Origin: Opitutaceae bacterium
GTDB lineage: Bacteria > Verrucomicrobiota > Verrucomicrobiia > Opitutales > Opitutaceae
Assembly (NCBI GenBank): GCA_023269585.1
Contig: JAHFTC010000002.1
Span: 41,058 to 105,057 of the forward strand
Length of the DNA stretch: 64,000 bases
Direction: 5' to 3'
Shown here: positions 1 through 64,000 of the stretch, piece after piece
Layout: every line of letters begins with the position of its first letter
Position numbering within the stretch: position 1 is the first letter of the stretch
Program-made: the position numbers and the translations under genes
Notes under the pieces: model-generated
What the model saw: the letters and a program-made list of their open reading frames with translations, nothing else
Database searches by the model: none
Told to the model about the DNA's origin: nothing

Positions 1-150
1 ACGTGTCGAAGAATACCGGATCAAGCCCCATGAATTCCGCAGCCTTCCCGATCACACGGCCGTTGTGCGGCACTGCACGAACGGATTCCGGAAGGTTTCC
101 CTCCGTCCGGACTGACCCGGCGCAAACCGTCATCTCAACCCACAAGTGCG

Positions 151-432
151 ATGAACCCAAACGAGACACCAGGTATGGATCTACCGACACTGCTGGCCCT
201 CCGGAATGAGCAGGGCATCGAGGCGCTGAAGACGATCACGGATCGGCTGCGCGTAAAAGACATGGGCCCGGCCGACCATATCCGGACCAAGCACGAGGTG
301 AAAGCGTTCCTGGAATCCGGTGACGCCAGGGCCGCCGAGGAGGTTCTAAAGCGCGCCTCCGAACGCCTGACCCTGTGGCAGGCCGAGACAATGCGGTTCT
401 CGCAGCAGCAAGGGCAGCGGATGGGCCAATAG
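151..432 (+). CDS. small hypothetical protein (93 aa) upstream of the ATPase/protease pair
   Basis: ORF with helical, charged composition and no recognised domain; it sits about 190 bp upstream of the AAA ATPase. Confidence 0.45.
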   Translation: MNPNETPGMDLPTLLALRNEQGIEALKTITDRLRVKDMGPADHIRTKHEVKAFLESGDARAAEEVLKRASERLTLWQAETMRFSQQQGQRMGQ

Positions 433-624
433 GCCTTGATGGGGCGCGAGGCGCGGGCAGGCCGCGCGAGGGGAGTCGCCGGAGCTCCGCGGGTCGGCTC
501 CCGACACCGCAGCCACGGCCCGCGCTGCACCGGGCCTATTTGGGAAGATTATTCCCCACCCGTAGTTTTGGGCCATGCACCTTTATTCTAGCGCCCGATG
601 GCGATGGGCGTTTAGTTTCTCCCC

Positions 625-1620
625 ATGGCTTCTGCGGACCAAGTGCGTGCCCTCTTGCAGAGTCACTTCGACGGTGACCGAGGCCGTTTCATGTCCATTG
701 CCATGCAGGTCGCGGCCGGTGAAGCGCGCAAAGGCCACACCGAGTTTTCAGAGGAACTGCGCCGGATGATTGAGAAGGCCAAGGAGCACATCGCCCCTCG
801 GCAGACGGCCGGCGAGACGATTCCCTTTGCTGCCGCACGGGGAGAGCTGAGCGAACTCTTCGCCGTCTTCCACCCACAGACCAAGCTGGCCGACATGGTC
901 TTGCCCGAAGCCATGCAGGCGCGCATGGCACGCATCGTCGATGAACACCGCCAGATGGCTTTGCTGCGCGGGCACAACCTGCATCCCCGCCAGAAGCTCC
1001 TGCTCTCTGGTCCTCCCGGATGCGGCAAGACCATGACCGCGCACGCTCTCGCCGGCGAGCTGGGCCTGCCTCTGTTCGTGGTGCGTCTCGATGCACTGAT
1101 GACAAAGTTTCTCGGTGAAACCGCCGCCAAGCTCCGGCTCATCTTCGATTCGATGGAGAAGGTTCGCGCAGTCTATCTCTTTGACGAGTTCGATTCCATC
1201 GGCACCGAACGAGGGAACCCCGGCGATGTCGGCGAGATGCGGCGGGTGCTCAATAGCTTCCTCATGTTGCTGGAAGGCTATCGCGGCAACAGTCTCGTCA
1301 TCGCTGCCACCAACCACGGCCATGCACTTGACCAAGCGTTGTTCCGTCGCTTCGACGATCTGCTCTCGTTCGCCCTCCCGTCCATTGACCTGCTGACCGA
1401 GACCATCCGGCGCCGGTTGGCGATGAGCCCGACAAAGGCCAGTGTTTCGCTCGTCAAGGTCGCAACCGCCGGCGAGGGGCTCAGCTACGCCGAGGTCGTC
1501 CGCGCCTGCGACGAAGCGATCAAATTTCTGCTCTTGGCAGGGCGCTCCGACCTGAAGACGGCCGATTTGCTCGCCGCACTGGAGGAGCGCCGCAGCTTTC
1601 TCAACCGCACCATTCTCTAA
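625..1620 (+). CDS. ietA: AAA-family ATPase, IetA-like
   Basis: Walker A GPPGCGKT, Walker B-like VYLFDEFDSI, sensor/Arg-finger region IAATNHGHALDQALFRRFDD; 3 nt upstream of an S8 protease gene. Confidence 0.85.
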   Translation: MASADQVRALLQSHFDGDRGRFMSIAMQVAAGEARKGHTEFSEELRRMIEKAKEHIAPRQTAGETIPFAAARGELSELFAVFHPQTKLADMVLPEAMQARMARIVDEHRQMALLRGHNLHPRQKLLLSGPPGCGKTMTAHALAGELGLPLFVVRLDALMTKFLGETAAKLRLIFDSMEKVRAVYLFDEFDSIGTERGNPGDVGEMRRVLNSFLMLLEGYRGNSLVIAATNHGHALDQALFRRFDDLLSFALPSIDLLTETIRRRLAMSPTKASVSLVKVATAGEGLSYAEVVRACDEAIKFLLLAGRSDLKTADLLAALEERRSFLNRTIL

Positions 1621-1623
1621 GCC

Positions 1624-4158
1624 ATGCCCGGCGAAAACGAGCGCAACCTTCCCCACGTTTTCGTCAGCGGCAGAGTTGAAGGCATCGGGTTCACCAATCC
1701 AAGCACGGGCGGAAAGCGCGGTTCCTCCTTCCCGTCCCGCGACCGCGCGCAACATGCGGCGCGACTGCTCCAGCAACTGGATGCGTTGAGGCAGGCCGAT
1801 TCAACGGAGCGCCAGGTCCGCGCCGCGCGAGGTCTATCGACGGACTTTGGCGTCGTCGTCGAATTCGCCGCCGGGTCGGAATACCGAATCAAGAGCCAGA
1901 GCCTTGAACGTCGTGACGACGGAATCGCTCTGCTGAACATCCGTGAATTGTCGGTCGTTCAGCCAAACGGAACAACTCGGGTTGAGGAGTTCGCTACGGT
2001 TCGCGTGCCCCCAGGAAAACTGGAGGTGTTCGAAGCTCTCATTGCGCAGTATCGTGACGAGCCCACGCGGCCCGGAGGCGATGTGCCAAAACACCTACCG
2101 CTCATCGCCTCCATCGGCGACATCCGGCACGCGGCCTTCGAGGCGTTCTGGACTGCACCGACCGCCATCCCGCAGACGGGGCAAAACGTGCCGTGGGAAG
2201 TGTGGCTCCGGGCGGGTGAATCCAAGGAAGAGCGCGAAGAAATTCTGTCGCGTTTCCGCACCGCCGCCGAGGCCGCAGGAATCCGCCTTATCGGCCGCGC
2301 GCTCAATCTCCCCGAGTCTACGATCCACCTGATCCATGCGACTCGCGAGCAACTCCAAGGCTCGGTCGAATTGTTGGACTGTTTGTGCGAACTACGAGCT
2401 CCTGCTGTCGGAGTGGCGGAGTTCGACGAGATGGCGCCGGAGGTGCAGCGACAGTTCACGGACGCTCTGGCGGCGCAGATCGTCGCGCCCTCGCCGGATG
2501 CGCCGGCTGTCTGCCTGCTCGATACCGGGTTGAATCACGCCCACCCCTTGCTTGCGCCGGTGGTGGCGCCCAACGGCCTGCACGCCTGCCTGCCTGCCTG
2601 GGGTACGGATGACCGGCACGAGCACGGCCAAGGCCATGGCACTCAAATGGGAGGATTGGCGGCCTTTGGCGACTTAGTGGACCCACTACTGACAACTGCT
2701 CCCGTCGTCGTTACGCACTGGCTGGAGTCCGGCAAAATTCTCAACGATGCGGACCCCCAACCTCGTGACGAGTGGGGCAACATTGTGCGCGACACCATCG
2801 CGGCGGTCGAACAGGCCGCGCCCAGGAGAAAACGGGTCTATGCCCAGCAAATCACTGCGCGGAATACCTGCTTCGACGGTCGCCCGACCTCATGGTCTGC
2901 GGCGACGGATCAACTCTGCGCAGCACGAGGGGAAGACCCCGTTGTGCCACGGTTGATCCTCGTCAGTGCCGGAAACAATCCCTGCGCTCTTGCGAACGAC
3001 TATCCGACCCATAATCGCGATTGGTCCGTCCAAGACCCGGCGCAGGCGTGGAACGTTGTCACGGTCGGGGCATGCACCGCCAAGGATCACATCCGCGATC
3101 CGCGCTATTCCCAGAAGCCGACCATCGCCCCGCGTGGAGCGCTCGCGCCCATGTCTTCGACCTCTTGTGGTTGGGACAAGGAGTGGCCGATTAAACCCGA
3201 CATCGTCTTCGAAGGCGGCAATCGCTTCGTTGAAACCGACGGTACGCTCTGGGACCATGCTGACCTCAAGCTGTTGACTACCAATGCCGCGTTCACGCAA
3301 CGGCTCCTAACCACAGCCGATGGCACCAGCGCGTCATCCGCTCAGGCCGCTCGCTTCGCCGCGATCATTCAGGCGGAATACCCCAATGCCTGGCCGGAGA
3401 CGGTCCGAGCGCTGCTCATCCACAGTGCGGAATGGACCCCAAACATGGTGGCGGGCCGGCAGCTCTCGCGAAAGGCCGACGCGAATGACATCATGCGGCA
3501 CTATGGGCACGGGCAGCCGGACTTGCTGCGTGCGATCAAGACAGCCCGCAGTGCAGTCACGCTTGTCGTTGAAGACGAGTTCCAACCCTTCAAGAAACAA
3601 GAGTCGGAATACAAAACGAACGAGATGAGGTTTCATGATCTACCGTGGCCGAAAGAGGCCTTGGAGGCGCTTGGCGCTGCTCAGGTCGAAATGCGGGTCA
3701 CTCTGTCGTATTTCATCGATCCGAACCCCGGCACTCGACTGACCACAGAGCGTTACCGCTACGGCTCCTGCCACCTGCGTTTCGAGGTGCAACGTCCGCT
3801 TGAAAGCGAGCAGGACTTTCGCGAACGCATCAACAATGCGGACCGGCCGGAGGGATACCGCCCGCCGGGCGGCTCGGACTCGGATAAATGGACGGTTGGC
3901 AGCGACGCACGCCACCGGGGCTCGCTTCACCAGGATACTTGGACAGGGACGGCAGCGGAGCTCGGCAGCAAACCGAGGATCGCAGTGTACCCGGTGACCG
4001 GCTGGTGGCGACTCCGTCCCCACCTCCGGCGCTACGAGGAGCGGATACGCTATGCCTTGATTGTATCGCTCCGCGCTCCCGGCCAAGCCATTGATCTGTA
4101 TCAGCCGATCATACAGCATCTCACCGTGCCGGCATCTATCGCGATCACCACAACTTGA
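1624..4158 (+). CDS. ietS: S8 subtilisin-like serine protease, IetS-like
   Basis: Catalytic triad context: Asp in CLLDTGLNHAHPLL, His in GQGHGTQMGGLAA, Ser in DGTSASSAQAARFAA; directly downstream of the AAA ATPase. Confidence 0.87.
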   Translation: MPGENERNLPHVFVSGRVEGIGFTNPSTGGKRGSSFPSRDRAQHAARLLQQLDALRQADSTERQVRAARGLSTDFGVVVEFAAGSEYRIKSQSLERRDDGIALLNIRELSVVQPNGTTRVEEFATVRVPPGKLEVFEALIAQYRDEPTRPGGDVPKHLPLIASIGDIRHAAFEAFWTAPTAIPQTGQNVPWEVWLRAGESKEEREEILSRFRTAAEAAGIRLIGRALNLPESTIHLIHATREQLQGSVELLDCLCELRAPAVGVAEFDEMAPEVQRQFTDALAAQIVAPSPDAPAVCLLDTGLNHAHPLLAPVVAPNGLHACLPAWGTDDRHEHGQGHGTQMGGLAAFGDLVDPLLTTAPVVVTHWLESGKILNDADPQPRDEWGNIVRDTIAAVEQAAPRRKRVYAQQITARNTCFDGRPTSWSAATDQLCAARGEDPVVPRLILVSAGNNPCALANDYPTHNRDWSVQDPAQAWNVVTVGACTAKDHIRDPRYSQKPTIAPRGALAPMSSTSCGWDKEWPIKPDIVFEGGNRFVETDGTLWDHADLKLLTTNAAFTQRLLTTADGTSASSAQAARFAAIIQAEYPNAWPETVRALLIHSAEWTPNMVAGRQLSRKADANDIMRHYGHGQPDLLRAIKTARSAVTLVVEDEFQPFKKQESEYKTNEMRFHDLPWPKEALEALGAAQVEMRVTLSYFIDPNPGTRLTTERYRYGSCHLRFEVQRPLESEQDFRERINNADRPEGYRPPGGSDSDKWTVGSDARHRGSLHQDTWTGTAAELGSKPRIAVYPVTGWWRLRPHLRRYEERIRYALIVSLRAPGQAIDLYQPIIQHLTVPASIAITTT

Positions 4159-4418
4159 GCGCGATACTCGTGAGCGAAGATAGGTCGCATTACGTTTCCA
4201 TCTTTCGATGCCTCGGTATCCATGATTCACGCATTTTTCAGCGCGAACCGTCGTCGCTATGCAGTGGACCCGAACCACGGCGCCGGTCTTCGGGATTCCT
4301 CCGGTCGGGCCGATTCTACGATTGAGCCCAGATAGAGCGCTTCGGTCCGCAACCAATTCTGTATTACACTACACGTTGGGTCCAATTGTCGACTCTCCCA
4401 TAACCGCGGCGCGAGTGA

Positions 4419-4754
4419 CTACACCGCAGTCTTCCAGTTGGACGCAATGATGGCCATGCCAACCATCGAAATCCCCGCGCCGGCCCAGTCGAGGGGCGTC
4501 AATTTCACGCCGTCCACCCACCGCAGCCAGAGAAGTGCGGTAGCGACGTAGACACCGCCATACGCGGCATAGACTCGCCCGCTCGCCGCCGGATGGAGCG
4601 TCAACAACCACACGAAGGTCGCCAAACTCAATCCCGCCGGCAGGAGGAGCCACACGGACGCTCCCTTCCGCAACCAGAGGTACGGGAGGAAGCAGCCGAC
4701 GATTTCGGCCAGGGCGGTGCCGAAGAATAACAGTGCCGTTTTGGCGATGAGCAT
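4419..4754 (-). CDS. YnfA/UPF0060 family small membrane protein
   Basis: 111 aa, four hydrophobic segments, motifs [12 protein letters not shown] and W.R.VDG...T..DW.G. Confidence 0.85.
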
Positions 4755-4864
4755 TTCGAAGCGTTACAGCACAGCATAAGCCACATGAAAGCGAGCGCGG
4801 CACTCACTTTCATCGTGCCACACACAAGTCGCTGCGCCCAAGTCCCACTATTCCGGCCTCGCGG

Positions 4865-5140
4865 TCAGCATCCGCAGCACTCGTGTTTCACTACGCGCGT
4901 CTTTGTCCTCCCGTTGGCCGACGGCTGGTAGGTCGTCACATCACGGCATTTGCCACAGGTGGGGTGCTTCGCCGCGGGAGTTGTCTTGGCAGTTGGGTCT
5001 GCCGATACAGCCGCCGAGGGTGGAGTCGCCGCCGGACTCTTCGCGCGCCGCTGGAAATAGCCTGCTCCCGGCCCGGCGAATGAGACGGAGGCGAGCCCGA
5101 GGAACAGGGCTGCCATGATGACAAGTTTTGAGGTTTTCAT
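4865..5140 (-). CDS. small secreted Cys-rich protein
   Basis: MKTSKLVIMAALFLGLASVSFAG signal peptide; C-terminus CGKCRD...KHECCGC; internal start preferred over the 5347 start. Confidence 0.6.
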   Translation of the reverse strand: MKTSKLVIMAALFLGLASVSFAGPGAGYFQRRAKSPAATPPSAAVSADPTAKTTPAAKHPTCGKCRDVTTYQPSANGRTKTRVVKHECCGC

Positions 5141-5213
5141 GGTTCGATTCTTTCTTCTCTTGTTACGTGCCGCGGTATTGTGGTCACGAAAAGTACTACT
5201 CCCTCCGAATCGC

Positions 5214-5462
5214 TCACCCTCGGTGTTTTTGTCCCGGGCTCGCCCCCTTTGGCCGCGCCCGCCAACGACTTCGGATGAAGTCCGCGAGTGCACCCACGGC
5301 CAGGCCGCCGACGCTTCCTTCCAGCATCCGTAACATGGAGTTGCCATAGATTACCTCGGAGACTGCCCCGGCGAGCAGACCGACGAACAGGCCGGGGACG
5401 ATCCACGGCATACCGCTGGCGCCAACGCGGGGCTCGGCCTCATGCTTTCGGTGCTTCGACAT
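5214..5462 (-). CDS. small membrane protein
   Basis: MSKHRKHEAEPRVG...VPGLFVGLLAGAVSEVIYG...GGLAVGALADFI; overlaps the 3' end of the P-type ATPase gene. Confidence 0.45.
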   Translation of the reverse strand: MSKHRKHEAEPRVGASGMPWIVPGLFVGLLAGAVSEVIYGNSMLRMLEGSVGGLAVGALADFIRSRWRARPKGASPGQKHRG

Positions 5463-7437
5463 GTTCCCTTTCGGCTCCGCTTCGGCGCGGGGCGCTGGGC
5501 TCCCGGAGCAAGCGAAGGGCATTGGCAACGACGAGCAACGTGGCGCCGGTGTCCGCGAGGATAGCGAGCCAAAGGCTCGTGATTCCGAAGAGGGCGAGCA
5601 CGAGGAAGAGCGCCTTCAGCGTGAGGGCGAACGCGATATTGAAGCGGATGATACCGAGAGTGCGCCGCCCCATCTGCACCGCCTCCGCGATCATGCCGAG
5701 ATCGTCCCGCATGAGGGCGATGTCGGCGGTTTCAATCGCGGCATCCGTACCGGCCGCCCCCATCGCGATACCGACCGTGGCCGAGGCCATCGCAGGGGCG
5801 TCGTTCACCCCGTCGCCGACCATGCCGACGAAGGCGAACCGCGCACGCAGCTCGCTCACGGCGGCGACTTTGTCCTCGGGCAGCAGATCGCCGCGCGCGT
5901 GGTCGATGCCGACTTCGCGGGCGATGGCGTCGGCCGTCCGCTGGTTGTCGCCACTGAGCATGACGACCTGTTTGACCCCGACCGCATGCAGCGCGGCGAC
6001 GGCGGCACGAGCGTTGCCGCGCACGGCATCACCAACGGAAATCAGACCGAGCACGCGCCCGGGAGCACCGCCGGTTGGTCTCTCACCGACGACGATGGCG
6101 GTGAGTCCGCTCTTTTCGATGGCGGAGAGTCGTTGCTCCAGCTCCGGGGAGCACACGCCGAGTTCATGGGCGAAACGATGATTGCCGATGAAGACGGCCT
6201 TCCCCTCAAGCAAAGCTTCGGCACCACGACCCGGCTTGGTCTGGAAATCCTGCGCGGCCTTGAACGCGACCTTCTGCTCGCGCGCCTGCGCGACGATGGC
6301 CTGCGCGAGTGGATGAGAGGAGTGCTCGTCGATCGCCGCGGCGACCTGCAACGTCTCCTCCTCACCTGCCGTGACCCGCTCGATACGCAGGACGCGCGGC
6401 TTCCCCTCCGTGAGCGTGCCGGTCTTGTCGAGGGCCAGCGCGCGGAGTTTGCCGATGGTTTCGAGATGCGCGCCGCCTTTCACGAGCACACCGCGCCGTG
6501 CGAGTGCGGTGAGCCCGGCAACAACACTGACCGGCGTGGAAATCACCAGCGCGCACGGACAGGCAATGATGAGCAGCACGCAGGCACGGTACAGCCACAC
6601 GCTCCATTCGCCGCCGAACAGGAGTGGCGGCGCCACGAAGACCAGCACGGCCAGAAGGGCGACCATCGGCGTATAGTAACGAGCGAAAACGTCGACGAAC
6701 CGCTGAGTCGGTGCCTTCTGTTCCTGCGCGTCCTCGACGAGGCGGATGATGCGCGCGAGCGTCGTGTCTCCTGCCGCCTTGGTGACACGGACCTCCAGCG
6801 AGCCTTCGCCGTTGATCGAGCCTGCAAACACGGAATCACCCGGCCGTTTGTCCACCGGCACAGACTCGCCGGTGATCGGAGCCTGGTTCACCGCTGAATT
6901 GCCGCGGGCCACCACGCCATCCAACGGGATACGTTCGCCATTCTTCACGAGCACCACGGCGTCGACACCCACTTCGGCCACCGGCCTCTCTACGGTGCCA
7001 CTTTCTGTCTTCACCAGCGCGGTGTCGGGGGCGAGTTCAAGCAGGGCACGAACGGCGCGGTTCGCACGCCGGTCCGCCCAGCCTTCCAGCCACTCGGCAA
7101 CACCGAAGAGCACGACGACCGTGGCGGCCTCGGCCCATTCACCGATGAAGGCCGCCCCGATGACGGCGACCACCATCAACAAGCTGATGTTGGGTCGTAG
7201 CCGACGGGCCGCTTCCCAGGCGCCCGGAATCAGAAACCAACCGCCCAGCACAACGGCCACGCCGGCGAGGGCCTTTGGGAGGATCGCCGGCCCCACGTGC
7301 GTCCATTGCGTGACGAGTGCCACCACATTGAACACAGCGGCGACCGCGAGGCTGCGCGTGGGCCACGGATTCTCGTGGTCGTGATTGCAGCCACAGCCAC
7401 CGTGTTCGGTTTCACCGTCGTGGTCGTGCTCGCTCAT
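5440..7437 (-). CDS. heavy-metal translocating P-type ATPase (Zn/Cd/Pb, ZntA/CadA-like)
   Basis: CPCALVIS transmembrane metal site, DKTGTLTEGK phosphorylation motif, GDGVNDAPA hinge; N-terminus MSEHDHDGETEHGGCGCNHDHENPW. Confidence 0.93.
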   Translation of the reverse strand: MSEHDHDGETEHGGCGCNHDHENPWPTRSLAVAAVFNVVALVTQWTHVGPAILPKALAGVAVVLGGWFLIPGAWEAARRLRPNISLLMVVAVIGAAFIGEWAEAATVVVLFGVAEWLEGWADRRANRAVRALLELAPDTALVKTESGTVERPVAEVGVDAVVLVKNGERIPLDGVVARGNSAVNQAPITGESVPVDKRPGDSVFAGSINGEGSLEVRVTKAAGDTTLARIIRLVEDAQEQKAPTQRFVDVFARYYTPMVALLAVLVFVAPPLLFGGEWSVWLYRACVLLIIACPCALVISTPVSVVAGLTALARRGVLVKGGAHLETIGKLRALALDKTGTLTEGKPRVLRIERVTAGEEETLQVAAAIDEHSSHPLAQAIVAQAREQKVAFKAAQDFQTKPGRGAEALLEGKAVFIGNHRFAHELGVCSPELEQRLSAIEKSGLTAIVVGERPTGGAPGRVLGLISVGDAVRGNARAAVAALHAVGVKQVVMLSGDNQRTADAIAREVGIDHARGDLLPEDKVAAVSELRARFAFVGMVGDGVNDAPAMASATVGIAMGAAGTDAAIETADIALMRDDLGMIAEAVQMGRRTLGIIRFNIAFALTLKALFLVLALFGITSLWLAILADTGATLLVVANALRLLREPSAPRRSGAEREHVEAPKA

Positions 7438-7850
7438 GATGGATCGGGTTGGTGCGTTGCGCCCGCATGGGGACGAACAATGACTGCCGCGGCACCGGCC
7501 GGCCAGGGTTCCGCTGGAACCCAAAATGTCGCCGGCGGCGACACCCCCAAGCGCCTGCGCTGGAAACGAACGCCAGCGCTTCTCAGGGCGATCTGTTGGA
7601 AACCGGCATCAAGGAACTCCACATCGACATGGGTTCCTCCGCTTGGGAGGAAGCGATGCAGCTTTCGCACCCGACCGGTGACCACGTGCCGCCCGTCCGC
7701 GACCACGATTTGCGCAGACTCGATCCGCAGATTCCGGCTGTCTTCCTTGGTGATCGGGATGCGCACGATTTCCGGTCGTGGTGCGGTCACCGTCGCACAG
7801 CCGGTGAGTAGCGCAGCCGCGAGGACGAGCAAAGCGAAGCGTTTGTTCAT
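7434..7850 (-). CDS. hypothetical lipoprotein
   Basis: MNKRFALLVLAAALLTGCATV lipobox; within the metal operon. Confidence 0.6.
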   Translation of the reverse strand: MNKRFALLVLAAALLTGCATVTAPRPEIVRIPITKEDSRNLRIESAQIVVADGRHVVTGRVRKLHRFLPSGGTHVDVEFLDAGFQQIALRSAGVRFQRRRLGVSPPATFWVPAEPWPAGAAAVIVRPHAGATHQPDPS

Positions 7851-7851
7851 G

Positions 7852-8253
7852 TCATGCCTTCGGATATCGGACCACGAAGCTCTCAGCCTCACCGTTGCCC
7901 GTGACGAACAGCGTAAAGTGAATCCGAAAGACGAGTGGGGGTTTGATGGATGCGGGGGACACGAGGGTGTCTCCGTCGGGATTGAGAATCACGCGCCGGT
8001 CTTCACGCGCCGGGTAGACGACTCGGGCCGAGGCATACAGGCCATCGACGGGCGCGGGATTCTTCGCCGCGTCAAAGAGCCTCACCACGAGGCGATTTCC
8101 GGTCGCTTCGACATTGAGCCATCCGCCGGCCGCTCGGGCGATGTTGACGCCCGTCTCCGGCAGGGTCGGGATGGGACCGGCGGCACGCAGGGTGACGGTC
8201 GCGAAGAACGCGAGCACCACTACGGCGATCCAGGTCAGAAAGTTGGACTTCAT
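7852..8253 (-). CDS. hypothetical secreted protein
   Basis: Signal peptide MKSNFLTWIAVVVLAFFATVTLRA; co-directional with the metal efflux genes. Confidence 0.6.
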   Translation of the reverse strand: MKSNFLTWIAVVVLAFFATVTLRAAGPIPTLPETGVNIARAAGGWLNVEATGNRLVVRLFDAAKNPAPVDGLYASARVVYPAREDRRVILNPDGDTLVSPASIKPPLVFRIHFTLFVTGNGEAESFVVRYPKA

Positions 8254-8333
8254 TGGGTTTGAGTGGGGATAGATGAGCCCCACCCCTCGGCGCCGCGGAT
8301 GCGCCGGGGATGGGTTGTACTGGATCACTCCGG

Positions 8334-8675
8334 CTACGTGGCAGCCTCTCCCGTCTCTCCCGTGCTGATGCGGCGAGCCGCCTCAAGCGACAGGGTATAG
8401 ATCTTGCCGTCACCGCGCTGGCCCGTGTGGGCCGCTTCGGCGATGGCTCGCTCCACGACGGACTGGAGACTATCCTGCGTCATGACTTCGACGCGGACAC
8501 GACCGAGAGTGCCGACTAGAGCCTCCTGTTCGACTTCGGCGTGGGAGCGCCCACGGCCCCTGCCGAAACCACGAATATCCGAGAAACTGGCTCCGGAGAG
8601 TCCAGGGATCGCGTGGAGGGCTTCACGGACGGCGTCCTCTTTCGAGGGACGAATATAGGCGATAACGACCTTCAT
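8334..8675 (-). CDS. P-II family regulator associated with metal efflux (PII-NG-like)
   Basis: MKVVIAYIRPSKEDAVREALHAI..GASFSDIRGFGRGRG..VRVEVMT...GDGKIYTLSLEAARRISTGE; PII fold signature, no canonical Tyr51 context. Confidence 0.8.
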   Translation of the reverse strand: MKVVIAYIRPSKEDAVREALHAIPGLSGASFSDIRGFGRGRGRSHAEVEQEALVGTLGRVRVEVMTQDSLQSVVERAIAEAAHTGQRGDGKIYTLSLEAARRISTGETGEAAT

Positions 8676-8680
8676 GGTGC

Positions 8681-9145
8681 TCAGTGGTCGTGCCCGCCTT
8701 CGCCACCGGCATCGTCGCAGGTGCACGCATATTCGGCTCGTTTGCACTCGGCGCAAATCTCCTCGTGGAAGAGCACGCGGAAGTTTTTCGGCTTCGCGGT
8801 AGCCGTATCGCGGACTTGGAGAACAATGGTGTAGTCGTCGCCCTCCGGCAGCGCGGCGGTCGACACCAGCGCGCCATCCTTGGCGACGAAGGAGAGCTTT
8901 ACCTTGCCGGTCTTGGCTTCGGCGGTGGCGGTGACCGCCTGACCGGCGACGGTGACCGACTTGAGGTCCTTGTCGTAGAGCGAGACGACAACGGTCCGGT
9001 CCGCCGCGACGAAGAGCTCCACATGAGGGGCTTCGGTAGTGACAATCCGTCCGCCCTTGGGGCCGGGGATTGGTTTGGCCAGAAGCGCGACGGACGAAGC
9101 CGCCAACGCGATAAACGACAGGATGATTCTGCGAGTTGTATTCAT
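8681..9145 (-). CDS. periplasmic, putative metal-binding protein
   Basis: Signal peptide; Cys/His-rich tail CAECKRAEYACTCDDAGGEGGHDH. Confidence 0.6.
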   Translation of the reverse strand: MNTTRRIILSFIALAASSVALLAKPIPGPKGGRIVTTEAPHVELFVAADRTVVVSLYDKDLKSVTVAGQAVTATAEAKTGKVKLSFVAKDGALVSTAALPEGDDYTIVLQVRDTATAKPKNFRVLFHEEICAECKRAEYACTCDDAGGEGGHDH

Positions 9146-9160
9146 GAGATGGTCAAGTAT

Positions 9161-12100
9161 TCAGGATTTTGGAAGCGCGGGGTTCTTGGGTGAGGCTGGT
9201 TCGTCGCGCTCGAACCGCTCATAGAGGGCAGGCAGCAACACGAGCGTGAGGAAAGTCGCGCTGATGATGCCGCCGATAACGACCGTCGCCAGGGGGCGCT
9301 GCACCTCCGCGCCCGCGCCACCGGCCAGCGCCATGGGCAGGAAGCCGAGCGAGGCCACAAGTGCCGTCATCAGCACGGGGCGCAATCGCGTGAGAGACCC
9401 CTCAATGGTGGCTTCGCGCACACTGCGCCCCTGCTCGCGGAGCTGGTTGAAGTAGCTCACGAGCATCACGCCGTTGAGCACGGCCACACCGCTGAGCGCG
9501 ATGAAGCCGATGCCGGCGGAGATAGAGAACGGCAGATCGCGCAACCAAAGCGCAAACACACCGCCGGTCACCGCCAACGGGATTCCCGAGTAAACCATCA
9601 GTGCCTGGCGCAGGCTGCCGAAGGTCATAAAGATCAGCAGGAAGATGACCGCTAGGGCCACGGGCACGATAACCGCGAGACGAGCACGGGCCTCTTGCAG
9701 GTTCTTGAACTGGCCCCCGAACTCGATGGAATAGCCGGGCGGCAACTTGATCAGTTCCTTCACCTTCGCCTGCGCTTCGAGAACGTAGCTCTCCACATCG
9801 CGTCCGCGCAGATTGACCATGATTGCCGCACGACGCTGCCCGGACTCGCGAGAGATGGTGTTCACCTTGTCGGAGACGTTGAAGTCGGCGACCTGACCGA
9901 GCGTGATCACGCCCTCCTCGTGCGAGGAACGCAGCGGGAGATGCTTCAGCTCATCCAGGGCGGCGCGGAGATTCTCCGGCAGCCGCACGACGATGGGATA
10001 GCGGCGGTTGCCATCCACGATGACGCCAGTCTCCTTGCCGGCGAGCGCGGTGGCGACCGTGTCGTTCACCTCGCTCGCATGCACATTGTAGCGGGTCATG
10101 GCGTCGCGCCGTAGTTTGATTTCGAGCATCGGCGCCTTGCCGAGTGCATCGAACTCCACGTCGGCGGCACCGGGCACCTTCTCAAGGATCTCGCGGGCCT
10201 CGCCGGCAAGGCGCTCGATCACCGCGTAGTCGTCGCCGTAAACTTTCACGGCGATATCGGCGCGCGTGCCTTCGAGGATCTCGTTGAAGCGCATCTCGAT
10301 GGGCTGGGAGAAGAGATGCGACTCGGCCGGGAGGTTGGTGGCGAGCACCGCGGCCATCCGCGTGGCGACTTCGTCCTTGGTGAGCGTGTTGCCGCGCTCA
10401 TCCTTGGCCCATTCGTCGAACGGCTTGTAGAAGATGTAGGTATCGGCGACGTTGACTCCCATCGGATCGGTCGCGACCTCCGCCGTTCCGATACGCGAAA
10501 AGGTGTGCGTCACTCCCGGGAACTTGTCCCGCAGCAGCTTCTCGCCGCGCTCCTGCAATTCCAGCGAGGCGTCCAGCCCGATGCTGTTGGTGCGGATCAT
10601 GAACGTGGCAAACGAGCCTTCGTCGAGCTGCGGCACGAACTCCGCGCCGAGCCGGCCGAAAAGGAAGAAGGCGAGCGCGGCAAGCGCGACCGCTCCGCCC
10701 ACAAAGAGCCAGCGCAGGCGAAGCGCCACCTCCAGGATGGGGCGGTAGAGCGCCTTCGCGAAGCGGATGACAAAGTTGTCCTCCTCCGAGATCTTCCCTT
10801 TCAGAAAGTACGAACAGAGCACGGGCATGAGCGTGAGGGAAAGAATGAGCGCACCCACCAGCGCGTAGATGACGGTCAGCGCCATCGGCTTGAACATCTT
10901 CCCTTCGATACCGGTGAGCGAAAGGATCGGAACATAGACGATGGTGATGATGAACACGCCGAAGAACATCGGGCGGCCGACTTCCTTCGCGGCGGTTAGC
11001 ACGGTGTGCATGCGCTCCTCGAAAGTGAGCGTGCGATGCAGCTCGTGCTGGCGCACCCCGAGGCGACGCACGATGTTTTCGACCATCACGACGGCACCGT
11101 CGATGATGAGGCCGAAGTCCACCGCACCCAAGCTCATCAGATTGCCCGATACACCGAACTTCACCATCCCGGTGATCGCGAAGAGAAACGAGAGCGGGAT
11201 CGCGAGCGAAACGATGAAGGCAGCGCGCCAGTTGCCGAGCAGGCCGAGCAGTACGACCACGACAAAGATCGCGCCCTCGAAGAGATTCTTCTCCACCGTG
11301 GCGATGGTGCGGTCCACGAGATCGGTACGATCATAGACCGTCGTGATCGTCACGCCGGGAGGGAGCGTAGGCTTGAGCTCCTCCAGCTTGTCGGCGACCC
11401 GGCTTGCGATGATGCGGGAGTTCTCCCCCGCCAGCATCAGCGCTGCGCCAAGGACGGCTTCCTTGCCGTTGTACGTGGCAGTGCCGGTACGCAGGCTGCT
11501 GCCGATGCCGACGTCCGCTACGTCGCGCACCAGCAGCGGCTTCGCGGCGGCGCCGCGGAACTTGAGGGGCAGGCTCGCGATCTCCTCGGCGGTCTGCACT
11601 CGGCTATCGGCGCGGATGGTGATCTGCTCGCCACCGATCTGCACGGACCCGCCGCCAGCGTTCTCCACGTTCTCGCCGACCACATCGGCGAGTTCCTTGA
11701 AGGTGACGCCGGCCGCCAGCAATGCGTCGGGGCGCGGTAGCACGACAATCTGCTTCTCGTAGCCGCCGGATGCATTCACCTCGGCAACTCCGGGCACGGT
11801 GCGCAACGACGGTTTCACGACGAAGTCGTGGATAAGCTTGAGCTCCATCAGCTGCTCCGCGCGGGTGGCGGGCTTGTTCGGTGCGTCCTCCCGGTAATCG
11901 ACGATGTAGTAGAAGATATCGCTCAGGCCGGTGGTAATCGGCGCCAGTTTGGGCGCGAGTCCGGGGGGCAGATCCTCGGCGGCGTTTTGGAGGCGCTCGC
12001 TCACGAGTTGGCGGGAGCGGTAGACGTCGGCGTCGTCGCCAAAGACCAGGGTGACTTGCGAGAGACCGGTCTTGGAGAGCGAGCGCAGCTCGGTCATGCC

Positions 12101-12331
12101 CGGGATGCCGCTCATCTCCATCTCAATGGGAAAGGTGACGAGCTTCTCGATCTCCTCGGGCGCGAGGCCCATGACCTCGGTGTTCACCTGTACCTGAACG
12201 TTGGTGATATCGGGCGTGGCGTCGATGGGCAGGCGCAGCGCGGCCCAGATGCCCGCGCCAAGCAGCGCGAGCGAGCCCAGCAGCACGAATACGCGCTGGC
12301 GCAGGGAAAATTCCAGAATTTTGTCGATCAT
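9161..12331 (-). CDS. czcA: heavy-metal efflux RND pump, CzcA/CusA family
   Basis: 1056 aa; MIDKILEFSLRQRVFVLL..DATPDITNVQVQVNTE..GLAPEEIEKLVTFPIE; DFGLIIDGAVVMVENI in TM4. Confidence 0.93.
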   Translation of the reverse strand: MIDKILEFSLRQRVFVLLGSLALLGAGIWAALRLPIDATPDITNVQVQVNTEVMGLAPEEIEKLVTFPIEMEMSGIPGMTELRSLSKTGLSQVTLVFGDDADVYRSRQLVSERLQNAAEDLPPGLAPKLAPITTGLSDIFYYIVDYREDAPNKPATRAEQLMELKLIHDFVVKPSLRTVPGVAEVNASGGYEKQIVVLPRPDALLAAGVTFKELADVVGENVENAGGGSVQIGGEQITIRADSRVQTAEEIASLPLKFRGAAAKPLLVRDVADVGIGSSLRTGTATYNGKEAVLGAALMLAGENSRIIASRVADKLEELKPTLPPGVTITTVYDRTDLVDRTIATVEKNLFEGAIFVVVVLLGLLGNWRAAFIVSLAIPLSFLFAITGMVKFGVSGNLMSLGAVDFGLIIDGAVVMVENIVRRLGVRQHELHRTLTFEERMHTVLTAAKEVGRPMFFGVFIITIVYVPILSLTGIEGKMFKPMALTVIYALVGALILSLTLMPVLCSYFLKGKISEEDNFVIRFAKALYRPILEVALRLRWLFVGGAVALAALAFFLFGRLGAEFVPQLDEGSFATFMIRTNSIGLDASLELQERGEKLLRDKFPGVTHTFSRIGTAEVATDPMGVNVADTYIFYKPFDEWAKDERGNTLTKDEVATRMAAVLATNLPAESHLFSQPIEMRFNEILEGTRADIAVKVYGDDYAVIERLAGEAREILEKVPGAADVEFDALGKAPMLEIKLRRDAMTRYNVHASEVNDTVATALAGKETGVIVDGNRRYPIVVRLPENLRAALDELKHLPLRSSHEEGVITLGQVADFNVSDKVNTISRESGQRRAAIMVNLRGRDVESYVLEAQAKVKELIKLPPGYSIEFGGQFKNLQEARARLAVIVPVALAVIFLLIFMTFGSLRQALMVYSGIPLAVTGGVFALWLRDLPFSISAGIGFIALSGVAVLNGVMLVSYFNQLREQGRSVREATIEGSLTRLRPVLMTALVASLGFLPMALAGGAGAEVQRPLATVVIGGIISATFLTLVLLPALYERFERDEPASPKNPALPKS

Positions 12332-12352
12332 GTTGGGATCAGAAGAATGCGG

Positions 12353-13060
12353 TTAGTGGCTGTGACCGCCGCCTTTGGTGAGGCGCAGTTCGGTGAGCCA
12401 GAGTTGTTCGACGGCGGTCGTGGCGACCACGTCGCCGACGTAGAGACCGTCGAGGATCTCGATGTATTCGCCGTCGCTGGCACCGGGCTGTACCGGGGTA
12501 CGCAGCAGATTCGCGCCGTTGACGACATAGACGTAGGCGCCGGTTGATGTCCGCAGCAGGGCCGCACGCGGAACCGCGACATTCTGGCGAGTCAGGCCCC
12601 GCAAGATCAGGTTGACCGCCGTGCCAACCGCCGGCGTGCCGGGCAAGGCGAGTACGATTTCAACCTGATTCAGCGCGGGCAACAGCTCGCGGCGGACCGC
12701 GAGAAGCGTGGCGCCGCTCGGCGGGTTGGACTCCAACTCGTCGGCGAGTTCAACGGGGACGAGCGAGATCGCCCTGGCAGGCGGGCCGGCATCGAATACG
12801 GAGGCAGTGACCTCATAAGTGTGGGCGACGGGGCGCTCCTCGATCTCGGCCGTCTTCACGCCAATTGCGGCAGCAGTCTCGGCCGCGAGTAGCAGGCCCT
12901 GGCCCTCTTTGAATTTCGCGGGCGCTTCATCTTCCTGATGCGCAGATTCGCCTTCGTCGTGGCCCGCGTGCTCATCGGACGACTGCGACTTGCCACAACC
13001 GGACAACGCCAGAAGGGCCGCCACTGGAAGGACGATCAATATAAGTGAGGATCGGCTCAT
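12353..13060 (-). CDS. compact RND periplasmic adaptor (CzcB-like)
   Basis: Lipobox LLALSGCG, His/Asp-rich DEHAGHDEGESAHQEDE, C-terminal adaptor-like VAVPRAALLRTSTGAYVYVVNG...GLYVGDVVATT. Confidence 0.72.
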   Translation of the reverse strand: MSRSSLILIVLPVAALLALSGCGKSQSSDEHAGHDEGESAHQEDEAPAKFKEGQGLLLAAETAAAIGVKTAEIEERPVAHTYEVTASVFDAGPPARAISLVPVELADELESNPPSGATLLAVRRELLPALNQVEIVLALPGTPAVGTAVNLILRGLTRQNVAVPRAALLRTSTGAYVYVVNGANLLRTPVQPGASDGEYIEILDGLYVGDVVATTAVEQLWLTELRLTKGGGHSH

Positions 13061-14352
13061 GGCTGCGTCTCCACGGCTTTGAAGTCGAGACCGGTCAGAA
13101 GCTGAAGCGCGCCGCCAGCTTCGAGCGCTTCCTGCTGCGTCTCATAGAGCGCATCGATCGCTTCGAGATAAGAGTTCTGCAGTTCGACATAGGTCGCCAG
13201 CGACACAGCACCGAGGCGATAGTGGCGGTCGGCGAGATCAGCGGCATCGCGAAATCTCGCGGCGGCCTCGGGCGACCATCTTGCGGTCTCGGCGAGCTTG
13301 GCAGCGAAGCGGTGCGTGGCGTTGATCACCTCGCGCTCCATGTTGCGCTGCGCGACAAAAACAGCGGCTTCCGCCTGCCGGCGGCGCGCCTCAGCCACGG
13401 CCACATTGGCCCGGGAGCGTCCGCTCACCGGCAGCGGTAACGAGAGCCCGACGCCGAAGGTGCGCTCCACATCGCCGGCTTTTGCCTGGGAATAGTACGG
13501 GCTGACCGTGAAACTCGGGCGGCCTTCGTTGCGTGCGAGCGAGACGACGAGCCCCTGTTGCTCCAGCTCGATCTTGGCCGTGCGGAACTCGAAATTGTTC
13601 TCCCGCGCCGTATCGAGAATCGTCTCAAGATCGGGGGGATTGCGGTAGGCAGGTTTCGCGTCGGTCACTGTGATGGCCGTGTCCACGGGGAGACCACGGA
13701 GCTGATTGAGTTCCACGAGCGCGGCCTGCACGTCGAGTTGCGCCTCGGTCGCGCGGTGTTGCAGGGTGAGTTCCTGCGCTTCGATCACACGGGTTTCGAG
13801 TAGCGGCGTGATGCCGCCTGGGTCGCGTGCCAAGAAGAGTTCGCGCAACGCCTGGTAGCGTTGGGCGACCTCCGCCGCGGCCTGCGCGCGCTCCTGTGCG
13901 GCGTGAAGGCCGTACGCGAGCGTGCGGGCACGGTGGGCGAGCGCGGCCTTGAAACGGGCCAGGCCGAGTTCGGCCAGCGCGATATCGTGGTTTGCGATGG
14001 CCTTCCGCAACGACAAGCGGCCCGGCCAATCGAAGGTTTGCGAGAGGGACACCGCCCAGGCGGTGCCTTCGCCGGCGAGCATGCCACCGGCATCAGTCAC
14101 GCGCTTGCGGCCCAAGTCGAGCGACAGCTCGGGATTCTCGCGGGTGCCGGCGGCCTTGCGCCCCGCCTTGGCGGCGGCGATCTCAGCTTCGTAGAAGGCG
14201 AGTTCGGGATTCTTGGCTACGATGGCGCTGACGATGGATTGGACGGAAACCGGGGCATCCGGCTGTGGCGCCGTCTGAGCGCGCCCGGTAACCGCGAGTA
14301 CAAGGAGCCCGACAAGCGGGCACAAATTGGAGACAAAAGAGAATGACTTCAT
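13057..14352 (-). CDS. TolC family outer-membrane efflux protein (CzcC-like)
   Basis: 431 aa, two OEP repeats (NPELAFYEAEIAAAKAGRKAAGTRENPELSLDLG; RENNFEFRTAKIELEQQ). Confidence 0.85.
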   Translation of the reverse strand: MKSFSFVSNLCPLVGLLVLAVTGRAQTAPQPDAPVSVQSIVSAIVAKNPELAFYEAEIAAAKAGRKAAGTRENPELSLDLGRKRVTDAGGMLAGEGTAWAVSLSQTFDWPGRLSLRKAIANHDIALAELGLARFKAALAHRARTLAYGLHAAQERAQAAAEVAQRYQALRELFLARDPGGITPLLETRVIEAQELTLQHRATEAQLDVQAALVELNQLRGLPVDTAITVTDAKPAYRNPPDLETILDTARENNFEFRTAKIELEQQGLVVSLARNEGRPSFTVSPYYSQAKAGDVERTFGVGLSLPLPVSGRSRANVAVAEARRRQAEAAVFVAQRNMEREVINATHRFAAKLAETARWSPEAAARFRDAADLADRHYRLGAVSLATYVELQNSYLEAIDALYETQQEALEAGGALQLLTGLDFKAVETQP

Positions 14353-14470
14353 TGGAGATTATCTGGTGAGGAGGGTGGAATCATGCGGGCGCACAAAGGC
14401 CCGGAGAGGCGCAACGCACACGGCGTTCGCGCAGAGATCAGAGAAGCCGATCAGTCCTCGCAGGGACCAA

Positions 14471-14872
14471 TCAGGCCAGAATCGACGAAGGCGCGCGCGG
14501 CAGCTGAGCTGCCCGGCGCGCAAAGTGCCATGTCGGCACCCATCCCAACGGACCGTCGATTCCTTGCGTGAACTCGACCAACGGCTCCGCAAGCAACGGA
14601 GGCGCGATCAATCCCAAGCACACCAAACAGGAGCACGCCAGCAAGGCCGTCATGGGTACCTTAACCGAAGCGGTCGAGGAAACGGCTGAACCTTGCTCGA
14701 CGAGATCGCAGCGATCCTCCGCGCACTGTTGGCTTGAAGCACAACAGCCGGAAGCCGCCGCATCATCGCGCTGCGAATCCAGCATCACGGCCGCCTCTAA
14801 ACCGCAATGATTTGTCGCGGTCAGCCATAGGGCCAACAGAGCGAAAGCAAATATGCGGCGGAGAATCGGCAC
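14471..14872 (-). CDS. hypothetical Cys-rich membrane protein upstream of the efflux operon
   Basis: N-terminal hydrophobic segment, CGLEAA...GCCASSQQCAEDRCD, second TM; co-directional with the efflux genes. Confidence 0.5.
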   Translation of the reverse strand: MPILRRIFAFALLALWLTATNHCGLEAAVMLDSQRDDAAASGCCASSQQCAEDRCDLVEQGSAVSSTASVKVPMTALLACSCLVCLGLIAPPLLAEPLVEFTQGIDGPLGWVPTWHFARRAAQLPRAPSSILA

Positions 14873-14992
14873 GGCGGTGAGAGAGTTTGGCTTATCGCAT
14901 TTGTCAATTCTCTGATGCGAACAGACCGGTGGCGGCGAGGGGAAATCCGCTCTACGAGTACTCGATTCCGCGAGTGAGGAGAGCTCTTGCTT

Positions 14993-16983
14993 CTAGCCCG
15001 ACTTCCGCTACTGGAGGCGATTTTTGGGTATTTTCGGGGCTTTGGCGCGCGTAAGTCGTTGGCCCAGCGGGATCGAACTTTCTCAAAGTGCGTGTAGTCC
15101 CGACCTACCCCCTATACGGGGTCGCCGCGGGCTGATAAACTGTGGCCGTGTTCCTGAAGTGTCGTATCCGCAAGAAGGACGGCAAAGAGCACCGCTCCTG
15201 GTCGGTGGTGGAGAGCCGCCGGTTCAGCGACGGCAAGGTGGCGCACCGCCACGTGCTCTACCTGGGCGAAATCAACGACAGCCAGCGGCTGGCCTGGCAG
15301 CGCAGTATCAGCGTCTTCGATGAAGACAGCGGGCAATCGCGCCAGCTCGCGCTCTTCCCGGCCGACCGGCCCTTGCCGGGTGATACCGACGCGGTGCAGG
15401 TCCAGCTCGGCCGGCTGCGCCTGGAGCGGCCGCGGCAGTGGGGCGCGTGTTGGCTGGCCGACGAACTTTGGCGCACGCTGCACCTGGACGACTTCTTCGC
15501 CGCGCGTCTGCCGGTGAGTCGCGAGGGCACGACGTGGGAGAAGATCCTGCGCGTCCTGACAATCTACCGACTGCTCTCACCAGGCAGCGAGTGGCGGCTG
15601 CACCGGCATTGGTTCTCAACGACAGCGTTGCCCGACCTGCTTGGCGTCGACGCGCGGGCCGCGCAGGACGACACGCTCTACCGCTGTCTCGACCTGCTGT
15701 TGCCGCACAAGGAGGAGCTCTTCGGGCATCTGCGCCAGCGCTGGAGCGACTTGTTCGACACCCGTTTCGAGGTGCTCCTCTACGACCTGACCAGCACCTA
15801 CTTCGAATGCCCCGTGCCCACCGACGAGGCCGACCCGCGCCGCTTCGGCTACAGCCGCGACAAGCGCGGCGACTGCGTCCAAGTTGTGGTTACACTGGTG
15901 GTCACCCCCGAGGGCCTGCCGCTGGCCTACGAGATGTTGCCCGGCAATACCGCCGACAAGACCACGTTGCGCGACATGCTCGCCACGATCCAGCGCCGCT
16001 ACGGCCAGGCCGAGCGTATCTGGGTCATGGACCGCGGCATCCCCACCGAGGAGGTCCTCGCTGAGTTGCGCACGGCTGATCCACAGGTGCGCTACCTGGT
16101 GGGCACGCCCAAGGGTCGGCTCACCAAGCTGGAAGCCGCGCTGGCCGAGCGCCCGTGGAGCGAGGTCCGGCCGCAACTGCGCGTGAAACTGCTCCCCCAG
16201 GACGGTGAACTTTACGTGCTCGCCGAGAGCGGCGCGCGCATCGGCAAGGAGCGCGGCATGCGCCGGCGGTTGCTGAAAGCGTATTGGAAACGCTTGGGCG
16301 AACTGAAGAAACAGCAACCCGACCGCGACACGTTGCTCAAGAAACTCGGAGCCGCGCAGCACGCCGCCGGCCGCGTCGTCAACGGTCTGGTACAGGTCGA
16401 GGTCGGGCCCGAAGGCACACTGAGCTATCGGCTTGATCGCGTTGCTGTGCGCCGCGCCCGTAGCCGCGAAGGCCGTTACCTGCTGCGCACCAACCTGGCC
16501 GCCGACGATCCCGCGCTGATCTGGCGCTGCTACATGCAGCTGTGCCACGTCGAGGAGGCGTTCCGCACGCCCAAGGGCGACCTCGGCCTGCGTCCGATCT
16601 TCCACCACAAGCCTGAACGCATCGAGGCCCACCTCTTCGTCGCCTTCCTGGCGTACTGCTTGTCTATTACCCTGCGCCAACAACTGCGCCCGCTGGCCCC
16701 CGGGCTGATGCCGCGTGTCGTGTTAGAAAAACTCGCCGGCCTGCAAATGCTCGACGTGGTCATCCCCACCACCGATGGACGCGAACTGCTGCTGCGCCGC
16801 CGCACCGAGCCGGATCATGACATCGCCCTGCTGCTGGATCGACTCGGCCGCACGTTACCTGATCAACCCCCGCCCAAGATCGGCCCGGCGCGCAGCCCAA
16901 TGTAGTCCCGACCTTTGCCATGCCCGGGCGATGGATCAACGACTTGTGTTTCCTTTCGCCTCCAGTTGCGGAAGTCGGGCTAG
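14993..16983 (+). mobile_element. IS1634-like insertion sequence
   Basis: 28-bp terminal inverted repeats ctagcccgacttccgc(T/A)actggaggcga at 14993-15020 and 16956-16983 (27/28 match), with the transposase CDS between them; the outer CTAG may be a 4-bp palindromic target duplication. Confidence 0.85.
15142..16905 (+). CDS. IS1634-type DDE transposase
   Basis: 587 aa, GTG start; FEVLLYDLTSTYFEC, YSRDKRGDCVQVVVTLVVTPEGLPLAYEMLPGNTADKTTL, WVMDRGIPTEE, HVEEAFRTPKGDLGLRPIFHHKPERIEAHLFVAFLAY. Confidence 0.87.
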   Translation: MAVFLKCRIRKKDGKEHRSWSVVESRRFSDGKVAHRHVLYLGEINDSQRLAWQRSISVFDEDSGQSRQLALFPADRPLPGDTDAVQVQLGRLRLERPRQWGACWLADELWRTLHLDDFFAARLPVSREGTTWEKILRVLTIYRLLSPGSEWRLHRHWFSTTALPDLLGVDARAAQDDTLYRCLDLLLPHKEELFGHLRQRWSDLFDTRFEVLLYDLTSTYFECPVPTDEADPRRFGYSRDKRGDCVQVVVTLVVTPEGLPLAYEMLPGNTADKTTLRDMLATIQRRYGQAERIWVMDRGIPTEEVLAELRTADPQVRYLVGTPKGRLTKLEAALAERPWSEVRPQLRVKLLPQDGELYVLAESGARIGKERGMRRRLLKAYWKRLGELKKQQPDRDTLLKKLGAAQHAAGRVVNGLVQVEVGPEGTLSYRLDRVAVRRARSREGRYLLRTNLAADDPALIWRCYMQLCHVEEAFRTPKGDLGLRPIFHHKPERIEAHLFVAFLAYCLSITLRQQLRPLAPGLMPRVVLEKLAGLQMLDVVIPTTDGRELLLRRRTEPDHDIALLLDRLGRTLPDQPPPKIGPARSPM

Positions 16984-17202
16984 TGTGGTTCTGGGATCCG
17001 CGTTTTCTTTTGTGGTTCGTCGGCTGCAACGACCCAGAGCAGCAAACTTCGGAAAGGCGAAGCCTGCTCGCCGAGCAGCTCCAAAGATCGACTGCCTCCA
17101 TCGAATTTGCTCGGGGTGGAAGCGTTGATTCAGCTGAAAGCCCGAGGCCGTGTGGATCTCGCCAACGCAAGGCAACCGGCGAACAGGTGGTTGGCATTCA
17201 TG

Positions 17203-18579
17203 CTATTGCGATGCTCGCCGCGGCTTTCTCAGCCTGGTCCGGGATGGGCCGGCGTTCTCGGCGGGCAGAGGGACCTCAATCCGGCGCCTCTTTTCGACGT
17301 AGTGGGCGGAAGTTGTGCTGATGTCCCGGTGACCGAGATGCTGACGCGCAGCTTCGATTCCGAAGGCGGAAGCCACGAGCGATCCTGACTCCTTGCGGAG
17401 GGCGTGAACGGCTTTGCGTTGCTTAATCCCTTTCTCCTTCAGCCAGGCCTGCAACTGCCGCCAGGTACGATCAGCTCGGTAATAGCCGTAAGTTGCCGTT
17501 GGATTCGAGTCTCCGCCTTCCAGCACGAATTCCGAGGTGCTGCCCTTCATGTAGCCGCGCAACACGTCGAGAGCTCCAGGCGCAAGATCGACCGTGCGCT
17601 GGCTTTCCTCCGTCTTGGGCTCGAAATGGGCGGTGCGGCGAATGTGAATCTGCCGGGCCTGGAAATCGATCTGCGCCCACGTCAATGTATCCGCCTCCTT
17701 GCGCCGCAACCCGCCCCAGAGACAGAGGACAAGGGCCAGATATTGCTGCGGATTGGCCTTTCGCAGTTCCCGGGCTGCGCAGGCCAGCAGCCATTCCGGG
17801 TTGATGTCCGAATGGTAGCGCTGCGGGCCCGGGTCCTTGATCTTCACTCCGGCGAATGGAGTCGGCGGCAGCGGGACCTTGAGCACCCTGAGCACATCCG
17901 GAGAAAAGAGCGCCCGGGAGCAGCGCAGAAACGACGCCGCCGAGCGTTCCGCCGATTTCCGCGCAATGGGATCGGCCGCAGCCCTAGCCGTGTATTCATT
18001 CCTCCAAGCGGCAAGCGACTCAGGCGTGAGCAGCGAGAGCGATTGGTCGTCCACCTTCTTCAGCCAGGCTTTGTGTCCGCCATTCACGTGGTCGTACTTC
18101 GCCCGCAACGCCTTCCCCTTCAATCCGGCATCCACCTTGGCGAGATCGGCCATGATCCGCCGCAGCATCCCCGAGTAGCGGCGCACTGTGATCGGTCGGA
18201 GGTGACCGCGTTTTCCGACATCGGCGAGGAACTCGCCGAGGGTGCAAACCGAGGCCTTGAATTGCACACTCGGCTTGTACTTGGCCAAGGTCGCCGGCCA
18301 ACCGGCAGCGACAAGGGAGAGAAAGATGTCGCGCGCCTTGGCCGCCGCGGCGGCTTGGTTGGCCGTCTCAAGGTTGAACCAAGCTTCCTTCCCGAGATGG
18401 AACATCCGCACCTGCCACTCGGGAATGATCACGATCCTGCCATCACGATCCTGATACTGGCGCTGCTTCAACCGCGGTTTCCAGTAGTCCTGATGTGTCC
18501 GTGCCGCGCGTACAGCGCTGTCAGCGGGATTTGTCTGTCCGGTTTCTGTCCGGTTTTGGAAGTCCTCGGAAGTCTTCAT
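17203..18579 (-). CDS. site-specific tyrosine recombinase (phage-type integrase)
   Basis: Catalytic signatures LWGGLRRKEADTLTW, HALRKESGSLV, ARQHLGHRDISTTSAHYVE; start chosen at MKTSEDF, the ORF extends to 18666. Confidence 0.88.
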   Translation of the reverse strand: MKTSEDFQNRTETGQTNPADSAVRAARTHQDYWKPRLKQRQYQDRDGRIVIIPEWQVRMFHLGKEAWFNLETANQAAAAAKARDIFLSLVAAGWPATLAKYKPSVQFKASVCTLGEFLADVGKRGHLRPITVRRYSGMLRRIMADLAKVDAGLKGKALRAKYDHVNGGHKAWLKKVDDQSLSLLTPESLAAWRNEYTARAAADPIARKSAERSAASFLRCSRALFSPDVLRVLKVPLPPTPFAGVKIKDPGPQRYHSDINPEWLLACAARELRKANPQQYLALVLCLWGGLRRKEADTLTWAQIDFQARQIHIRRTAHFEPKTEESQRTVDLAPGALDVLRGYMKGSTSEFVLEGGDSNPTATYGYYRADRTWRQLQAWLKEKGIKQRKAVHALRKESGSLVASAFGIEAARQHLGHRDISTTSAHYVEKRRRIEVPLPAENAGPSRTRLRKPRRASQ

Positions 18580-18688
18580 GTTTCCTCTAGCTCCGAAATT
18601 TAGTGGGCTATTTCTCAGAGGCAAACAGCTCCGTAAGTCGACACACTTGAGGACATGTACGGACAACTGAAGACAGCCTTAACAAAAA

Positions 18689-18734
18689 ACTCTTAATCAA
18701 TTGGTCGAGGGTTCGAGTCCCTCCGAAGCCACCA
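18689..18734 (+). repeat. 3' half of tRNA-Lys(CTT) lacking its 5' half; putative att site / island boundary
   Basis: actCTTaatcaattggtc-gagggTTCGAGTccctc-cgaagcc-a-cca gives anticodon loop, variable region, T-arm, acceptor 3' strand and CCA; the upstream bases (cttaacaaaaa) do not pair as a 5' acceptor or anticodon stem. Confidence 0.85.
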
Positions 18735-18940
18735 CTTTAAGCCTCCCACCGCCACGCGATTGGGAGGTTTTTGTTTTTCCGAGTCCGTCGCGGGCACCCG
18801 CTGGAGAGCGCCCCCGTCTCGAATACTGCCACCACTGGGCGGGCCGGAGCGATGCCGGCCGTGGGCCGAGGAGCTCCGTTCCCCTTCCCCTCGTCCGGGG
18901 CAGGACCGATGCCGTCTTTGATGCCGGCCGAAGTTCGGGC

Positions 18941-18961
18941 GGGTAGCACTACACCCCATGG
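18941..18961 (+). promoter_or_regulatory. stress-cluster motif copy 1 (gggtagcactacaccccatgg)
   Basis: GGGTA-N7-ACCCCATGG about 80 bp upstream of the PRC-barrel gene. Confidence 0.55.
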
Positions 18962-19041
18962 CGACGCCTGCCGTTTCACGGCATTGTGGCGCAAAGAGCG
19001 CGAGGCTCTTTGCAACGCAACCAACCACTGAAAGGGAAGCT

Positions 19042-20262
19042 ATGACACGAACAATTCTCACTCTCATCGGAGCGTCCGCGCTCGCGGTTCTGCCGGTCCC
19101 TGTTCTGGCCGGCACCGCGGCAGCTCAGCCAACCGACCTCACTTCGCCACACCAACAGTCCATGGCCACGGCGAGCAAATCGGCCAAGACCAGCGATCTG
19201 ATCGGAACGGAAGTACACAACTACCAGGATGAAAAGCTCGGGAAGGTGGTAGACCTGGCGGTCGACGTCGAATCGGGACGTCTCGTGCAGGTCATTCTAT
19301 CCTCCGGCGGATTCGCGGGGATCGGAGGGACGCTGTACGCGGTGCCCCCGAGTGCGCTCCACTATGACACCACCAAGACCGTTGTTCGTCTGGATGCGGA
19401 CGCGGCGAAGGTGAAGGCGGCGCCGGAATTCGAGATGTCCAAGTGGAATGATTCGTTCGATGCCGCCCATCTCGCGAAAGCCTCCAACCACTACGGCGCA
19501 ACCAAAGCGCGCGAGAACGACACGGCCAAGGGGATCGCAGGAGCCCCCACCAGCGACAAGGAAAGGTCCTCCGCGATGCCAGCCCGTCGCGACGGCCAGT
19601 TCCAGAAGGCGAGCAAACTGGTGGGCATGCAGGTGGAGAACCTACAAGGGGACAAATTGGGCGACGTGAACAACTTGCTGGTCAATCTTTCGACCGGCCG
19701 GGTTGTCGCGGTGGTCGTTTCAAGCGGTGGTTTCCTTGGAATCTCGGATGAGTTGAGCGCGCTGCCGCCCTCCGCTCTACGCTTCAGCCAAGACCGTGAG
19801 AGCCTTCAACTGGACGCCACCAAGGAGTCCTTGGCGGGGGCACCGCACTTCAAATCAACCCAATGGCCGGACTTCGACCAGCCCGGCTATGCCGCGGCCC
19901 TCACGCAGTCCTTCCGCGGTGATTCCTACGCCCGGCCCGTCGCGCCCCAGGAGCCGGACAATACGGCGCGCAACGTTCGCGATCGGGACGACAAATCCCT
20001 CACCCCGTTGGACCAGGGTAATGGGAAGGCGGATGTGGATCTCAGCGCACGGATCCGCAAGGAGATCATGGCCTCCGATCGCCTGTCGACGAACGGCAAG
20101 AACGTGAAAGTGATCACCCGCGACGCCCATGTGACTCTCCGCGGTCCGACCGATTCCGCCGAGGAGAAACGCCTCATCGGAGAGATCGCCGGCCGCATCG
20201 CTGGCGCCGGGAACGTCGACAACCAGTTGGAGGTGAAATCCACCTCCGCAGCTAGCCTGTAA
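19042..20262 (+). CDS. secreted protein with two PRC-barrel domains and a C-terminal BON domain
   Basis: Two repeats (SDLIGTEVHNYQDEKLGKVVDLAVD; SKLVGMQVENLQGDKLGDVNNLLV) then BON-like DLSARIRKEIMASDRLSTNGKNVKVITRDAHVTLRG. Confidence 0.85.
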   Translation: MTRTILTLIGASALAVLPVPVLAGTAAAQPTDLTSPHQQSMATASKSAKTSDLIGTEVHNYQDEKLGKVVDLAVDVESGRLVQVILSSGGFAGIGGTLYAVPPSALHYDTTKTVVRLDADAAKVKAAPEFEMSKWNDSFDAAHLAKASNHYGATKARENDTAKGIAGAPTSDKERSSAMPARRDGQFQKASKLVGMQVENLQGDKLGDVNNLLVNLSTGRVVAVVVSSGGFLGISDELSALPPSALRFSQDRESLQLDATKESLAGAPHFKSTQWPDFDQPGYAAALTQSFRGDSYARPVAPQEPDNTARNVRDRDDKSLTPLDQGNGKADVDLSARIRKEIMASDRLSTNGKNVKVITRDAHVTLRGPTDSAEEKRLIGEIAGRIAGAGNVDNQLEVKSTSAASL

Positions 20263-20299
20263 ACCACGCAACCCAACACGAAAAAGAACCACCACTACC

Positions 20300-20887
20300 A
20301 TGGCAAAGAAATCAGTATTCTGCATCGCAGCCACCGCCGCCCAGGCGGACTACATCGTCGATCAACTCAAGTCGGCGGACTTCTCCAACAATGACATCTC
20401 CGTGCTGTTTCCCGACAAGGGGACCACGCGGGATTTCGCCCATGAGAAGAACACCAAAGCTCCGGAAGGGGCGATCACCGGCGTGGGCGCGGGCGGGATG
20501 GTCGGCGGTGCCCTGGGTTGGATCGCCGGCATCGGGGCACTGGCTATTCCGGGCGTCGGCCCGTTCATTGCCGCCGGTCCGATCATCGCCGCGTTGAGCG
20601 GCGCCGCAATCGGCGCCACCGTCGGCGGTATCGCGGGCGGCCTGATCGGGATGGGTATCCCGGAACTGGAGGCCAAGCGCTACGAAGGCAAGATTCGGTC
20701 GGGCAACATCCTCATCGCCGTCCACGCGGAGGACTCCGACGAGGTCAAGCGGGCGCGCGACATCTTCACGCAAGCCCACGCGGAAGACATCTCCACGACC
20801 GGAGCGGCGGCGACCGTGCAGGATGCGAAAGCGACCCCCGCGACACCGGCACCCGCCTATGACACGCGCCGCGGCTTGAAGGAGTGA
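20300..20887 (+). CDS. glycine-zipper membrane stress protein
   Basis: N-terminal ferredoxin-like FCIAATAAQADYIVDQLKSADFSNNDISVLF then GAGGMVGGALGWIAGIGAL...GAAIGATVGGIAGGLIG. Confidence 0.7.
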   Translation: MAKKSVFCIAATAAQADYIVDQLKSADFSNNDISVLFPDKGTTRDFAHEKNTKAPEGAITGVGAGGMVGGALGWIAGIGALAIPGVGPFIAAGPIIAALSGAAIGATVGGIAGGLIGMGIPELEAKRYEGKIRSGNILIAVHAEDSDEVKRARDIFTQAHAEDISTTGAAATVQDAKATPATPAPAYDTRRGLKE

Positions 20888-21128
20888 CGCCCGCGTAATC
20901 AGCACTGCGTTACAAACGGAACCACTAGCCGGCGATCCCACATCGCCGGCTAATTCTTGCCTACCTCCCCATCGGAAACCGCAAGCTCCCGGCCAGCGCG
21001 TCGGCTTCACGGCGTGCCACTGAGCAGCCCACTGGGCGGGCGCCAGGCTTCGTGCCGGCCGAATCGACAACGGAGGCCCCGACCCGGCCTTGGGACAACT
21101 CCTCTCGATCCCGAAAACCCGAAACAGC

Positions 21129-21341
21129 ATGACAAACCCTCCAGCCACTATCACGTTCTTCAACACGCCTTCTCCCGTCCCGGCGCCGGTCGCTACCGCC
21201 TGCGAATTAGTCCGCCGAGAACTCCAGAAGCTTCGCACCGGAGACGGCCCCTTACGATCGCGCAAGCACGCCATTGCGGTCGGGCTTGCGACCGCGCGCC
21301 GCATGGAAAGAGCCGGTCGCCTTGCGCTCGGCGTCCACTGA
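21129..21341 (+). CDS. small conserved protein with SRKxAIAxGLxxAR motif (DUF6496-like)
   Basis: VRRELQKLRTGDGPLRSRKHAIAVGLATARR. Confidence 0.5.
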   Translation: MTNPPATITFFNTPSPVPAPVATACELVRRELQKLRTGDGPLRSRKHAIAVGLATARRMERAGRLALGVH

Positions 21342-21462
21342 CTGTCGGCCCGACAAGGCGTCGCTGGAACTTCGTGCCGCCGTCGCCGGCGCCGAAGAGC
21401 ACAGCGCACCCGAGGCGGTCCGCGCGCCGAAGATGGGGAGGCCCGCCGCCGGAGCCATGGGC

Positions 21463-23181
21463 CTACCCCCGGGCCAGCACCCCGGCCAGAACCTCGAGCA
21501 TTTTCGCGGTATCAAAAGGCTTGGTCAGAGCGGCGTCGAAGCCGAGGCGGAGGTGCTCAGCGACCGAGGGATCGTTGGCATAACCGCTCATGAGGATGGC
21601 CTTTACCCGGGGGTTGATCTGCCGGAGCGCAGGAAGAGCCTCAATCGCCCCCATGCCATCGCGTATCGTAAGATCCAGGAGCACAGCGTCGAAGGGCCGC
21701 CCCTGGCTTTTCGCCGCGCCAAAGGCGGCGATTGCCCGCTCGCCATCCGCCACTTCCTCAACCTCATGCCCGATCGCGCGAAGCGTCCGTCCGCAAATGA
21801 CCCGCAGCGCCGCCTCGTCGTCCATCACCAGAATCTTCCGCTGGGCCTGTAGGTTCCACCGGGCGGGAGTCGTCGGATTCGAGGCCGGCTCCGTGGCGGC
21901 CGGCAGATAGAGCTCGAAAGTGCTACCCTCCCCCAAGACCGATTGCGCCTGAATCGCGCCGCCGTGTTTCTGGATGATGGTGTGGCAGATCGTGAGCCCC
22001 AGCCCCATCCCTTTGCGGCTGTCCCGTTGCTTCGTGGAGAAATAGGGATCGAAGATTTTGGACAGATCCTCCCGCGAAATGCCCACGCCGTGATCGACGA
22101 TGCTCACGCGAACGAATCCCCCGGGGGGCAGACTGGGCATGGTGCTGGTCCGGCGGTCCACGTTCGCCGCGCTCACGGTGATCACCCCGCCGGCGGGCAA
22201 CGCCTCCCGCGCATTCAACACGATGTTACGCACGACCTGGCCGATCTGGCCACTATCGGCCGTCACCAGCCAGAGATTGTCGGCCACGGAAATCTCCGCG
22301 CGCACCCGCGAGCCACTTAACGCCAGCCGAACCGACTCGTGGATCAGGGTCGGCAGAGCGACCGTTTGCAGGATGGGCGCGCCGCCTTGGGCGAAGGTGA
22401 GCAGTTGTTGGGTCAACCCACTCGCGAGAAACGCCGTCCTCTTCGCCTCATCCAAGAAACGGATTCCTTCGTGAGTTGCTGGGACCACCGTCCGGGCCAT
22501 GTCCAGGTTCAGGATGAGGCCGGCGAGCAGGTTGTTGAAATCATGGGCGATGCCGCCGGCCAGAATCCCGGTGGACTCCAGCTTGCTGAGAATCAGCTGG
22601 TTCTCGGTGGCGCGCTTTCGTTCGGAGATGTCGGTCAGCACAACTTGGCATTCCTTGCCCGAACGCGACGCGGTCCCCTCCAGCTCGACCTCGAGCGGAG
22701 ACTTCCCGTCCCGCAGCAGCGCTACCTCCCAGCGCTCCCGTGATTTGTTGTCGAACACCAGCTCAAGGAAGCCGTTCAGCGCGAGCCGGTCGTCGGGCTG
22801 GAGGAACAGAGCGAAGCGCCGGCCGAGCAAAGCCGACCGGGCGCCCCCCAGCAGCTCGGTCCCGGCCACGTTGATCTCTTGAATGGTTCCCGCCCGGTCG
22901 AGGCTCATGTATCCGATCGGTGCGAACTCGTAGAGTTCGGTGATCTTCGCCAGAGCCGCTTCCAGCTCGAGCTTGGACTGAGTCAGGGCCGCATTCTGGG
23001 TTTCCAGCTCGGACTGCTGGTGCTCCAGCTCAATCTGGTGGATCTCCAATTCCTGGATCAGGCGGAGGTGCTCCGGATCGAGACATGGAGACCTCCCGGT
23101 GGTCTGACGAGCCTGCCACGAGGCTTCAGCCTGACGTCGGAGTTGTCCTGAGTTATTTGGGTCCGGCACCGATTTTGACAT
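21463..23181 (-). CDS. hybrid sensor histidine kinase (PAS - HisKA/HATPase - receiver)
   Basis: GGIAHDFNNLLAGLI H-box, NIVLNAREAL N-box, KGMGLGLTICHTIIQKHGG G-box, C-terminal receiver KILVMDDEAALRVI...DAVLLDLTIRDGMG. Confidence 0.9.
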   Translation of the reverse strand: MSKSVPDPNNSGQLRRQAEASWQARQTTGRSPCLDPEHLRLIQELEIHQIELEHQQSELETQNAALTQSKLELEAALAKITELYEFAPIGYMSLDRAGTIQEINVAGTELLGGARSALLGRRFALFLQPDDRLALNGFLELVFDNKSRERWEVALLRDGKSPLEVELEGTASRSGKECQVVLTDISERKRATENQLILSKLESTGILAGGIAHDFNNLLAGLILNLDMARTVVPATHEGIRFLDEAKRTAFLASGLTQQLLTFAQGGAPILQTVALPTLIHESVRLALSGSRVRAEISVADNLWLVTADSGQIGQVVRNIVLNAREALPAGGVITVSAANVDRRTSTMPSLPPGGFVRVSIVDHGVGISREDLSKIFDPYFSTKQRDSRKGMGLGLTICHTIIQKHGGAIQAQSVLGEGSTFELYLPAATEPASNPTTPARWNLQAQRKILVMDDEAALRVICGRTLRAIGHEVEEVADGERAIAAFGAAKSQGRPFDAVLLDLTIRDGMGAIEALPALRQINPRVKAILMSGYANDPSVAEHLRLGFDAALTKPFDTAKMLEVLAGVLARG

Positions 23182-23321
23182 GATGGATTGGCCTGCGCTA
23201 CACGACCTCGGGGCGCTCTGGCAGCTCGGTCGCAACCCTAGGCTTCTTCCGAGAACCGAGGTGGATTGAGGCCTGGATGCTTGTTTCTTCACCCGGACGA
23301 TAGACTCCGACCTCGAGAGGG

Positions 23322-23338
23322 CCAATGGGGTGTAATAC
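23322..23338 (-). promoter_or_regulatory. stress-cluster motif copy 2 (rc: gtattacaccccattgg)
   Basis: Oriented toward the histidine kinase gene; divergent with copy 3. Confidence 0.55.
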
Positions 23339-23413
23339 GTAGGCGCTTCCCTCGCCCCGACCCTGCACCGGTAGCCTCATGACTGCCCGGTCCGCGGATG
23401 ACCTTTCTTGGTT

Positions 23414-23427
23414 GGGTAAGACCCCAT
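23414..23427 (+). promoter_or_regulatory. stress-cluster motif copy 3 (gggtaagaccccat)
   Basis: Oriented toward the DUF892 gene. Confidence 0.6.
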
Positions 23428-23618
23428 AGAGCGCCGGACACTCCGCACGTATTATGGCGGCGTGAACCTGCTTGCCTCCACGCCTGAGGAAGAGCGCCGC
23501 ACGAACAACGCCTGGAGACAATCCACGCCTCATCCCGGTGGACGAGACGCCAACTACTCCCCGGAGGAACCACCCTGGCGCCTCCGGCTTTCCAAAGCAG
23601 CTCAAACACAGAAACAAC

Positions 23619-24170
23619 ATGAAGAAGATATCCACCCCTCGCGACCTCCTGGTCGAAGAACTCAAAGACCTCTACAGCGCGGAGAACCAATTGCTCAAGG
23701 CGCTCCCCAAGATGGCGGAAGCCGCCTCGAGCAATGAACTGCGCGAAGCTTTCGAAACCCATCTGGACCAGACCCAGATTCACGTCGAACGACTGAACCA
23801 AATCGGCGCGCAACTCGGAAAGTCCATGACCGGGAAGAAATGCAAAGCCATGGCCGGGCTGGTCGCGGAAGGCGCAGAGATCATGGAAGAGGATGCCGAA
23901 CCTGCCATGCTCGATTTGGCGCTCATCGGTTCAGCCCAGAAGGTCGAGCACTACGAAATCGCCGGCTATGGGACGACCCGGACCCTGGCCGAACTCGCGG
24001 AAGAACCCGCGATCGCCCAAATGCTTCAGACCACTCTCGATGAGGAGGGCGAAACCGACAAACTCCTGACGAAGATCGCCGCCGAGATGGATCTGGAAGC
24101 GGCGTACGAAGAAGAAGGCGAAACCGAGGTTACCGCTCAAGGAGGAGGCAAGAAGCGCCAGCGCAGCTAG
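23619..24170 (+). CDS. ferritin-like DUF892 (YciE/YciF family) protein
   Basis: TPRDLLVEELKDLYSAENQLLKALPKMAEAASSNELREAFETHLDQTQIHVERL; IGSAQKVEHYEIAGYGT. Confidence 0.92.
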   Translation: MKKISTPRDLLVEELKDLYSAENQLLKALPKMAEAASSNELREAFETHLDQTQIHVERLNQIGAQLGKSMTGKKCKAMAGLVAEGAEIMEEDAEPAMLDLALIGSAQKVEHYEIAGYGTTRTLAELAEEPAIAQMLQTTLDEEGETDKLLTKIAAEMDLEAAYEEEGETEVTAQGGGKKRQRS

Positions 24171-24890
24171 ACCAAACGGAACCGCCGCGGCGGAGAATAC
24201 CACTACGCCGCTCCGACTCCACATGTCCTTCGCGCTCCCTACTGAACCCCCGCATACACACCGCCATGAAAACAAGAAGCCCAAAGAAGTCGGCTAGTCG
24301 TCCCCCGAAACCACGGCACCAACCGGCGGTGAAGCAGTCGGCCGCCGCCCAACACCTGGGCGGTCAACCCGAGAATGATGACGATGCTCGAGCCGCCGGG
24401 TTTGAATCCGCAACGGCAACGGCTCCCTCCAAGCCTTCGGACGCTCGGACCGCTCCCACGCCTCGATAACTCCGTGGACTGACCCGAACGACGTTTCACG
24501 CCTTCTCCGTACCGGGTCGATCGCGACACCATTTCTCGACCGGGACTTCTGGCTCCAATCTTTCACGACGCGGCTTCGGCTGCGCACCTTGCCCATCTGG
24601 CTGACAATCCATTCGGGCGAATGCCCTCCCACACTGTGCGGATGTTGAGCATCGCGAGACTACGGTGGTCCTGATCGAGGCGCTCCAGCTACCGGGTTCC
24701 GTGAGAAGATCCACCCGGTGGCCGAGGGCATTGGGCTGATCGGTGCATTCAAAACCGCCCATCCGAAACAACTTGAAAGGAGACGGCGTGGCAACGGGTG
24801 GCCGGGACAACAGCGGAGCGGAAGGCCGGGCGAGAGGGGTGAATGCGTTGACGCCGCCCGCGCAGGCACCGCTGCCGCGCCCGAGCCCCG

Positions 24891-25217
24891 TTATTTGACG
24901 ACGATGTCGTTTTTCACGTCGGTCACGCCGGCGACCGTACCCGCCACGAGTGCTGCCTGCGCCTTCTCCTCGGGGGTGTTGACGAAGCCGCTGAGCTGCA
25001 CCACGCCCTTGAAGGTCTCCACGCTTACCTGAAGCGCCTTCACGAGAGGGTCCTTTACGAACGCGGCCTTGACCTTGAACGTGATGGAACTGTCGTCGAT
25101 GTATTCACCGGTACTTTCTCGGGTGGCCGTGGAAGCGCAACCGGCGGTGAAGGTAACAAAGCCGAGGGCGGCAGCGAGCAACGCCACAAGGGCAAGGGAG
25201 GGAACTGATGTCTTCAT
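24891..25217 (-). CDS. BON-domain lipoprotein
   Basis: Lipobox FTAGCAS; DDSSITFKVKAAFVKDPLVKALQVSVETFKGVVQLSGFVNTPEEKAQA. Confidence 0.87.
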   Translation of the reverse strand: MKTSVPSLALVALLAAALGFVTFTAGCASTATRESTGEYIDDSSITFKVKAAFVKDPLVKALQVSVETFKGVVQLSGFVNTPEEKAQAALVAGTVAGVTDVKNDIVVK

Positions 25218-25348
25218 GGTTGGTATGGTTGGGTGTTCTAACATCTACAGGGCATGAGCGGGAAAAGAGCGTCTCCAAATAATCGAGCAACTGGACAATG
25301 GGGGCGGTTGCGAAAGCGAGAACCAACCCCGGGGGGCGGCAGCGCGGC

Positions 25349-26098
25349 TCACGAGCAGGCGGCGAGAATCCCGCCCTTCGGGCGGACAGGACCGAACCAC
25401 TCCACGTGGCGTACGGCCGAGCGGAACTCCGGGCAGGTCTCGCTCATCAGGGTGCGCAGACTATCCCGAGCGCGAGCGATACGGCTTTTCACTGTGCCGA
25501 TGCTGATGCCCAGTTGCTGCGCGATTTCAGCGTACGAGCGGCGCTGGGTAACACGCATGGCAAGTATTTCTCGTTGCGGAGCGTCCAGACGAAGCATGCA
25601 CCGTGCAACGAGATCGGAGAATTCGCCGATCACGACCTCACGCGCCGGACCCACGGCATCGGTGGTTACTACGTCCGAGAAGGTCATCTCGCTCTCCCCG
25701 CCCACCGGGGAGTCGAGGGACACGCTCGCATGCCGGCAGCGGCGGTGGAAGTACCAGTAGCGGTTGCGTGAGAGATTGAGCGCGATGCGGTAGAGCCAAG
25801 TCGAGAGCGACGAGTCGCCGCGAAATCCCCCGAGGCCGCGGTGCGCACTGACGAACGTATCCTGGGCGATCTCCTCCGCGTCGGCGCAGTTTCGAAGCAC
25901 ACCGAAGGCCACCAGATACAGCCGTTCTCGGTAGCGTAGCATGATTGTGAGGAAGGCGGTTTCGTCCCCCGTATTGAAGCGGCGCACGAGTTCGGCATCA
26001 ATGATCGCATCGCTGCGCGAAGTTCGGGAACGCCGACGCCAGTCCGACTGGAACGGCAACGCTCCTGACGATGCGTACTGTGCGTTTTGAGTGACCAT
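25349..26098 (-). CDS. ECF-type RNA polymerase sigma factor
   Basis: Sigma2 YRERLYLVAFGVLRNCADAEEIAQDTFVSAHRGLGGFRGDSSLSTWLYRIALNLSRNRY; sigma4 LDAPQREILAMRVTQRRSYAEIAQQLGISIGTVKSRIARARDSLR. Confidence 0.92.
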   Translation of the reverse strand: MVTQNAQYASSGALPFQSDWRRRSRTSRSDAIIDAELVRRFNTGDETAFLTIMLRYRERLYLVAFGVLRNCADAEEIAQDTFVSAHRGLGGFRGDSSLSTWLYRIALNLSRNRYWYFHRRCRHASVSLDSPVGGESEMTFSDVVTTDAVGPAREVVIGEFSDLVARCMLRLDAPQREILAMRVTQRRSYAEIAQQLGISIGTVKSRIARARDSLRTLMSETCPEFRSAVRHVEWFGPVRPKGGILAACS

Positions 26099-26122
26099 GC
26101 TTCGGGCGGCCGTTGCTGCTGC

Positions 26123-26266
26123 TCAGCCGAGCGCTGAGTCTCCACGTGACTCGTACTGACCCACCCGCTCGGCGCCATGGGCTCCGCCGTGGGTGGCCGC
26201 GACCGCGCCGAATAGAAACCCCACAAAGGCGGCGAGGAAAAGAGCGACTGGTGCTAGGTTAATCAT
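26123..26266 (-). CDS. small membrane protein (47 aa) immediately upstream of the ECF sigma gene
   Basis: Hand-translated: MINLAPVALFLAAFVGFLFGAVAATHGGAHGAERVGQYESRGDSALG*; absent from the supplied ORF list (short); single TM helix. Confidence 0.5.
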   Translation of the reverse strand: MINLAPVALFLAAFVGFLFGAVAATHGGAHGAERVGQYESRGDSALG

Positions 26267-26472
26267 GACTACGAAGGTTGACTGTTTCTGGGCTTGTTTC
26301 CGGGGCCGGCGGGTGCTGCGGAGGCGATCGCGTCCGCCAATTTCGCGAGGTGAGTTCTGATGGGCGTTGTTCCGGAAAATCCCCGGTTGGGTTCCGCGTT
26401 CGGGTGAACCGAGATGACGATCGTTCGTCCGAACTGGTCTGCTCAGTATGCCCCCACGGCCCGGCGCTTGAT

Positions 26473-26491
26473 ATGGGGTCTAGGCCTACCC
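26473..26491 (-). promoter_or_regulatory. stress-cluster motif copy 4 (rc: gggtaggcctagaccccat)
   Basis: GGGTA-N7-ACCCCAT, same long-spacer form as copy 1; oriented toward the 47-aa ORF / ECF sigma gene. Confidence 0.5.
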
Positions 26492-26598
26492 GTCTCCGTT
26501 TGGCGGTGAAGCCCCAGGCGCCCTGGGGATTGTTTCACCAACGGCAGGGCCGTTCCAACCCAGTGCGGGACGCGTTGGTGCTTGGGAGCGAAACCCGC

Positions 26599-28284
26599 TC
26601 AGGGGTGGAAGTTCTTTCGGCTCCGATAGTCCGATACGAAGATGCTGATCACCAGCCAGAAGCTCCCCGCCGCCGCCGCCGTGAAGCAAAGGATCGCCAA
26701 TCCGGGATAGCCGAAGAGCCGGAACGAGCTCTCGACCCGCGCCAGCAGCGACGCGCCGACGATCAGACCGGCCAGCACGATGCCCATGGTGATGCGGTTT
26801 GCGATCTTCTGCATACCATCCATCGCCATCTTCGCGTCGGGGGCCTTCACTTTCACCTCCCACTCGGAGTTGGCGAACACATCCATGATCCGGTTGAGCC
26901 GGGCCGGAAACCCCGCCGCGAAATCCTTCACCTCGAGGAGCGTGCTGTAGACGCTGCCCTGCGTGAGATCGTTGCGCATCCGCTGCGCCATCAGGGTCGC
27001 GAGGTTGCGGCGGATCGAGGCGTTGGTATCGAACGCGGGATCGAGAATCCGCCCGACTTCGTCCAGTTGGAGCATGGTCTTGCCGAGCAGTACCATCTCG
27101 CTGGGGACAATGAGGCGGTTGTCCTGGGCGATCCTGCTCACCTCCAGGAGGGAGCGGCCGACATTGAGCTGCTCCAGTCCCTGATCCCGGCGCAGCGCCA
27201 CCAACTGGGTGATCCGTTGACGGAACCTCGGTGCGTCGAACTCCTCCATTTTCTCACTCATCCGGATCGCCGTTTCCGCGGCGGCCTCGCCATTGCCCTC
27301 GCTGATGGCGAGGAGGATCTTCAACAAATCCTCCTGCATCGCGGGTGCGGTGTGGCCCACCATCCCGAGATCGATGAGAGCGATACGTCCATCGCGCGTG
27401 ACGAAGACGTTGCCCGGATGCGGATCGGCATGGAAGAGCCCATCCACGAGCACCTGCTGCAGGTAGGCGCTGAACAACTCCTCGGCCAACGGGGCGCCCT
27501 TCAGGTCGAGCGGGGACAACGGCCCCAGGGCCGTGATCTTCTGCCCCTGCACTTCCTCCATCGTCAGGACCGAGCGGGTGCAATAGTCCATCACCGGCTG
27601 GGGCACTTGGATGAGTTTGAACTTCTGCAGATTCTTGCCCAGGGCGATAAGGTTGTGCGCCTCGCGCTCGTAGTTGAGCTCCTGCTGAATCACCAGGCGG
27701 AACTCCTGTAGAGTGACGAGGAAACGGTGACGGCGACCCAACGCTGTATGGGCGTCGAGGAGACCAGCAATCTGCTCCAGCACCTCGAAGTCCTCCGCGA
27801 TCTGGCGGCGAACGTTCGGGCGTTGCACCTTGACGACCACCGCCCGGCCATCCCGCAGCGCGCCGCGGTGCACCTGGCCGAGGGAAGCGGCGGCCAGTGG
27901 CTTCGGATCAAAGCGGGAGAATGCCTTCGAGATCCTGACCCCCAGTTCGGTCAGCACGATCTCCTCCACCTCGCCATAGGTGAACGGTTTCACCTTGTCC
28001 TGCAGACGGACGAGCGCTTGCCGATAGGCGTCAGGCAGCATATCGGGACGGCCGGCCAACACCTGCCCCAACTTCACGTAAGTCGGGCCCATCGTTTCCA
28101 GATCATCGGCGAGGTGTCCGGGCGACGGTTCGCGGCCGGTCACCGGCGACGCCCCGGTCGTCGTGGCTTCGCCCCCGAAGCCCGTGTCTGCGCTCATTGT
28201 CCGGGCCAGATCGGAGCGACCATATTTCCACAGCAGCGCGGCGATCTGCCGGTAGCGGGTGAGATGAGAGGCGCTTAGTTTCAT
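26599..28284 (-). CDS. AarF/UbiB/ABC1 family atypical kinase
   Basis: PTYVKLGQVLAGRPDMLP (KxGQ), AAASLGQVHRG, FHADPHPGNVFV; two C-terminal TM helices. Confidence 0.92.
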   Translation of the reverse strand: MKLSASHLTRYRQIAALLWKYGRSDLARTMSADTGFGGEATTTGASPVTGREPSPGHLADDLETMGPTYVKLGQVLAGRPDMLPDAYRQALVRLQDKVKPFTYGEVEEIVLTELGVRISKAFSRFDPKPLAAASLGQVHRGALRDGRAVVVKVQRPNVRRQIAEDFEVLEQIAGLLDAHTALGRRHRFLVTLQEFRLVIQQELNYEREAHNLIALGKNLQKFKLIQVPQPVMDYCTRSVLTMEEVQGQKITALGPLSPLDLKGAPLAEELFSAYLQQVLVDGLFHADPHPGNVFVTRDGRIALIDLGMVGHTAPAMQEDLLKILLAISEGNGEAAAETAIRMSEKMEEFDAPRFRQRITQLVALRRDQGLEQLNVGRSLLEVSRIAQDNRLIVPSEMVLLGKTMLQLDEVGRILDPAFDTNASIRRNLATLMAQRMRNDLTQGSVYSTLLEVKDFAAGFPARLNRIMDVFANSEWEVKVKAPDAKMAMDGMQKIANRITMGIVLAGLIVGASLLARVESSFRLFGYPGLAILCFTAAAAGSFWLVISIFVSDYRSRKNFHP

Positions 28285-28457
28285 TAGGGGAGGCGGGTGG
28301 CCGCCAAAATCCGCCGGCGGAGGCGGGCCCCGACCGTCGAGGCCACCTGGGCCGCCGCACCCGACGATCTGGTGTCATCCGAAGCCGAGCCCACGCGCTC
28401 TGGCGATGGCTATCGTCCGAGGCACGCTGCCAGCATGCGCTCCGGCGACTGCCCCCG

Positions 28458-28474
28458 CCATGGGGTGAGTACCC
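28458..28474 (-). promoter_or_regulatory. stress-cluster motif copy 5 (rc: gggtactcaccccatgg)
   Basis: Oriented toward the AarF gene; divergent with copy 6. Confidence 0.6.
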
Positions 28475-28489
28475 ACCGCGCCACACGGT

Positions 28490-28508
28490 AGGGCAAGACC
28501 CCATTGGG
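28490..28508 (+). promoter_or_regulatory. stress-cluster motif copy 6 (agggcaagaccccattggg)
   Basis: About 35 bp upstream of the Ohr start codon. Confidence 0.6.
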
Positions 28509-28541
28509 GGACTCCACCCTGCCCTGTAGCGTGGCCTCGAA

Positions 28542-28955
28542 ATGAAAACCATGTTCACGGCGGAGGCGACCTCCCGAGGCGGACGATCCGGAACCATCCA
28601 GACCCCGGGCGGACTGCTGGATATCACTTTGGGCAACCCGCTGGAGAAGGGCATCGAGCGACGCGGCCCCAACCCGGAACTGCTCTTCGCGGGCGCGTAT
28701 TCCGCCTGTTATCACAGCGCCTTGCTCGGCGCCGCCAAGAAGCGAGGCACGGCAACCAAGGACTCGACCGTGAGGGCGCTGGTGAGCCTAACCGAGGACG
28801 ACCACGGCGGCTTCCGCCTGGCGGTCGAGCTGCATGCGCACATCCCGGGACTCGACTCGCCACAAACCCAAAGCCTCATGGAGGAGGCCCACAACACGTG
28901 CCCGTACTCGAGAGCATTACGCGGCGAAACGTCCGTCACGCTGTGCGCAGACTAG
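28542..28955 (+). CDS. Ohr/OsmC-family organic hydroperoxide resistance protein
   Basis: ARGG-like N-terminus, NPELLFAGAYSACYHSAL (first Cys), EEAHNTCPYSRALRG (second Cys). Confidence 0.92.
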   Translation: MKTMFTAEATSRGGRSGTIQTPGGLLDITLGNPLEKGIERRGPNPELLFAGAYSACYHSALLGAAKKRGTATKDSTVRALVSLTEDDHGGFRLAVELHAHIPGLDSPQTQSLMEEAHNTCPYSRALRGETSVTLCAD

Positions 28956-29034
28956 CGACCACCGGCCCTCGCGACAGGTTCGGACCGACGGCCACTCGCC
29001 AGACCGCTGATCGTCGGCCATCCCCGCCCCTCCC

Positions 29035-29676
29035 ATGACCAGCACTACAATGAACCTTCGATCACCGGGCGACGCTGCCGATTCCCTGTCCGTGGTCTGC
29101 TTCGGCGCCTCCGCGGGGGGCTTCGAGGCGTATTGCACGATTCTCTCCCTCCTACCGGCGGACACGGGGATGGCCTACGTCATTGTTCATCACCAGCCGG
29201 CGGACGGAAAATCGCTTCTCGTCGAAATCCTCCCTCGTATGACAAAAATGCCCGTGGTGCTGGTGGCCGACGGGACGAATGTGAGCGCGAACCATGTCTA
29301 CGTAGTTCCAGCCGGGTTACAGGTAACCATGGATGGAGATTCCTTCCGGCTCACTCCCTTGGTCAAGCCGCCGGGGTGGCCCAAGAACATCTCGGTTTTC
29401 CTGCAATCGCTCGCGGAGAACCAACAGAAACGGGCGATCGCCGTCATCCTTTCCGGTTTCGACTCCGATGGATCGGCGGCGCTGAAATCGATCAAGGCAG
29501 CAGGCGGGCTGGTGTTTGCCCAGGCATTCCGAACGGCCCGGCAACCGGATATGCCGCAAAGCGCCGTGAGGACGGGGTGCGTCGACCGGCTGCTGTCGCC
29601 GACCGAGATCGCTGCGCAACTTGCACGCATCGGCGAGGAACGGCGCGGCTCCACCGCTGGACCGAGGGCTGGATGA
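29035..29676 (+). CDS. stand-alone CheB-type methylesterase domain protein
   Basis: FGASAGGFEA (Ser), IVHHQPADGKSLLVEILPRMTKMPVV (His), LSGFDSDGSAALKSIKAAGGLVFAQ; no receiver domain. Confidence 0.85.
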   Translation: MTSTTMNLRSPGDAADSLSVVCFGASAGGFEAYCTILSLLPADTGMAYVIVHHQPADGKSLLVEILPRMTKMPVVLVADGTNVSANHVYVVPAGLQVTMDGDSFRLTPLVKPPGWPKNISVFLQSLAENQQKRAIAVILSGFDSDGSAALKSIKAAGGLVFAQAFRTARQPDMPQSAVRTGCVDRLLSPTEIAAQLARIGEERRGSTAGPRAG

Positions 29677-29745
29677 ACAAACGGCTGCAGTCCATTTCGT
29701 GTTTGAACTTATAGCACAGTCTCGTCGTTCCCGAAGCCCAGGGTC

Positions 29746-29762
29746 GGGTAATGCCCCATGGG
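29746..29762 (+). promoter_or_regulatory. stress-cluster motif copy 7 (gggtaatgccccatggg)
   Basis: About 35 bp upstream of the small DUF3309-like gene. Confidence 0.6.
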
Positions 29763-29793
29763 CGAGTTCGCGAAGTTGGGCTATCGTGTAGCC

Positions 29794-29949
29794 ATGAACC
29801 TTCTTCTTCTCGTCCTCGTTCTGCTTCTCGTCTTCGGCGGCGGTGGTTTCTATTTCGGCGGTCCGGCCATCGGCGGCGGTGCACTCGGCTTGGTGCTGTT
29901 GATCGCTCTTGTGGTCTACTTCGTGGGCGGAAGACGCACCAAGGCATAA
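29794..29949 (+). CDS. DUF3309-like small membrane protein (51 aa)
   Basis: MNLLLLVLVLLLVFGGGGFYFGGPAIGGGALGLVLLIALVVYFVGGR. Confidence 0.7.
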   Translation: MNLLLLVLVLLLVFGGGGFYFGGPAIGGGALGLVLLIALVVYFVGGRRTKA

Positions 29950-30145
29950 CCGACCGCCGCCGTGAATCACGGTCTTCGGCCCTGCGCGCCCGCGGGGTTT
30001 CGCGGCTGATCACTCTTCGGTCCGACCTCGTCGTCATGCTTTCCTCGTGATCGCTTTCCATTGGCCAACCACGGATTGTGCAACGGACTCCGAGCGGTCT
30101 CGGATTTCCCCCACGAGCTAGACACCCTTCGCAATCTCGCCTTCC

Positions 30146-31699
30146 ATGAATACTCGCCCCGGACCTTCTACGTCGGTGTGGATGGCCACCGCCCAGCCGC
30201 CAGCCTATGCGAATCTCGACCGCAACGAGCGTGCCGATGTTTGCGTTGTCGGCGCCGGGATCGTCGGCTTGACCACCGCGTATCTCCTGGCGAAAGCCGG
30301 CAAAACCGTGGTCGTGCTCGAGGATGGGAGGATCGGATCGGGGGAGACCCAGCGGACGACCGCCCATCTCACCACCGCTCTCGACGAGCGCTACTTCAAC
30401 CTCGCGCGGCTGCATGGCGACGACGGGGCGCGCCTCGCGGCCGAAAGCCATACCGTGGCCATCGACACGATCGAGCGCATCGTTCGCGATGAAGAGATCG
30501 ACTGCGATTTCGAGCGAGTGGACGGCTACCTGTTCAACGCGCCCGGCGAACCGGACGGCCTGCTCGATCGCGAGTTGGCCGCGACGCATCGGGCCGGCCT
30601 GCTGGAAACCGCCTTGGTGGAGCGCGCACCGCTGCCGGCCTTCGACACCGGCCGGGCCCTGCGCTTCAGCCATCAGGCGCAGTTTCATCCGCTCAAGTAC
30701 CTGACTGCCCTCGCGGAGTGCGTCACCCGCCGCGGCGGGCGCATTTTCACGGGCACGCATGCCACCCTCATCGCCGGCGGTCACCCGGCCGGCGTCGAAA
30801 CCCGCGACGGCAACTCCGTGACCTGCGATGCGATCGTGGTGGCCACCAACACGCCGATCAACGACCGGCTCGTCATCCACACCAAACAGGCGGCCTACCG
30901 GACCTACGTGATCGGGATCGCCGTCCCGGCGGGGTCGGTGCCGAAAGCGTTGTATTGGGACACCGGTGATCCCTACCACTATCTGCGGCTCATTACCGCT
31001 GCGGCCGGCAGCCCGGCGCCGGCCCACGATCTGTTGATCGTCGGCGGCGAAGACCACAAGACCGGCCAGGACGAGGATGCGGACTTGCGCTACGGGCGGC
31101 TCATACACTGGACGCGCGAGCGTTTCGCCTTGGCCGGCGATATCCGCTTCCGCTGGTCGGGCCAGATCATGGAGCCGGTGGACGGACTCGCCTTCATCGG
31201 TCGCAACCCGCTGGATCAGGACAACGTCTATCTCGTGACCGGCGATTCCGGAAACGGAATGACGCACGGCACGATCGCCGGATTGCTGCTGACCGATCTC
31301 ATCACGGGCCGCGAGAATCCGTGGACCAAACTCTACAGTCCGTCGCGTGTATCGCTCGCCGCCACCGGCGAGTTTGCAAAGGAAGCGGCCAACATGGCGG
31401 TGCAGTACGTGGACTGGCTGACCCCCGGCAACGTGGAGCAGGCCGAACTCGTCCCGCCCGGCTCCGGCGCGATCGTGCGCGACGGGCTCGCCAAGATCGC
31501 GGCCTACCGCGAAGCCGACGGAACGCTCCACGAATGCTCCGCAGTGTGTCCGCACCTTGGGGCCATCGTGGCATGGAATCCCGCCGAGAAGACCTGGGAC
31601 TGCCCCGCGCACGGATCGCGCTTTGATTCTCGGGGGCGCGTCCTAAACGGGCCCGCCAACGTCGATCTGCCACCGGTCGCCGCCACGGCGCCCGCCTAG
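30146..31699 (+). CDS. FAD-dependent oxidoreductase with C-terminal Rieske [2Fe-2S] domain
   Basis: ADVCVVGAGIVGLTTAYLLAKAGKTVVVLED; Rieske CSAVCPHLGAIV...WDCPAHGSRFDSRGRV. Confidence 0.9.
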   Translation: MNTRPGPSTSVWMATAQPPAYANLDRNERADVCVVGAGIVGLTTAYLLAKAGKTVVVLEDGRIGSGETQRTTAHLTTALDERYFNLARLHGDDGARLAAESHTVAIDTIERIVRDEEIDCDFERVDGYLFNAPGEPDGLLDRELAATHRAGLLETALVERAPLPAFDTGRALRFSHQAQFHPLKYLTALAECVTRRGGRIFTGTHATLIAGGHPAGVETRDGNSVTCDAIVVATNTPINDRLVIHTKQAAYRTYVIGIAVPAGSVPKALYWDTGDPYHYLRLITAAAGSPAPAHDLLIVGGEDHKTGQDEDADLRYGRLIHWTRERFALAGDIRFRWSGQIMEPVDGLAFIGRNPLDQDNVYLVTGDSGNGMTHGTIAGLLLTDLITGRENPWTKLYSPSRVSLAATGEFAKEAANMAVQYVDWLTPGNVEQAELVPPGSGAIVRDGLAKIAAYREADGTLHECSAVCPHLGAIVAWNPAEKTWDCPAHGSRFDSRGRVLNGPANVDLPPVAATAPA

Positions 31700-31768
31700 G
31701 TTCTGCCGCGAGAAACGCACAGGTGGCTGACCATCCTGAGCACCATTCTGGTCACTGGTTTTCTCACC

Positions 31769-32269
31769 GTGGTGTTTCTCAATCTCCGGGCCGGCGAGAA
31801 ACAGATCCGCCACATCCTCGCCCACGAGTTGGCCGTCGAGCATCCCCAGTTTCTGCGCAGCATGGGAAATCTCCTCGGAGCAGGCCTTCTTCCGGGCAAC
31901 CGGGCGCCGGCGCTGCACAACGGTGCGCGGATCTTCGCCCTGCGTGCAAGTCGTGTATTGCGGAGCGCGCTACTCGATGCGGGCGTGGAGATCCACGAGT
32001 TCCAGCCGACGATGTACCATTGCAAGGTGCTGATTGTGGACGATGTCTGGGTGTCGGTGGGTTCGACCAATTTCGATGACCGGTCTTTCCGCCTGAACGA
32101 CGAGACCAACCTCAACAGCCACGATGCCGTTTTTGCGCGCGAACAGGTGCAGGTGTTCGAGGACGACAAGCGCAAGTCCCGCGCGATTACGCGCACGGAA
32201 CTGCGGGACCGGTCCGCCAGCGGCGAAACCCTCGACGCGATTGCCAGCACGATCCGGCGGCAGTTGTGA
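31769..32269 (+). pseudogene. internally deleted cardiolipin synthase / phospholipase D-like gene
   Basis: N-terminal TM segment and FLRSMGNLLG...PGNRAPALHNGARIF fused directly to the C-terminal HKD half ALRASRVLRSALLDAGVEIHEFQPTMYHCKVLIVDDVWVSVGSTNFDDRSFRLNDETNLN; the first HKD motif is absent. Confidence 0.7.
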
Positions 32270-32282
32270 GTCGGAGAGCGTC

Positions 32283-32300
32283 GGGTAACACCCCATTGGG
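32283..32300 (+). promoter_or_regulatory. stress-cluster motif copy 8 (gggtaacaccccattggg)
   Basis: About 105 bp upstream of the AI-2E-type transporter gene. Confidence 0.6.
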
Positions 32301-32317
32301 TGCGGGCAGCAACGGGG

Positions 32318-32404
32318 TTAGGATGCGAGCACCGTGACGGGGCAGTCCTTCACGGAAGCCACGCGCACCAACTCGCTCGAAATCGTCGCACTGTAACCAG
32401 CCAT
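32318..32404 (-). pseudogene. possible C-terminal remnant of a universal stress protein (UspA-like)
   Basis: Minus-strand translation MAGYSATISSELVRVASVKDCPVTVLAS* resembles the UspA tail (..S.xlvR.A.CPVlvl). Confidence 0.3.
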
Positions 32405-33617
32405 GCCGCACCGAACCACACTGGGGGCCAAGCCGCCGTCGATCGCCTTCTATGTACTGTTGGCTGCGGCCACCTTGATCTGCATCCAGGCCTTCTCGTT
32501 GCTGGCGCCGATTCTACTGTCGCTGCTACTCATCCTGCTCATTTCGCTCGCGCTCAATCCCGTGGTCTCGCGCCTGCGAGCCTTGACCGGGGGGAGAAGC
32601 GCCGCGACGGGCTTGGTCGCCGTCACCGTGTTGGCGATCATCGGAATGACCGGTTGGGCTTTCTACGGGCCGATGGCGGCCTCCGCCTCCCTGCTCTCGG
32701 AGAAGCTGCCCGCCTATTGGGAGCGGCTGCAGAAGCCGTTAATCAGAATGGAGCAACGAGCCGTGCTCTCCGAAGAAAAGCTCCAAGCGGAGGTATCCAC
32801 AGAAATCGCCGCAAGCACCTCGGCGGCGCCCGAGCCCAGAACCAAACCACGTCCCCGGCAACCTGCGCCACCTCCCCCCGCCGCGGAATCCGGATCGCTC
32901 CGCTCGAGTCTGGGCGGGATGCTCACGGGCGCCGTGGGGCAATTTTCGTCGGTGGCATTCAACGCGGCCGAGATCCTGGTGGTGTTGGTGACTGTGTTCT
33001 TCGGCGTGACGTTTACGCTGATGAATCCCCGCCCGGTCTTTGGCGCGATGTTTGCGCTTGTGCCCGAGCGCCACCATCCGCGCGCCCTGATCATCCTGCA
33101 GCGCACCACCCGGTTTATGCCCGGCTGGGCGGGGGCGACGCTGCTCGGAATGCTGTCGATCGGCCTGTTGGTTTTCCTGCTCATGTGGCCGATCCTCGGC
33201 TTCACGGACGCACTGGTCCTGGGACTGATCGCGGGCGTGCTGGAGGCGATCCCCTTCATCGGCCCAATTCTCAGCGCCGTGCCGGCCGTATTGCTCGCCA
33301 TCGGCCAGGGCGGGATGACTCCGCTGTGGGTAATCCTCGCCTACGTCGGCGTCCAGACCTTGGAGAACAATGTGATCGTCCCGCTCCTCGTGGCGCGCGG
33401 AATGAAACTGCATCCGTTGGCGGTGATTCTCTCGATGCTTCTTTGCGTGGCTGCGTTCGGGTTGCTGGGGGTGCTGATCGCGGCCCCGCTGGTCGCCGTC
33501 GTGACCATCGTGCACGACGAGCTCTATCGAAAACGTTTTCTCTCGACCGTCACGGACGCGGACTTGGATCGACTGGCCGGCCAGGCGCTCCATGAAAAGG
33601 CGGCCCGGACCACCTGA
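32403..33617 (+). CDS. AI-2E family transporter (PerM/YdiK-like)
   Basis: Multiple TM segments; LVLGLIAGVLEAIPFIGPILSAVPAVLLAI; NNVIVPLLVARGMKLHPLAVILSML. Confidence 0.9.
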   Translation: MPHRTTLGAKPPSIAFYVLLAAATLICIQAFSLLAPILLSLLLILLISLALNPVVSRLRALTGGRSAATGLVAVTVLAIIGMTGWAFYGPMAASASLLSEKLPAYWERLQKPLIRMEQRAVLSEEKLQAEVSTEIAASTSAAPEPRTKPRPRQPAPPPPAAESGSLRSSLGGMLTGAVGQFSSVAFNAAEILVVLVTVFFGVTFTLMNPRPVFGAMFALVPERHHPRALIILQRTTRFMPGWAGATLLGMLSIGLLVFLLMWPILGFTDALVLGLIAGVLEAIPFIGPILSAVPAVLLAIGQGGMTPLWVILAYVGVQTLENNVIVPLLVARGMKLHPLAVILSMLLCVAAFGLLGVLIAAPLVAVVTIVHDELYRKRFLSTVTDADLDRLAGQALHEKAARTT

Positions 33618-33661
33618 CCCGCCACGCGGACGGACTGGCGCTCCGCTTGCCGCCCCGAGAT

Positions 33662-33676
33662 AGGGTTCACCCCATC
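33662..33676 (+). promoter_or_regulatory. stress-cluster motif copy 9 (agggttcaccccatc), degenerate
   Basis: About 60 bp upstream of the small ORF at 33738. Confidence 0.45.
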
Positions 33677-33737
33677 TCACCGGTTGCCCCATTTGTATCC
33701 AACCTTCTGTCGCTTTCAAGCAAACGGCCAACCACCC

Positions 33738-33926
33738 ATGAGCATGAAATTGAAACCTCCAAACACCGGAAAAGATTCCGCGCAAGATTCAGCGACTTTC
33801 GAACGATTGCCGGAGAAGACCAAGGAACTGCTCCGGCTCAAGGAGCAACTGGAGAAGACCACCGGCCCGGAGGAAGCCGTGATCAGCCGGCAGATTCACC
33901 ATCAGGCCCACCGGTTACCTCCCTGA
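33738..33926 (+). CDS. small hypothetical coiled-coil protein
   Basis: MSMKLKPPNTGKDSAQDSATFERLPEKTKELLRLKEQLEKTTGPEEAV; follows a motif copy. Confidence 0.45.
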   Translation: MSMKLKPPNTGKDSAQDSATFERLPEKTKELLRLKEQLEKTTGPEEAVISRQIHHQAHRLPP

Positions 33927-33996
33927 TTGAAGCTCTCGGCACGGTCGTTCCGGACCCGTTCTGACGATGGAGCGGCTTTTTGCTTTCGGCCGGCAA

Positions 33997-35229
33997 CTAC
34001 AACCACAGCCAACCGCCAAGCGCTGCGACCGCCACGGCCGCCCACGCTGGAACCTTGGCCCACTGCAATCCCGCGAAAAGCGTCAGCGCCAGCACCAGCG
34101 ACCGGCCATCGGTGATGCCCGCCGGCACGACCGGCCGACACAACGCCGCCGCCAACACGCCCACGACCGCGGCATTCGCCCCAGCCAGCGCCGCCTGTGC
34201 GGGCGCGGCGGCGCGCACCCGCTGCCAGAACGGCCACACACCGAGCACCAGCAGGAGGCCGGGCAGAAAGACCGCGATCAGCGCAAGCACCCCGCCCGCT
34301 AGACCTCCGGGACCGGTCCCACACAACGAGCCGAGATAGGCGGACAACGAGAACAACGGGCCGGGCAACGCCTGCGCCGCGCCGTAGCCGGCGAGAAACT
34401 GATCGTGGTTCAACCAACCCGGTCCGACCACCTCCGCTTCAAGCAACGGGAGCACCACGTGCCCCCCGCCGAAAACCAACGCGCCCACTCGATAGAACCG
34501 GGCCGCCACCGCCGCCGCCTCTCCTTGAAGCAGAGGAAGAACGAGCAGGAACAAAGCGAAGACGGCGAGCCACGCCACACCCGCCCGACGCCGCGACAAC
34601 TCCGCACCACAGCCGATTTGTGCCGGCACCCCGATCCGCTCGCGCAACACCGCCCACCCCACGAAGGCCCCGCCGCCAATCACCGCCATCTGCACCCACG
34701 CGGCGGGCCAGATCAGCAACGCCGCCAGCGCCGACACCGCGAGCCCCAGCCGTAGCCCATCCGGGCAAAGCGATCGCCCCATGGCCCAGACCGCCTGGGC
34801 CACCACCGCAACCGCGGCGACTTTGAGCCCGCGCAGCCAGCCGGCATGCGCCAGGTCCGGCACCGTCTCCACTCCCGCGGCGAACGCGAGCATCAGCAGC
34901 GCCGAAGGGAGCGTGAAGCCGAGCCACGCGGCAGCCGCACCAAGCAACCCGCCGCGCTGATAGCCAACCGCGAAACCGAACTGGCTGCTGGCCGGCCCGG
35001 GCAGGAACTGACAGAGCGCCAACAAGTCCGCAAAACCACGCTCATCGAGCCAGCGGCGGCGTTCCACATACTCCTTTCGGAAATAGCCGATGTGGGCCGC
35101 GGGGCCACCGAACGAGGTGAGCCCGAGGCGCAACGCCACGGCAAAGAGGCGCGCGGGGTGGGTGCGCGTTTCGGCGTCTCCGGAATTCTCAGACCGAGTT
35201 TCCACGCCGCCAAGATGTTCGCCCGCCAT
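33997..35229 (-). CDS. chrA: chromate transporter, CHR family (two-domain)
   Basis: ALRLGLTSFGGPAAHIGYFRKEYVERRRWLDERGFADLLALCQFLPGPASSQ and the degenerate second half FGGGHVVLPLLEAEVV...FLAGYGAAQALPGPLF. Confidence 0.93.
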   Translation of the reverse strand: MAGEHLGGVETRSENSGDAETRTHPARLFAVALRLGLTSFGGPAAHIGYFRKEYVERRRWLDERGFADLLALCQFLPGPASSQFGFAVGYQRGGLLGAAAAWLGFTLPSALLMLAFAAGVETVPDLAHAGWLRGLKVAAVAVVAQAVWAMGRSLCPDGLRLGLAVSALAALLIWPAAWVQMAVIGGGAFVGWAVLRERIGVPAQIGCGAELSRRRAGVAWLAVFALFLLVLPLLQGEAAAVAARFYRVGALVFGGGHVVLPLLEAEVVGPGWLNHDQFLAGYGAAQALPGPLFSLSAYLGSLCGTGPGGLAGGVLALIAVFLPGLLLVLGVWPFWQRVRAAAPAQAALAGANAAVVGVLAAALCRPVVPAGITDGRSLVLALTLFAGLQWAKVPAWAAVAVAALGGWLWL

Positions 35230-35263
35230 CCGGCGAGCGAACGTAAACCGGAACCGCAGGCGC

Positions 35264-35908
35264 CTACTTCGCCGTCGCGGCCTTCACGGCGGCCGCGAAC
35301 TGCGCGGCGCGCGCGGTGATCGCGGCCCAGTTCTTCTCCTTGAGCGCCTTGCCGTCGACGAGGGCCGACCCGGCTGCCGTGGCCATCGCCCCGGCGTTGA
35401 GGAACGCGCCGATGGTCTCGGGCGTCACACCTCCGGTGGGCACGAACTCGATCTGCGGGAACGGGGCCTTCACGGACTTGATGTAGTTCGGGCCGAAGAA
35501 CTCCGCCGGGAAGATCTTCACCGCATCGGAACCGGCCTCCCACGCCGCGATGATCTCGGTGGGCGTCAGAGCGCCGGAAAAGATCGGGATGGAATAACGG
35601 TGACAGCAGGTGATCACCTCCGGGCGAAGCGCCGGGGTGACGACGAACCTCGCGCCCGCCAGGATGCCGGCGCGCGCCGTCTCGGCGTCGAGCACGGTGC
35701 CGAGGCCGAAAAGGAAGTCGGGCATCTCGGCGCTGGCGCGTTCGAGCATCTTCAGCGCGCCAGGGGTGGTCATCGTGAGCTCGATGGCGGTGAGCCCGCC
35801 CGCGGCGAGCGCCTTGGCGCAGTCGAGCAGGCCGTCGGCGCTGTCGGTGCGGATGATCGCGACGACCTTCTCGGTCTTCAGTTTCTGGAGAACGGCTTCT
35901 TTCTTCAT
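35264..35908 (-). CDS. eda: bifunctional KDPG/KHG aldolase
   Basis: GLTAIELTMTTPGAL, GAGTV-like FGLGTVLDAETARAGILAGARFVVTPAL, IKSVKAPFPQIEFVPTGGVTPE. Confidence 0.92.
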   Translation of the reverse strand: MKKEAVLQKLKTEKVVAIIRTDSADGLLDCAKALAAGGLTAIELTMTTPGALKMLERASAEMPDFLFGLGTVLDAETARAGILAGARFVVTPALRPEVITCCHRYSIPIFSGALTPTEIIAAWEAGSDAVKIFPAEFFGPNYIKSVKAPFPQIEFVPTGGVTPETIGAFLNAGAMATAAGSALVDGKALKEKNWAAITARAAQFAAAVKAATAK

Positions 35909-35996
35909 GGAGGAGATCCGAGGCTGAAGGAACGACCGCGGGAGACAATCGCCGAACCAGTGGACGGAGACCGCCCGATCAGTGGTTCGATGGTGG

Positions 35997-36015
35997 GGCG
36001 GGCTTCACGCCCGCC
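35997..36015. repeat. REP-like palindrome
   Basis: GGCGGGC-ttcac-GCCCGCC, intergenic. Confidence 0.5.
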
Positions 36016-36098
36016 ATCCGATCATGTTCGAGGGGCAGGAGCCCGGCCGGTACAGCGGCAGGACGGTTTCGGAGAAGCCGCCCTACCCCGACCAGCCG

Positions 36099-39023
36099 TC
36101 ACTTCCCTGCGCGCGGACTCTCGATCGGGCCGAGGTAGCTCGGGCGCACGCCGGGATTCTTCACGGTGCCCGTGTCGATCACGATGCGTTGGAGCACCAC
36201 CCCGGGCGTGACCGCCCAGATTTTCAGCGTGTGGCGACCGGCGCGGCCGAGTTGGTGCGTCGAGACGACGCGCCGCACGCCATCACCCACCGCGGTGCCC
36301 CACGGCTCCCACGCGTTCGGATTGGTGGCGATCTTCACGACCTGCGGCGTCTCGTCGCCGAACGACACCGCAAACCGCAACGGGCTCTCGGGCTGGTAGT
36401 CGAGCGAGGGCGCAACATGGAACTCCACCTTCGCTTCGCCCGAGGAGAAGAAGTGCAGGTCGTACTCGAGCCGCGGGGAGTCGCCGCCCGGCGTGCGCTC
36501 GGCCGCGAGCACCGGGAACGTCGTAACACCTCCGAGGGTACGTCCGAAATTTGCGAGCGTGCGCCACTCCGTCTGCTTGTCGCCGATGGCGCGCGCGAAG
36601 TGCGGCGCCTCGATCGCGATGTGGTTGTCGATCTCGACGAAACCGGCGAACGAGCCGGGCCGCAGCTCCGCGGGGTTCACGATCGGCACGGCGACGTTGA
36701 ACGTCTCGCCGCCGGTGGTCTTGAGGGTGACCTTCGCGGTGGTGTTGCCCACCGGCACCGCGGCCCAGTCGGCGCTGAGGACGAGGCGAGTCGTGTCCTT
36801 AACTTCACCCGAAGCCGGCGAGATCTTGAGCCACGGTTGGTCGGCGGTGGCGGTGAAGGTGTAGGCGGTGTCGCCGCGGTTGAAGAGCTCCACCCAGCGG
36901 GTGCCCTGCGCATAGACATCGAGCGGCGGCACGGTCGGCGCGGGTGCGCCCCACACGGGCCAGCCGGTGTCGCGGCCCTCGACGGCGAGCGCGGCAAGCG
37001 CGCCCCGGTTCACACGCAGCTCGGAGACCGCCGGCATCGTCTCGGCCGGCGGCTGCTGCCAATAGGTGTATCCAAACTTCGCCTGAGACATCTGGTGGTT
37101 CCACCGGCCGCCGTTGAGCGCATGGTAGCGCTCGACGAGGGCGGCGTCCGCAGCGAAGAGCTGGCGCACGCGCGCGGCCTCGGCGTTGGTGTTGGCGCGG
37201 CCCTGCACGGCGTAGAGTCGGTTGCGGCCGGCGGCGACATAGAGCTCCTGCAGGTTGGCGCAGGCCTTGATCGGATAGAGCACGAGCTGGAAATAGGCGC
37301 TCTGCGCGGCGGCCGGGAGCGCGGCCTCGATCTTCTCGGCCCGGGCGACGAGATCGGCCCACTCGGCGAGCACGCGCTCGGCCTCGCCGTAGTTCACGAG
37401 GCTGAGGGTGTCGGGCGCGATCATCTCCGGCTTCCGCCGGCTGTTGAGCTTGGTGTAGCCGTTGACGAGGGCGGCGATCTCGGCGGCGTGCGCCGGGCCG
37501 AACTCGCGGGCGGCCCATTGCGTGGAGAACTCGCCGATGCGCTCGTACGGCCACTTCGCGGGGTTCCACGCGAGGGTAAGGAAATACTCGATGGGGAACT
37601 CCATCGGCTTGAGGTCGCCCACGTTGACGATCCAGATGCGATTCGCCTCGTGCTGCCAAGCGAGGTTCATCTGCTCCCAGATTTTGGTGAGCGGGACGGT
37701 GTTCAGCCACTTGTAGTTCCGCGGGCCGCCGACGTAGTCGAAATGGTAATAGACGCCGGCCCCGCCGGAACGGGCGCGCTCGGCCGGGGTGGGCAGGCGA
37801 CGGATGTTGCCCCAGTTGTCGTCGCACCAGAGCAGCGTGACGTCGTCGGGCACGCGCATGCCGTGCTCGTAGTAGTCCTGGACCTCCTTGTAGAGCGCCC
37901 AGACTTGCGGGACCTTCGTCAGGTCGGAGTCGACCTCCCGCGCGAGGATCGCGCGTTGGTCGGCCACGATCTTCTCGAGCAGGGCGACGTTGGCCTCCTC
38001 GGACATGGGCTCGTCGCCGTCGCCGCGCATGGCGAGCGTGGTGATGGTCTCGAACTGCTTCGCGCGGGCCGCGCCCTTAGCCCAGAAGTCGGCGAGCACC
38101 TTCTCGTTCCTGGAGTAGTCCCAAGGACCCTTGCCATAGCGGGCCCATTCCTGATGGGCGAGGTTCATGGGCTCGTGGTGGGAGGTGCTCATCACGATGC
38201 CGTATTCATCAGCCAAGCGCGCACTCTCGGGGTCGTCATCGTAGAAGGCGTTGTTCCACATCGCGGGCCAGAGGAAGTTGCCGCGCAGGCGCAGGAGGAG
38301 CTCGAAGACGTGCACGTACATCTTGCTGTTGATGCCGCCGAATTTCTCCGCCGCCCAATTGGAGAGGGCCGGCGCCTCGTCGTTGAGGAAGATGCCGCGG
38401 TATTTCACGACCGGCCCCGCCTCGACGAGGCGCACCGGGCGGATGAAGACGGAGTCGCGGCGCACGGTCGGCACATCGGCCCACCAATACCAGGGCGAGA
38501 CGCCGATCTGCTCGGAGACTTCGTAGACGCCGTAGATCGTGCCGCGCTTGTCGCTGCCGGCGATGACGAGCGCGCGCTCGATGCCCGGCATCGGCTGGTC
38601 GACGGTCTCGATGCGGAATGCCTCCCAACGGCCGGCGAGGCCGGAAACGTCGAGTTTCCCCGCCTTGGCGAGGTCGTCGATCAACGGGCTCCGACCGACG
38701 GTGCCGACGAGAACGGCGAAGGGGATCGATTTGAAAGCGGTCGGATTCAGCACGGGTTTCACGGCCCCCACCCGCTCGACATCGGCCTGCAGGTCGCGCA
38801 CGGCGCGCTGGACACCAGGCCAGTCGGCGGCGTCGACAAAGAGCGGTGCCGCGCCGCGGTTCGCGACGAGCGCGGCGGCCTCCGGTGCGGGCTCGAAGGC
38901 CACGAAACGTTCCTGGCCAAGGGCCAAGACAAGCGACGGGAACACCGCGATGGCGGCGAGGGAAACGGCCAGGCGCAGGACCTGCGAGGAGGACCGGAGC
39001 AACGAGATCGGGGATGGATTCAT
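36099..39023 (-). CDS. glycoside hydrolase family 115 (xylan alpha-1,2-glucuronidase-like), secreted
   Basis: 974 aa; KYRGIFLNDEAPALSNWAAEKFGGINSKMYVHVFELLLRLRGNFLWPAMWNNAFYDDDPESARLADEYGIVMSTSHHEPMN. Confidence 0.92.
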   Translation of the reverse strand: MNPSPISLLRSSSQVLRLAVSLAAIAVFPSLVLALGQERFVAFEPAPEAAALVANRGAAPLFVDAADWPGVQRAVRDLQADVERVGAVKPVLNPTAFKSIPFAVLVGTVGRSPLIDDLAKAGKLDVSGLAGRWEAFRIETVDQPMPGIERALVIAGSDKRGTIYGVYEVSEQIGVSPWYWWADVPTVRRDSVFIRPVRLVEAGPVVKYRGIFLNDEAPALSNWAAEKFGGINSKMYVHVFELLLRLRGNFLWPAMWNNAFYDDDPESARLADEYGIVMSTSHHEPMNLAHQEWARYGKGPWDYSRNEKVLADFWAKGAARAKQFETITTLAMRGDGDEPMSEEANVALLEKIVADQRAILAREVDSDLTKVPQVWALYKEVQDYYEHGMRVPDDVTLLWCDDNWGNIRRLPTPAERARSGGAGVYYHFDYVGGPRNYKWLNTVPLTKIWEQMNLAWQHEANRIWIVNVGDLKPMEFPIEYFLTLAWNPAKWPYERIGEFSTQWAAREFGPAHAAEIAALVNGYTKLNSRRKPEMIAPDTLSLVNYGEAERVLAEWADLVARAEKIEAALPAAAQSAYFQLVLYPIKACANLQELYVAAGRNRLYAVQGRANTNAEAARVRQLFAADAALVERYHALNGGRWNHQMSQAKFGYTYWQQPPAETMPAVSELRVNRGALAALAVEGRDTGWPVWGAPAPTVPPLDVYAQGTRWVELFNRGDTAYTFTATADQPWLKISPASGEVKDTTRLVLSADWAAVPVGNTTAKVTLKTTGGETFNVAVPIVNPAELRPGSFAGFVEIDNHIAIEAPHFARAIGDKQTEWRTLANFGRTLGGVTTFPVLAAERTPGGDSPRLEYDLHFFSSGEAKVEFHVAPSLDYQPESPLRFAVSFGDETPQVVKIATNPNAWEPWGTAVGDGVRRVVSTHQLGRAGRHTLKIWAVTPGVVLQRIVIDTGTVKNPGVRPSYLGPIESPRAGK

Positions 39024-39227
39024 CTCAAGGATTGTCGGACGGGGGAGTAGAACTTCAGCGAACAGGCGGCCGAAGGGGGATTTGGCGGGAAGGGACTTGA
39101 ACGTAGGCGTTTTTCGCGGGCTGCAAGACTCTCCCGCCGAAGCCAGCCGAAGGGTTCATCGTGGCGCAAGCAAGACTCAGCCGCACACCGGTTGGTCACC
39201 GTTCACCCCGGTCTCCGATGCGGGAGA

Positions 39228-39260
39228 CAAAAACGGCGCCACCGTTGCGGGTGGCGCCGT
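39228..39260 (-). terminator. Rho-independent terminator of the sdh operon
   Basis: 11-bp stem ACGGCGCCACC/GGTGGCGCCGT, then T-run (CGTTTTTGTC) on the minus strand. Confidence 0.7.
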
Positions 39261-39287
39261 GAAAGACGGATACGTCGGGTGTCGCGC

Positions 39288-40073
39288 TCAGGCGCCGCCG
39301 CCGGTCGTGACGGCCGGGGCCTGCTGGAAGGTCGCGCGCACGGTGGCCATGAAGTAGTCGCGGTTGAACTTCGAGATGAAGTCGTGGCTGATCTGCTTCG
39401 GGCACACGGCCGAGCACTCGTACTGGTTGGTGCAGTTGCCGAAGCCGGCCTCGTCCATCGCAGCGACCATGCCGAGCACGCGGCGGTCCTTCTCGGGCTG
39501 GCCCTGCGGGAGCAGGTTGAGCTGACCGGCCTTGGCGGCGGTGAAGAGCATGGCGGAGGCGTTCTTGCAGGCCGCGACACAGGCGCCGCAACCGATGCAG
39601 GACGCGGCGTCCATCGCGAGGTCGGCCACTTCCTTGGCGATCGGCAGCGCGTTGGCGTCCTGCGGGGCGCCGGTGCGGATGCTGACGAAGCCGCCGGCCT
39701 GCATGATCTTGTCGAAGGCCTTCCGGTCGACGATGAGATCCTTCAGGATCGGGAACGGCGCGGCGCGCCACGGCTCGACGGTGATCTCGTCGCCGTCCGC
39801 GAAGGAGCGCATGTAGGTCTGGCAGGTTGCCACGGCCTTGTGCGGGCCGTGCGGCTTTCCGTTGATGACGGCCGAGCAGGTGCCGCAGATGCCTTCGCGG
39901 CAATCGTGGTCGAACGCGATCGGCTCCTCGCCGGCGTTGGTGAGGTCCTCGTTGACCACATCGAGCATCTCCAGGAAGGACATGTTCGGGTTGAGGTCCG
40001 GGGTATCGTAATGCTTGAACTCGCCGGCGGTGGAGGCGTTCTTCTGGCGCCAGACTTTGAGTTTAACTTTCAT
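39288..40073 (-). CDS. sdhB: succinate dehydrogenase/fumarate reductase iron-sulfur subunit
   Basis: [15 protein letters not shown] [2Fe-2S]; [13 protein letters not shown] and CSAVCPK clusters. Confidence 0.93.
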
Positions 40074-40098
40074 GGGCGGGAGGAGGGAAACGGAGTGG

Positions 40099-40371
40099 CT
40101 ATTTCTTGGAAGGGGTGGCGCGGGCGGCGTGCTGCGAACTTGAAGTACCAATTTGGCACCTCAAGTTTGCATGCTCCTGGCGATCAAGCTGAAACATGAA
40201 GTCACCGGGGAACCGCTCGCTGTTTCGCAGCACGGCGCGGTTGAGTGTCTTGGTCTCCACGCCGTACAGCTCAGCCAGGTGGAAATCGAACAGCACCTTC
40301 TCTCCGCGCAGGAGGAAGATGCGGTTCTCGATCCGCTCGGCCAATACGGTGCTGGAGGTGGAGGCGCCCAT
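40099..40371 (-). pseudogene. truncated ORF6N-domain protein
   Basis: [69 protein letters not shown] then abrupt stop; the normal C-terminal part (GGRR..PYAFTEQG) is missing. Confidence 0.75.
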
Positions 40372-40389
40372 GCGCGGCGTGCGGGAGGG

Positions 40390-42372
40390 TTACTTGTAGG
40401 AGCGGGTAACCATCTTGGCCTCCTCGTACACGAGGGGCTCCTTGTTGAGCGCGGGGGCTTCGTTCTCGCCCTTGTACTCCCAGACGGAGACGTAGGCGAA
40501 CTCGGCGTCGTTGCGCATGGCCTCGCCATCCGGATACTGGCTCTCCTCGCGGAAGTGGCCGCCGCAGGACTCGGACCGGGCCAGGGCGTCGCGGCAGAGG
40601 AGTTCGCCGAGCTCGATGAAGTCGGCCACGCGGTTGGCGCGCTCGAGGGACTGGTTGAGGTCGTCGCCGGAGCCGGGGACGTTCACATCGCGCCAGAACT
40701 CCTCGCGGAGCTTCGGGATGAGATCGAGGGCGCGCTCGAGGGATTCCTTCGTGCGACCCATGCCGCAGTTATCCCACATGATCTTGCCGAGTTCCTTGTG
40801 GAAGGAGTCGACGGTGCGTTTGCCCTTGATGGAGAGGAGACGCGCGTTGATGTCCTTCACGTTCTTCTCGGCGGCGGCGAATTCCTCGCGGTCGGCCTTC
40901 GGGCAGGAGCCGGGCTTCTGCGTGGCGAGGTAGTTGCAGATGGTGTTCGGCAGGACGAAGTAGCCGTCGGCCAGACCCTGCATGAGGGCGGAGGCGCCGA
41001 GGCGGTTCGCGCCGTGGTCGGAGAAGTTGGCTTCGCCGAGGACGAACAGGCCGGGGAGGTTCGACATCAGGTTGTAGTCAACCCAGAGGCCGCCCATGGT
41101 GTAGTGGACCGCCGGATAGATGCGCATCGGCACCTTGTAGGCGTTCTCGTCGGTGATCTCCTTGTAGATGTCGAAGAGATTGCCGTAGCGCTCGGCGACG
41201 GCGTTCTCGCCCAGCTCGCGGATCTTCTCCTTGGAGGGATTGACGATGCCTTGGACCTTGGCGGTCTGCTTGCCGTAGCGCTCGATCGAGGCGGCGAAGT
41301 CGAGGTAGACGCCCAGGCCGGTCTCACCGATGCCGCGGCCCTCGTCGCACACCTGCTTGGCGGCGCGGGAGGAGATGTCGCGGGGGGCGAGGTTGCCGTA
41401 GCTCGGATACTTCCGCTCGAGGTAATAGTCGCGATCCTCCTCGGGGATGTCGGTGGGGTTCTTCTTGCAGTCCTCGGCCTTCTTCGGGACCCAGATGCGG
41501 CCGTCGTTGCGGAGCGACTCGGACATCAGGGTGAGCTTCGACTGGTAGTCGCCGCTGACCGGGATGCAGGTCGGGTGAATCTGCGTGTAGCAGGGGTTCG
41601 CGAAACCGGCGCCGCGCTTGTAGGCGCGCCAGGCGGCGGTGCCGTTGGACTGCCGGGCGTAGGTCGAGAGGTTGAAGACGTTGCCGTAGCCGCCGGTGGC
41701 GAGCACGACGGCGTCGGCCGCGTGGCGGGTGATTTCGCCGTTCTGGAGGTTGCGGACGATGATGCCCTTGGCCTGTCCGTCGACGATGACCAGATCGAGC
41801 ATCTCGGCGTGGGTGAACATCTCCACGGCGCCGCGGGCGATCTCCTTCGTCAGCGCCGAGTAGGCGCCGAGGAGGAGCTGCTGGCCGGTCTGGCCGCGGG
41901 CGTAGAACGTGCGGGAGACCTGCGCGCCGCCGAAGGAGCGGTTGGCAAGCAGACCACCGTATTCACGGGCAAAGGGCACGCCCTGCGCGACGCACTGGTC
42001 GATGATGTTGGCGCTGACCTGGGCGAGGCGGTAGACGTTGGCCTCGCGGGCGCGGAAGTCGCCGCCCTTGAGGGTGTCCATGAACAGACGGTAGACGCTG
42101 TCGCCGTCGTTCTGGTAGTTCTTGGCGGCGTTGACGCCACCCTGGGCGGCGATGGAGTGGGCGCGGCGCGGGCTGTCGTGGTAAACGAAGCACTGCACGT
42201 TGTAGCCGAGCTCGGCGAGCGAGGCCGCGGCGGAGGAACCGGCGAGACCGGCACCGACGACGATGACGGTGTAGCGGCGGCGGTTGTTGGGGGCGACGAG
42301 CTTGCTCTCGGCAATGTGGCGTTCCCACTTCTGCGCGAGCGGACCGGCGGGGATCTTGGCGTCGAGTTTCAT
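40390..42372 (-). CDS. sdhA: succinate dehydrogenase/fumarate reductase flavoprotein subunit
   Basis: [70 protein letters not shown]. Confidence 0.95.
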
Positions 42373-42391
42373 TGGGCGGGCGACGAAAGGG

Positions 42392-43177
42392 TTATTTGGA
42401 TTCGTGACAGGTGGCGGCCGGGCAGCAGAGGCCGCCCTTTTTCACCACGCCGGCGAGCACCGAGCCCGGGATGGCCAGGCTGCCGAGCAGATAGAGGACC
42501 ACGAAGACGCGGGTGGCGCCCTGCAGGAAGCTGCCCCAGCGGCTGGTGCGCAGGCCGAGCGATTGGAACGCGCTCTCGAAACCGTGCCAGAGGTGGAAGC
42601 TGAGGAGCGAGACCGCGACCAGGTAGAAGATCGCGACGAGCGGCTTCTGGAAGCCGAGGACCATCATCGTGTGGACGTCGTGCACTTCGGCGCCCTTGCC
42701 AACGATCGTCAGGCCGAGGAGGTGGAAGTCCTGCGTCATCACGTGCTCGGGCACCTGCGCGCTGGTCTTGAAGGTCTCCGGGTCCGTCACGCCCACCGTG
42801 AAATGAAGGACGTGGTAGACGATGAACGCGGCGATCACCAAGCCCGAGCCGATCATGTAGCGAGAAGCTGTTGACGCCTGGATCGTATGGTTGACGTCGT
42901 ACTTCTGGGGGCGGGCCGCCCGGTTCTCGAGCGTGAGCTGGATCGCGGCCCACAGATGGAGGCCGACGATGCCCAGCAGGCTCAGGCGGACCACCCAGAG
43001 CATGGGCCCGAGGCCCTGCAGGAAGTGGGCGTAGCCATTGATCTTGTCCGGGTGGGAGAAGATCTGGAGGTTGCCGACGAGGTGACCGCCTGCGAAGCCG
43101 AGGAGGGCCAGGCCGGTCAGTGCCATGATGTATTTCTTCCCTAGGGAGGAGCAGAAGATATTTCGAACGAGGCTCAT
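42392..43177 (-). CDS. sdhC: succinate dehydrogenase/fumarate reductase cytochrome b subunit
   Basis: [46 protein letters not shown]; first gene of the operon. Confidence 0.92.
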
Positions 43178-43372
43178 TGCGGGTGTGCGTTGGAAAAGGC
43201 GGGTGAGCAGGAAACGGAAGGGCCGACGCTACGCCCGCACCCCGGTCGGGCAATTCCTTATTAGCAAAAATCGCGGGTCCGCCGCCCAGCCGCTGCCGGC
43301 GCTAAAAACCGCCCCGGCGTGAGCCCTTTTCATGCGCCCCCAACCGAGCCCCGCCGGCGCCGCCGCCCTCGC

Positions 43373-44683
43373 TCAGGCCTTCGCACCCACTCCGAGCAGC
43401 TTGAGCAGCGCGAACTTCCCGCTCGAGGCGGGCGCGATGAGCTTCTTGCGCGACAACGTCACCCGCGCGCCGTCGCCGAGCATCTGCGCGATGCCGTCGG
43501 CCACTTCCGGTCGGGCGCTGTGCTCGGCCACATAGTCGAACTTCCATGCCGTCTCGCCGGTCTGGCTCAGGCAATAGTGCCAGCAGGCAAACTCGTCCGG
43601 CAGCGCCCGGTCGATGTCGGCGGGCGACACGAGCGAACCGTCCCGCCGGAAATGCAGATCGCGCTCGCGGCCCGCGAGGCGGAAGCCGCTCGGGAAGCGC
43701 TGCACGATGTCGCCGGTGAGGTAGCGCAGCAGCGGCATCGCCTCGCGGCCGCGCGTCGTCACCACAATCTGGAACGCCTCGCGGAGGTCGCGAAACGGCA
43801 CGAGCTCGATGAACACATTGGCGTCGATCGGCCGGGAGTTGTCCGCGAAGGCGTCGCCCACGAAGATGTAACCGGCCTCGGTCGAGCCGTAGAGGTCGAC
43901 CTGCGGCGCGGGAAACGCCTCGGCGATCCGCCGCCCGTGCTCGCGGCTGGCCTTGCCGTAGGTGAGGATCACGACCTGCACGCTCGGCACGCGCACCCGG
44001 CGCTTGAGCACCGCGCGGGCAAGCAGCGAGAGATAGATCGGCTCGCCCTCGATGATCTCCGGCTGCGTCGCCTGCAGCTCGAGCACGATGCGGTCCCACT
44101 CGCTCTCGAGGAACACGAACGGGTCGCTGTGCAGGTTGAGGTAGACGGTGTTCTCGATGAACCGCTGGGGGAATTCGAAATCCTCGTACGGGCAGAGGTT
44201 GCTCGAGCAGCCCACCGGCGCGAGGATCGCCCGCCGCCCCATGCGCTCCGCGTACGGGGCGAGCAGCGGATGCGCGGCGTAGGCGCGCGCCGTCTGCGCC
44301 GGCCACCAGTCGCGCTCCATGATCACGGTCATCGGGCCCTGCGTGGTGCCGGAGGTCGACTCGTACTCCCACTCCTTGCGCTGCACCTTGGCGTCGACCT
44401 CCGCGCAATCGGCGAAGAACGCGCAGTGGCCGCGCTCCACGATCTCGCGTTTGGTCAGCAGCGGGATCTCGGCATAGCCGCTCCAGTGCAGCCGGTCGCC
44501 GGCGAGTGCGTGGCGCTGCGGATACAGCGGGCTGCGCCCGTAGATCGCGCGGATCTCGCCCTCGAGCGCGTCCGGCACGAAGCCGTTGACGGCCGTGCCG
44601 AGGACCGGCGACGGATTCGCGAAATGCGGCGTGAGGGCGGCACTCATGGTAGAGGCGCCCAAAAAAGGGTCCGCCCCCGTCAT
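43373..44683 (-). CDS. PaaK/CapK-type adenylate-forming enzyme (phenylacetate-CoA ligase-like)
   Basis: YESTSGTTQGPMTVIMERDWW, QVDLYGSTEAGYIF, LRYLTGDIVQRFPSGFRLAGRERDL; start uncertain (44683 or 44647). Confidence 0.82.
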   Translation of the reverse strand: MTGADPFLGASTMSAALTPHFANPSPVLGTAVNGFVPDALEGEIRAIYGRSPLYPQRHALAGDRLHWSGYAEIPLLTKREIVERGHCAFFADCAEVDAKVQRKEWEYESTSGTTQGPMTVIMERDWWPAQTARAYAAHPLLAPYAERMGRRAILAPVGCSSNLCPYEDFEFPQRFIENTVYLNLHSDPFVFLESEWDRIVLELQATQPEIIEGEPIYLSLLARAVLKRRVRVPSVQVVILTYGKASREHGRRIAEAFPAPQVDLYGSTEAGYIFVGDAFADNSRPIDANVFIELVPFRDLREAFQIVVTTRGREAMPLLRYLTGDIVQRFPSGFRLAGRERDLHFRRDGSLVSPADIDRALPDEFACWHYCLSQTGETAWKFDYVAEHSARPEVADGIAQMLGDGARVTLSRKKLIAPASSGKFALLKLLGVGAKA

Positions 44684-44892
44684 GTCAAACCACCCGGTGC
44701 GCCAAGCGGCAACGTGCTCGCGGATCGATTTCGGCCGAATCGTGGGTGCACCAGCCGCCGGCAACCCGCGGACGCCACGCCTCTTCGCCCCAGTCCTCGA
44801 TTCAAGAAACCGGGCGCCTTCTGGCCATGTCAACTATTGGTTGACATGTTCATCTTCCCGCCCGCCACACGATCCGCGCCCCGCTCAGGCGC

Positions 44893-45477
44893 TCACTTCA
44901 TCCGACCCTCGCGCCACGCGCGCAGGTAGAACAGCGCGTCGACCACCAGCGAGTGCTTGATCTCGCCGCGCTCGGCCTTCGCGACGACCTCGTCGATCGG
45001 CAGCAGGCTCACCTCGATCTCCTCGTTCGGATCGAACTGTGTCTCGCCCACGTGCACGCACCCCTCGACCAAGACGATGTGGCAGACATTGGCCTGGATC
45101 GCGGGGTTCGGGCGCACCTGTGCGAGCAGTCGCGCCGCACGTCCGGCGTATCCGGTCTCTTCACGCAGTTCGCGCACGCCGGCCGCCACCGGATCCTCGC
45201 CGGTCTCGATCACTCCTCCGGGGATCTCGAGGGTGAAGTCGTGGATGCCGAAACGGAACTGGCGGACCAGAAGCATCCGGCCGTCGTCGGTGAGGGCGAG
45301 CACGTTGACCCAGTCGTTGGCCTCGATGATCACGAACTCCCCCTCGTGCCGGTCGCGCGCATGCCGGTAGCGGGTGCGCCGCACCCGAAAGACGCGGAAG
45401 TGGTCGACCGCGGCATCAGCGAGGCGCTCCCAGACACTGGGGCGATGCGATGAAGGAGGGTGCTCGGAGTCGTTCAT
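44893..45477 (-). CDS. NUDIX hydrolase (ADP-ribose pyrophosphatase-like)
   Basis: Nudix box GGVIETGEDPVAAGVRELREETGY. Confidence 0.92.
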   Translation of the reverse strand: MNDSEHPPSSHRPSVWERLADAAVDHFRVFRVRRTRYRHARDRHEGEFVIIEANDWVNVLALTDDGRMLLVRQFRFGIHDFTLEIPGGVIETGEDPVAAGVRELREETGYAGRAARLLAQVRPNPAIQANVCHIVLVEGCVHVGETQFDPNEEIEVSLLPIDEVVAKAERGEIKHSLVVDALFYLRAWREGRMK

Positions 45478-45510
45478 AAAAAAGCCTCCCGGGCGCGAGC
45501 CGCGGGAGGC
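45478..45510 (-). terminator. Rho-independent terminator downstream of the LysM gene
   Basis: Stem GCCTCCCG/CGGGAGGC followed on the minus strand by TTTTTT. Confidence 0.7.
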
Positions 45511-45528
45511 GAAAGGTTCACCACGCGC

Positions 45529-46044
45529 TTACTTCGGCAGGTTGATCTTCTGGCCGACCTTCAGCTTGGTGGGTTCGAGGCCGGGATTGGCGGCCATCAG
45601 GGCGGCCGAGGTCACGCCGTGGGCACGGGCGATCTTGGCGGGAGTGTCGCCAGCCTTGATCGTGTAGTCGCCGCCGGGGCCGGGCTTGTCGGGCGCGCCG
45701 TCCTTGGTCGGCTTCGGAGCCGCCGTCTTGGCGGTCGCGAGCTTGTTCAGGTCGGTGCGGAGATTGCCCAGCTCGGTGGTGATGGCGTTGAAACCGCCCT
45801 GCGTCTGCGACGCGAGACTGTCCACCCGCTGGCGCGCGTCGGAGGCCTTGCCGCTGGCGGCGCTGACATCACCCGCCATGCTGGCGACTTGCGCCTTCGC
45901 GTTCTCGACCTCGATGGCCAACTTCTTGACCGCGCTGAGTCTGACCAAAGCCACGATGCTCAGGATAAGGCCCAGTCCGCCGAGGCCGGCGGCCAACATG
46001 GGAAGAATGCTGGGGTTGTTGTTCTCGCGAGAAATAGTATCCAT
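45529..46044 (-). CDS. LysM-domain membrane-anchored protein
   Basis: N-terminal TM; C-terminal GGDYTIKAGDTPAKIARAHGVTSAALMAANPGLEPTKLKVGQKINLPK. Confidence 0.88.
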   Translation of the reverse strand: MDTISRENNNPSILPMLAAGLGGLGLILSIVALVRLSAVKKLAIEVENAKAQVASMAGDVSAASGKASDARQRVDSLASQTQGGFNAITTELGNLRTDLNKLATAKTAAPKPTKDGAPDKPGPGGDYTIKAGDTPAKIARAHGVTSAALMAANPGLEPTKLKVGQKINLPK

Positions 46045-46213
46045 GGAGTGAGAAATGTAGGGCTAGACCGTTAGTCGCCTGAGCAAGCAAAGCAAGCAGT
46101 TTACTGAGCGGCTTTTACGTCCGTGCCCGGGTTGCCATTCTCTTTACGTCCATGGCCAACGGAAACATTGACACCGCACGGCGACCGCAGAGGCTTCGCA
46201 CCCGCACGAAGTC

Positions 46214-46290
46214 CGGGGCGTAGCTTAGCCTGGTAGAGCGCCTGGTTTGGGACCAGGAGGTCGAGAGTTCAAATCTCTCCGCCCCGACCA
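46214..46290 (+). tRNA. tRNA-Pro(TGG)
   Basis: Acceptor CGGGGCG/CGCCCCG, anticodon arm cctggtTTGGgaccagg, T-arm gagagTTCAAATctctc, encoded CCA. Confidence 0.95.
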
Positions 46291-46419
46291 TCTTCGCCGC
46301 CCTTGCCGGGCCCCATGAACCCGCCACGACGCGGGATCGCGCGCGCGGCGCCGTGGGACCCGGCTGGCGAATACAGCCTCGGCTGAACGTCTCCCGCGCA
46401 GGCCACAGGTCGCACCCCG

Positions 46420-46749
46420 GTGCCGCTGCCCTCCTGGGCCAACCGACGCCACGAGCCCCTCAGCGCCGGCTGGTGGCCCGCCGAGTTCTTCCCCGAGTTC
46501 CCGGGCGGCTGGCGGCCGAAATTCGGCCTCGCCCGCCCCCGCAAGGTGCCGGTGGGCGCACTGTTCCACCACACGCTCCTGCGTCGTCTCTGCCGCAACG
46601 ACCTCGCCTACCGGCCGCGCAATGTCACCGCCGGCTTCGTCGCCCGGCCGGCCGCGCTATCCGTCGCCCCTTTCTCACTACCCTGCCGCGCGACCGAAGC
46701 CGACCCGAAAAACAAAACGCGCACCGGGCGACCGGTGCGCGTTTCGTGA
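46420..46749 (+). CDS. uncharacterised ORF, possibly the C-terminal fragment of a larger protein
   Basis: WWPAEFFPEFPGGWRPKFGLARPRKVPVGALFHHTLLRRLCRNDLAYRPRNVTAGF looks protein-like; begins shortly after tRNA-Pro with no good start context. Confidence 0.35.
   Translation: MPLPSWANRRHEPLSAGWWPAEFFPEFPGGWRPKFGLARPRKVPVGALFHHTLLRRLCRNDLAYRPRNVTAGFVARPAALSVAPFSLPCRATEADPKNKTRTGRPVRVS
46715..46744. terminator. bidirectional terminator-like hairpin
   Basis: Perfect 13-bp stem AAACGCGCACCGG-gcga-CCGGTGCGCGTTT downstream of the TPR-like gene. Confidence 0.65.
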
Positions 46750-46770
46750 AAGTTACTTTTCCGCCGCCGC

Positions 46771-47523
46771 TTACTGCGAGCCGGGGAGGGTCAACTTGAG
46801 ATCGCCCCCGTCGGCCGGCGCGGCCGCCGGGGTGGCCGGTGCGAGCGGCAGGCTCATCCGCAGGGCCATCGCACGTTGCATCCACGCTCCGGCCAGATCC
46901 GTCGCCTGCACCTCGTCGAGCGCCTTGCGGGCATCGTCGAAACGCCCGGCCTCGACCGCGATCACGGCCAGATGATACTTAGCCTCGGACCGAATTCCGG
47001 CGGAGAGCTTCAGGTCAGCGGCGATCGCCTTGAACGCCTCCTCGGCCTTGCTCTTCTCGCCGCCCACGGACTGGCTGAAGGCCTGCCCGATGAGCGCGCG
47101 ACCACCAAAGGCGCTGCCAGTGGTGAGCGGTGCGGCCTTTCCATAGGCGGCCGCCGCATCGACGTACTTGCCCTCCTTGAACGCCGCGTCGCCGAGCGCG
47201 AGCCACGCCAGACCGGACAGCGGATGGCTCGAGTGCGCGGCAGTGAAGGCGCGCAGCTTGGCGACATCGCCTTCGGCCGCGGCAAACTCGGCGCCGGTGG
47301 CCTTCTCACGCTGCTCAAGGTAGTGGAGCACCAGCTCCTTGCCCACGAGGATCGCGAGCACCAGCGCGCAACTGAGCAGGATCGTCTTCTTGTTCTCGAT
47401 CCAGAAGACCTGCGCGCGCTCCTCGAAAGTCGGTTCCGGCAACGGAGTGCCGTCGGCCGACACGACCGTGGGCTCGTCGCTGGAAAGAGGGGATTTGGGT
47501 TGCGGGGTCGGCTGGCTGCTCAT
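46771..47523 (-). CDS. YfgM-like/TPR membrane protein
   Basis: Single N-terminal TM (TILLSCALVLAILVGKELVLHYL) then TPR-like helices (GLAWLALGDAAFKEGKYVDAAAAYGKAAPL...). Confidence 0.7.
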   Translation of the reverse strand: MSSQPTPQPKSPLSSDEPTVVSADGTPLPEPTFEERAQVFWIENKKTILLSCALVLAILVGKELVLHYLEQREKATGAEFAAAEGDVAKLRAFTAAHSSHPLSGLAWLALGDAAFKEGKYVDAAAAYGKAAPLTTGSAFGGRALIGQAFSQSVGGEKSKAEEAFKAIAADLKLSAGIRSEAKYHLAVIAVEAGRFDDARKALDEVQATDLAGAWMQRAMALRMSLPLAPATPAAAPADGGDLKLTLPGSQ

Positions 47524-47811
47524 GGAGACGGAGTTTGCGAATGGAAAAGACGCGAAGCGGTAACAAACGCCCGACTCCCCGTCCAGCCTTTCCCTCCTGC
47601 GGTCGCAAAAGGCAGCGCCGACGGCCCGGGCCCGGCCACCCGCTCCCGCCCCCGCCACCACCCCGGAGGCGCGCGTTGGCACGCATCCACAGACTCCCGC
47701 CGTGGGGGAAATCCCCCTGTTGGGCGCTCACCCCGGGACCGCCATCTGTATCCTGAAATATGAGCAAGAGCCGGCAGACCGCCGCACCCACCCGCGAATG
47801 ATACTGCCGCC

Positions 47812-47949
47812 ATGCGCTTCAACCTCCGGTCCGTCTCCGTCCTGATCGTCGCCCTCGGCTGCCTGTTCTTTGCCTTCGGCGGGTTCATGCTCTTCCCGGT
47901 CGCGCTGGACCTGTGGGAGCACGGCCGGACGGCGGAACCCGCCGCTTAG
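47812..47949 (+). CDS. small membrane protein (45 aa)
   Basis: Hand-translated MRFNLRSVSVLIVALGCLFFAFGGFMLFPVALDLWEHGRTAEPAA*. Confidence 0.4.
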   Translation: MRFNLRSVSVLIVALGCLFFAFGGFMLFPVALDLWEHGRTAEPAA

Positions 47950-48048
47950 CCCTCGCGCCCTCCCCCGCACACGCCGCCCCCGTCGCCGCTCGCCGGGAGG
48001 TTTCCGCCGTTCGCCGCGATTGCCTCGCCTGCGCCCGCCCGCCTCGTA

Positions 48049-48068
48049 GGGTCGGGCCAGCCCGACCC
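48049..48068. repeat. REP-like palindrome
   Basis: GGGTCGGGC-ca-GCCCGACCC, preceded by GTA. Confidence 0.55.
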
Positions 48069-48073
48069 ACTGC

Positions 48074-49174
48074 GTGTCCAACGACCGAAGCCACCAACCG
48101 ATCAGCAGGATCTACCTCTACGGCCAACTCGCCGGCTGGGGCGGCTTCCTCATCCTGCGGTTGTACCTCACGGCCTTCTACTGTTCGAAAACCCCGGGCA
48201 CCAACCTCGCCGACGCCTGGGTGTTGGAAACCGGCTCCCACCTCTTCGGCGCCGCCTGGTCGCACCTCACCTGGCGTTGGATCAACCGCCGCCGCCTGAT
48301 CCTGCGCGGCTACCGGCGCCTCACCATCGAAGGCGCGCTCATCGCGAACCTCGGCACCATCCCGCTCGTGCTCGCCACGTGGTACCCGAGCATCTCGACC
48401 TACGCACCGGACTTCGCCCGCTTCGGCACCTGGCCGTTCTTCTGGATGATCGTCGGCCAGAACACCCTCATCACCACCCTCTGGTTCTGGTCGCTCGTCG
48501 CGCTCATCTATTTCGACCGCGTGCGCCAGCTCGAGGTCGCCCACGCCGAGACCCGCGCCGTCGCCCGCGAAGCCCAGCTCCACGCCCTGCGCGGCCAGGT
48601 CAACCCGCACTTCCTCTTCAACAGCTTCAACTCCCTGCGCGCCCTCATCGCCCTCGATCCCGCCCGCGCCTCCGACGCCCTCACCCAGCTCTCGGGCCTG
48701 CTGCGCTACTCGCTCACCAGCGCCACCCACTCCGTCGTGCCGCTCGCCGAGGAGTTGCAGGTCGTCCAACGCTACCTCGAGCTCGAGAAGCTCCGTCTCG
48801 GCGAGCGCCTCACCGTCGTCGCCGCAATTTCGCCACACCTCGACGGCGCCCTCGTCCCGCCCATGCTTCTGCAGGGCCTGATCGAGAACGCCGTGAAGTT
48901 CGGCCCCGCCGGCCGCAAGGCCGGCGGCGAGGTCGCCTACGCGGTGGCGCTCGACGGGCCACGCCTCCGCCTCCGCGTCACCAACCCCGGCCGCCTCGCC
49001 ACCGCGACCGACTCCACCGCACTCGGGCTGCGCAACCTCCGCGACCGCCTGCGCCTGCTCTACGGCGACACCGCCAGCTTCACGCTGCGCGAGGAGGCGG
49101 GCGACCGCGTCGTCGCCGAGGCGGAATTCCCCGCCCGCCCGCCCGCCAGCCCTCCGCTGTCACCACCATCCTGA
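48074..49174 (+). CDS. LytS/YehU-type sensor histidine kinase
   Basis: LHALRGQVNPHFLFNSFNSLRALIALDPARASDALTQLSGLLRYSL; VPPMLLQGLIENAVKFG. Confidence 0.92.
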   Translation: MSNDRSHQPISRIYLYGQLAGWGGFLILRLYLTAFYCSKTPGTNLADAWVLETGSHLFGAAWSHLTWRWINRRRLILRGYRRLTIEGALIANLGTIPLVLATWYPSISTYAPDFARFGTWPFFWMIVGQNTLITTLWFWSLVALIYFDRVRQLEVAHAETRAVAREAQLHALRGQVNPHFLFNSFNSLRALIALDPARASDALTQLSGLLRYSLTSATHSVVPLAEELQVVQRYLELEKLRLGERLTVVAAISPHLDGALVPPMLLQGLIENAVKFGPAGRKAGGEVAYAVALDGPRLRLRVTNPGRLATATDSTALGLRNLRDRLRLLYGDTASFTLREEAGDRVVAEAEFPARPPASPPLSPPS

Positions 49175-49226
49175 TTTCCGGAGTTCCCGCTTCTCCGCCG
49201 CTCCGCCAATCCGCACTCCGCAATTC

Positions 49227-49955
49227 ATGAAAGCCCTCGTCATCGACGACGAACCGCTCGCCCGCGCCGAGATGCGCCGCCTCCTCCGCGCGCACCCCGA
49301 CATCGAGATCGTCGGCGAGGCCGCCGATGCCGACCAGGCCCGCGCCGCGATCGAGCGCACCGCCCCTGAGCTGCTCTTCCTCGACGTCCAGATGCCCGAG
49401 GAAACCGGCTTCGACCTCCTCGCCTCTCTTGGCGGCACCGTGCCGCCCGTCATCTTCACCACCGCCTTCGACCAGCACGCCGTGCGCGCCTTCGAGTTCG
49501 GCGCCCTCGACTACCTCGTGAAGCCCGTCGAGCCCGAACGCCTCGCCCGCGCCCTCGACCGCGTGCGCAACCGAACCCTCGATACCGCGGAGGCCCCCGC
49601 CACGGAAGCCGCCCAACCCCTCCGCCCCGGCGACAAGGTCTTTGTTCGTCACAACGATCGCTGCTGGTTCGTCGCCCTCGAGGCCGTCCGCGGCGTCGAG
49701 AGCGACGGCGACTCCGTCCGCCTCTGGCTGGCCGACGCCACGCCCACGCTCCACCGCTCCCTCGCGCAGCTCGAGGAGCGCCTGCCCGCCGAGCTCTTCT
49801 TCCGCGCCAACCGCTCCGAGATCATCAACCTCCGCAACGTCGAGCGCGTCGAACCCTGGTTCAGCGGCTGCCTCAAAGCGACGCTCACCGGCGGCCGCAC
49901 CGTCGAGCTCTCCCGCCGCCAGTCGCAGCTCTTTCGCGACAGACTCGGGCTGTGA
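49227..49955 (+). CDS. LytTR-family response regulator
   Basis: Receiver ALVIDDEPLARAEMRRLL...LLFLDVQMPEETGFDLL, KPVEPERL; C-terminal LytTR FFRANRSEIINLRNVERVEPWFSGCLKATLTGGRTVELSRRQ. Confidence 0.93.
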   Translation: MKALVIDDEPLARAEMRRLLRAHPDIEIVGEAADADQARAAIERTAPELLFLDVQMPEETGFDLLASLGGTVPPVIFTTAFDQHAVRAFEFGALDYLVKPVEPERLARALDRVRNRTLDTAEAPATEAAQPLRPGDKVFVRHNDRCWFVALEAVRGVESDGDSVRLWLADATPTLHRSLAQLEERLPAELFFRANRSEIINLRNVERVEPWFSGCLKATLTGGRTVELSRRQSQLFRDRLGL

Positions 49956-50134
49956 GCCGACCGCCTGCTCCGATGGAGGGCGGCGCCCCGGCGCCGACGG
50001 CTGGGTGCTCGCGCCGTTGCCGCCTTCCTGGTTTCCCCATTCTCCCTACCGGAAACCAGGCCGCAGTCCCCCTCCGTTCCTGATCTCCTGAGTTCCAGAT
50101 TATTCCGTTTCCGGAACCCGCTTCCGCGCGTTTC

Positions 50135-51010
50135 TCAGTCGAACACCACCGTCTTGCGCCCGTAGACGAGCACGCGGTGGTCGAGGTACCAGCGCACGGC
50201 CTGCGCCAGCACGAGGCGCTCGAGATCGCGCCCCTTGCGCACCAGGTCGTCAACCCCGTGGCGATGCGTCACCCGCGCGACGTCCTGATGAATGATCGGG
50301 CCGTCGTCGAGCACCGCGGTCGCGAAGTGCGCCGTGGCGCCGATGAGCTTCACGCCACGCTCATGCGCCTGGTGGTAGGGTTTGCCGCCGGCGAAGGCGG
50401 GCAGGAACGAGTGGTGGATGTTGATCACCGGGCAGCCCACGTTCGCCAGGAAATCGGGCGAAAGCACCTGCATGTAGCGCGCCATCACGACGAGCCCCGC
50501 GCCGTACTGTTTGCAGATCTCGATCTGCTGCGCCTCGGCCGCGGCCTTGGTCGCGGCCGTCACCGGCACATGGTGAAACGGCAGGCCGTAGCCCCTCGTC
50601 GCCGCCTCAAGCTCGGTGTGGTTGGAAATCACCGCCGCAAACTCACCACGGAAATCGCCCGCCTTCCAGCGCAGCAGCAGGTCATGGAAACAGTGGTCGA
50701 ACTTCGAGACGAACAGCACCATGCGCAACCGCTCGGTCGACACCCGCACCTCGGTCTTCATCCCGAGGCTGTCGCCGAAAGCGGCAAACTCGCGCACATC
50801 GATCGCTGGGTCGCCCTCGGGCACCCACTCCATGCGCTGGAAGAACACGCCCGCCTCCTCGTCGCGGTGCTGGTCGGCGTGCAGGATGTTGCCCCCGCGC
50901 AGCGAGATCCAGCCGGCGACATTCGCCACGATGCCGCGGCGGTCCGGCCCGTGCAGCAGGGCGGTGATGATGGGGGCGGAGGCGTTCGACGCGGAGGACA
51001 CGATGCCCAA
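50135..51010 (-). CDS. purU: formyltetrahydrofolate deformylase
   Basis: N-terminal ACT LLHGPDRRGIVANVAGWI; VSKFDHCFHDLLLRW; VINIHHSFLPAFAGGKPYHQAHERGVKLIGATAHF. Confidence 0.95.
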   Translation of the reverse strand: MGIVSSASNASAPIITALLHGPDRRGIVANVAGWISLRGGNILHADQHRDEEAGVFFQRMEWVPEGDPAIDVREFAAFGDSLGMKTEVRVSTERLRMVLFVSKFDHCFHDLLLRWKAGDFRGEFAAVISNHTELEAATRGYGLPFHHVPVTAATKAAAEAQQIEICKQYGAGLVVMARYMQVLSPDFLANVGCPVINIHHSFLPAFAGGKPYHQAHERGVKLIGATAHFATAVLDDGPIIHQDVARVTHRHGVDDLVRKGRDLERLVLAQAVRWYLDHRVLVYGRKTVVFD

Positions 51011-51229
51011 CCGCTAGTGTCCCGCTCCGCCCACGGCAAACCGCGTTTTCAACCCAGTGCGCAAAACGCTTTCCGCCGTAACGGCGTCGCGCCCCATCAC
51101 GTCTCCCGCGCGAACCGACCGGCCCAAGCAGCCGCGCGGTGCGTCACCGAAACGTTTCCTCCCTCACCCGCCAATCCGCCCTGCCTCATTGCCAACGCGC
51201 GCCACACCCGCAAAGCTCCGCCCTCCCTT

Positions 51230-52279
51230 ATGCCACGTCTCCTTCCCCTCACCGCCGCGCTCGGCCTCGCCCTCCTCGCCGCCTGCTCACGCGACGCCGC
51301 CCAACCCGCCGCCCCGGCCGCCGCCGCTCCGGCCGCCACCCTCCCCGCCGAGGGCCTGCGCGTCGCCGGCACCCAGATCGTCCAGCACGTGAACTCCGTC
51401 GGCACCCTGCTCGCCCGCGAGTCCGTCACCATCGTCAGCGAGAGCGACCGCCGCCTCGTCAAGGTCGCCTGCACCGAGGGAGCCCTCGTCGAGAAGGGCG
51501 AACTGCTCTTCCAGCTCGACGATGCCGAGCTCCAGGCCGAGCTCCACCGCCTCGAGATCCGCCGCCGCAACCTTTCCGACACCGCCCAGCGCCAGCGCGA
51601 TCTCTTCGCGGCCAACACCACCAGCCGCCAGGAATTCGACCGCGCCCAGGCCGACCTCGACGTCGTCGCCGCCGAGATCGCCCGCCTGCAGATCGACATC
51701 GCGAAGACCACCATCCGCGCGCCCTTCGCCGGCATCGTCGGCCTGCGCCGCGAGAGCGAGGGGGCCTTCGTCACCAAAAATACGCGACTTACCACCCTCC
51801 AGGACCTCAGCGCGCTGCGCGTCGATTTCACCCTCCCCGAACGTTACGCCGACGAGGTGAAACCGGGCCTGCCGTTCACCTTCTCCGTCGCCAGCAGCGC
51901 CCTGCGCTTCGAGGGCCGCATCACCGCGATCGAACCCCAGATCGACGCCACCACCCGCAGCCTCGTCGTGCGCGGCCTCGTGCCCAACCCCGAACGCCGC
52001 CTCATCCCCGGCGCCTTCGCCAACATCGAGCTTTCCCTCGCCCCCACCGACGACGGTATCCTCATCCCGACTTCGGCCCTCGTCGCCTCCATCAAGGGCC
52101 AGAGCGTCTGGCTCGCCATCGACGGCAAGGCGGTCCTGCGGGAGGTGAAAACCGGCCTGCGCACCGAGGACGACGTGCAGATCGTCAGCGGCCTCAAGCC
52201 GGGCGACCTCATCCTCGTCAGCAATCTCCTTCGGCTCCGCCCCGGCGCCGCCGTCCAGGTCCTCGAACCCCGCCGCTGA
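51230..52279 (+). CDS. RND efflux periplasmic adaptor subunit
   Basis: Lipobox LALLAACS; hairpin/lipoyl region GALVEKGELLFQLDDAELQAELHRLE...TTIRAPFAGIVGLRRESEGAFV; internal ATG chosen. Confidence 0.92.
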   Translation: MPRLLPLTAALGLALLAACSRDAAQPAAPAAAAPAATLPAEGLRVAGTQIVQHVNSVGTLLARESVTIVSESDRRLVKVACTEGALVEKGELLFQLDDAELQAELHRLEIRRRNLSDTAQRQRDLFAANTTSRQEFDRAQADLDVVAAEIARLQIDIAKTTIRAPFAGIVGLRRESEGAFVTKNTRLTTLQDLSALRVDFTLPERYADEVKPGLPFTFSVASSALRFEGRITAIEPQIDATTRSLVVRGLVPNPERRLIPGAFANIELSLAPTDDGILIPTSALVASIKGQSVWLAIDGKAVLREVKTGLRTEDDVQIVSGLKPGDLILVSNLLRLRPGAAVQVLEPRR

Positions 52280-52284
52280 TCGCC

Positions 52285-55200
52285 ATGTCGCTCTCCGAGA
52301 CCTGCATCCGCCGCCCCGTCCTCTCGATCGTCCTCTCCACGGTCCTCATCCTGCTGGGCGCCGTGAGCCTCACGATGCTGGGCGTGCGCGAGTACCCCGC
52401 CGTCGACGCCCCCGTCATCACCGTCTCCACGACCTACCCCGGCGCCTCCGCCGAGGTCGTGGACTCCCAGATCACCGAGACACTCGAACAGGCCGTCAAC
52501 GGCATCGACGGCATCCGCGTCATCTCCTCCAGCTCCGCCGAGGGCCGCAGCAGCATCCGCGTCGAGTTCGACATCAGCGCGGACCTCGAGCGCGCCGCCA
52601 ACGACGTGCGCGACAAGGTCAACCAGGCCGTGCGCCGCCTCCCCGTCGACGCCAACCCGCCTGTCGTCGAGAAGGCCGACGCCGATTCCGAGCCCATCCT
52701 CTTCCTCGCCCTCAACAGCGACCGCCACTCCATCCTCGAGCTCTCGCACTACGCCACCACCGTGGTGAAGGAGCGCATCCAGACCGTGCCGGGCGTGAGC
52801 ACCGTGCGCATCTTCGGCGAGAAACGCTACGCCATGCGCCTCTGGCTCGACCCCGTGCGCATGGCCGCCCACGGCGTCACCCCGCTCGATGTGCAGCAGG
52901 CGCTCAACGCCCAGAACGTCGACCTGCCCTCCGGCCGCATCGAAGGTTCCAGCACCGAGCTCACCATCCGCACCTTCGGCCGGCTCACGACGCCCGCGGA
53001 GTTCAACCGCATGATCATCCGCCAGGAGAAGGGCCGCATCCTCGAATTGCGCGACATCGGCGAGGCCCGCCTCGAGGCCGAAAACCTCCGCGGGGGCGCC
53101 AAGATCGTCGGCCGCCCCAACATCGGCATCGCCGTCGTCCCCCAGCCCAACACCGACGCCATCGCCATCGCCAACGAGGTCCACCGCCGCCTCGACCGTA
53201 TCCGCGCCGAGCTTCCAGAGGGCATCGTGCTCGACGTCGGCTACGACTTCACCACCTCCGTGCGCCGCGCCATCTCCGAGGTGGGCGAGACGCTCCTCAT
53301 CGCCTTCGCCCTAGTGGCGCTGATCATCTACGTGTTCCTGCGCGACTGGCGCGCCACCGCCATCCCCGTCCTCGCGATCCCCGTCTCCCTCGTCGCCGCG
53401 TTCTTCATCATGTATCTGGCGGGGTTCACGATCAACGTGCTCACCCTCGTCGCGCTCGTGCTCGCGATCGGCCTGGTGGTCGACGATGCCATCGTCGTCC
53501 TCGAGAACGTCTACACGAAGGTCGAGGCCGGCAGCCTGCCCTACGCCGCCGCCGTACAGGGCACGCGCGAGATCTTCTTCGCCGTCATCTCCACCACCGT
53601 CACGCTCGCGGCGGTCTTCGTGCCGATCCTCTTCATGTCCGGCCTCACCGGCCGGCTCTTCCGCGAGTTCGGCGTGGTGGTCGCCGGCGCGGTGCTCGTC
53701 TCCGCGTTCGTGGCACTCACGCTCTCGCCGATGCTCTGCCGTTTCATCCTGAAACCACAGCACAAGCACAGTCGCTTCCACCGCTGGACCGAGCCGTTCT
53801 TCCGCCGGCTCACCGAGAGCTACCGCCGCTCGCTCGGTGCGTTCCTGCGCCACCGCTGGCTCTCTTGGCCGCTCTTCGCCGCCTGCACCGCCGCGATCGT
53901 GCTCATCGGCCTGCGCCTGCCCTCCGAGCTCGCGCCGCTCGAGGACCGCTCCAACCTCCGCGTCCAGTTCAACGCGCCCGAGGGTGCCTCCTTCGAGTAC
54001 ACCTCGGAGCGTCTCGATGCCTACGCGCTCCAACTCGCCGACTCCGTACCCGAAATCCACCGCACGTTCACCGTCGCCGGCTGGGGTGGCGGCGCCAATA
54101 CCGGCATGCAGAACGTCTACCTCGTCGAGCCCGACCAGCGCACCCGTTCGCAGCAGGAGATCTTCGACCAGGTCTCCGCCGACCTGCTCAAGTTCGACGC
54201 CCTCTTCGGCCGCCCCACACAGCCGCCCACCATCGGCAGCCGTTTCGGCGGCCAGCCCGTGCAGTACGTGCTCAAAGCCCCCGATCTCGCCGCGCTGCGC
54301 GACATCCTGCCGAAGTTCCTCGACGCCGCCCGCCAGCGCCCCGAGCTGCGCTTCGTCGACTTCGACCTCAAGATCACCCGCCCCGAGCTCAGCGTGCGCA
54401 TCGATCGCGCCAAGGCCGCCGAGCTCGACATCAGCATCGCCGACATCGGCCGCACCCTCCAGCTCGCCTTCGGCGAGACGCGCTTCGGCTACTTCGTCAT
54501 GGACGGCCGCCAGTACCAGGTGATCGGCCAGGTGGCCCGCGCCGACCGCAACGAGCCCAACGACCTTCGCCGCCTCCACGTGCGCAGCCGCTCCGGCCGC
54601 CTCGTGCCGCTCGACAACCTCGTGACCCTTGAGGAGACCGTCGGCCCGCCCGCGATCTTCCGTTTCAACCGTTTCGTCTCCGCCACGCTCTCCGGCACAC
54701 CGGCGCCCGGATACACGCTCGGGCAGGCCCTTGCCGCGCTCGACGAGGTCGCCGCCGCCCAGCTGCCCGAGAGCATCACCACCGATCTCGCCGGCCAGTC
54801 GCGCGACTTCCTCGACAGCTCGAGCAGCCTGCTCTTCGCGTTCGTCTTCGCCCTCGTGCTGATCTACCTCGTGCTCGCCGCGCAGTTCGAGAGCTTCCGC
54901 GACCCGTTGATCATCCTGCTCACCGTGCCGCTCTCGATCGCCGGCGCCGTGCTCTCGCTCTGGTTGACCGGGCTCACCCTCAACGTCTTCAGCCAGATCG
55001 GCATCATCATGCTCATCGGGTTGGTGACGAAAAACGGCATCCTCATCGTCGAGTTCGCCAACCAGCGCCGCCACGCCGGCCTCGATCGCGTCGCCGCCGT
55101 GCATGACGCCGCGGTGCAGCGCTTCCGCCCGATCCTGATGACGAGTCTCTCGACCATCCTCGGCATCCTGCCCATCGCGCTCAACCTCGGCACCGCCAGC

Positions 55201-55383
55201 GGCAGCCGCACCTCGCTCGGCGTCGCAGTCGTGGGCGGCCTGCTCTTCTCGGGCTTCCTCACGCTCTACGTGATCCCCGCGATGTACGCCTACCTCGCGG
55301 CCAAGAAACTCCGTGCCGACGACGAACACGAACACCCCGACCACGCCCCCGCGAAGACGCCCACGCCGCAACCCGCCCGCTGA
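52285..55383 (+). CDS. RND efflux inner-membrane transporter (HAE1/AcrB-like)
   Basis: MSLSETCIRRPVLSIVLSTVLILLGAVSLTMLGVREYPAVDAPVITVSTTYPGASAEVVDSQITE; GLVVDDAIVVLENVYT; GLVTKNGILIVEFANQRR. Confidence 0.95.
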   Translation: MSLSETCIRRPVLSIVLSTVLILLGAVSLTMLGVREYPAVDAPVITVSTTYPGASAEVVDSQITETLEQAVNGIDGIRVISSSSAEGRSSIRVEFDISADLERAANDVRDKVNQAVRRLPVDANPPVVEKADADSEPILFLALNSDRHSILELSHYATTVVKERIQTVPGVSTVRIFGEKRYAMRLWLDPVRMAAHGVTPLDVQQALNAQNVDLPSGRIEGSSTELTIRTFGRLTTPAEFNRMIIRQEKGRILELRDIGEARLEAENLRGGAKIVGRPNIGIAVVPQPNTDAIAIANEVHRRLDRIRAELPEGIVLDVGYDFTTSVRRAISEVGETLLIAFALVALIIYVFLRDWRATAIPVLAIPVSLVAAFFIMYLAGFTINVLTLVALVLAIGLVVDDAIVVLENVYTKVEAGSLPYAAAVQGTREIFFAVISTTVTLAAVFVPILFMSGLTGRLFREFGVVVAGAVLVSAFVALTLSPMLCRFILKPQHKHSRFHRWTEPFFRRLTESYRRSLGAFLRHRWLSWPLFAACTAAIVLIGLRLPSELAPLEDRSNLRVQFNAPEGASFEYTSERLDAYALQLADSVPEIHRTFTVAGWGGGANTGMQNVYLVEPDQRTRSQQEIFDQVSADLLKFDALFGRPTQPPTIGSRFGGQPVQYVLKAPDLAALRDILPKFLDAARQRPELRFVDFDLKITRPELSVRIDRAKAAELDISIADIGRTLQLAFGETRFGYFVMDGRQYQVIGQVARADRNEPNDLRRLHVRSRSGRLVPLDNLVTLEETVGPPAIFRFNRFVSATLSGTPAPGYTLGQALAALDEVAAAQLPESITTDLAGQSRDFLDSSSSLLFAFVFALVLIYLVLAAQFESFRDPLIILLTVPLSIAGAVLSLWLTGLTLNVFSQIGIIMLIGLVTKNGILIVEFANQRRHAGLDRVAAVHDAAVQRFRPILMTSLSTILGILPIALNLGTASGSRTSLGVAVVGGLLFSGFLTLYVIPAMYAYLAAKKLRADDEHEHPDHAPAKTPTPQPAR

Positions 55384-55429
55384 GCGAAGAGAGCCGCCCC
55401 TCCCCAGGTTCAATCATCACGCCTGCGGT

Positions 55430-55453
55430 AGGGTCGGACCTTGTGTCCGCACC
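55430..55453. repeat. REP-like imperfect palindrome
   Basis: agggtcggaccttgtgtccgcacc; shares gtagggtcgg with the 48.05 kb copy. Confidence 0.45.
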
Positions 55454-55522
55454 GCTCTGGCCTCCGCCTTCTCCGCCCGCCCACCGCTTGCCAAGCCGCT
55501 GCCTCGGGCGCATGGTCCGCTC

Positions 55523-55759
55523 ATGGTCGGCTCGTCCACGAATCTCGAACCGCTCCCGGCGCATCGCGTCGCAGCCGAAGCGGCGCAGGTCGCGGCCTAT
55601 CGCCGGATGGCGCCAGGCCGGCGGCTGGAGTTGGCCGTGGCGATGCAGCGCGATGCCCGGGCCCTGATGGATGCAGGACTGAAGCAGACGCATCCGCACC
55701 TTTCCGCCGAAGAACGTCGCCGCGAGATCGCCCGCCGGGTTCTCCATGCCAGCCGCTGA
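55523..55759 (+). CDS. small partner protein of a nucleotidyltransferase pair (uncharacterised)
   Basis: 78 aa AAYRRMAPGRRLELAVAMQRDARALMDAGLKQTHPHLSAEERRREIARRVLHA; overlaps the downstream start by 14 nt. Confidence 0.6.
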   Translation: MVGSSTNLEPLPAHRVAAEAAQVAAYRRMAPGRRLELAVAMQRDARALMDAGLKQTHPHLSAEERRREIARRVLHASR

Positions 55760-56293
55760 TTTCATCGCGCTGTTCACGGCCCCGTTGGAGCGACTCGGCG
55801 TACCGTACATGATCACCGGTGCGACAGCCGCGATCCTCTACGGTCAACCGCGACTGACCAACGACCTCGATGTCGTGATCGAGCTCCAGGGCCGCGACAT
55901 CGAGCGCTTGCGCGCCGCCTTCCCGGAAGAGGAGTTTTATGTTCCACCCGCGGAGGCGATCGGGATCGAACTCGCCCGGACAGAACGTGGCCATTTCACC
56001 ACGACAGCGGTTTCAAAGCCGACCTTTACCCCATCGGCGCCGACCCACTCCACCACTGGGCGCTGCCGTTGCGGCGCCGCATCCCGTTCGGCGACGCCCC
56101 ACTCTCGGTCGCTCCACCCGAATACGTGATCGTGCGCAAACTGGAGTACTTCCGCGAAGGCGGCTCCGATAAGCACCTCACCGACATCCGCGCCATCCTG
56201 GCAATCAGCGGCGACCAGATCGACCGCGAGGCCCTCCGTTCGTGGATCGTTCGCAAAGGACTTTCCAACGAATGGCAGAAAGCCTCCGCCTGA
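55746..56293 (+). pseudogene. nucleotidyltransferase-fold protein (AbiEii/DUF6036-like) broken by a frameshift
   Basis: Frame 1: RLGVPYMITGATAAILYGQPRLTNDLDVVIEL...ARTERGHF; the coding sense continues in another frame as HHDSGFKADLYPIGADPLHHWALPLRRRIPFGDAPLSVAPPEYVIVRKLEYFREGGSDKHLTDIRAIL. Confidence 0.75.
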
Positions 56294-56426
56294 CGCGCCA
56301 TCGCGAACTCGCGCGCGACCAAGTCGGAAACGACGTCATCCGGTCCAGCCGTAGGAGCATGAGCAGGAAGACCGGCCGAAGACGGATTCCGTCACCAACT
56401 TCTGCACTCACGACCCCACTTCGGCC

Positions 56427-57524
56427 TTACCTCCGCCCATCCCGCCGCGCGGCCTCCATCAGCAGATAGAACGCCTGAGCCTCGGTCGAGGTGCCGACCT
56501 TGTTGAAGTGCGGCGCGCCGCACACGCCCTGCACGATCCCGAACGCGTCGACCTTGCCGATCGCCGCGGCGCGCAGCGACTCCGCCGTCGCGAGGAGAGA
56601 CTGCGGCATCCAACCACCGGCGACACCGCGGTAAAGCGTGTAGGCGAGCATCTGGGCGAAGTTCGTCTCGACGAACGAGGTCGCATCGTCGAGCACGTCG
56701 TGAAAGAGACCGTCGGGCCGGCGCCATGGCAGCGTCGCTTCGACGAGCTCGCGGATCCAGTCGACGAGTTGCGCCTTTTCGGCGGTCATCGTCTCCGGGA
56801 GAGCGCGGAGCACGCGCGTCATGCCGGCGAGGGCCCAGCCGTTGCCCGAGCCCCAGAAGGCCTTCCGTTCGAAGTCCTGCCGGTCCTCGTCCCACATGTG
56901 CGAGTACAGCTTCGTCTTCGGGTCCTGTAGAATTCGCCGGCAGCCGGCGATCTGGTTCATCGCCTCGGCGGGCTGACCGGCCACGGCCAGGAAAGGCGGC
57001 AGCATGTAGAGCGCATCGACCCAGATCCGGTTCTCGATCTGGTTGTGGTAGACGATGCCATCTCGGTTACGCGGCGCCTTGAACAGCGCGAACTCCAGCA
57101 TGCGCTCCGCCGCCTGCTGCAACGCGGCATCTCCGGTCACCTTCGCGGCGAAGAGCACCGGTTCGCCGTTGACGCAGGGATCGCACACCGGCGCGTTGCC
57201 CTCGTTGAGCCCGAGCCGGCCGTCCTTGAGCTGGTTCACCACCGCGTCCTTCGCGAACAGCACGACGAGCTCGGCCTCACCGAGTTCCAGCAGCGCCTGC
57301 GCCGCCGTGCCCTGCTCCCAGGCGCGCCGCTGCATGGCCAGCATCGCATGCTTGACCTTCGCGAGCCGGAACGAATCGGCATCAGGTACCGCGGCCGGTG
57401 CGCCACCGGAAGTCGGAGACGCCGCCTCCGTGTCGACGCCATGGGCGAGCGAGGAGAGGCCGAGGATGCCGCCCGTGAGAGCGACGTTGCGGAGGAATTG
57501 CCGACGGGGAAGCTCGGGTTTCAT
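56427..57524 (-). CDS. glycoside hydrolase family 88/105 protein (unsaturated glucuronyl/rhamnogalacturonyl hydrolase-like)
   Basis: Tat-like RRQFLRNVALTGG; ENRIWVDALYMLPPFLAVAG, FWGSGNGWALAGMTRVL, MLAYTLYRG. Confidence 0.85.
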   Translation of the reverse strand: MKPELPRRQFLRNVALTGGILGLSSLAHGVDTEAASPTSGGAPAAVPDADSFRLAKVKHAMLAMQRRAWEQGTAAQALLELGEAELVVLFAKDAVVNQLKDGRLGLNEGNAPVCDPCVNGEPVLFAAKVTGDAALQQAAERMLEFALFKAPRNRDGIVYHNQIENRIWVDALYMLPPFLAVAGQPAEAMNQIAGCRRILQDPKTKLYSHMWDEDRQDFERKAFWGSGNGWALAGMTRVLRALPETMTAEKAQLVDWIRELVEATLPWRRPDGLFHDVLDDATSFVETNFAQMLAYTLYRGVAGGWMPQSLLATAESLRAAAIGKVDAFGIVQGVCGAPHFNKVGTSTEAQAFYLLMEAARRDGRR

Positions 57525-57735
57525 GAGACGCAGGAAGAGGGAAGGGGCGCAGTCTGGGGCAGTTAGGGCAGCGATTGTGGACGGACTCCGGAACCGGGCG
57601 AGCGCGGTCTGGCTCGGCCGCATTATCCGACGATGTAGGCGCGCCGCTCCGCCTGCGTCCGCTGCCCGCCAAGGCGACGCCTGTCCCGCCGTGAGCACAG
57701 GCCACCGCCCGTCCAGCGGCCTGCCCACACCCAGG

Positions 57736-57773
57736 AAACCGTTTACCCTCACGACCGTGAACCTAAACGGTTT
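57736..57773. repeat. intergenic palindrome A (imperfect, 18-bp arms)
   Basis: AAACCGTTTACCCTCACG-ac-CGTGAACCTAAACGGTTT (15/18 pairs). Confidence 0.7.
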
Positions 57774-57821
57774 GGTCGGATCCTTCGGGTCTCTTCCCAC
57801 CGGGCGGCGTCCTATCATCCC

Positions 57822-57857
57822 AACCGTTTACCTTCACGGTCGTGAAGGTAAACGGTT
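57822..57857. repeat. intergenic palindrome B (perfect, 17-bp arms)
   Basis: AACCGTTTACCTTCACG-gt-CGTGAAGGTAAACGGTT. Confidence 0.8.
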
Positions 57858-58022
57858 CGAGGTCCGGCGCTCGGCCGGGACGCCGACTCGACTCGCTGCG
57901 GCACAAGCCTCCACGATGCCCTCATTTCAGAGGGGAGACGTACGCACGAACGGCCGCCCCGTGCCCTGGACAGCGAAAGACACGAAGTGCCGCCAGACTT
58001 CAGCTCCCGGGCCGAGCCCGGC

Positions 58023-60650
58023 TCACTCCCGCACGATCTCATAGTGGATCGTCCGATCGGCGGCACTGGCTGTGAAAACCAGCGCACCGGCTTCCGTCTT
58101 CGTCTCGACGCGCTTCGCGCGCGAACCATCGGGCGCGAGGGCGTAGACCGTCGCCCCGGCGGCTCCGGCTAACGTGATCGTCGCCGGCACCGGCTCGGCC
58201 GTCATCGGGCCGTGGCCCCAGCGATCACTCACGGATTTGCGCACGGCGTCCCAGACCATGCCGGGATTCTCGGTACGACCGACCAGCGTCACCAACACGC
58301 GCCCCGACTCCGCGAGCTTCACGCCGTCGAGCGCAACCGCGGTGACGGCTGCGAAATCGAACCCGAAACGCGCGCACTCGACCTTGAGCGCGGCGGCGTC
58401 GACCGTCGCCCCGCCGATGAAACCGGTGGCGGTCGCCGCCTGCTCGGCGGACACAACGTACACCGGGCCCTGCGGTGCCTGCACCATGCGGATCGCCGTG
58501 AGGGCGGGAGCGCCAGTCTGCACGATGCGCGCCGGTTCGCCGGCGCCGAGCGGACGATCGCTCACGCTCAACCGGTCGGTGAGGAAACCGATCGGCTGGC
58601 CCGGCAGTTTCCGTAACCAGAGCACGTCGACATGCGCTTCCTCGCCCCAAAGCGGCGCGCCGACGCGCAGCTCCTTCGCGGACTGCGCCGGCGGCACGAG
58701 GCCGTTGCGAAAGGTGGTCGTCGCGAACACCGCGAAGCCCCACCGGCCCGGGTTGCGATGCTGGTCGAAGTAAGTCTTGCTCCCGCTGTTCGGATCAAGA
58801 TTGGCGCCCTCGACCATATCGAAGGGATAGAGCGCATCCCAGTCCTGGAGGCCGCCGTAGGTCGCGATCGTCGGGTACATCTCGCAGCCGTAGTCGTGCG
58901 GAAACGGGTGGTCGATCTCTGACACCGCAAACGGCTTGCCGCTCACGCGCAGCTGCGCGATCCCGCCGATCTCGCCGAACCAGCGATCCTCGAACTCGGC
59001 CAGCTGTGGCGTGTTGAGCGTGGCCCAGTACTTGTTGTTCCACGCGTGCGTCGGGCCGCCGAAGTCCGGATGCTGCCAATAGTAGTGGGCGTCGGCGAAA
59101 TCCATCGACTGCTCGCGCGCCAGGCCGGCGATGCCGCCGTAGTTCATCTGCGTGCAGATGATCGGCGCACGCACGCCGAGCTCGTCGCGCAGGAAGTCCC
59201 GCATGCCGCTCGCGTACTCGACCTCAGTCTCGATGAGGAACGAGATCCAGTCCCGCCACTGCGCCACGGACGGCTCGGTCGGGATCGGCACCGTGCCGGC
59301 CTTCGCCGATTGCCCGGGCAACAGCCCGCTGCGCTCGGCGCCGGGGGCGAGCTTCAGGTTGCGCACGGAAACCGTGCCAAGCTTGTGCCCGACGATGAGG
59401 CTGAGGCGCGAGGGAACGTCCACCGTCGAATGCGCCACGAAGACGAACTTGAGCGGCGTCCAGTCCGTGCCGATCTCGGTCGGCGTATTGAGTCCTCGGG
59501 TGCGCCACTTGTCCGTGCGCCAGCGCGGATCGTCGCGGGCGATCACGACCTGCAAGGGGCGCGGCGTGTCGGCCTTCGCCTCGAGTTCGAGCGTGTAGGT
59601 CTGGTCTTTCTCCAGCGGAAGACCGCCCACGTAGGCCTGCGTGTGCCAGCGGATGCTATCGACCTCGACCACCTTCAACTCCACCGCCGAGGCGTCGGCA
59701 CCGGGCACGATCTCCACGCGATTGCCGGGAAGCGCATCGGGCTCCCAGCGGTGCGCCGCGCCGAGCAGCGAAGGGCCGCGGGGGGTGGCGCCCTGCCGCC
59801 AGGCGGCGGCGAGCGCGGCATCGTCGGCGTATTTCTTTGCAAGCCAGTCGCTCCAGAGCTTGGCGAGTTCGCCGCGGAACGGCTCGGGGAGCAACTGTTC
59901 CAGTCGGCGACCGATGTCACGCGTGCGCTGGCCGAGCAGAGAGTTCTCGTTGTTGATCTCGACGATGGCCACCGCCGGATCCTCGGCGAGGCTGTACCCG
60001 GTATACGGATTCTTCACGGTGAGCAGCCGGCGGGCGAAATCCCGCTGAAGCTCGACCATGCGGGATTGGAAGTAGTCGACCTGCTTCTGGAACGGCGGCG
60101 TCTGCGCGATCGAGGCGGGGAAACCGTCCTCCGGTAGCAGCGTCTTGGACACCTTGAGGTTGATGTTCGAGTAGATGCCGCGCGCCTTGAGCGCGGCGAC
60201 GAGCCGATGGAGCTTATCGAGCTGGCCGGCGTCGATTTGCGTGCGGTCGGGCCGGTCCTTCGACCAGATGCTGCCGCCGGAGGCGACCGACCACGGGTTG
60301 TCCATGTGGTGGAGCCGCGCGATGTTCACGCCGCCCTGCGCAAGCCGGCGCGCGAGAACATCGGCATCTGCCGCCGAGAGGAAATTCTGCTCGCTGCTGA
60401 TGTTGCAGCCCCAGAAGCGGATCCGCTGGCCGTCGGCCTCGGTCGCGAAATGGCCGTCCTTCACGATCACCCGGCCGCGCGCACCGGCGGGTTCGGGATT
60501 CATTGCGCTCAGGTCCAGCGCCGAGCCGGCGACCGGCTCGACTGCGGGCCACGGGGTCCAGCCAGAGGTGTCTTCGGCGGCGGTGAGGATCGGCGGAAGG
60601 GCGAGCGCCGTGAGCAACGGCGCGCAACGGAAGGCAGGGAAGCGGATCAT
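58023..60650 (-). CDS. large secreted glycoside hydrolase (cellulase/GH5-like TIM-barrel, family uncertain)
   Basis: Signal peptide; GQRIRFWGCNISSEQNFLSAADADVLARRLAQGGVNIARLHHMDNPW; PAVAIVEINNENSLL. Confidence 0.78.
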   Translation of the reverse strand: MIRFPAFRCAPLLTALALPPILTAAEDTSGWTPWPAVEPVAGSALDLSAMNPEPAGARGRVIVKDGHFATEADGQRIRFWGCNISSEQNFLSAADADVLARRLAQGGVNIARLHHMDNPWSVASGGSIWSKDRPDRTQIDAGQLDKLHRLVAALKARGIYSNINLKVSKTLLPEDGFPASIAQTPPFQKQVDYFQSRMVELQRDFARRLLTVKNPYTGYSLAEDPAVAIVEINNENSLLGQRTRDIGRRLEQLLPEPFRGELAKLWSDWLAKKYADDAALAAAWRQGATPRGPSLLGAAHRWEPDALPGNRVEIVPGADASAVELKVVEVDSIRWHTQAYVGGLPLEKDQTYTLELEAKADTPRPLQVVIARDDPRWRTDKWRTRGLNTPTEIGTDWTPLKFVFVAHSTVDVPSRLSLIVGHKLGTVSVRNLKLAPGAERSGLLPGQSAKAGTVPIPTEPSVAQWRDWISFLIETEVEYASGMRDFLRDELGVRAPIICTQMNYGGIAGLAREQSMDFADAHYYWQHPDFGGPTHAWNNKYWATLNTPQLAEFEDRWFGEIGGIAQLRVSGKPFAVSEIDHPFPHDYGCEMYPTIATYGGLQDWDALYPFDMVEGANLDPNSGSKTYFDQHRNPGRWGFAVFATTTFRNGLVPPAQSAKELRVGAPLWGEEAHVDVLWLRKLPGQPIGFLTDRLSVSDRPLGAGEPARIVQTGAPALTAIRMVQAPQGPVYVVSAEQAATATGFIGGATVDAAALKVECARFGFDFAAVTAVALDGVKLAESGRVLVTLVGRTENPGMVWDAVRKSVSDRWGHGPMTAEPVPATITLAGAAGATVYALAPDGSRAKRVETKTEAGALVFTASAADRTIHYEIVRE

Positions 60651-61026
60651 GGGGAAGGTGAACCAGGGTTTGGGTAGCGACCGGCAGGCACCGGATGGGA
60701 GTAACGCAAGATTTCAACTCCCGCCATCGGCAGCGCGAGTCTGCATTGGCAATCGCCTGCGCCGCGGCGCCGCCACAATGCAACAAACAGGCCGGGCCGC
60801 CCCTCGCGCCCGCCGCAGGTCGGCGATGTCGGAGCTCCCACAGGATCGCGAAACCGCCCAGCGCTCTCCTCGCGGACCGCGCCGCTATTCGTCGCACCGA
60901 TTTCAGTACAGCGCGCGATGCGGCCCTCGCGCCAGATGGAAAAGCCGACGCGGTTTCCAAACCGGCACTGAGGGTTTGCTACGTAACCAGTCATTGGCTT
61001 CATCGGCGGCGCATTCTTGATTCCTC

Positions 61027-61455
61027 ATGAAAACACTACGCACCCTGTTTCTCTTCCTCGCCTGCACCTCCGGCCTCTTCGCCAACGACGCAGAGCAACG
61101 CCTCTGCGCCGCCTACCAAAAGGCACACGCGGCGAAGGATGTGACAGCATTCCTCCAACTGGTCGAATTCGACAGAACGACACCGGAGCTGACCCGCACC
61201 CAAATCGCCGAGGCCTTCAAGAACACCCTGCCGCGGCGGGTCTCCGCGGTCGAAGTCCAGGAGTTGTCCGGCACCGAACGCACGTCCTACGAGGTCGCCG
61301 GGGTGACCTATGTGACGACGCTGCCGGTGACCAAGAAGCTCAAGATCACCTACTCGGAGGAGGGGCAGGGGGCCACGCGAGTGACGACGACCACCTATCT
61401 GTTGGGCGAGAAGGCGGGCGCCTGCCGGATCGTCTCCACGATGCCGAAGAAGTGA
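61027..61455 (+). CDS. small secreted hypothetical protein
   Basis: Signal peptide MKTLRTLFLFLACTSGLFA; no recognised domain. Confidence 0.6.
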   Translation: MKTLRTLFLFLACTSGLFANDAEQRLCAAYQKAHAAKDVTAFLQLVEFDRTTPELTRTQIAEAFKNTLPRRVSAVEVQELSGTERTSYEVAGVTYVTTLPVTKKLKITYSEEGQGATRVTTTTYLLGEKAGACRIVSTMPKK

Positions 61456-61645
61456 AGCCAGCGCGAGCCGTGCAACCGGACGACGGCCCAGTGTTCTTCG
61501 CCGCGAAGCACACGAGGCGCCGTCCCTACCACGCTCCTCCCTCTCCGTGCGCTCCTCCGCCTCAGTGGTCTCTGTGACCACATCCGGTTTTCGCCCCTCT
61601 GCTCCGATCCCCTCCCGTCCTCCTTCAGGCTACAGTATTCAGCCT

Positions 61646-63823
61646 TCAGTTCTTCTTCCCCCGCACCGCTTCCAGCACCGTCGCCGGCGTGAGCACCTCG
61701 GGCAATACGAGCGGCTCAGCGCGCCCCGGGAGATAGACGAGATTCACCGGCACCGCCGCGCGGCCGAAACGTTGAAGCTCGGCGGTGATCTTCGGGTCCT
61801 GCCGGGTCCAGTCGGCGCGCAGAGCGGCCACTTTGCGGTCGCGGAATTCCCGCAGCACCTCGTCCGAGCCGAAGACCACGCCCTTGTTGACCTGGCAGGT
61901 CACGCACCAACGCGCCGTGAAATCGACATAGATGACCCGCCCCTCGGCGCGTAACCGCTCGACCGCCTCCGTCGACCACGGCTGCCAGTCGGGTTGCGGC
62001 AACGCCGCCACCTCGGCCTGCGCGTCCACCCCGGCCTTCGGCCAGCCAAGCACAGCGCCCGCCGCGAACAAGCACGCCGCGACAAGCCGCGCGATCCAGC
62101 GCGTGCGCGCCGGGCGGTGCAGCACCGCCCAACGGCCGAGCACCCAGACCGCCGCCGCGATCAGCACCAGCCCGAGCAGGAGGAAGAGAAACGCGAAGTG
62201 GTCGTCGCTGAGCAGGCCGGCCAAAACCCAGAGCAGAAACGCAGCGGTGGCGTAGAGCGGAAACGCCATGAACTGCTTGAACGTTTCCATCCACGCCCCG
62301 GGCCGCGGCAGCAGCTTGATCAAGGCCGGCGCGAACGACAGCACGAGGTACGGCAGCGCCAGTCCGGCCGCGATCGCCGTGAAGGCCGCGAGCGACGCCA
62401 CCGGCGGCAGCACCATCGCCGCCCCGAGCGCCGGCGCCAGGAACGGCGCCGAACAGGGCGTGGCCACCACCGTGGCCAGCACCCCGGAGAAGAACGAGCC
62501 CGCGTAGCCGCTCTTCGCCTGCAGGCCCGCACCGGCACCGATGAGCGAGCCTCCAATTTCAAATACACCGCTGAGGCTCAGCCCAAAGACGAGCATCACG
62601 ATCACCAGCGCGAAATCGAATGCCGGGTTCTGCAACTGGAAGCCCCAGCCCTGCGCCGCCGCTCCGTCCGCCGGTCGCAGCGCGATCAGGATTCCCGCCA
62701 ACACCCAGAACGACGCCAGCACGCCCGCCGCAAACGTGAGCCCGTGCAGGCGCACCTTCGCGCGGTCCTCGCCGGCCTGCTGCACGAAACCGAGGATCTT
62801 GATCCCCATCACCGGAAACACGCAGGGCATGAGGTTGAGGATCATGCCGCCGAGGAAGGCGAGCACGAGCACGCCGCCCAACCCGTAGGTCGTCCCTTCA
62901 GGGCGACCACTCGACGGAGTGCCTGCACCTGAGGCCGGCACGGAGCCCGTCGGTGCGGGCTGAAGCGCCGCACCACGCGGCGGACCGTCCGTCACCGGAA
63001 TTCGGATCGCCACCGCCCGGGGCCCGCCCGGCCACCAGCCGGCCTCCGCCACGAGCAATCCGGCGAGTTCTTGGGGCGCACCAGCCGCATCCGCCTGACG
63101 CACGGAAAACTCCCACGCACCCCCGGCCGCCGTCTGCGCCGGCTGCAACGCCTGCGCCTCCACGGCGCCGTTCTCATCAAAGAACGCCACCATGAGCCCG
63201 CCTGGGCGCACCGCCGCATCGCGCGGTTCCACCCGGATCGTGACGGCGCGTCCCGTGCGGTACGCCTGCGCGGACAGCTTGTCCGTCGGTTGCGGCACCG
63301 CCGCCCGCGCCGCGGCGATCCGCGCCGCCCATTGCGCCTCGGGCGCCGCTGTCGCCGCCACTGGCAGTGTGAGCGAGACCCTCGCGTCGCCGGGGATGCA
63401 GCTCTCCTTGCACATCAACCAGTCCGCACGCGCCTGCAACGTGACCGGTTCGCCGAGCGTGGCCTCCGCCGGCGCCGTGATGTCCACCAGCAATAGCAAA
63501 TCGCCACCGAAGCCGTACGTGAGCACCCCGCCGGTGTCGGTGATTTCCGGAGCCGGCCATTGGATCGGGCCCGCGGCGAAGCCCGGCGGGAGCGTCCACG
63601 CGATCGTCGTCGGCAGTCCCGCCTCGCCGGGATTCTTCCAGTAGGTGTGCCAGTGCTCGTCATGCACCAACCGCAGCGCCACCGTCGTCGTCTGTCCGGG
63701 CACGAGCGCCGTGCGCTCGGCCACGAGGGAGGCGGCGACATGTTTTTCGCCGAAGGCGGCCTGTGCCGAACCCGCGAGGAAAAGACCGACGACAAAGGCA
63801 AGGAGAGCGAGGCGCAGTTTCAT
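61646..63823 (-). CDS. DsbD/ScsB-like protein-disulfide reductase with C-terminal thioredoxin fold
   Basis: N-terminal HDEHWHTYWKNPGEAGLPT; membrane GGMILNLMPCVFPVMGIKILGF and VVATPCSAPFLAPALG; VDFTARWCVTCQVNKGVVF. Confidence 0.92.
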   Translation of the reverse strand: MKLRLALLAFVVGLFLAGSAQAAFGEKHVAASLVAERTALVPGQTTTVALRLVHDEHWHTYWKNPGEAGLPTTIAWTLPPGFAAGPIQWPAPEITDTGGVLTYGFGGDLLLLVDITAPAEATLGEPVTLQARADWLMCKESCIPGDARVSLTLPVAATAAPEAQWAARIAAARAAVPQPTDKLSAQAYRTGRAVTIRVEPRDAAVRPGGLMVAFFDENGAVEAQALQPAQTAAGGAWEFSVRQADAAGAPQELAGLLVAEAGWWPGGPRAVAIRIPVTDGPPRGAALQPAPTGSVPASGAGTPSSGRPEGTTYGLGGVLVLAFLGGMILNLMPCVFPVMGIKILGFVQQAGEDRAKVRLHGLTFAAGVLASFWVLAGILIALRPADGAAAQGWGFQLQNPAFDFALVIVMLVFGLSLSGVFEIGGSLIGAGAGLQAKSGYAGSFFSGVLATVVATPCSAPFLAPALGAAMVLPPVASLAAFTAIAAGLALPYLVLSFAPALIKLLPRPGAWMETFKQFMAFPLYATAAFLLWVLAGLLSDDHFAFLFLLLGLVLIAAAVWVLGRWAVLHRPARTRWIARLVAACLFAAGAVLGWPKAGVDAQAEVAALPQPDWQPWSTEAVERLRAEGRVIYVDFTARWCVTCQVNKGVVFGSDEVLREFRDRKVAALRADWTRQDPKITAELQRFGRAAVPVNLVYLPGRAEPLVLPEVLTPATVLEAVRGKKN

Positions 63824-64000
63824 GTGGTTCAGGGGAGCAGCGGCACGGGACGCTGGTAGCTGATACCCGTACACCGCCCCCGGTCAAAGCCCGCGGACAA
63901 ATTCCACACGACACCCGCAAGGCGCTCTTCCCGCCGCCAGTGTCGCTTCCGCGCCCCATGCCGCCCCTGCCCGTTTCGCGCCTCGCATTCAAGTCCCTCC

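Follow-up and report, generated by a model that had tools for sequence, protein, structure and literature searches.

A putative promoter of rigid layout upstream of stress-protection genes in Verrucomicrobiota and a candidate response regulator that may activate it

The window analyzed in this study is a 64,000-nt stretch of an Opitutaceae genome (GCA_023269585.1, contig JAHFTC010000002.1), in which eight genes are preceded by a short intergenic motif. Site 1 (18941..18987, + strand, −10 box CATTGT) is predicted to drive a gene for a PRC-barrel and BON protein (19042..20262, +; Pfam PF05239 and PF04972), which is followed by a YflT-like ORF (20300-20887; PF11181 just below its cutoff). Sites 2 (23297..23343, −, TATCGT) and 3 (23409..23455, +, TATTAT) stand back to back. 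The former would drive a CckA-like hybrid histidine kinase with PAS, HATPase, and REC domains (21463..23049, −), whose start codon must lie at a lower coordinate than the start predicted near 23290, and the latter a DUF892 ferritin-like stress protein (23619..24170, +; PF05974). Site 4 (26445..26491, −, CATACT) precedes a gene for an ECF-type sigma factor (25349..26098, −). Sites 5 (28432..28478, −, CATGCT) and 6 (28486..28532, +, TAGCGT) are again back to back, facing an AarF/ABC1 gene (26599-28284) and ohr (28542-28955), respectively, with the predicted start of site 6 about 3 nt ahead of the Ohr ATG and a CheB-like gene (29035-29676) following Ohr. Site 7 (29741..29787, +, TATCGT) carries the variant GCCCCAT, and its predicted start is the ATG of a small membrane-type protein (29794-29949), which would make that transcript leaderless. 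Site 8 (32278..32324, +, TAGGAT) precedes an AI-2E family transporter (32403-33617). Rfam and tRNA scans returned tRNA-Pro as the sole match.

The original prediction listed nine copies of a motif with a GGGTA half and a conserved ACCCCAT half. All nine sequences are present where it placed them, and eight of them form one class, in which [A/G]CCCCAT is followed after exactly 22 bp by a −10-like box, YANNNT (first base of RCCCCAT at 18953+, 23331−, 23421+, 26479−, 28466−, 28498+, 29753+, and 32290+). The ninth (33662..33708, +) has no −10 at 22 bp and scores −3.1, versus 21-34 for the others, and we removed it from the class. When spacers of 16-28 bp were scanned across the window, 8/8 pairs fell at 22 bp and none at 16-21 or 23-28 bp. 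In 200 dinucleotide shuffles of the window, the paired elements occurred on average 0.145 times (maximum 2), compared with the eight observed. Without the −10, ACCCCATNGG was not enriched (16 found vs 13.9 expected), and the significance of the motif therefore comes from the fixed −10. The GGGTA half turned out to be variable: its usual form is GGG[T/C][A/T]A[C/G], and at 18941 and 26473 GGGTA lies 5 bp farther upstream than in the consensus. The definition GGGTAN{1,12}CCCCATNGG was too strict, giving just two matches.

The consensus reads approximately GGTcGGGTwAsACCCCATrg, with the −10 (TAtNsT) exactly 22 bp beyond CCCCAT. Among 124 sites from many genomes, the first base of the −10 is T in ~75% and the third in ~49%; the T at −7 and the A at −11 were set by the search pattern, so that their invariance is not independent evidence. 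The −35 hexamer position retains just a T and a partial G, the binding element spans about −52 to −35, and no conserved columns were found upstream of position −12 relative to ACCCCAT. GGGT pairs with ACCC in an imperfect dyad symmetry, but the symmetry scan did not select the GGGT/ACCC center, which leaves a perfect dyad unsupported as the binding element.

As originally claimed, the window holds no further copies. Outside it, the genome contains 12 more ACCCCAT-type sites on five contigs (seven on C103, two on C4, and one each on C17, C87, and C200). The whole genome yielded 19 such sites and 0 reversed controls, and the targets are mostly small stress genes (PRC, BON, DUF892, Dps-like ferritin, Ohr, and CsbD-like). 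Scans with the strict pattern were positive for 87 of 250 genomes in the family and 42 of 388 in the phylum, and no genome gave a single control match. The sites point toward the next gene and are intergenic: only 7/124 lie inside called genes in many genomes, although 79% of the sequence is coding. Some sites in genus g2 have spacer letters in common. The motif is the upstream half of a predicted rigid-layout promoter that stands before stress-protection genes across Verrucomicrobiota, with fixed geometry, an excess over controls, directional intergenic placement, and phylum-wide conservation. That the motif is intergenic, directional, and the mark of a stress regulon, as first proposed, holds up across the genome and the phylum; that the regulon is one of general stress we infer from target annotations only.

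Since the −10 lies exactly 22 bp beyond ACCCCAT, the GGGTA…ACCCCAT element is placed at about −48 to −35. With GGTCGGGTTACACCCCAT at about −52 to −35 and a sigma-A-type −10 after it, the layout is that expected of a class II activator site rather than of a SigB or ECF promoter. The original alternatives were an operator or a bipartite alternative-sigma promoter; the evidence favors an activator site joined to a promoter of the sigma-A type, with a conserved TATNNT-like −10. A likeness of GGGTA to a SigB/SigF-type −10 had also been suggested, and it is unsupported because the actual −10 is found on the downstream side and a GTTT-type −35 is not among the conserved upstream elements. An activator would bind the motif as one half of a class II promoter, overlapping the −35 region and substituting for a good −35 box, and the housekeeping sigma factor would read the −10. 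Class II sigma-70 promoters, such as those of LuxR at the lux box and class II CRP, are likewise directional, with an activator site that covers a weak −35 and keeps a set distance to the sigma-A −10. Neither GGTCGGGTTACACCCCAT nor the regulon in Verrucomicrobiota turned up in the literature searched, which sets the present system apart from these.

The candidate activator, which we call RR-A, is a NarL/FixJ-type (NarL/LuxR) response regulator encoded at 37485-38159 of contig 200 in genome G000. It combines a REC domain (PF00072, 2e-25) with a GerE LuxR-type HTH (PF00196, 5e-19), and its closest solved relatives are VraR (2e-33), NarL (1e-31), and DevR (4e-30). Outside the family, RR-A is present in 24/30 motif-positive and 17/321 motif-negative genomes (24/6/17/304, odds ratio 71, P = 7e-21), and within the family the odds ratio is 11.7 (P = 7e-17); because the genomes are related, both P values are merely indicative. 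The 20-kb windows around RR-A contain 47 sites in 360 kb, with sites in 17 of 20 windows. Of the RR-A genes in the phylum sample, 15 have a strict site ≤10 kb away, in five cases at 85-213 bp. A motif-driven gene often directly follows the kinase-RR-A operon (BON in L248, L257, and L264; ice-binding-like in L203 and L207), and the RR-A gene cluster itself has a site ahead of it in G000 and G002. Most likely, then, a single response regulator, RR-A, would switch on the stress promoters, as these genomic associations suggest. We consider it reasonably probable that the promoters are class II and that RR-A is their activator, phosphorylated by the neighboring HisKA_3 kinase; within this reading, the part played by RR-A is inferred.

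The linkage of RR-A to the sites may merely reflect residence in stress islands. The same class II promoter could be served by another activator, perhaps AraC-like or another LuxR-type protein, with RR-A co-inherited in the islands or acting upstream. Genus g2 and other genomes carry the motif without RR-A: 27 of the 87 motif-positive family genomes lack a close RR-A, including 6/6 sampled g2 genomes. The g2 genome G003 (98% complete) encodes just two LuxR-type proteins, neither of which is RR-A, and its sites nevertheless serve genes of the same types. Either RR-A is not what binds the site, or a different regulator does so in that genome. The site is also asymmetric and about 18 bp long, and an AraC-type monomer could cover such a site as well. 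Against another activator, RR-A and the ECF factor were the only recurrent DNA-binding families when genes near sites were clustered (10 genomes plus MAG contigs L029 and L030), and sites are strongly enriched in RR-A windows and absent from paralog windows. That paralog, a universal LuxR regulator (~40% identity) adjoining a universal ECF gene, was rejected as the general reader with 0 sites in 351 kb around it, and it is a possible reader in genus g2. A second recurrent regulator beside the sites was looked for in g2 genomes and none was found. Overall, we regard a different activator as rather unlikely, and RR-A stays our preferred candidate.

Readings without a class II activator fare worse. 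A bipartite alternative-sigma promoter, read by the cluster's ECF factor or a SigB/SigF type, could draw on the ECF gene in the cluster, which is itself preceded by a site, and on close ECF relatives in other genomes that also have upstream sites. However, sigma regions 4 and 2 contact elements 16-19 bp apart (about 16-17 bp between −35 and −10 for ECF factors), the 22-bp gap from CCCCAT to the −10 is too long for them, and the −10 is sigma-A-like; we consider this reading very unlikely. Motif-rich genomes (G002, G003, G025, G052, and G056) lack close orthologs of the ECF factor, motif-poor ones (G004, G006, and G035) have them, and in the same 37 genomes the association with the motif is weaker for the ECF factor (odds ratio 3.6, P = 0.10) than for RR-A (20.9, P = 0.0003). 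We rejected the ECF factor as the reader because the distribution of its close orthologs does not follow that of the motif; it probably belongs to the regulon. CCCCAT also resembles the −10 of E. coli sigma-32, which would make the site a heat-shock promoter, but CTTGAAA is not conserved at the right upstream distance. The conserved upstream element is GGGTWAS instead, and exactly 22 bp beyond CCCCAT there is another A/T-rich box; this option is highly improbable. Chance, or a dispersed repeat carrying the same letters, could appeal to the spacer letters common to those genus-g2 sites. The spacers are otherwise unconserved among G000 sites, and the controls (zero matches in 250 and 388 genomes; 0.15 in shuffles vs 8) refute such an artefact, to which we attach next to no credence.

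The RR-A gene usually has that of a HisKA_3 kinase as its neighbor. This kinase would phosphorylate RR-A, and phospho-RR-A would then occupy the sites and bring RNA polymerase to the stress genes, which are dispersed in islands. A kinase with PF07730 and PF02518 adjoins RR-A in 6/6 scanned loci and also in L254. Its N-terminal domain is often RsbU/KaiA-like, a sub-threshold assignment: RsbU_N (PF08673) appeared below threshold in 4/6 kinases (E 5e-4 to 0.026), and a profile of the domain against the PDB gave RsbU as the sole match (E 0.03-0.07). Fold comparison gave TM scores of 0.61-0.66 with the KaiA C-domain and 0.50-0.52 with RsbU, with no E below 0.001. Through this domain, RsbT of the stressosome or Kai-type partners may signal stress to the kinase.

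Verrucomicrobiota are an abundant but poorly studied phylum of soil and water, and general stress regulons have been described for Firmicutes, Actinobacteria, and Proteobacteria. Our literature search returned no paper on such a regulon in Verrucomicrobiota and no published description of the motif, of a Verrucomicrobia/Opitutaceae regulon, or of a CheB/CheR/PRC-barrel LuxR system. The exact sequence rule, with zero control matches in the 250- and 388-genome scans, makes stress genes predictable in any genome, and RR-A is named as a candidate master regulator. If the RR-A reading is true, Verrucomicrobiota would mount a general stress response for which no dedicated sigma factor is needed. We propose tentatively, at somewhat less than even confidence, that this response is phylum-wide and runs from stressosome- or Kai-type signals through the kinase with its RsbU/KaiA-like domain to RR-A and the GGTCGGGTTACACCCCAT-N22-TANNNT promoters of protective genes. 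Such a pathway would suggest a two-component output behind RsbU, Kai, and stressosome inputs, which are usually linked to sigma factors or clocks.

RR-A resembles VraR, NarL, and DevR/DosR in its REC and GerE domains and its HisKA_3 partner kinase, and DevR also controls a dormancy/stress regulon. The predicted RR-A site is unlike the DevR box (GGGACT-type) and the NarL box (TACYYMT). PhyR-EcfG of Alphaproteobacteria is likewise a stress regulon triggered by a response regulator, but it uses a dedicated sigma factor at GGAAC-N16-17-CGTT promoters, a type not seen here. A stressosome-linked two-component system is described in Vibrio vulnificus (PMC9237108), and histidine kinases with RsbU N-domains are described as well (PMC12143880). 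The present system would be similar to these and to the Bacillus RsbU-SigB response in its possible RsbU_N/KaiA-like kinase input. The Bacillus output is a sigma factor controlled by partner switching, whereas the predicted output here is a response regulator acting at sigma-A promoters. Target types are similar to those of the Bacillus response (DUF892, CsbD-like, and YflT-like), and in L254 the RR-A gene lies, together with the kinase, within an rsbR-S-T-X-like operon.

All nine intergenic sequences that the original prediction had grouped into one class were found at their positions in the window. When they were aligned on CCCCAT, eight of the nine shared a feature absent from that prediction: a -10-like hexamer (TATCGT, TATTAT, CATACT, CATGCT, TAGCGT, TATCGT, TAGGAT, and CATTGT) starting exactly 22 bp past CCCCAT. 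The grouping holds for these eight, but site 33662+ has no -10, scores -3.1, and was ruled out as a member. The pattern [AG]CCCCAT-N22-YANNNT occurs eight times in the window; 200 dinucleotide shuffles averaged 0.145 occurrences and never exceeded 2. When the spacer was varied from 16 to 28, there were eight matches at 22 and 0 at any other length. Because the YANNNT form was picked after viewing the window sites, it can be tested fairly only on the remainder of the genome. Across the 4.47 Mb of G000, the genome containing the window, ACCCCAT-N22-YANNNT has 19 matches and the reversed pattern 0; seven of these matches correspond to the ACCCCAT sites in the window, another is found on its contig outside the window, and the remaining 11 are on other contigs. 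No enrichment was seen for the short core by itself, without the -10.

The consensus, from 21 G000 sites and then from 124 sites in several genomes, is approximately GGTcGGGTwAsACCCCATrg-N20-TAtNsT. Since the search pattern itself dictated the core, only the flanks are independent evidence: numbered from the first base of ACCCCAT, these are GGG at -7 to -5, T at -4, A/T at -3, A at -2, and C/G at -1, together with the T opening the -10. With the -10 hexamer set at promoter positions -12 to -7, the element spans roughly -52 to -35; the sequence is degenerate where a 17-bp spacer would put the -35 hexamer. Judged from sequence, this is the layout of a putative class II activator site, and class II activation of sigma-A polymerase is likely. 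The directional, intergenic placement originally proposed was borne out, with only seven of the 124 sites within called genes, whereas 79% of the sequence is coding. The median distance from predicted start to downstream gene is 84 bp (124 sites). A fair share of the multi-genome sites place the predicted start 0 to 3 nt from the start codon, including 28498+ and 29753+ in the window (28532-28542 and 29787-29794), which suggests leaderless or near-leaderless mRNAs in the regulon.

Window targets encode PRC/BON, hybrid kinase, DUF892, ECF sigma, AarF/ABC1, Ohr followed by CheB-like, small membrane-type, and AI-2E transporter proteins. Elsewhere in G000 they include DUF2934, a weak WXXGXW-type match, ferritin/Dps-like, DUF883 with holin-like, an omega-like (Rpb6) small protein, an entericidin-like peptide, a receiver-domain protein, and a collagen/OmpA protein. 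In other genomes we found BON, CsbD-like, DUF892, PRC-barrel, ferritin-like, ice-binding-like, glutathione-peroxidase-like, and aldehyde-dehydrogenase-like targets, some identified solely by reading sequence. By annotation, these appear to be stress-protection genes. The omega-like protein (71 aa, L109:11490-11705, contig C103 of G000; RNA polymerase omega, Rpb6, E 2e-8) has a motif promoter upstream and a hybrid kinase downstream, and is possibly a stress-induced extra omega subunit. The strict pattern GGGYWASACCCCAT-N22-YANNNT occurs in 87 of 250 Opitutaceae genomes and 42 of 388 Verrucomicrobiota genomes, with the reversed control at 0 in every genome of both sets; a Lentisphaerae-labelled MAG contig (JAIOPI010000010.1, L030) also bears the motif. 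Occurrence is patchy, with 0 strict sites in G001 vs six in G002 of the same genus. The claim that the motif marks a stress regulon is sustained by the 19-to-0 count in G000, the target annotations, and the phylum-wide pattern, and we regard it as very likely that the promoter class is real, rigid, and phylum-wide, and marks such a regulon. No published description of it was found in the literature searched, which had most subscription papers outside it.

Gene clustering in ten genomes and two further contig stretches (L029 and L030) yielded two recurrent DNA-binding families near the sites, an ECF factor and RR-A, a NarL/LuxR response regulator. The ECF factor was ruled out as the motif reader, as its occurrence does not follow the motif. 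RR-A does follow it, both in the family (60 genomes with both, 27 with motif only, 26 with RR-A only, and 137 with neither) and beyond it (24, 6, 17, and 304, respectively), with p values that ignore shared ancestry. Physical linkage is less affected by ancestry than these tables: 20-kb windows around RR-A from 19 genomes, the majority outside the matrix training set, held 47 matrix-scored sites in 17 of 20 windows, and windows of the same size centred on a paralogous LuxR regulator, some of them from the same genomes, contained 0. In the phylum sample, a strict site lies within 10 kb of 15 RR-A genes and 85 to 213 bp from five. The order kinase, RR-A, site, BON gene recurs at L248, L257, and L264, and an ice-binding-like gene with a site comes after RR-A at L203 and L207. 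Such proteins (PF11999), encoded beside RR-A with a site close upstream (L203 1-690; L207 4489-8200; L261 8689-9578), suggest a function in cold or freezing conditions in certain lineages. Against RR-A stands the genus g2 (G003, G071, G099, G121, G140, and G157), which has the motif without RR-A; in G003 the LuxR-type proteins number only two, one being the universal paralog and the other unrelated, and the sites of this genome are still upstream of BON and PRC-barrel genes. A replaced or different regulator is therefore needed in g2, and it is mainly for this reason that we favor RR-A as the activator of motif promoters with only moderate confidence. Several g2 sites (in G003, G099, G121, and G140) have spacer letters in common (ATGGCAGCCAAGGCGGC-like, within the 22 bp), as though duplicated together with their promoters; at least two of these sites are upstream of small DUF2934-like ORFs.

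The RR-A partner kinases consist of HisKA_3 and HATPase_c, and four of six have a sub-threshold RsbU_N match. In the PDB, the only matches to a profile of 11 N-termini were RsbU N-domains (E 0.03-0.07). The N-domain is predicted as a four-helix fold (pLDDT 88), for which a fold search ranked KaiA C-terminal domains top (TM 0.61-0.66) and RsbU lower (0.50-0.52), with no E below 0.001. RsbU/KaiA-type input to the kinase is possible. At L254 (G028:C218, 9810-15275), STAS/RsbR-like, STAS, RsbT-like, SpoIIE-phosphatase, PAS/GAF HisKA_3 kinase, and RR-A genes form a run suggestive of a stressosome-like module that feeds into two-component signalling. In some Proteobacteria, stressosome operons are reported to encode histidine kinases with RsbU N-domains (PMC12143880), and two-component genes are reported to be linked to the stressosome in Vibrio vulnificus (PMC9237108). 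KaiC and/or KaiB homologs and a PAS/HisKA_3-type kinase lie beside RR-A at L253 8186-11887 (by Pfam), L262 8420-9843, and L030 13210-16534 (both by reading); with the KaiA/RsbU-like kinase domain, they hint at Kai-type input. The whole upstream signalling part is no more than suggestive.

Elsewhere in the window (9161-14352), a CusA/CzcA-type heavy-metal efflux RND transporter is encoded at 9161-12331 along with a NodT-like outer membrane component, and is not part of the regulon. The stress cluster is directly adjoined (15142-18471) by a DDE transposase at 15142-16905 and, at 17203-18471, a phage-type integrase, suggesting that the cluster may constitute a genomic island or sit next to one.
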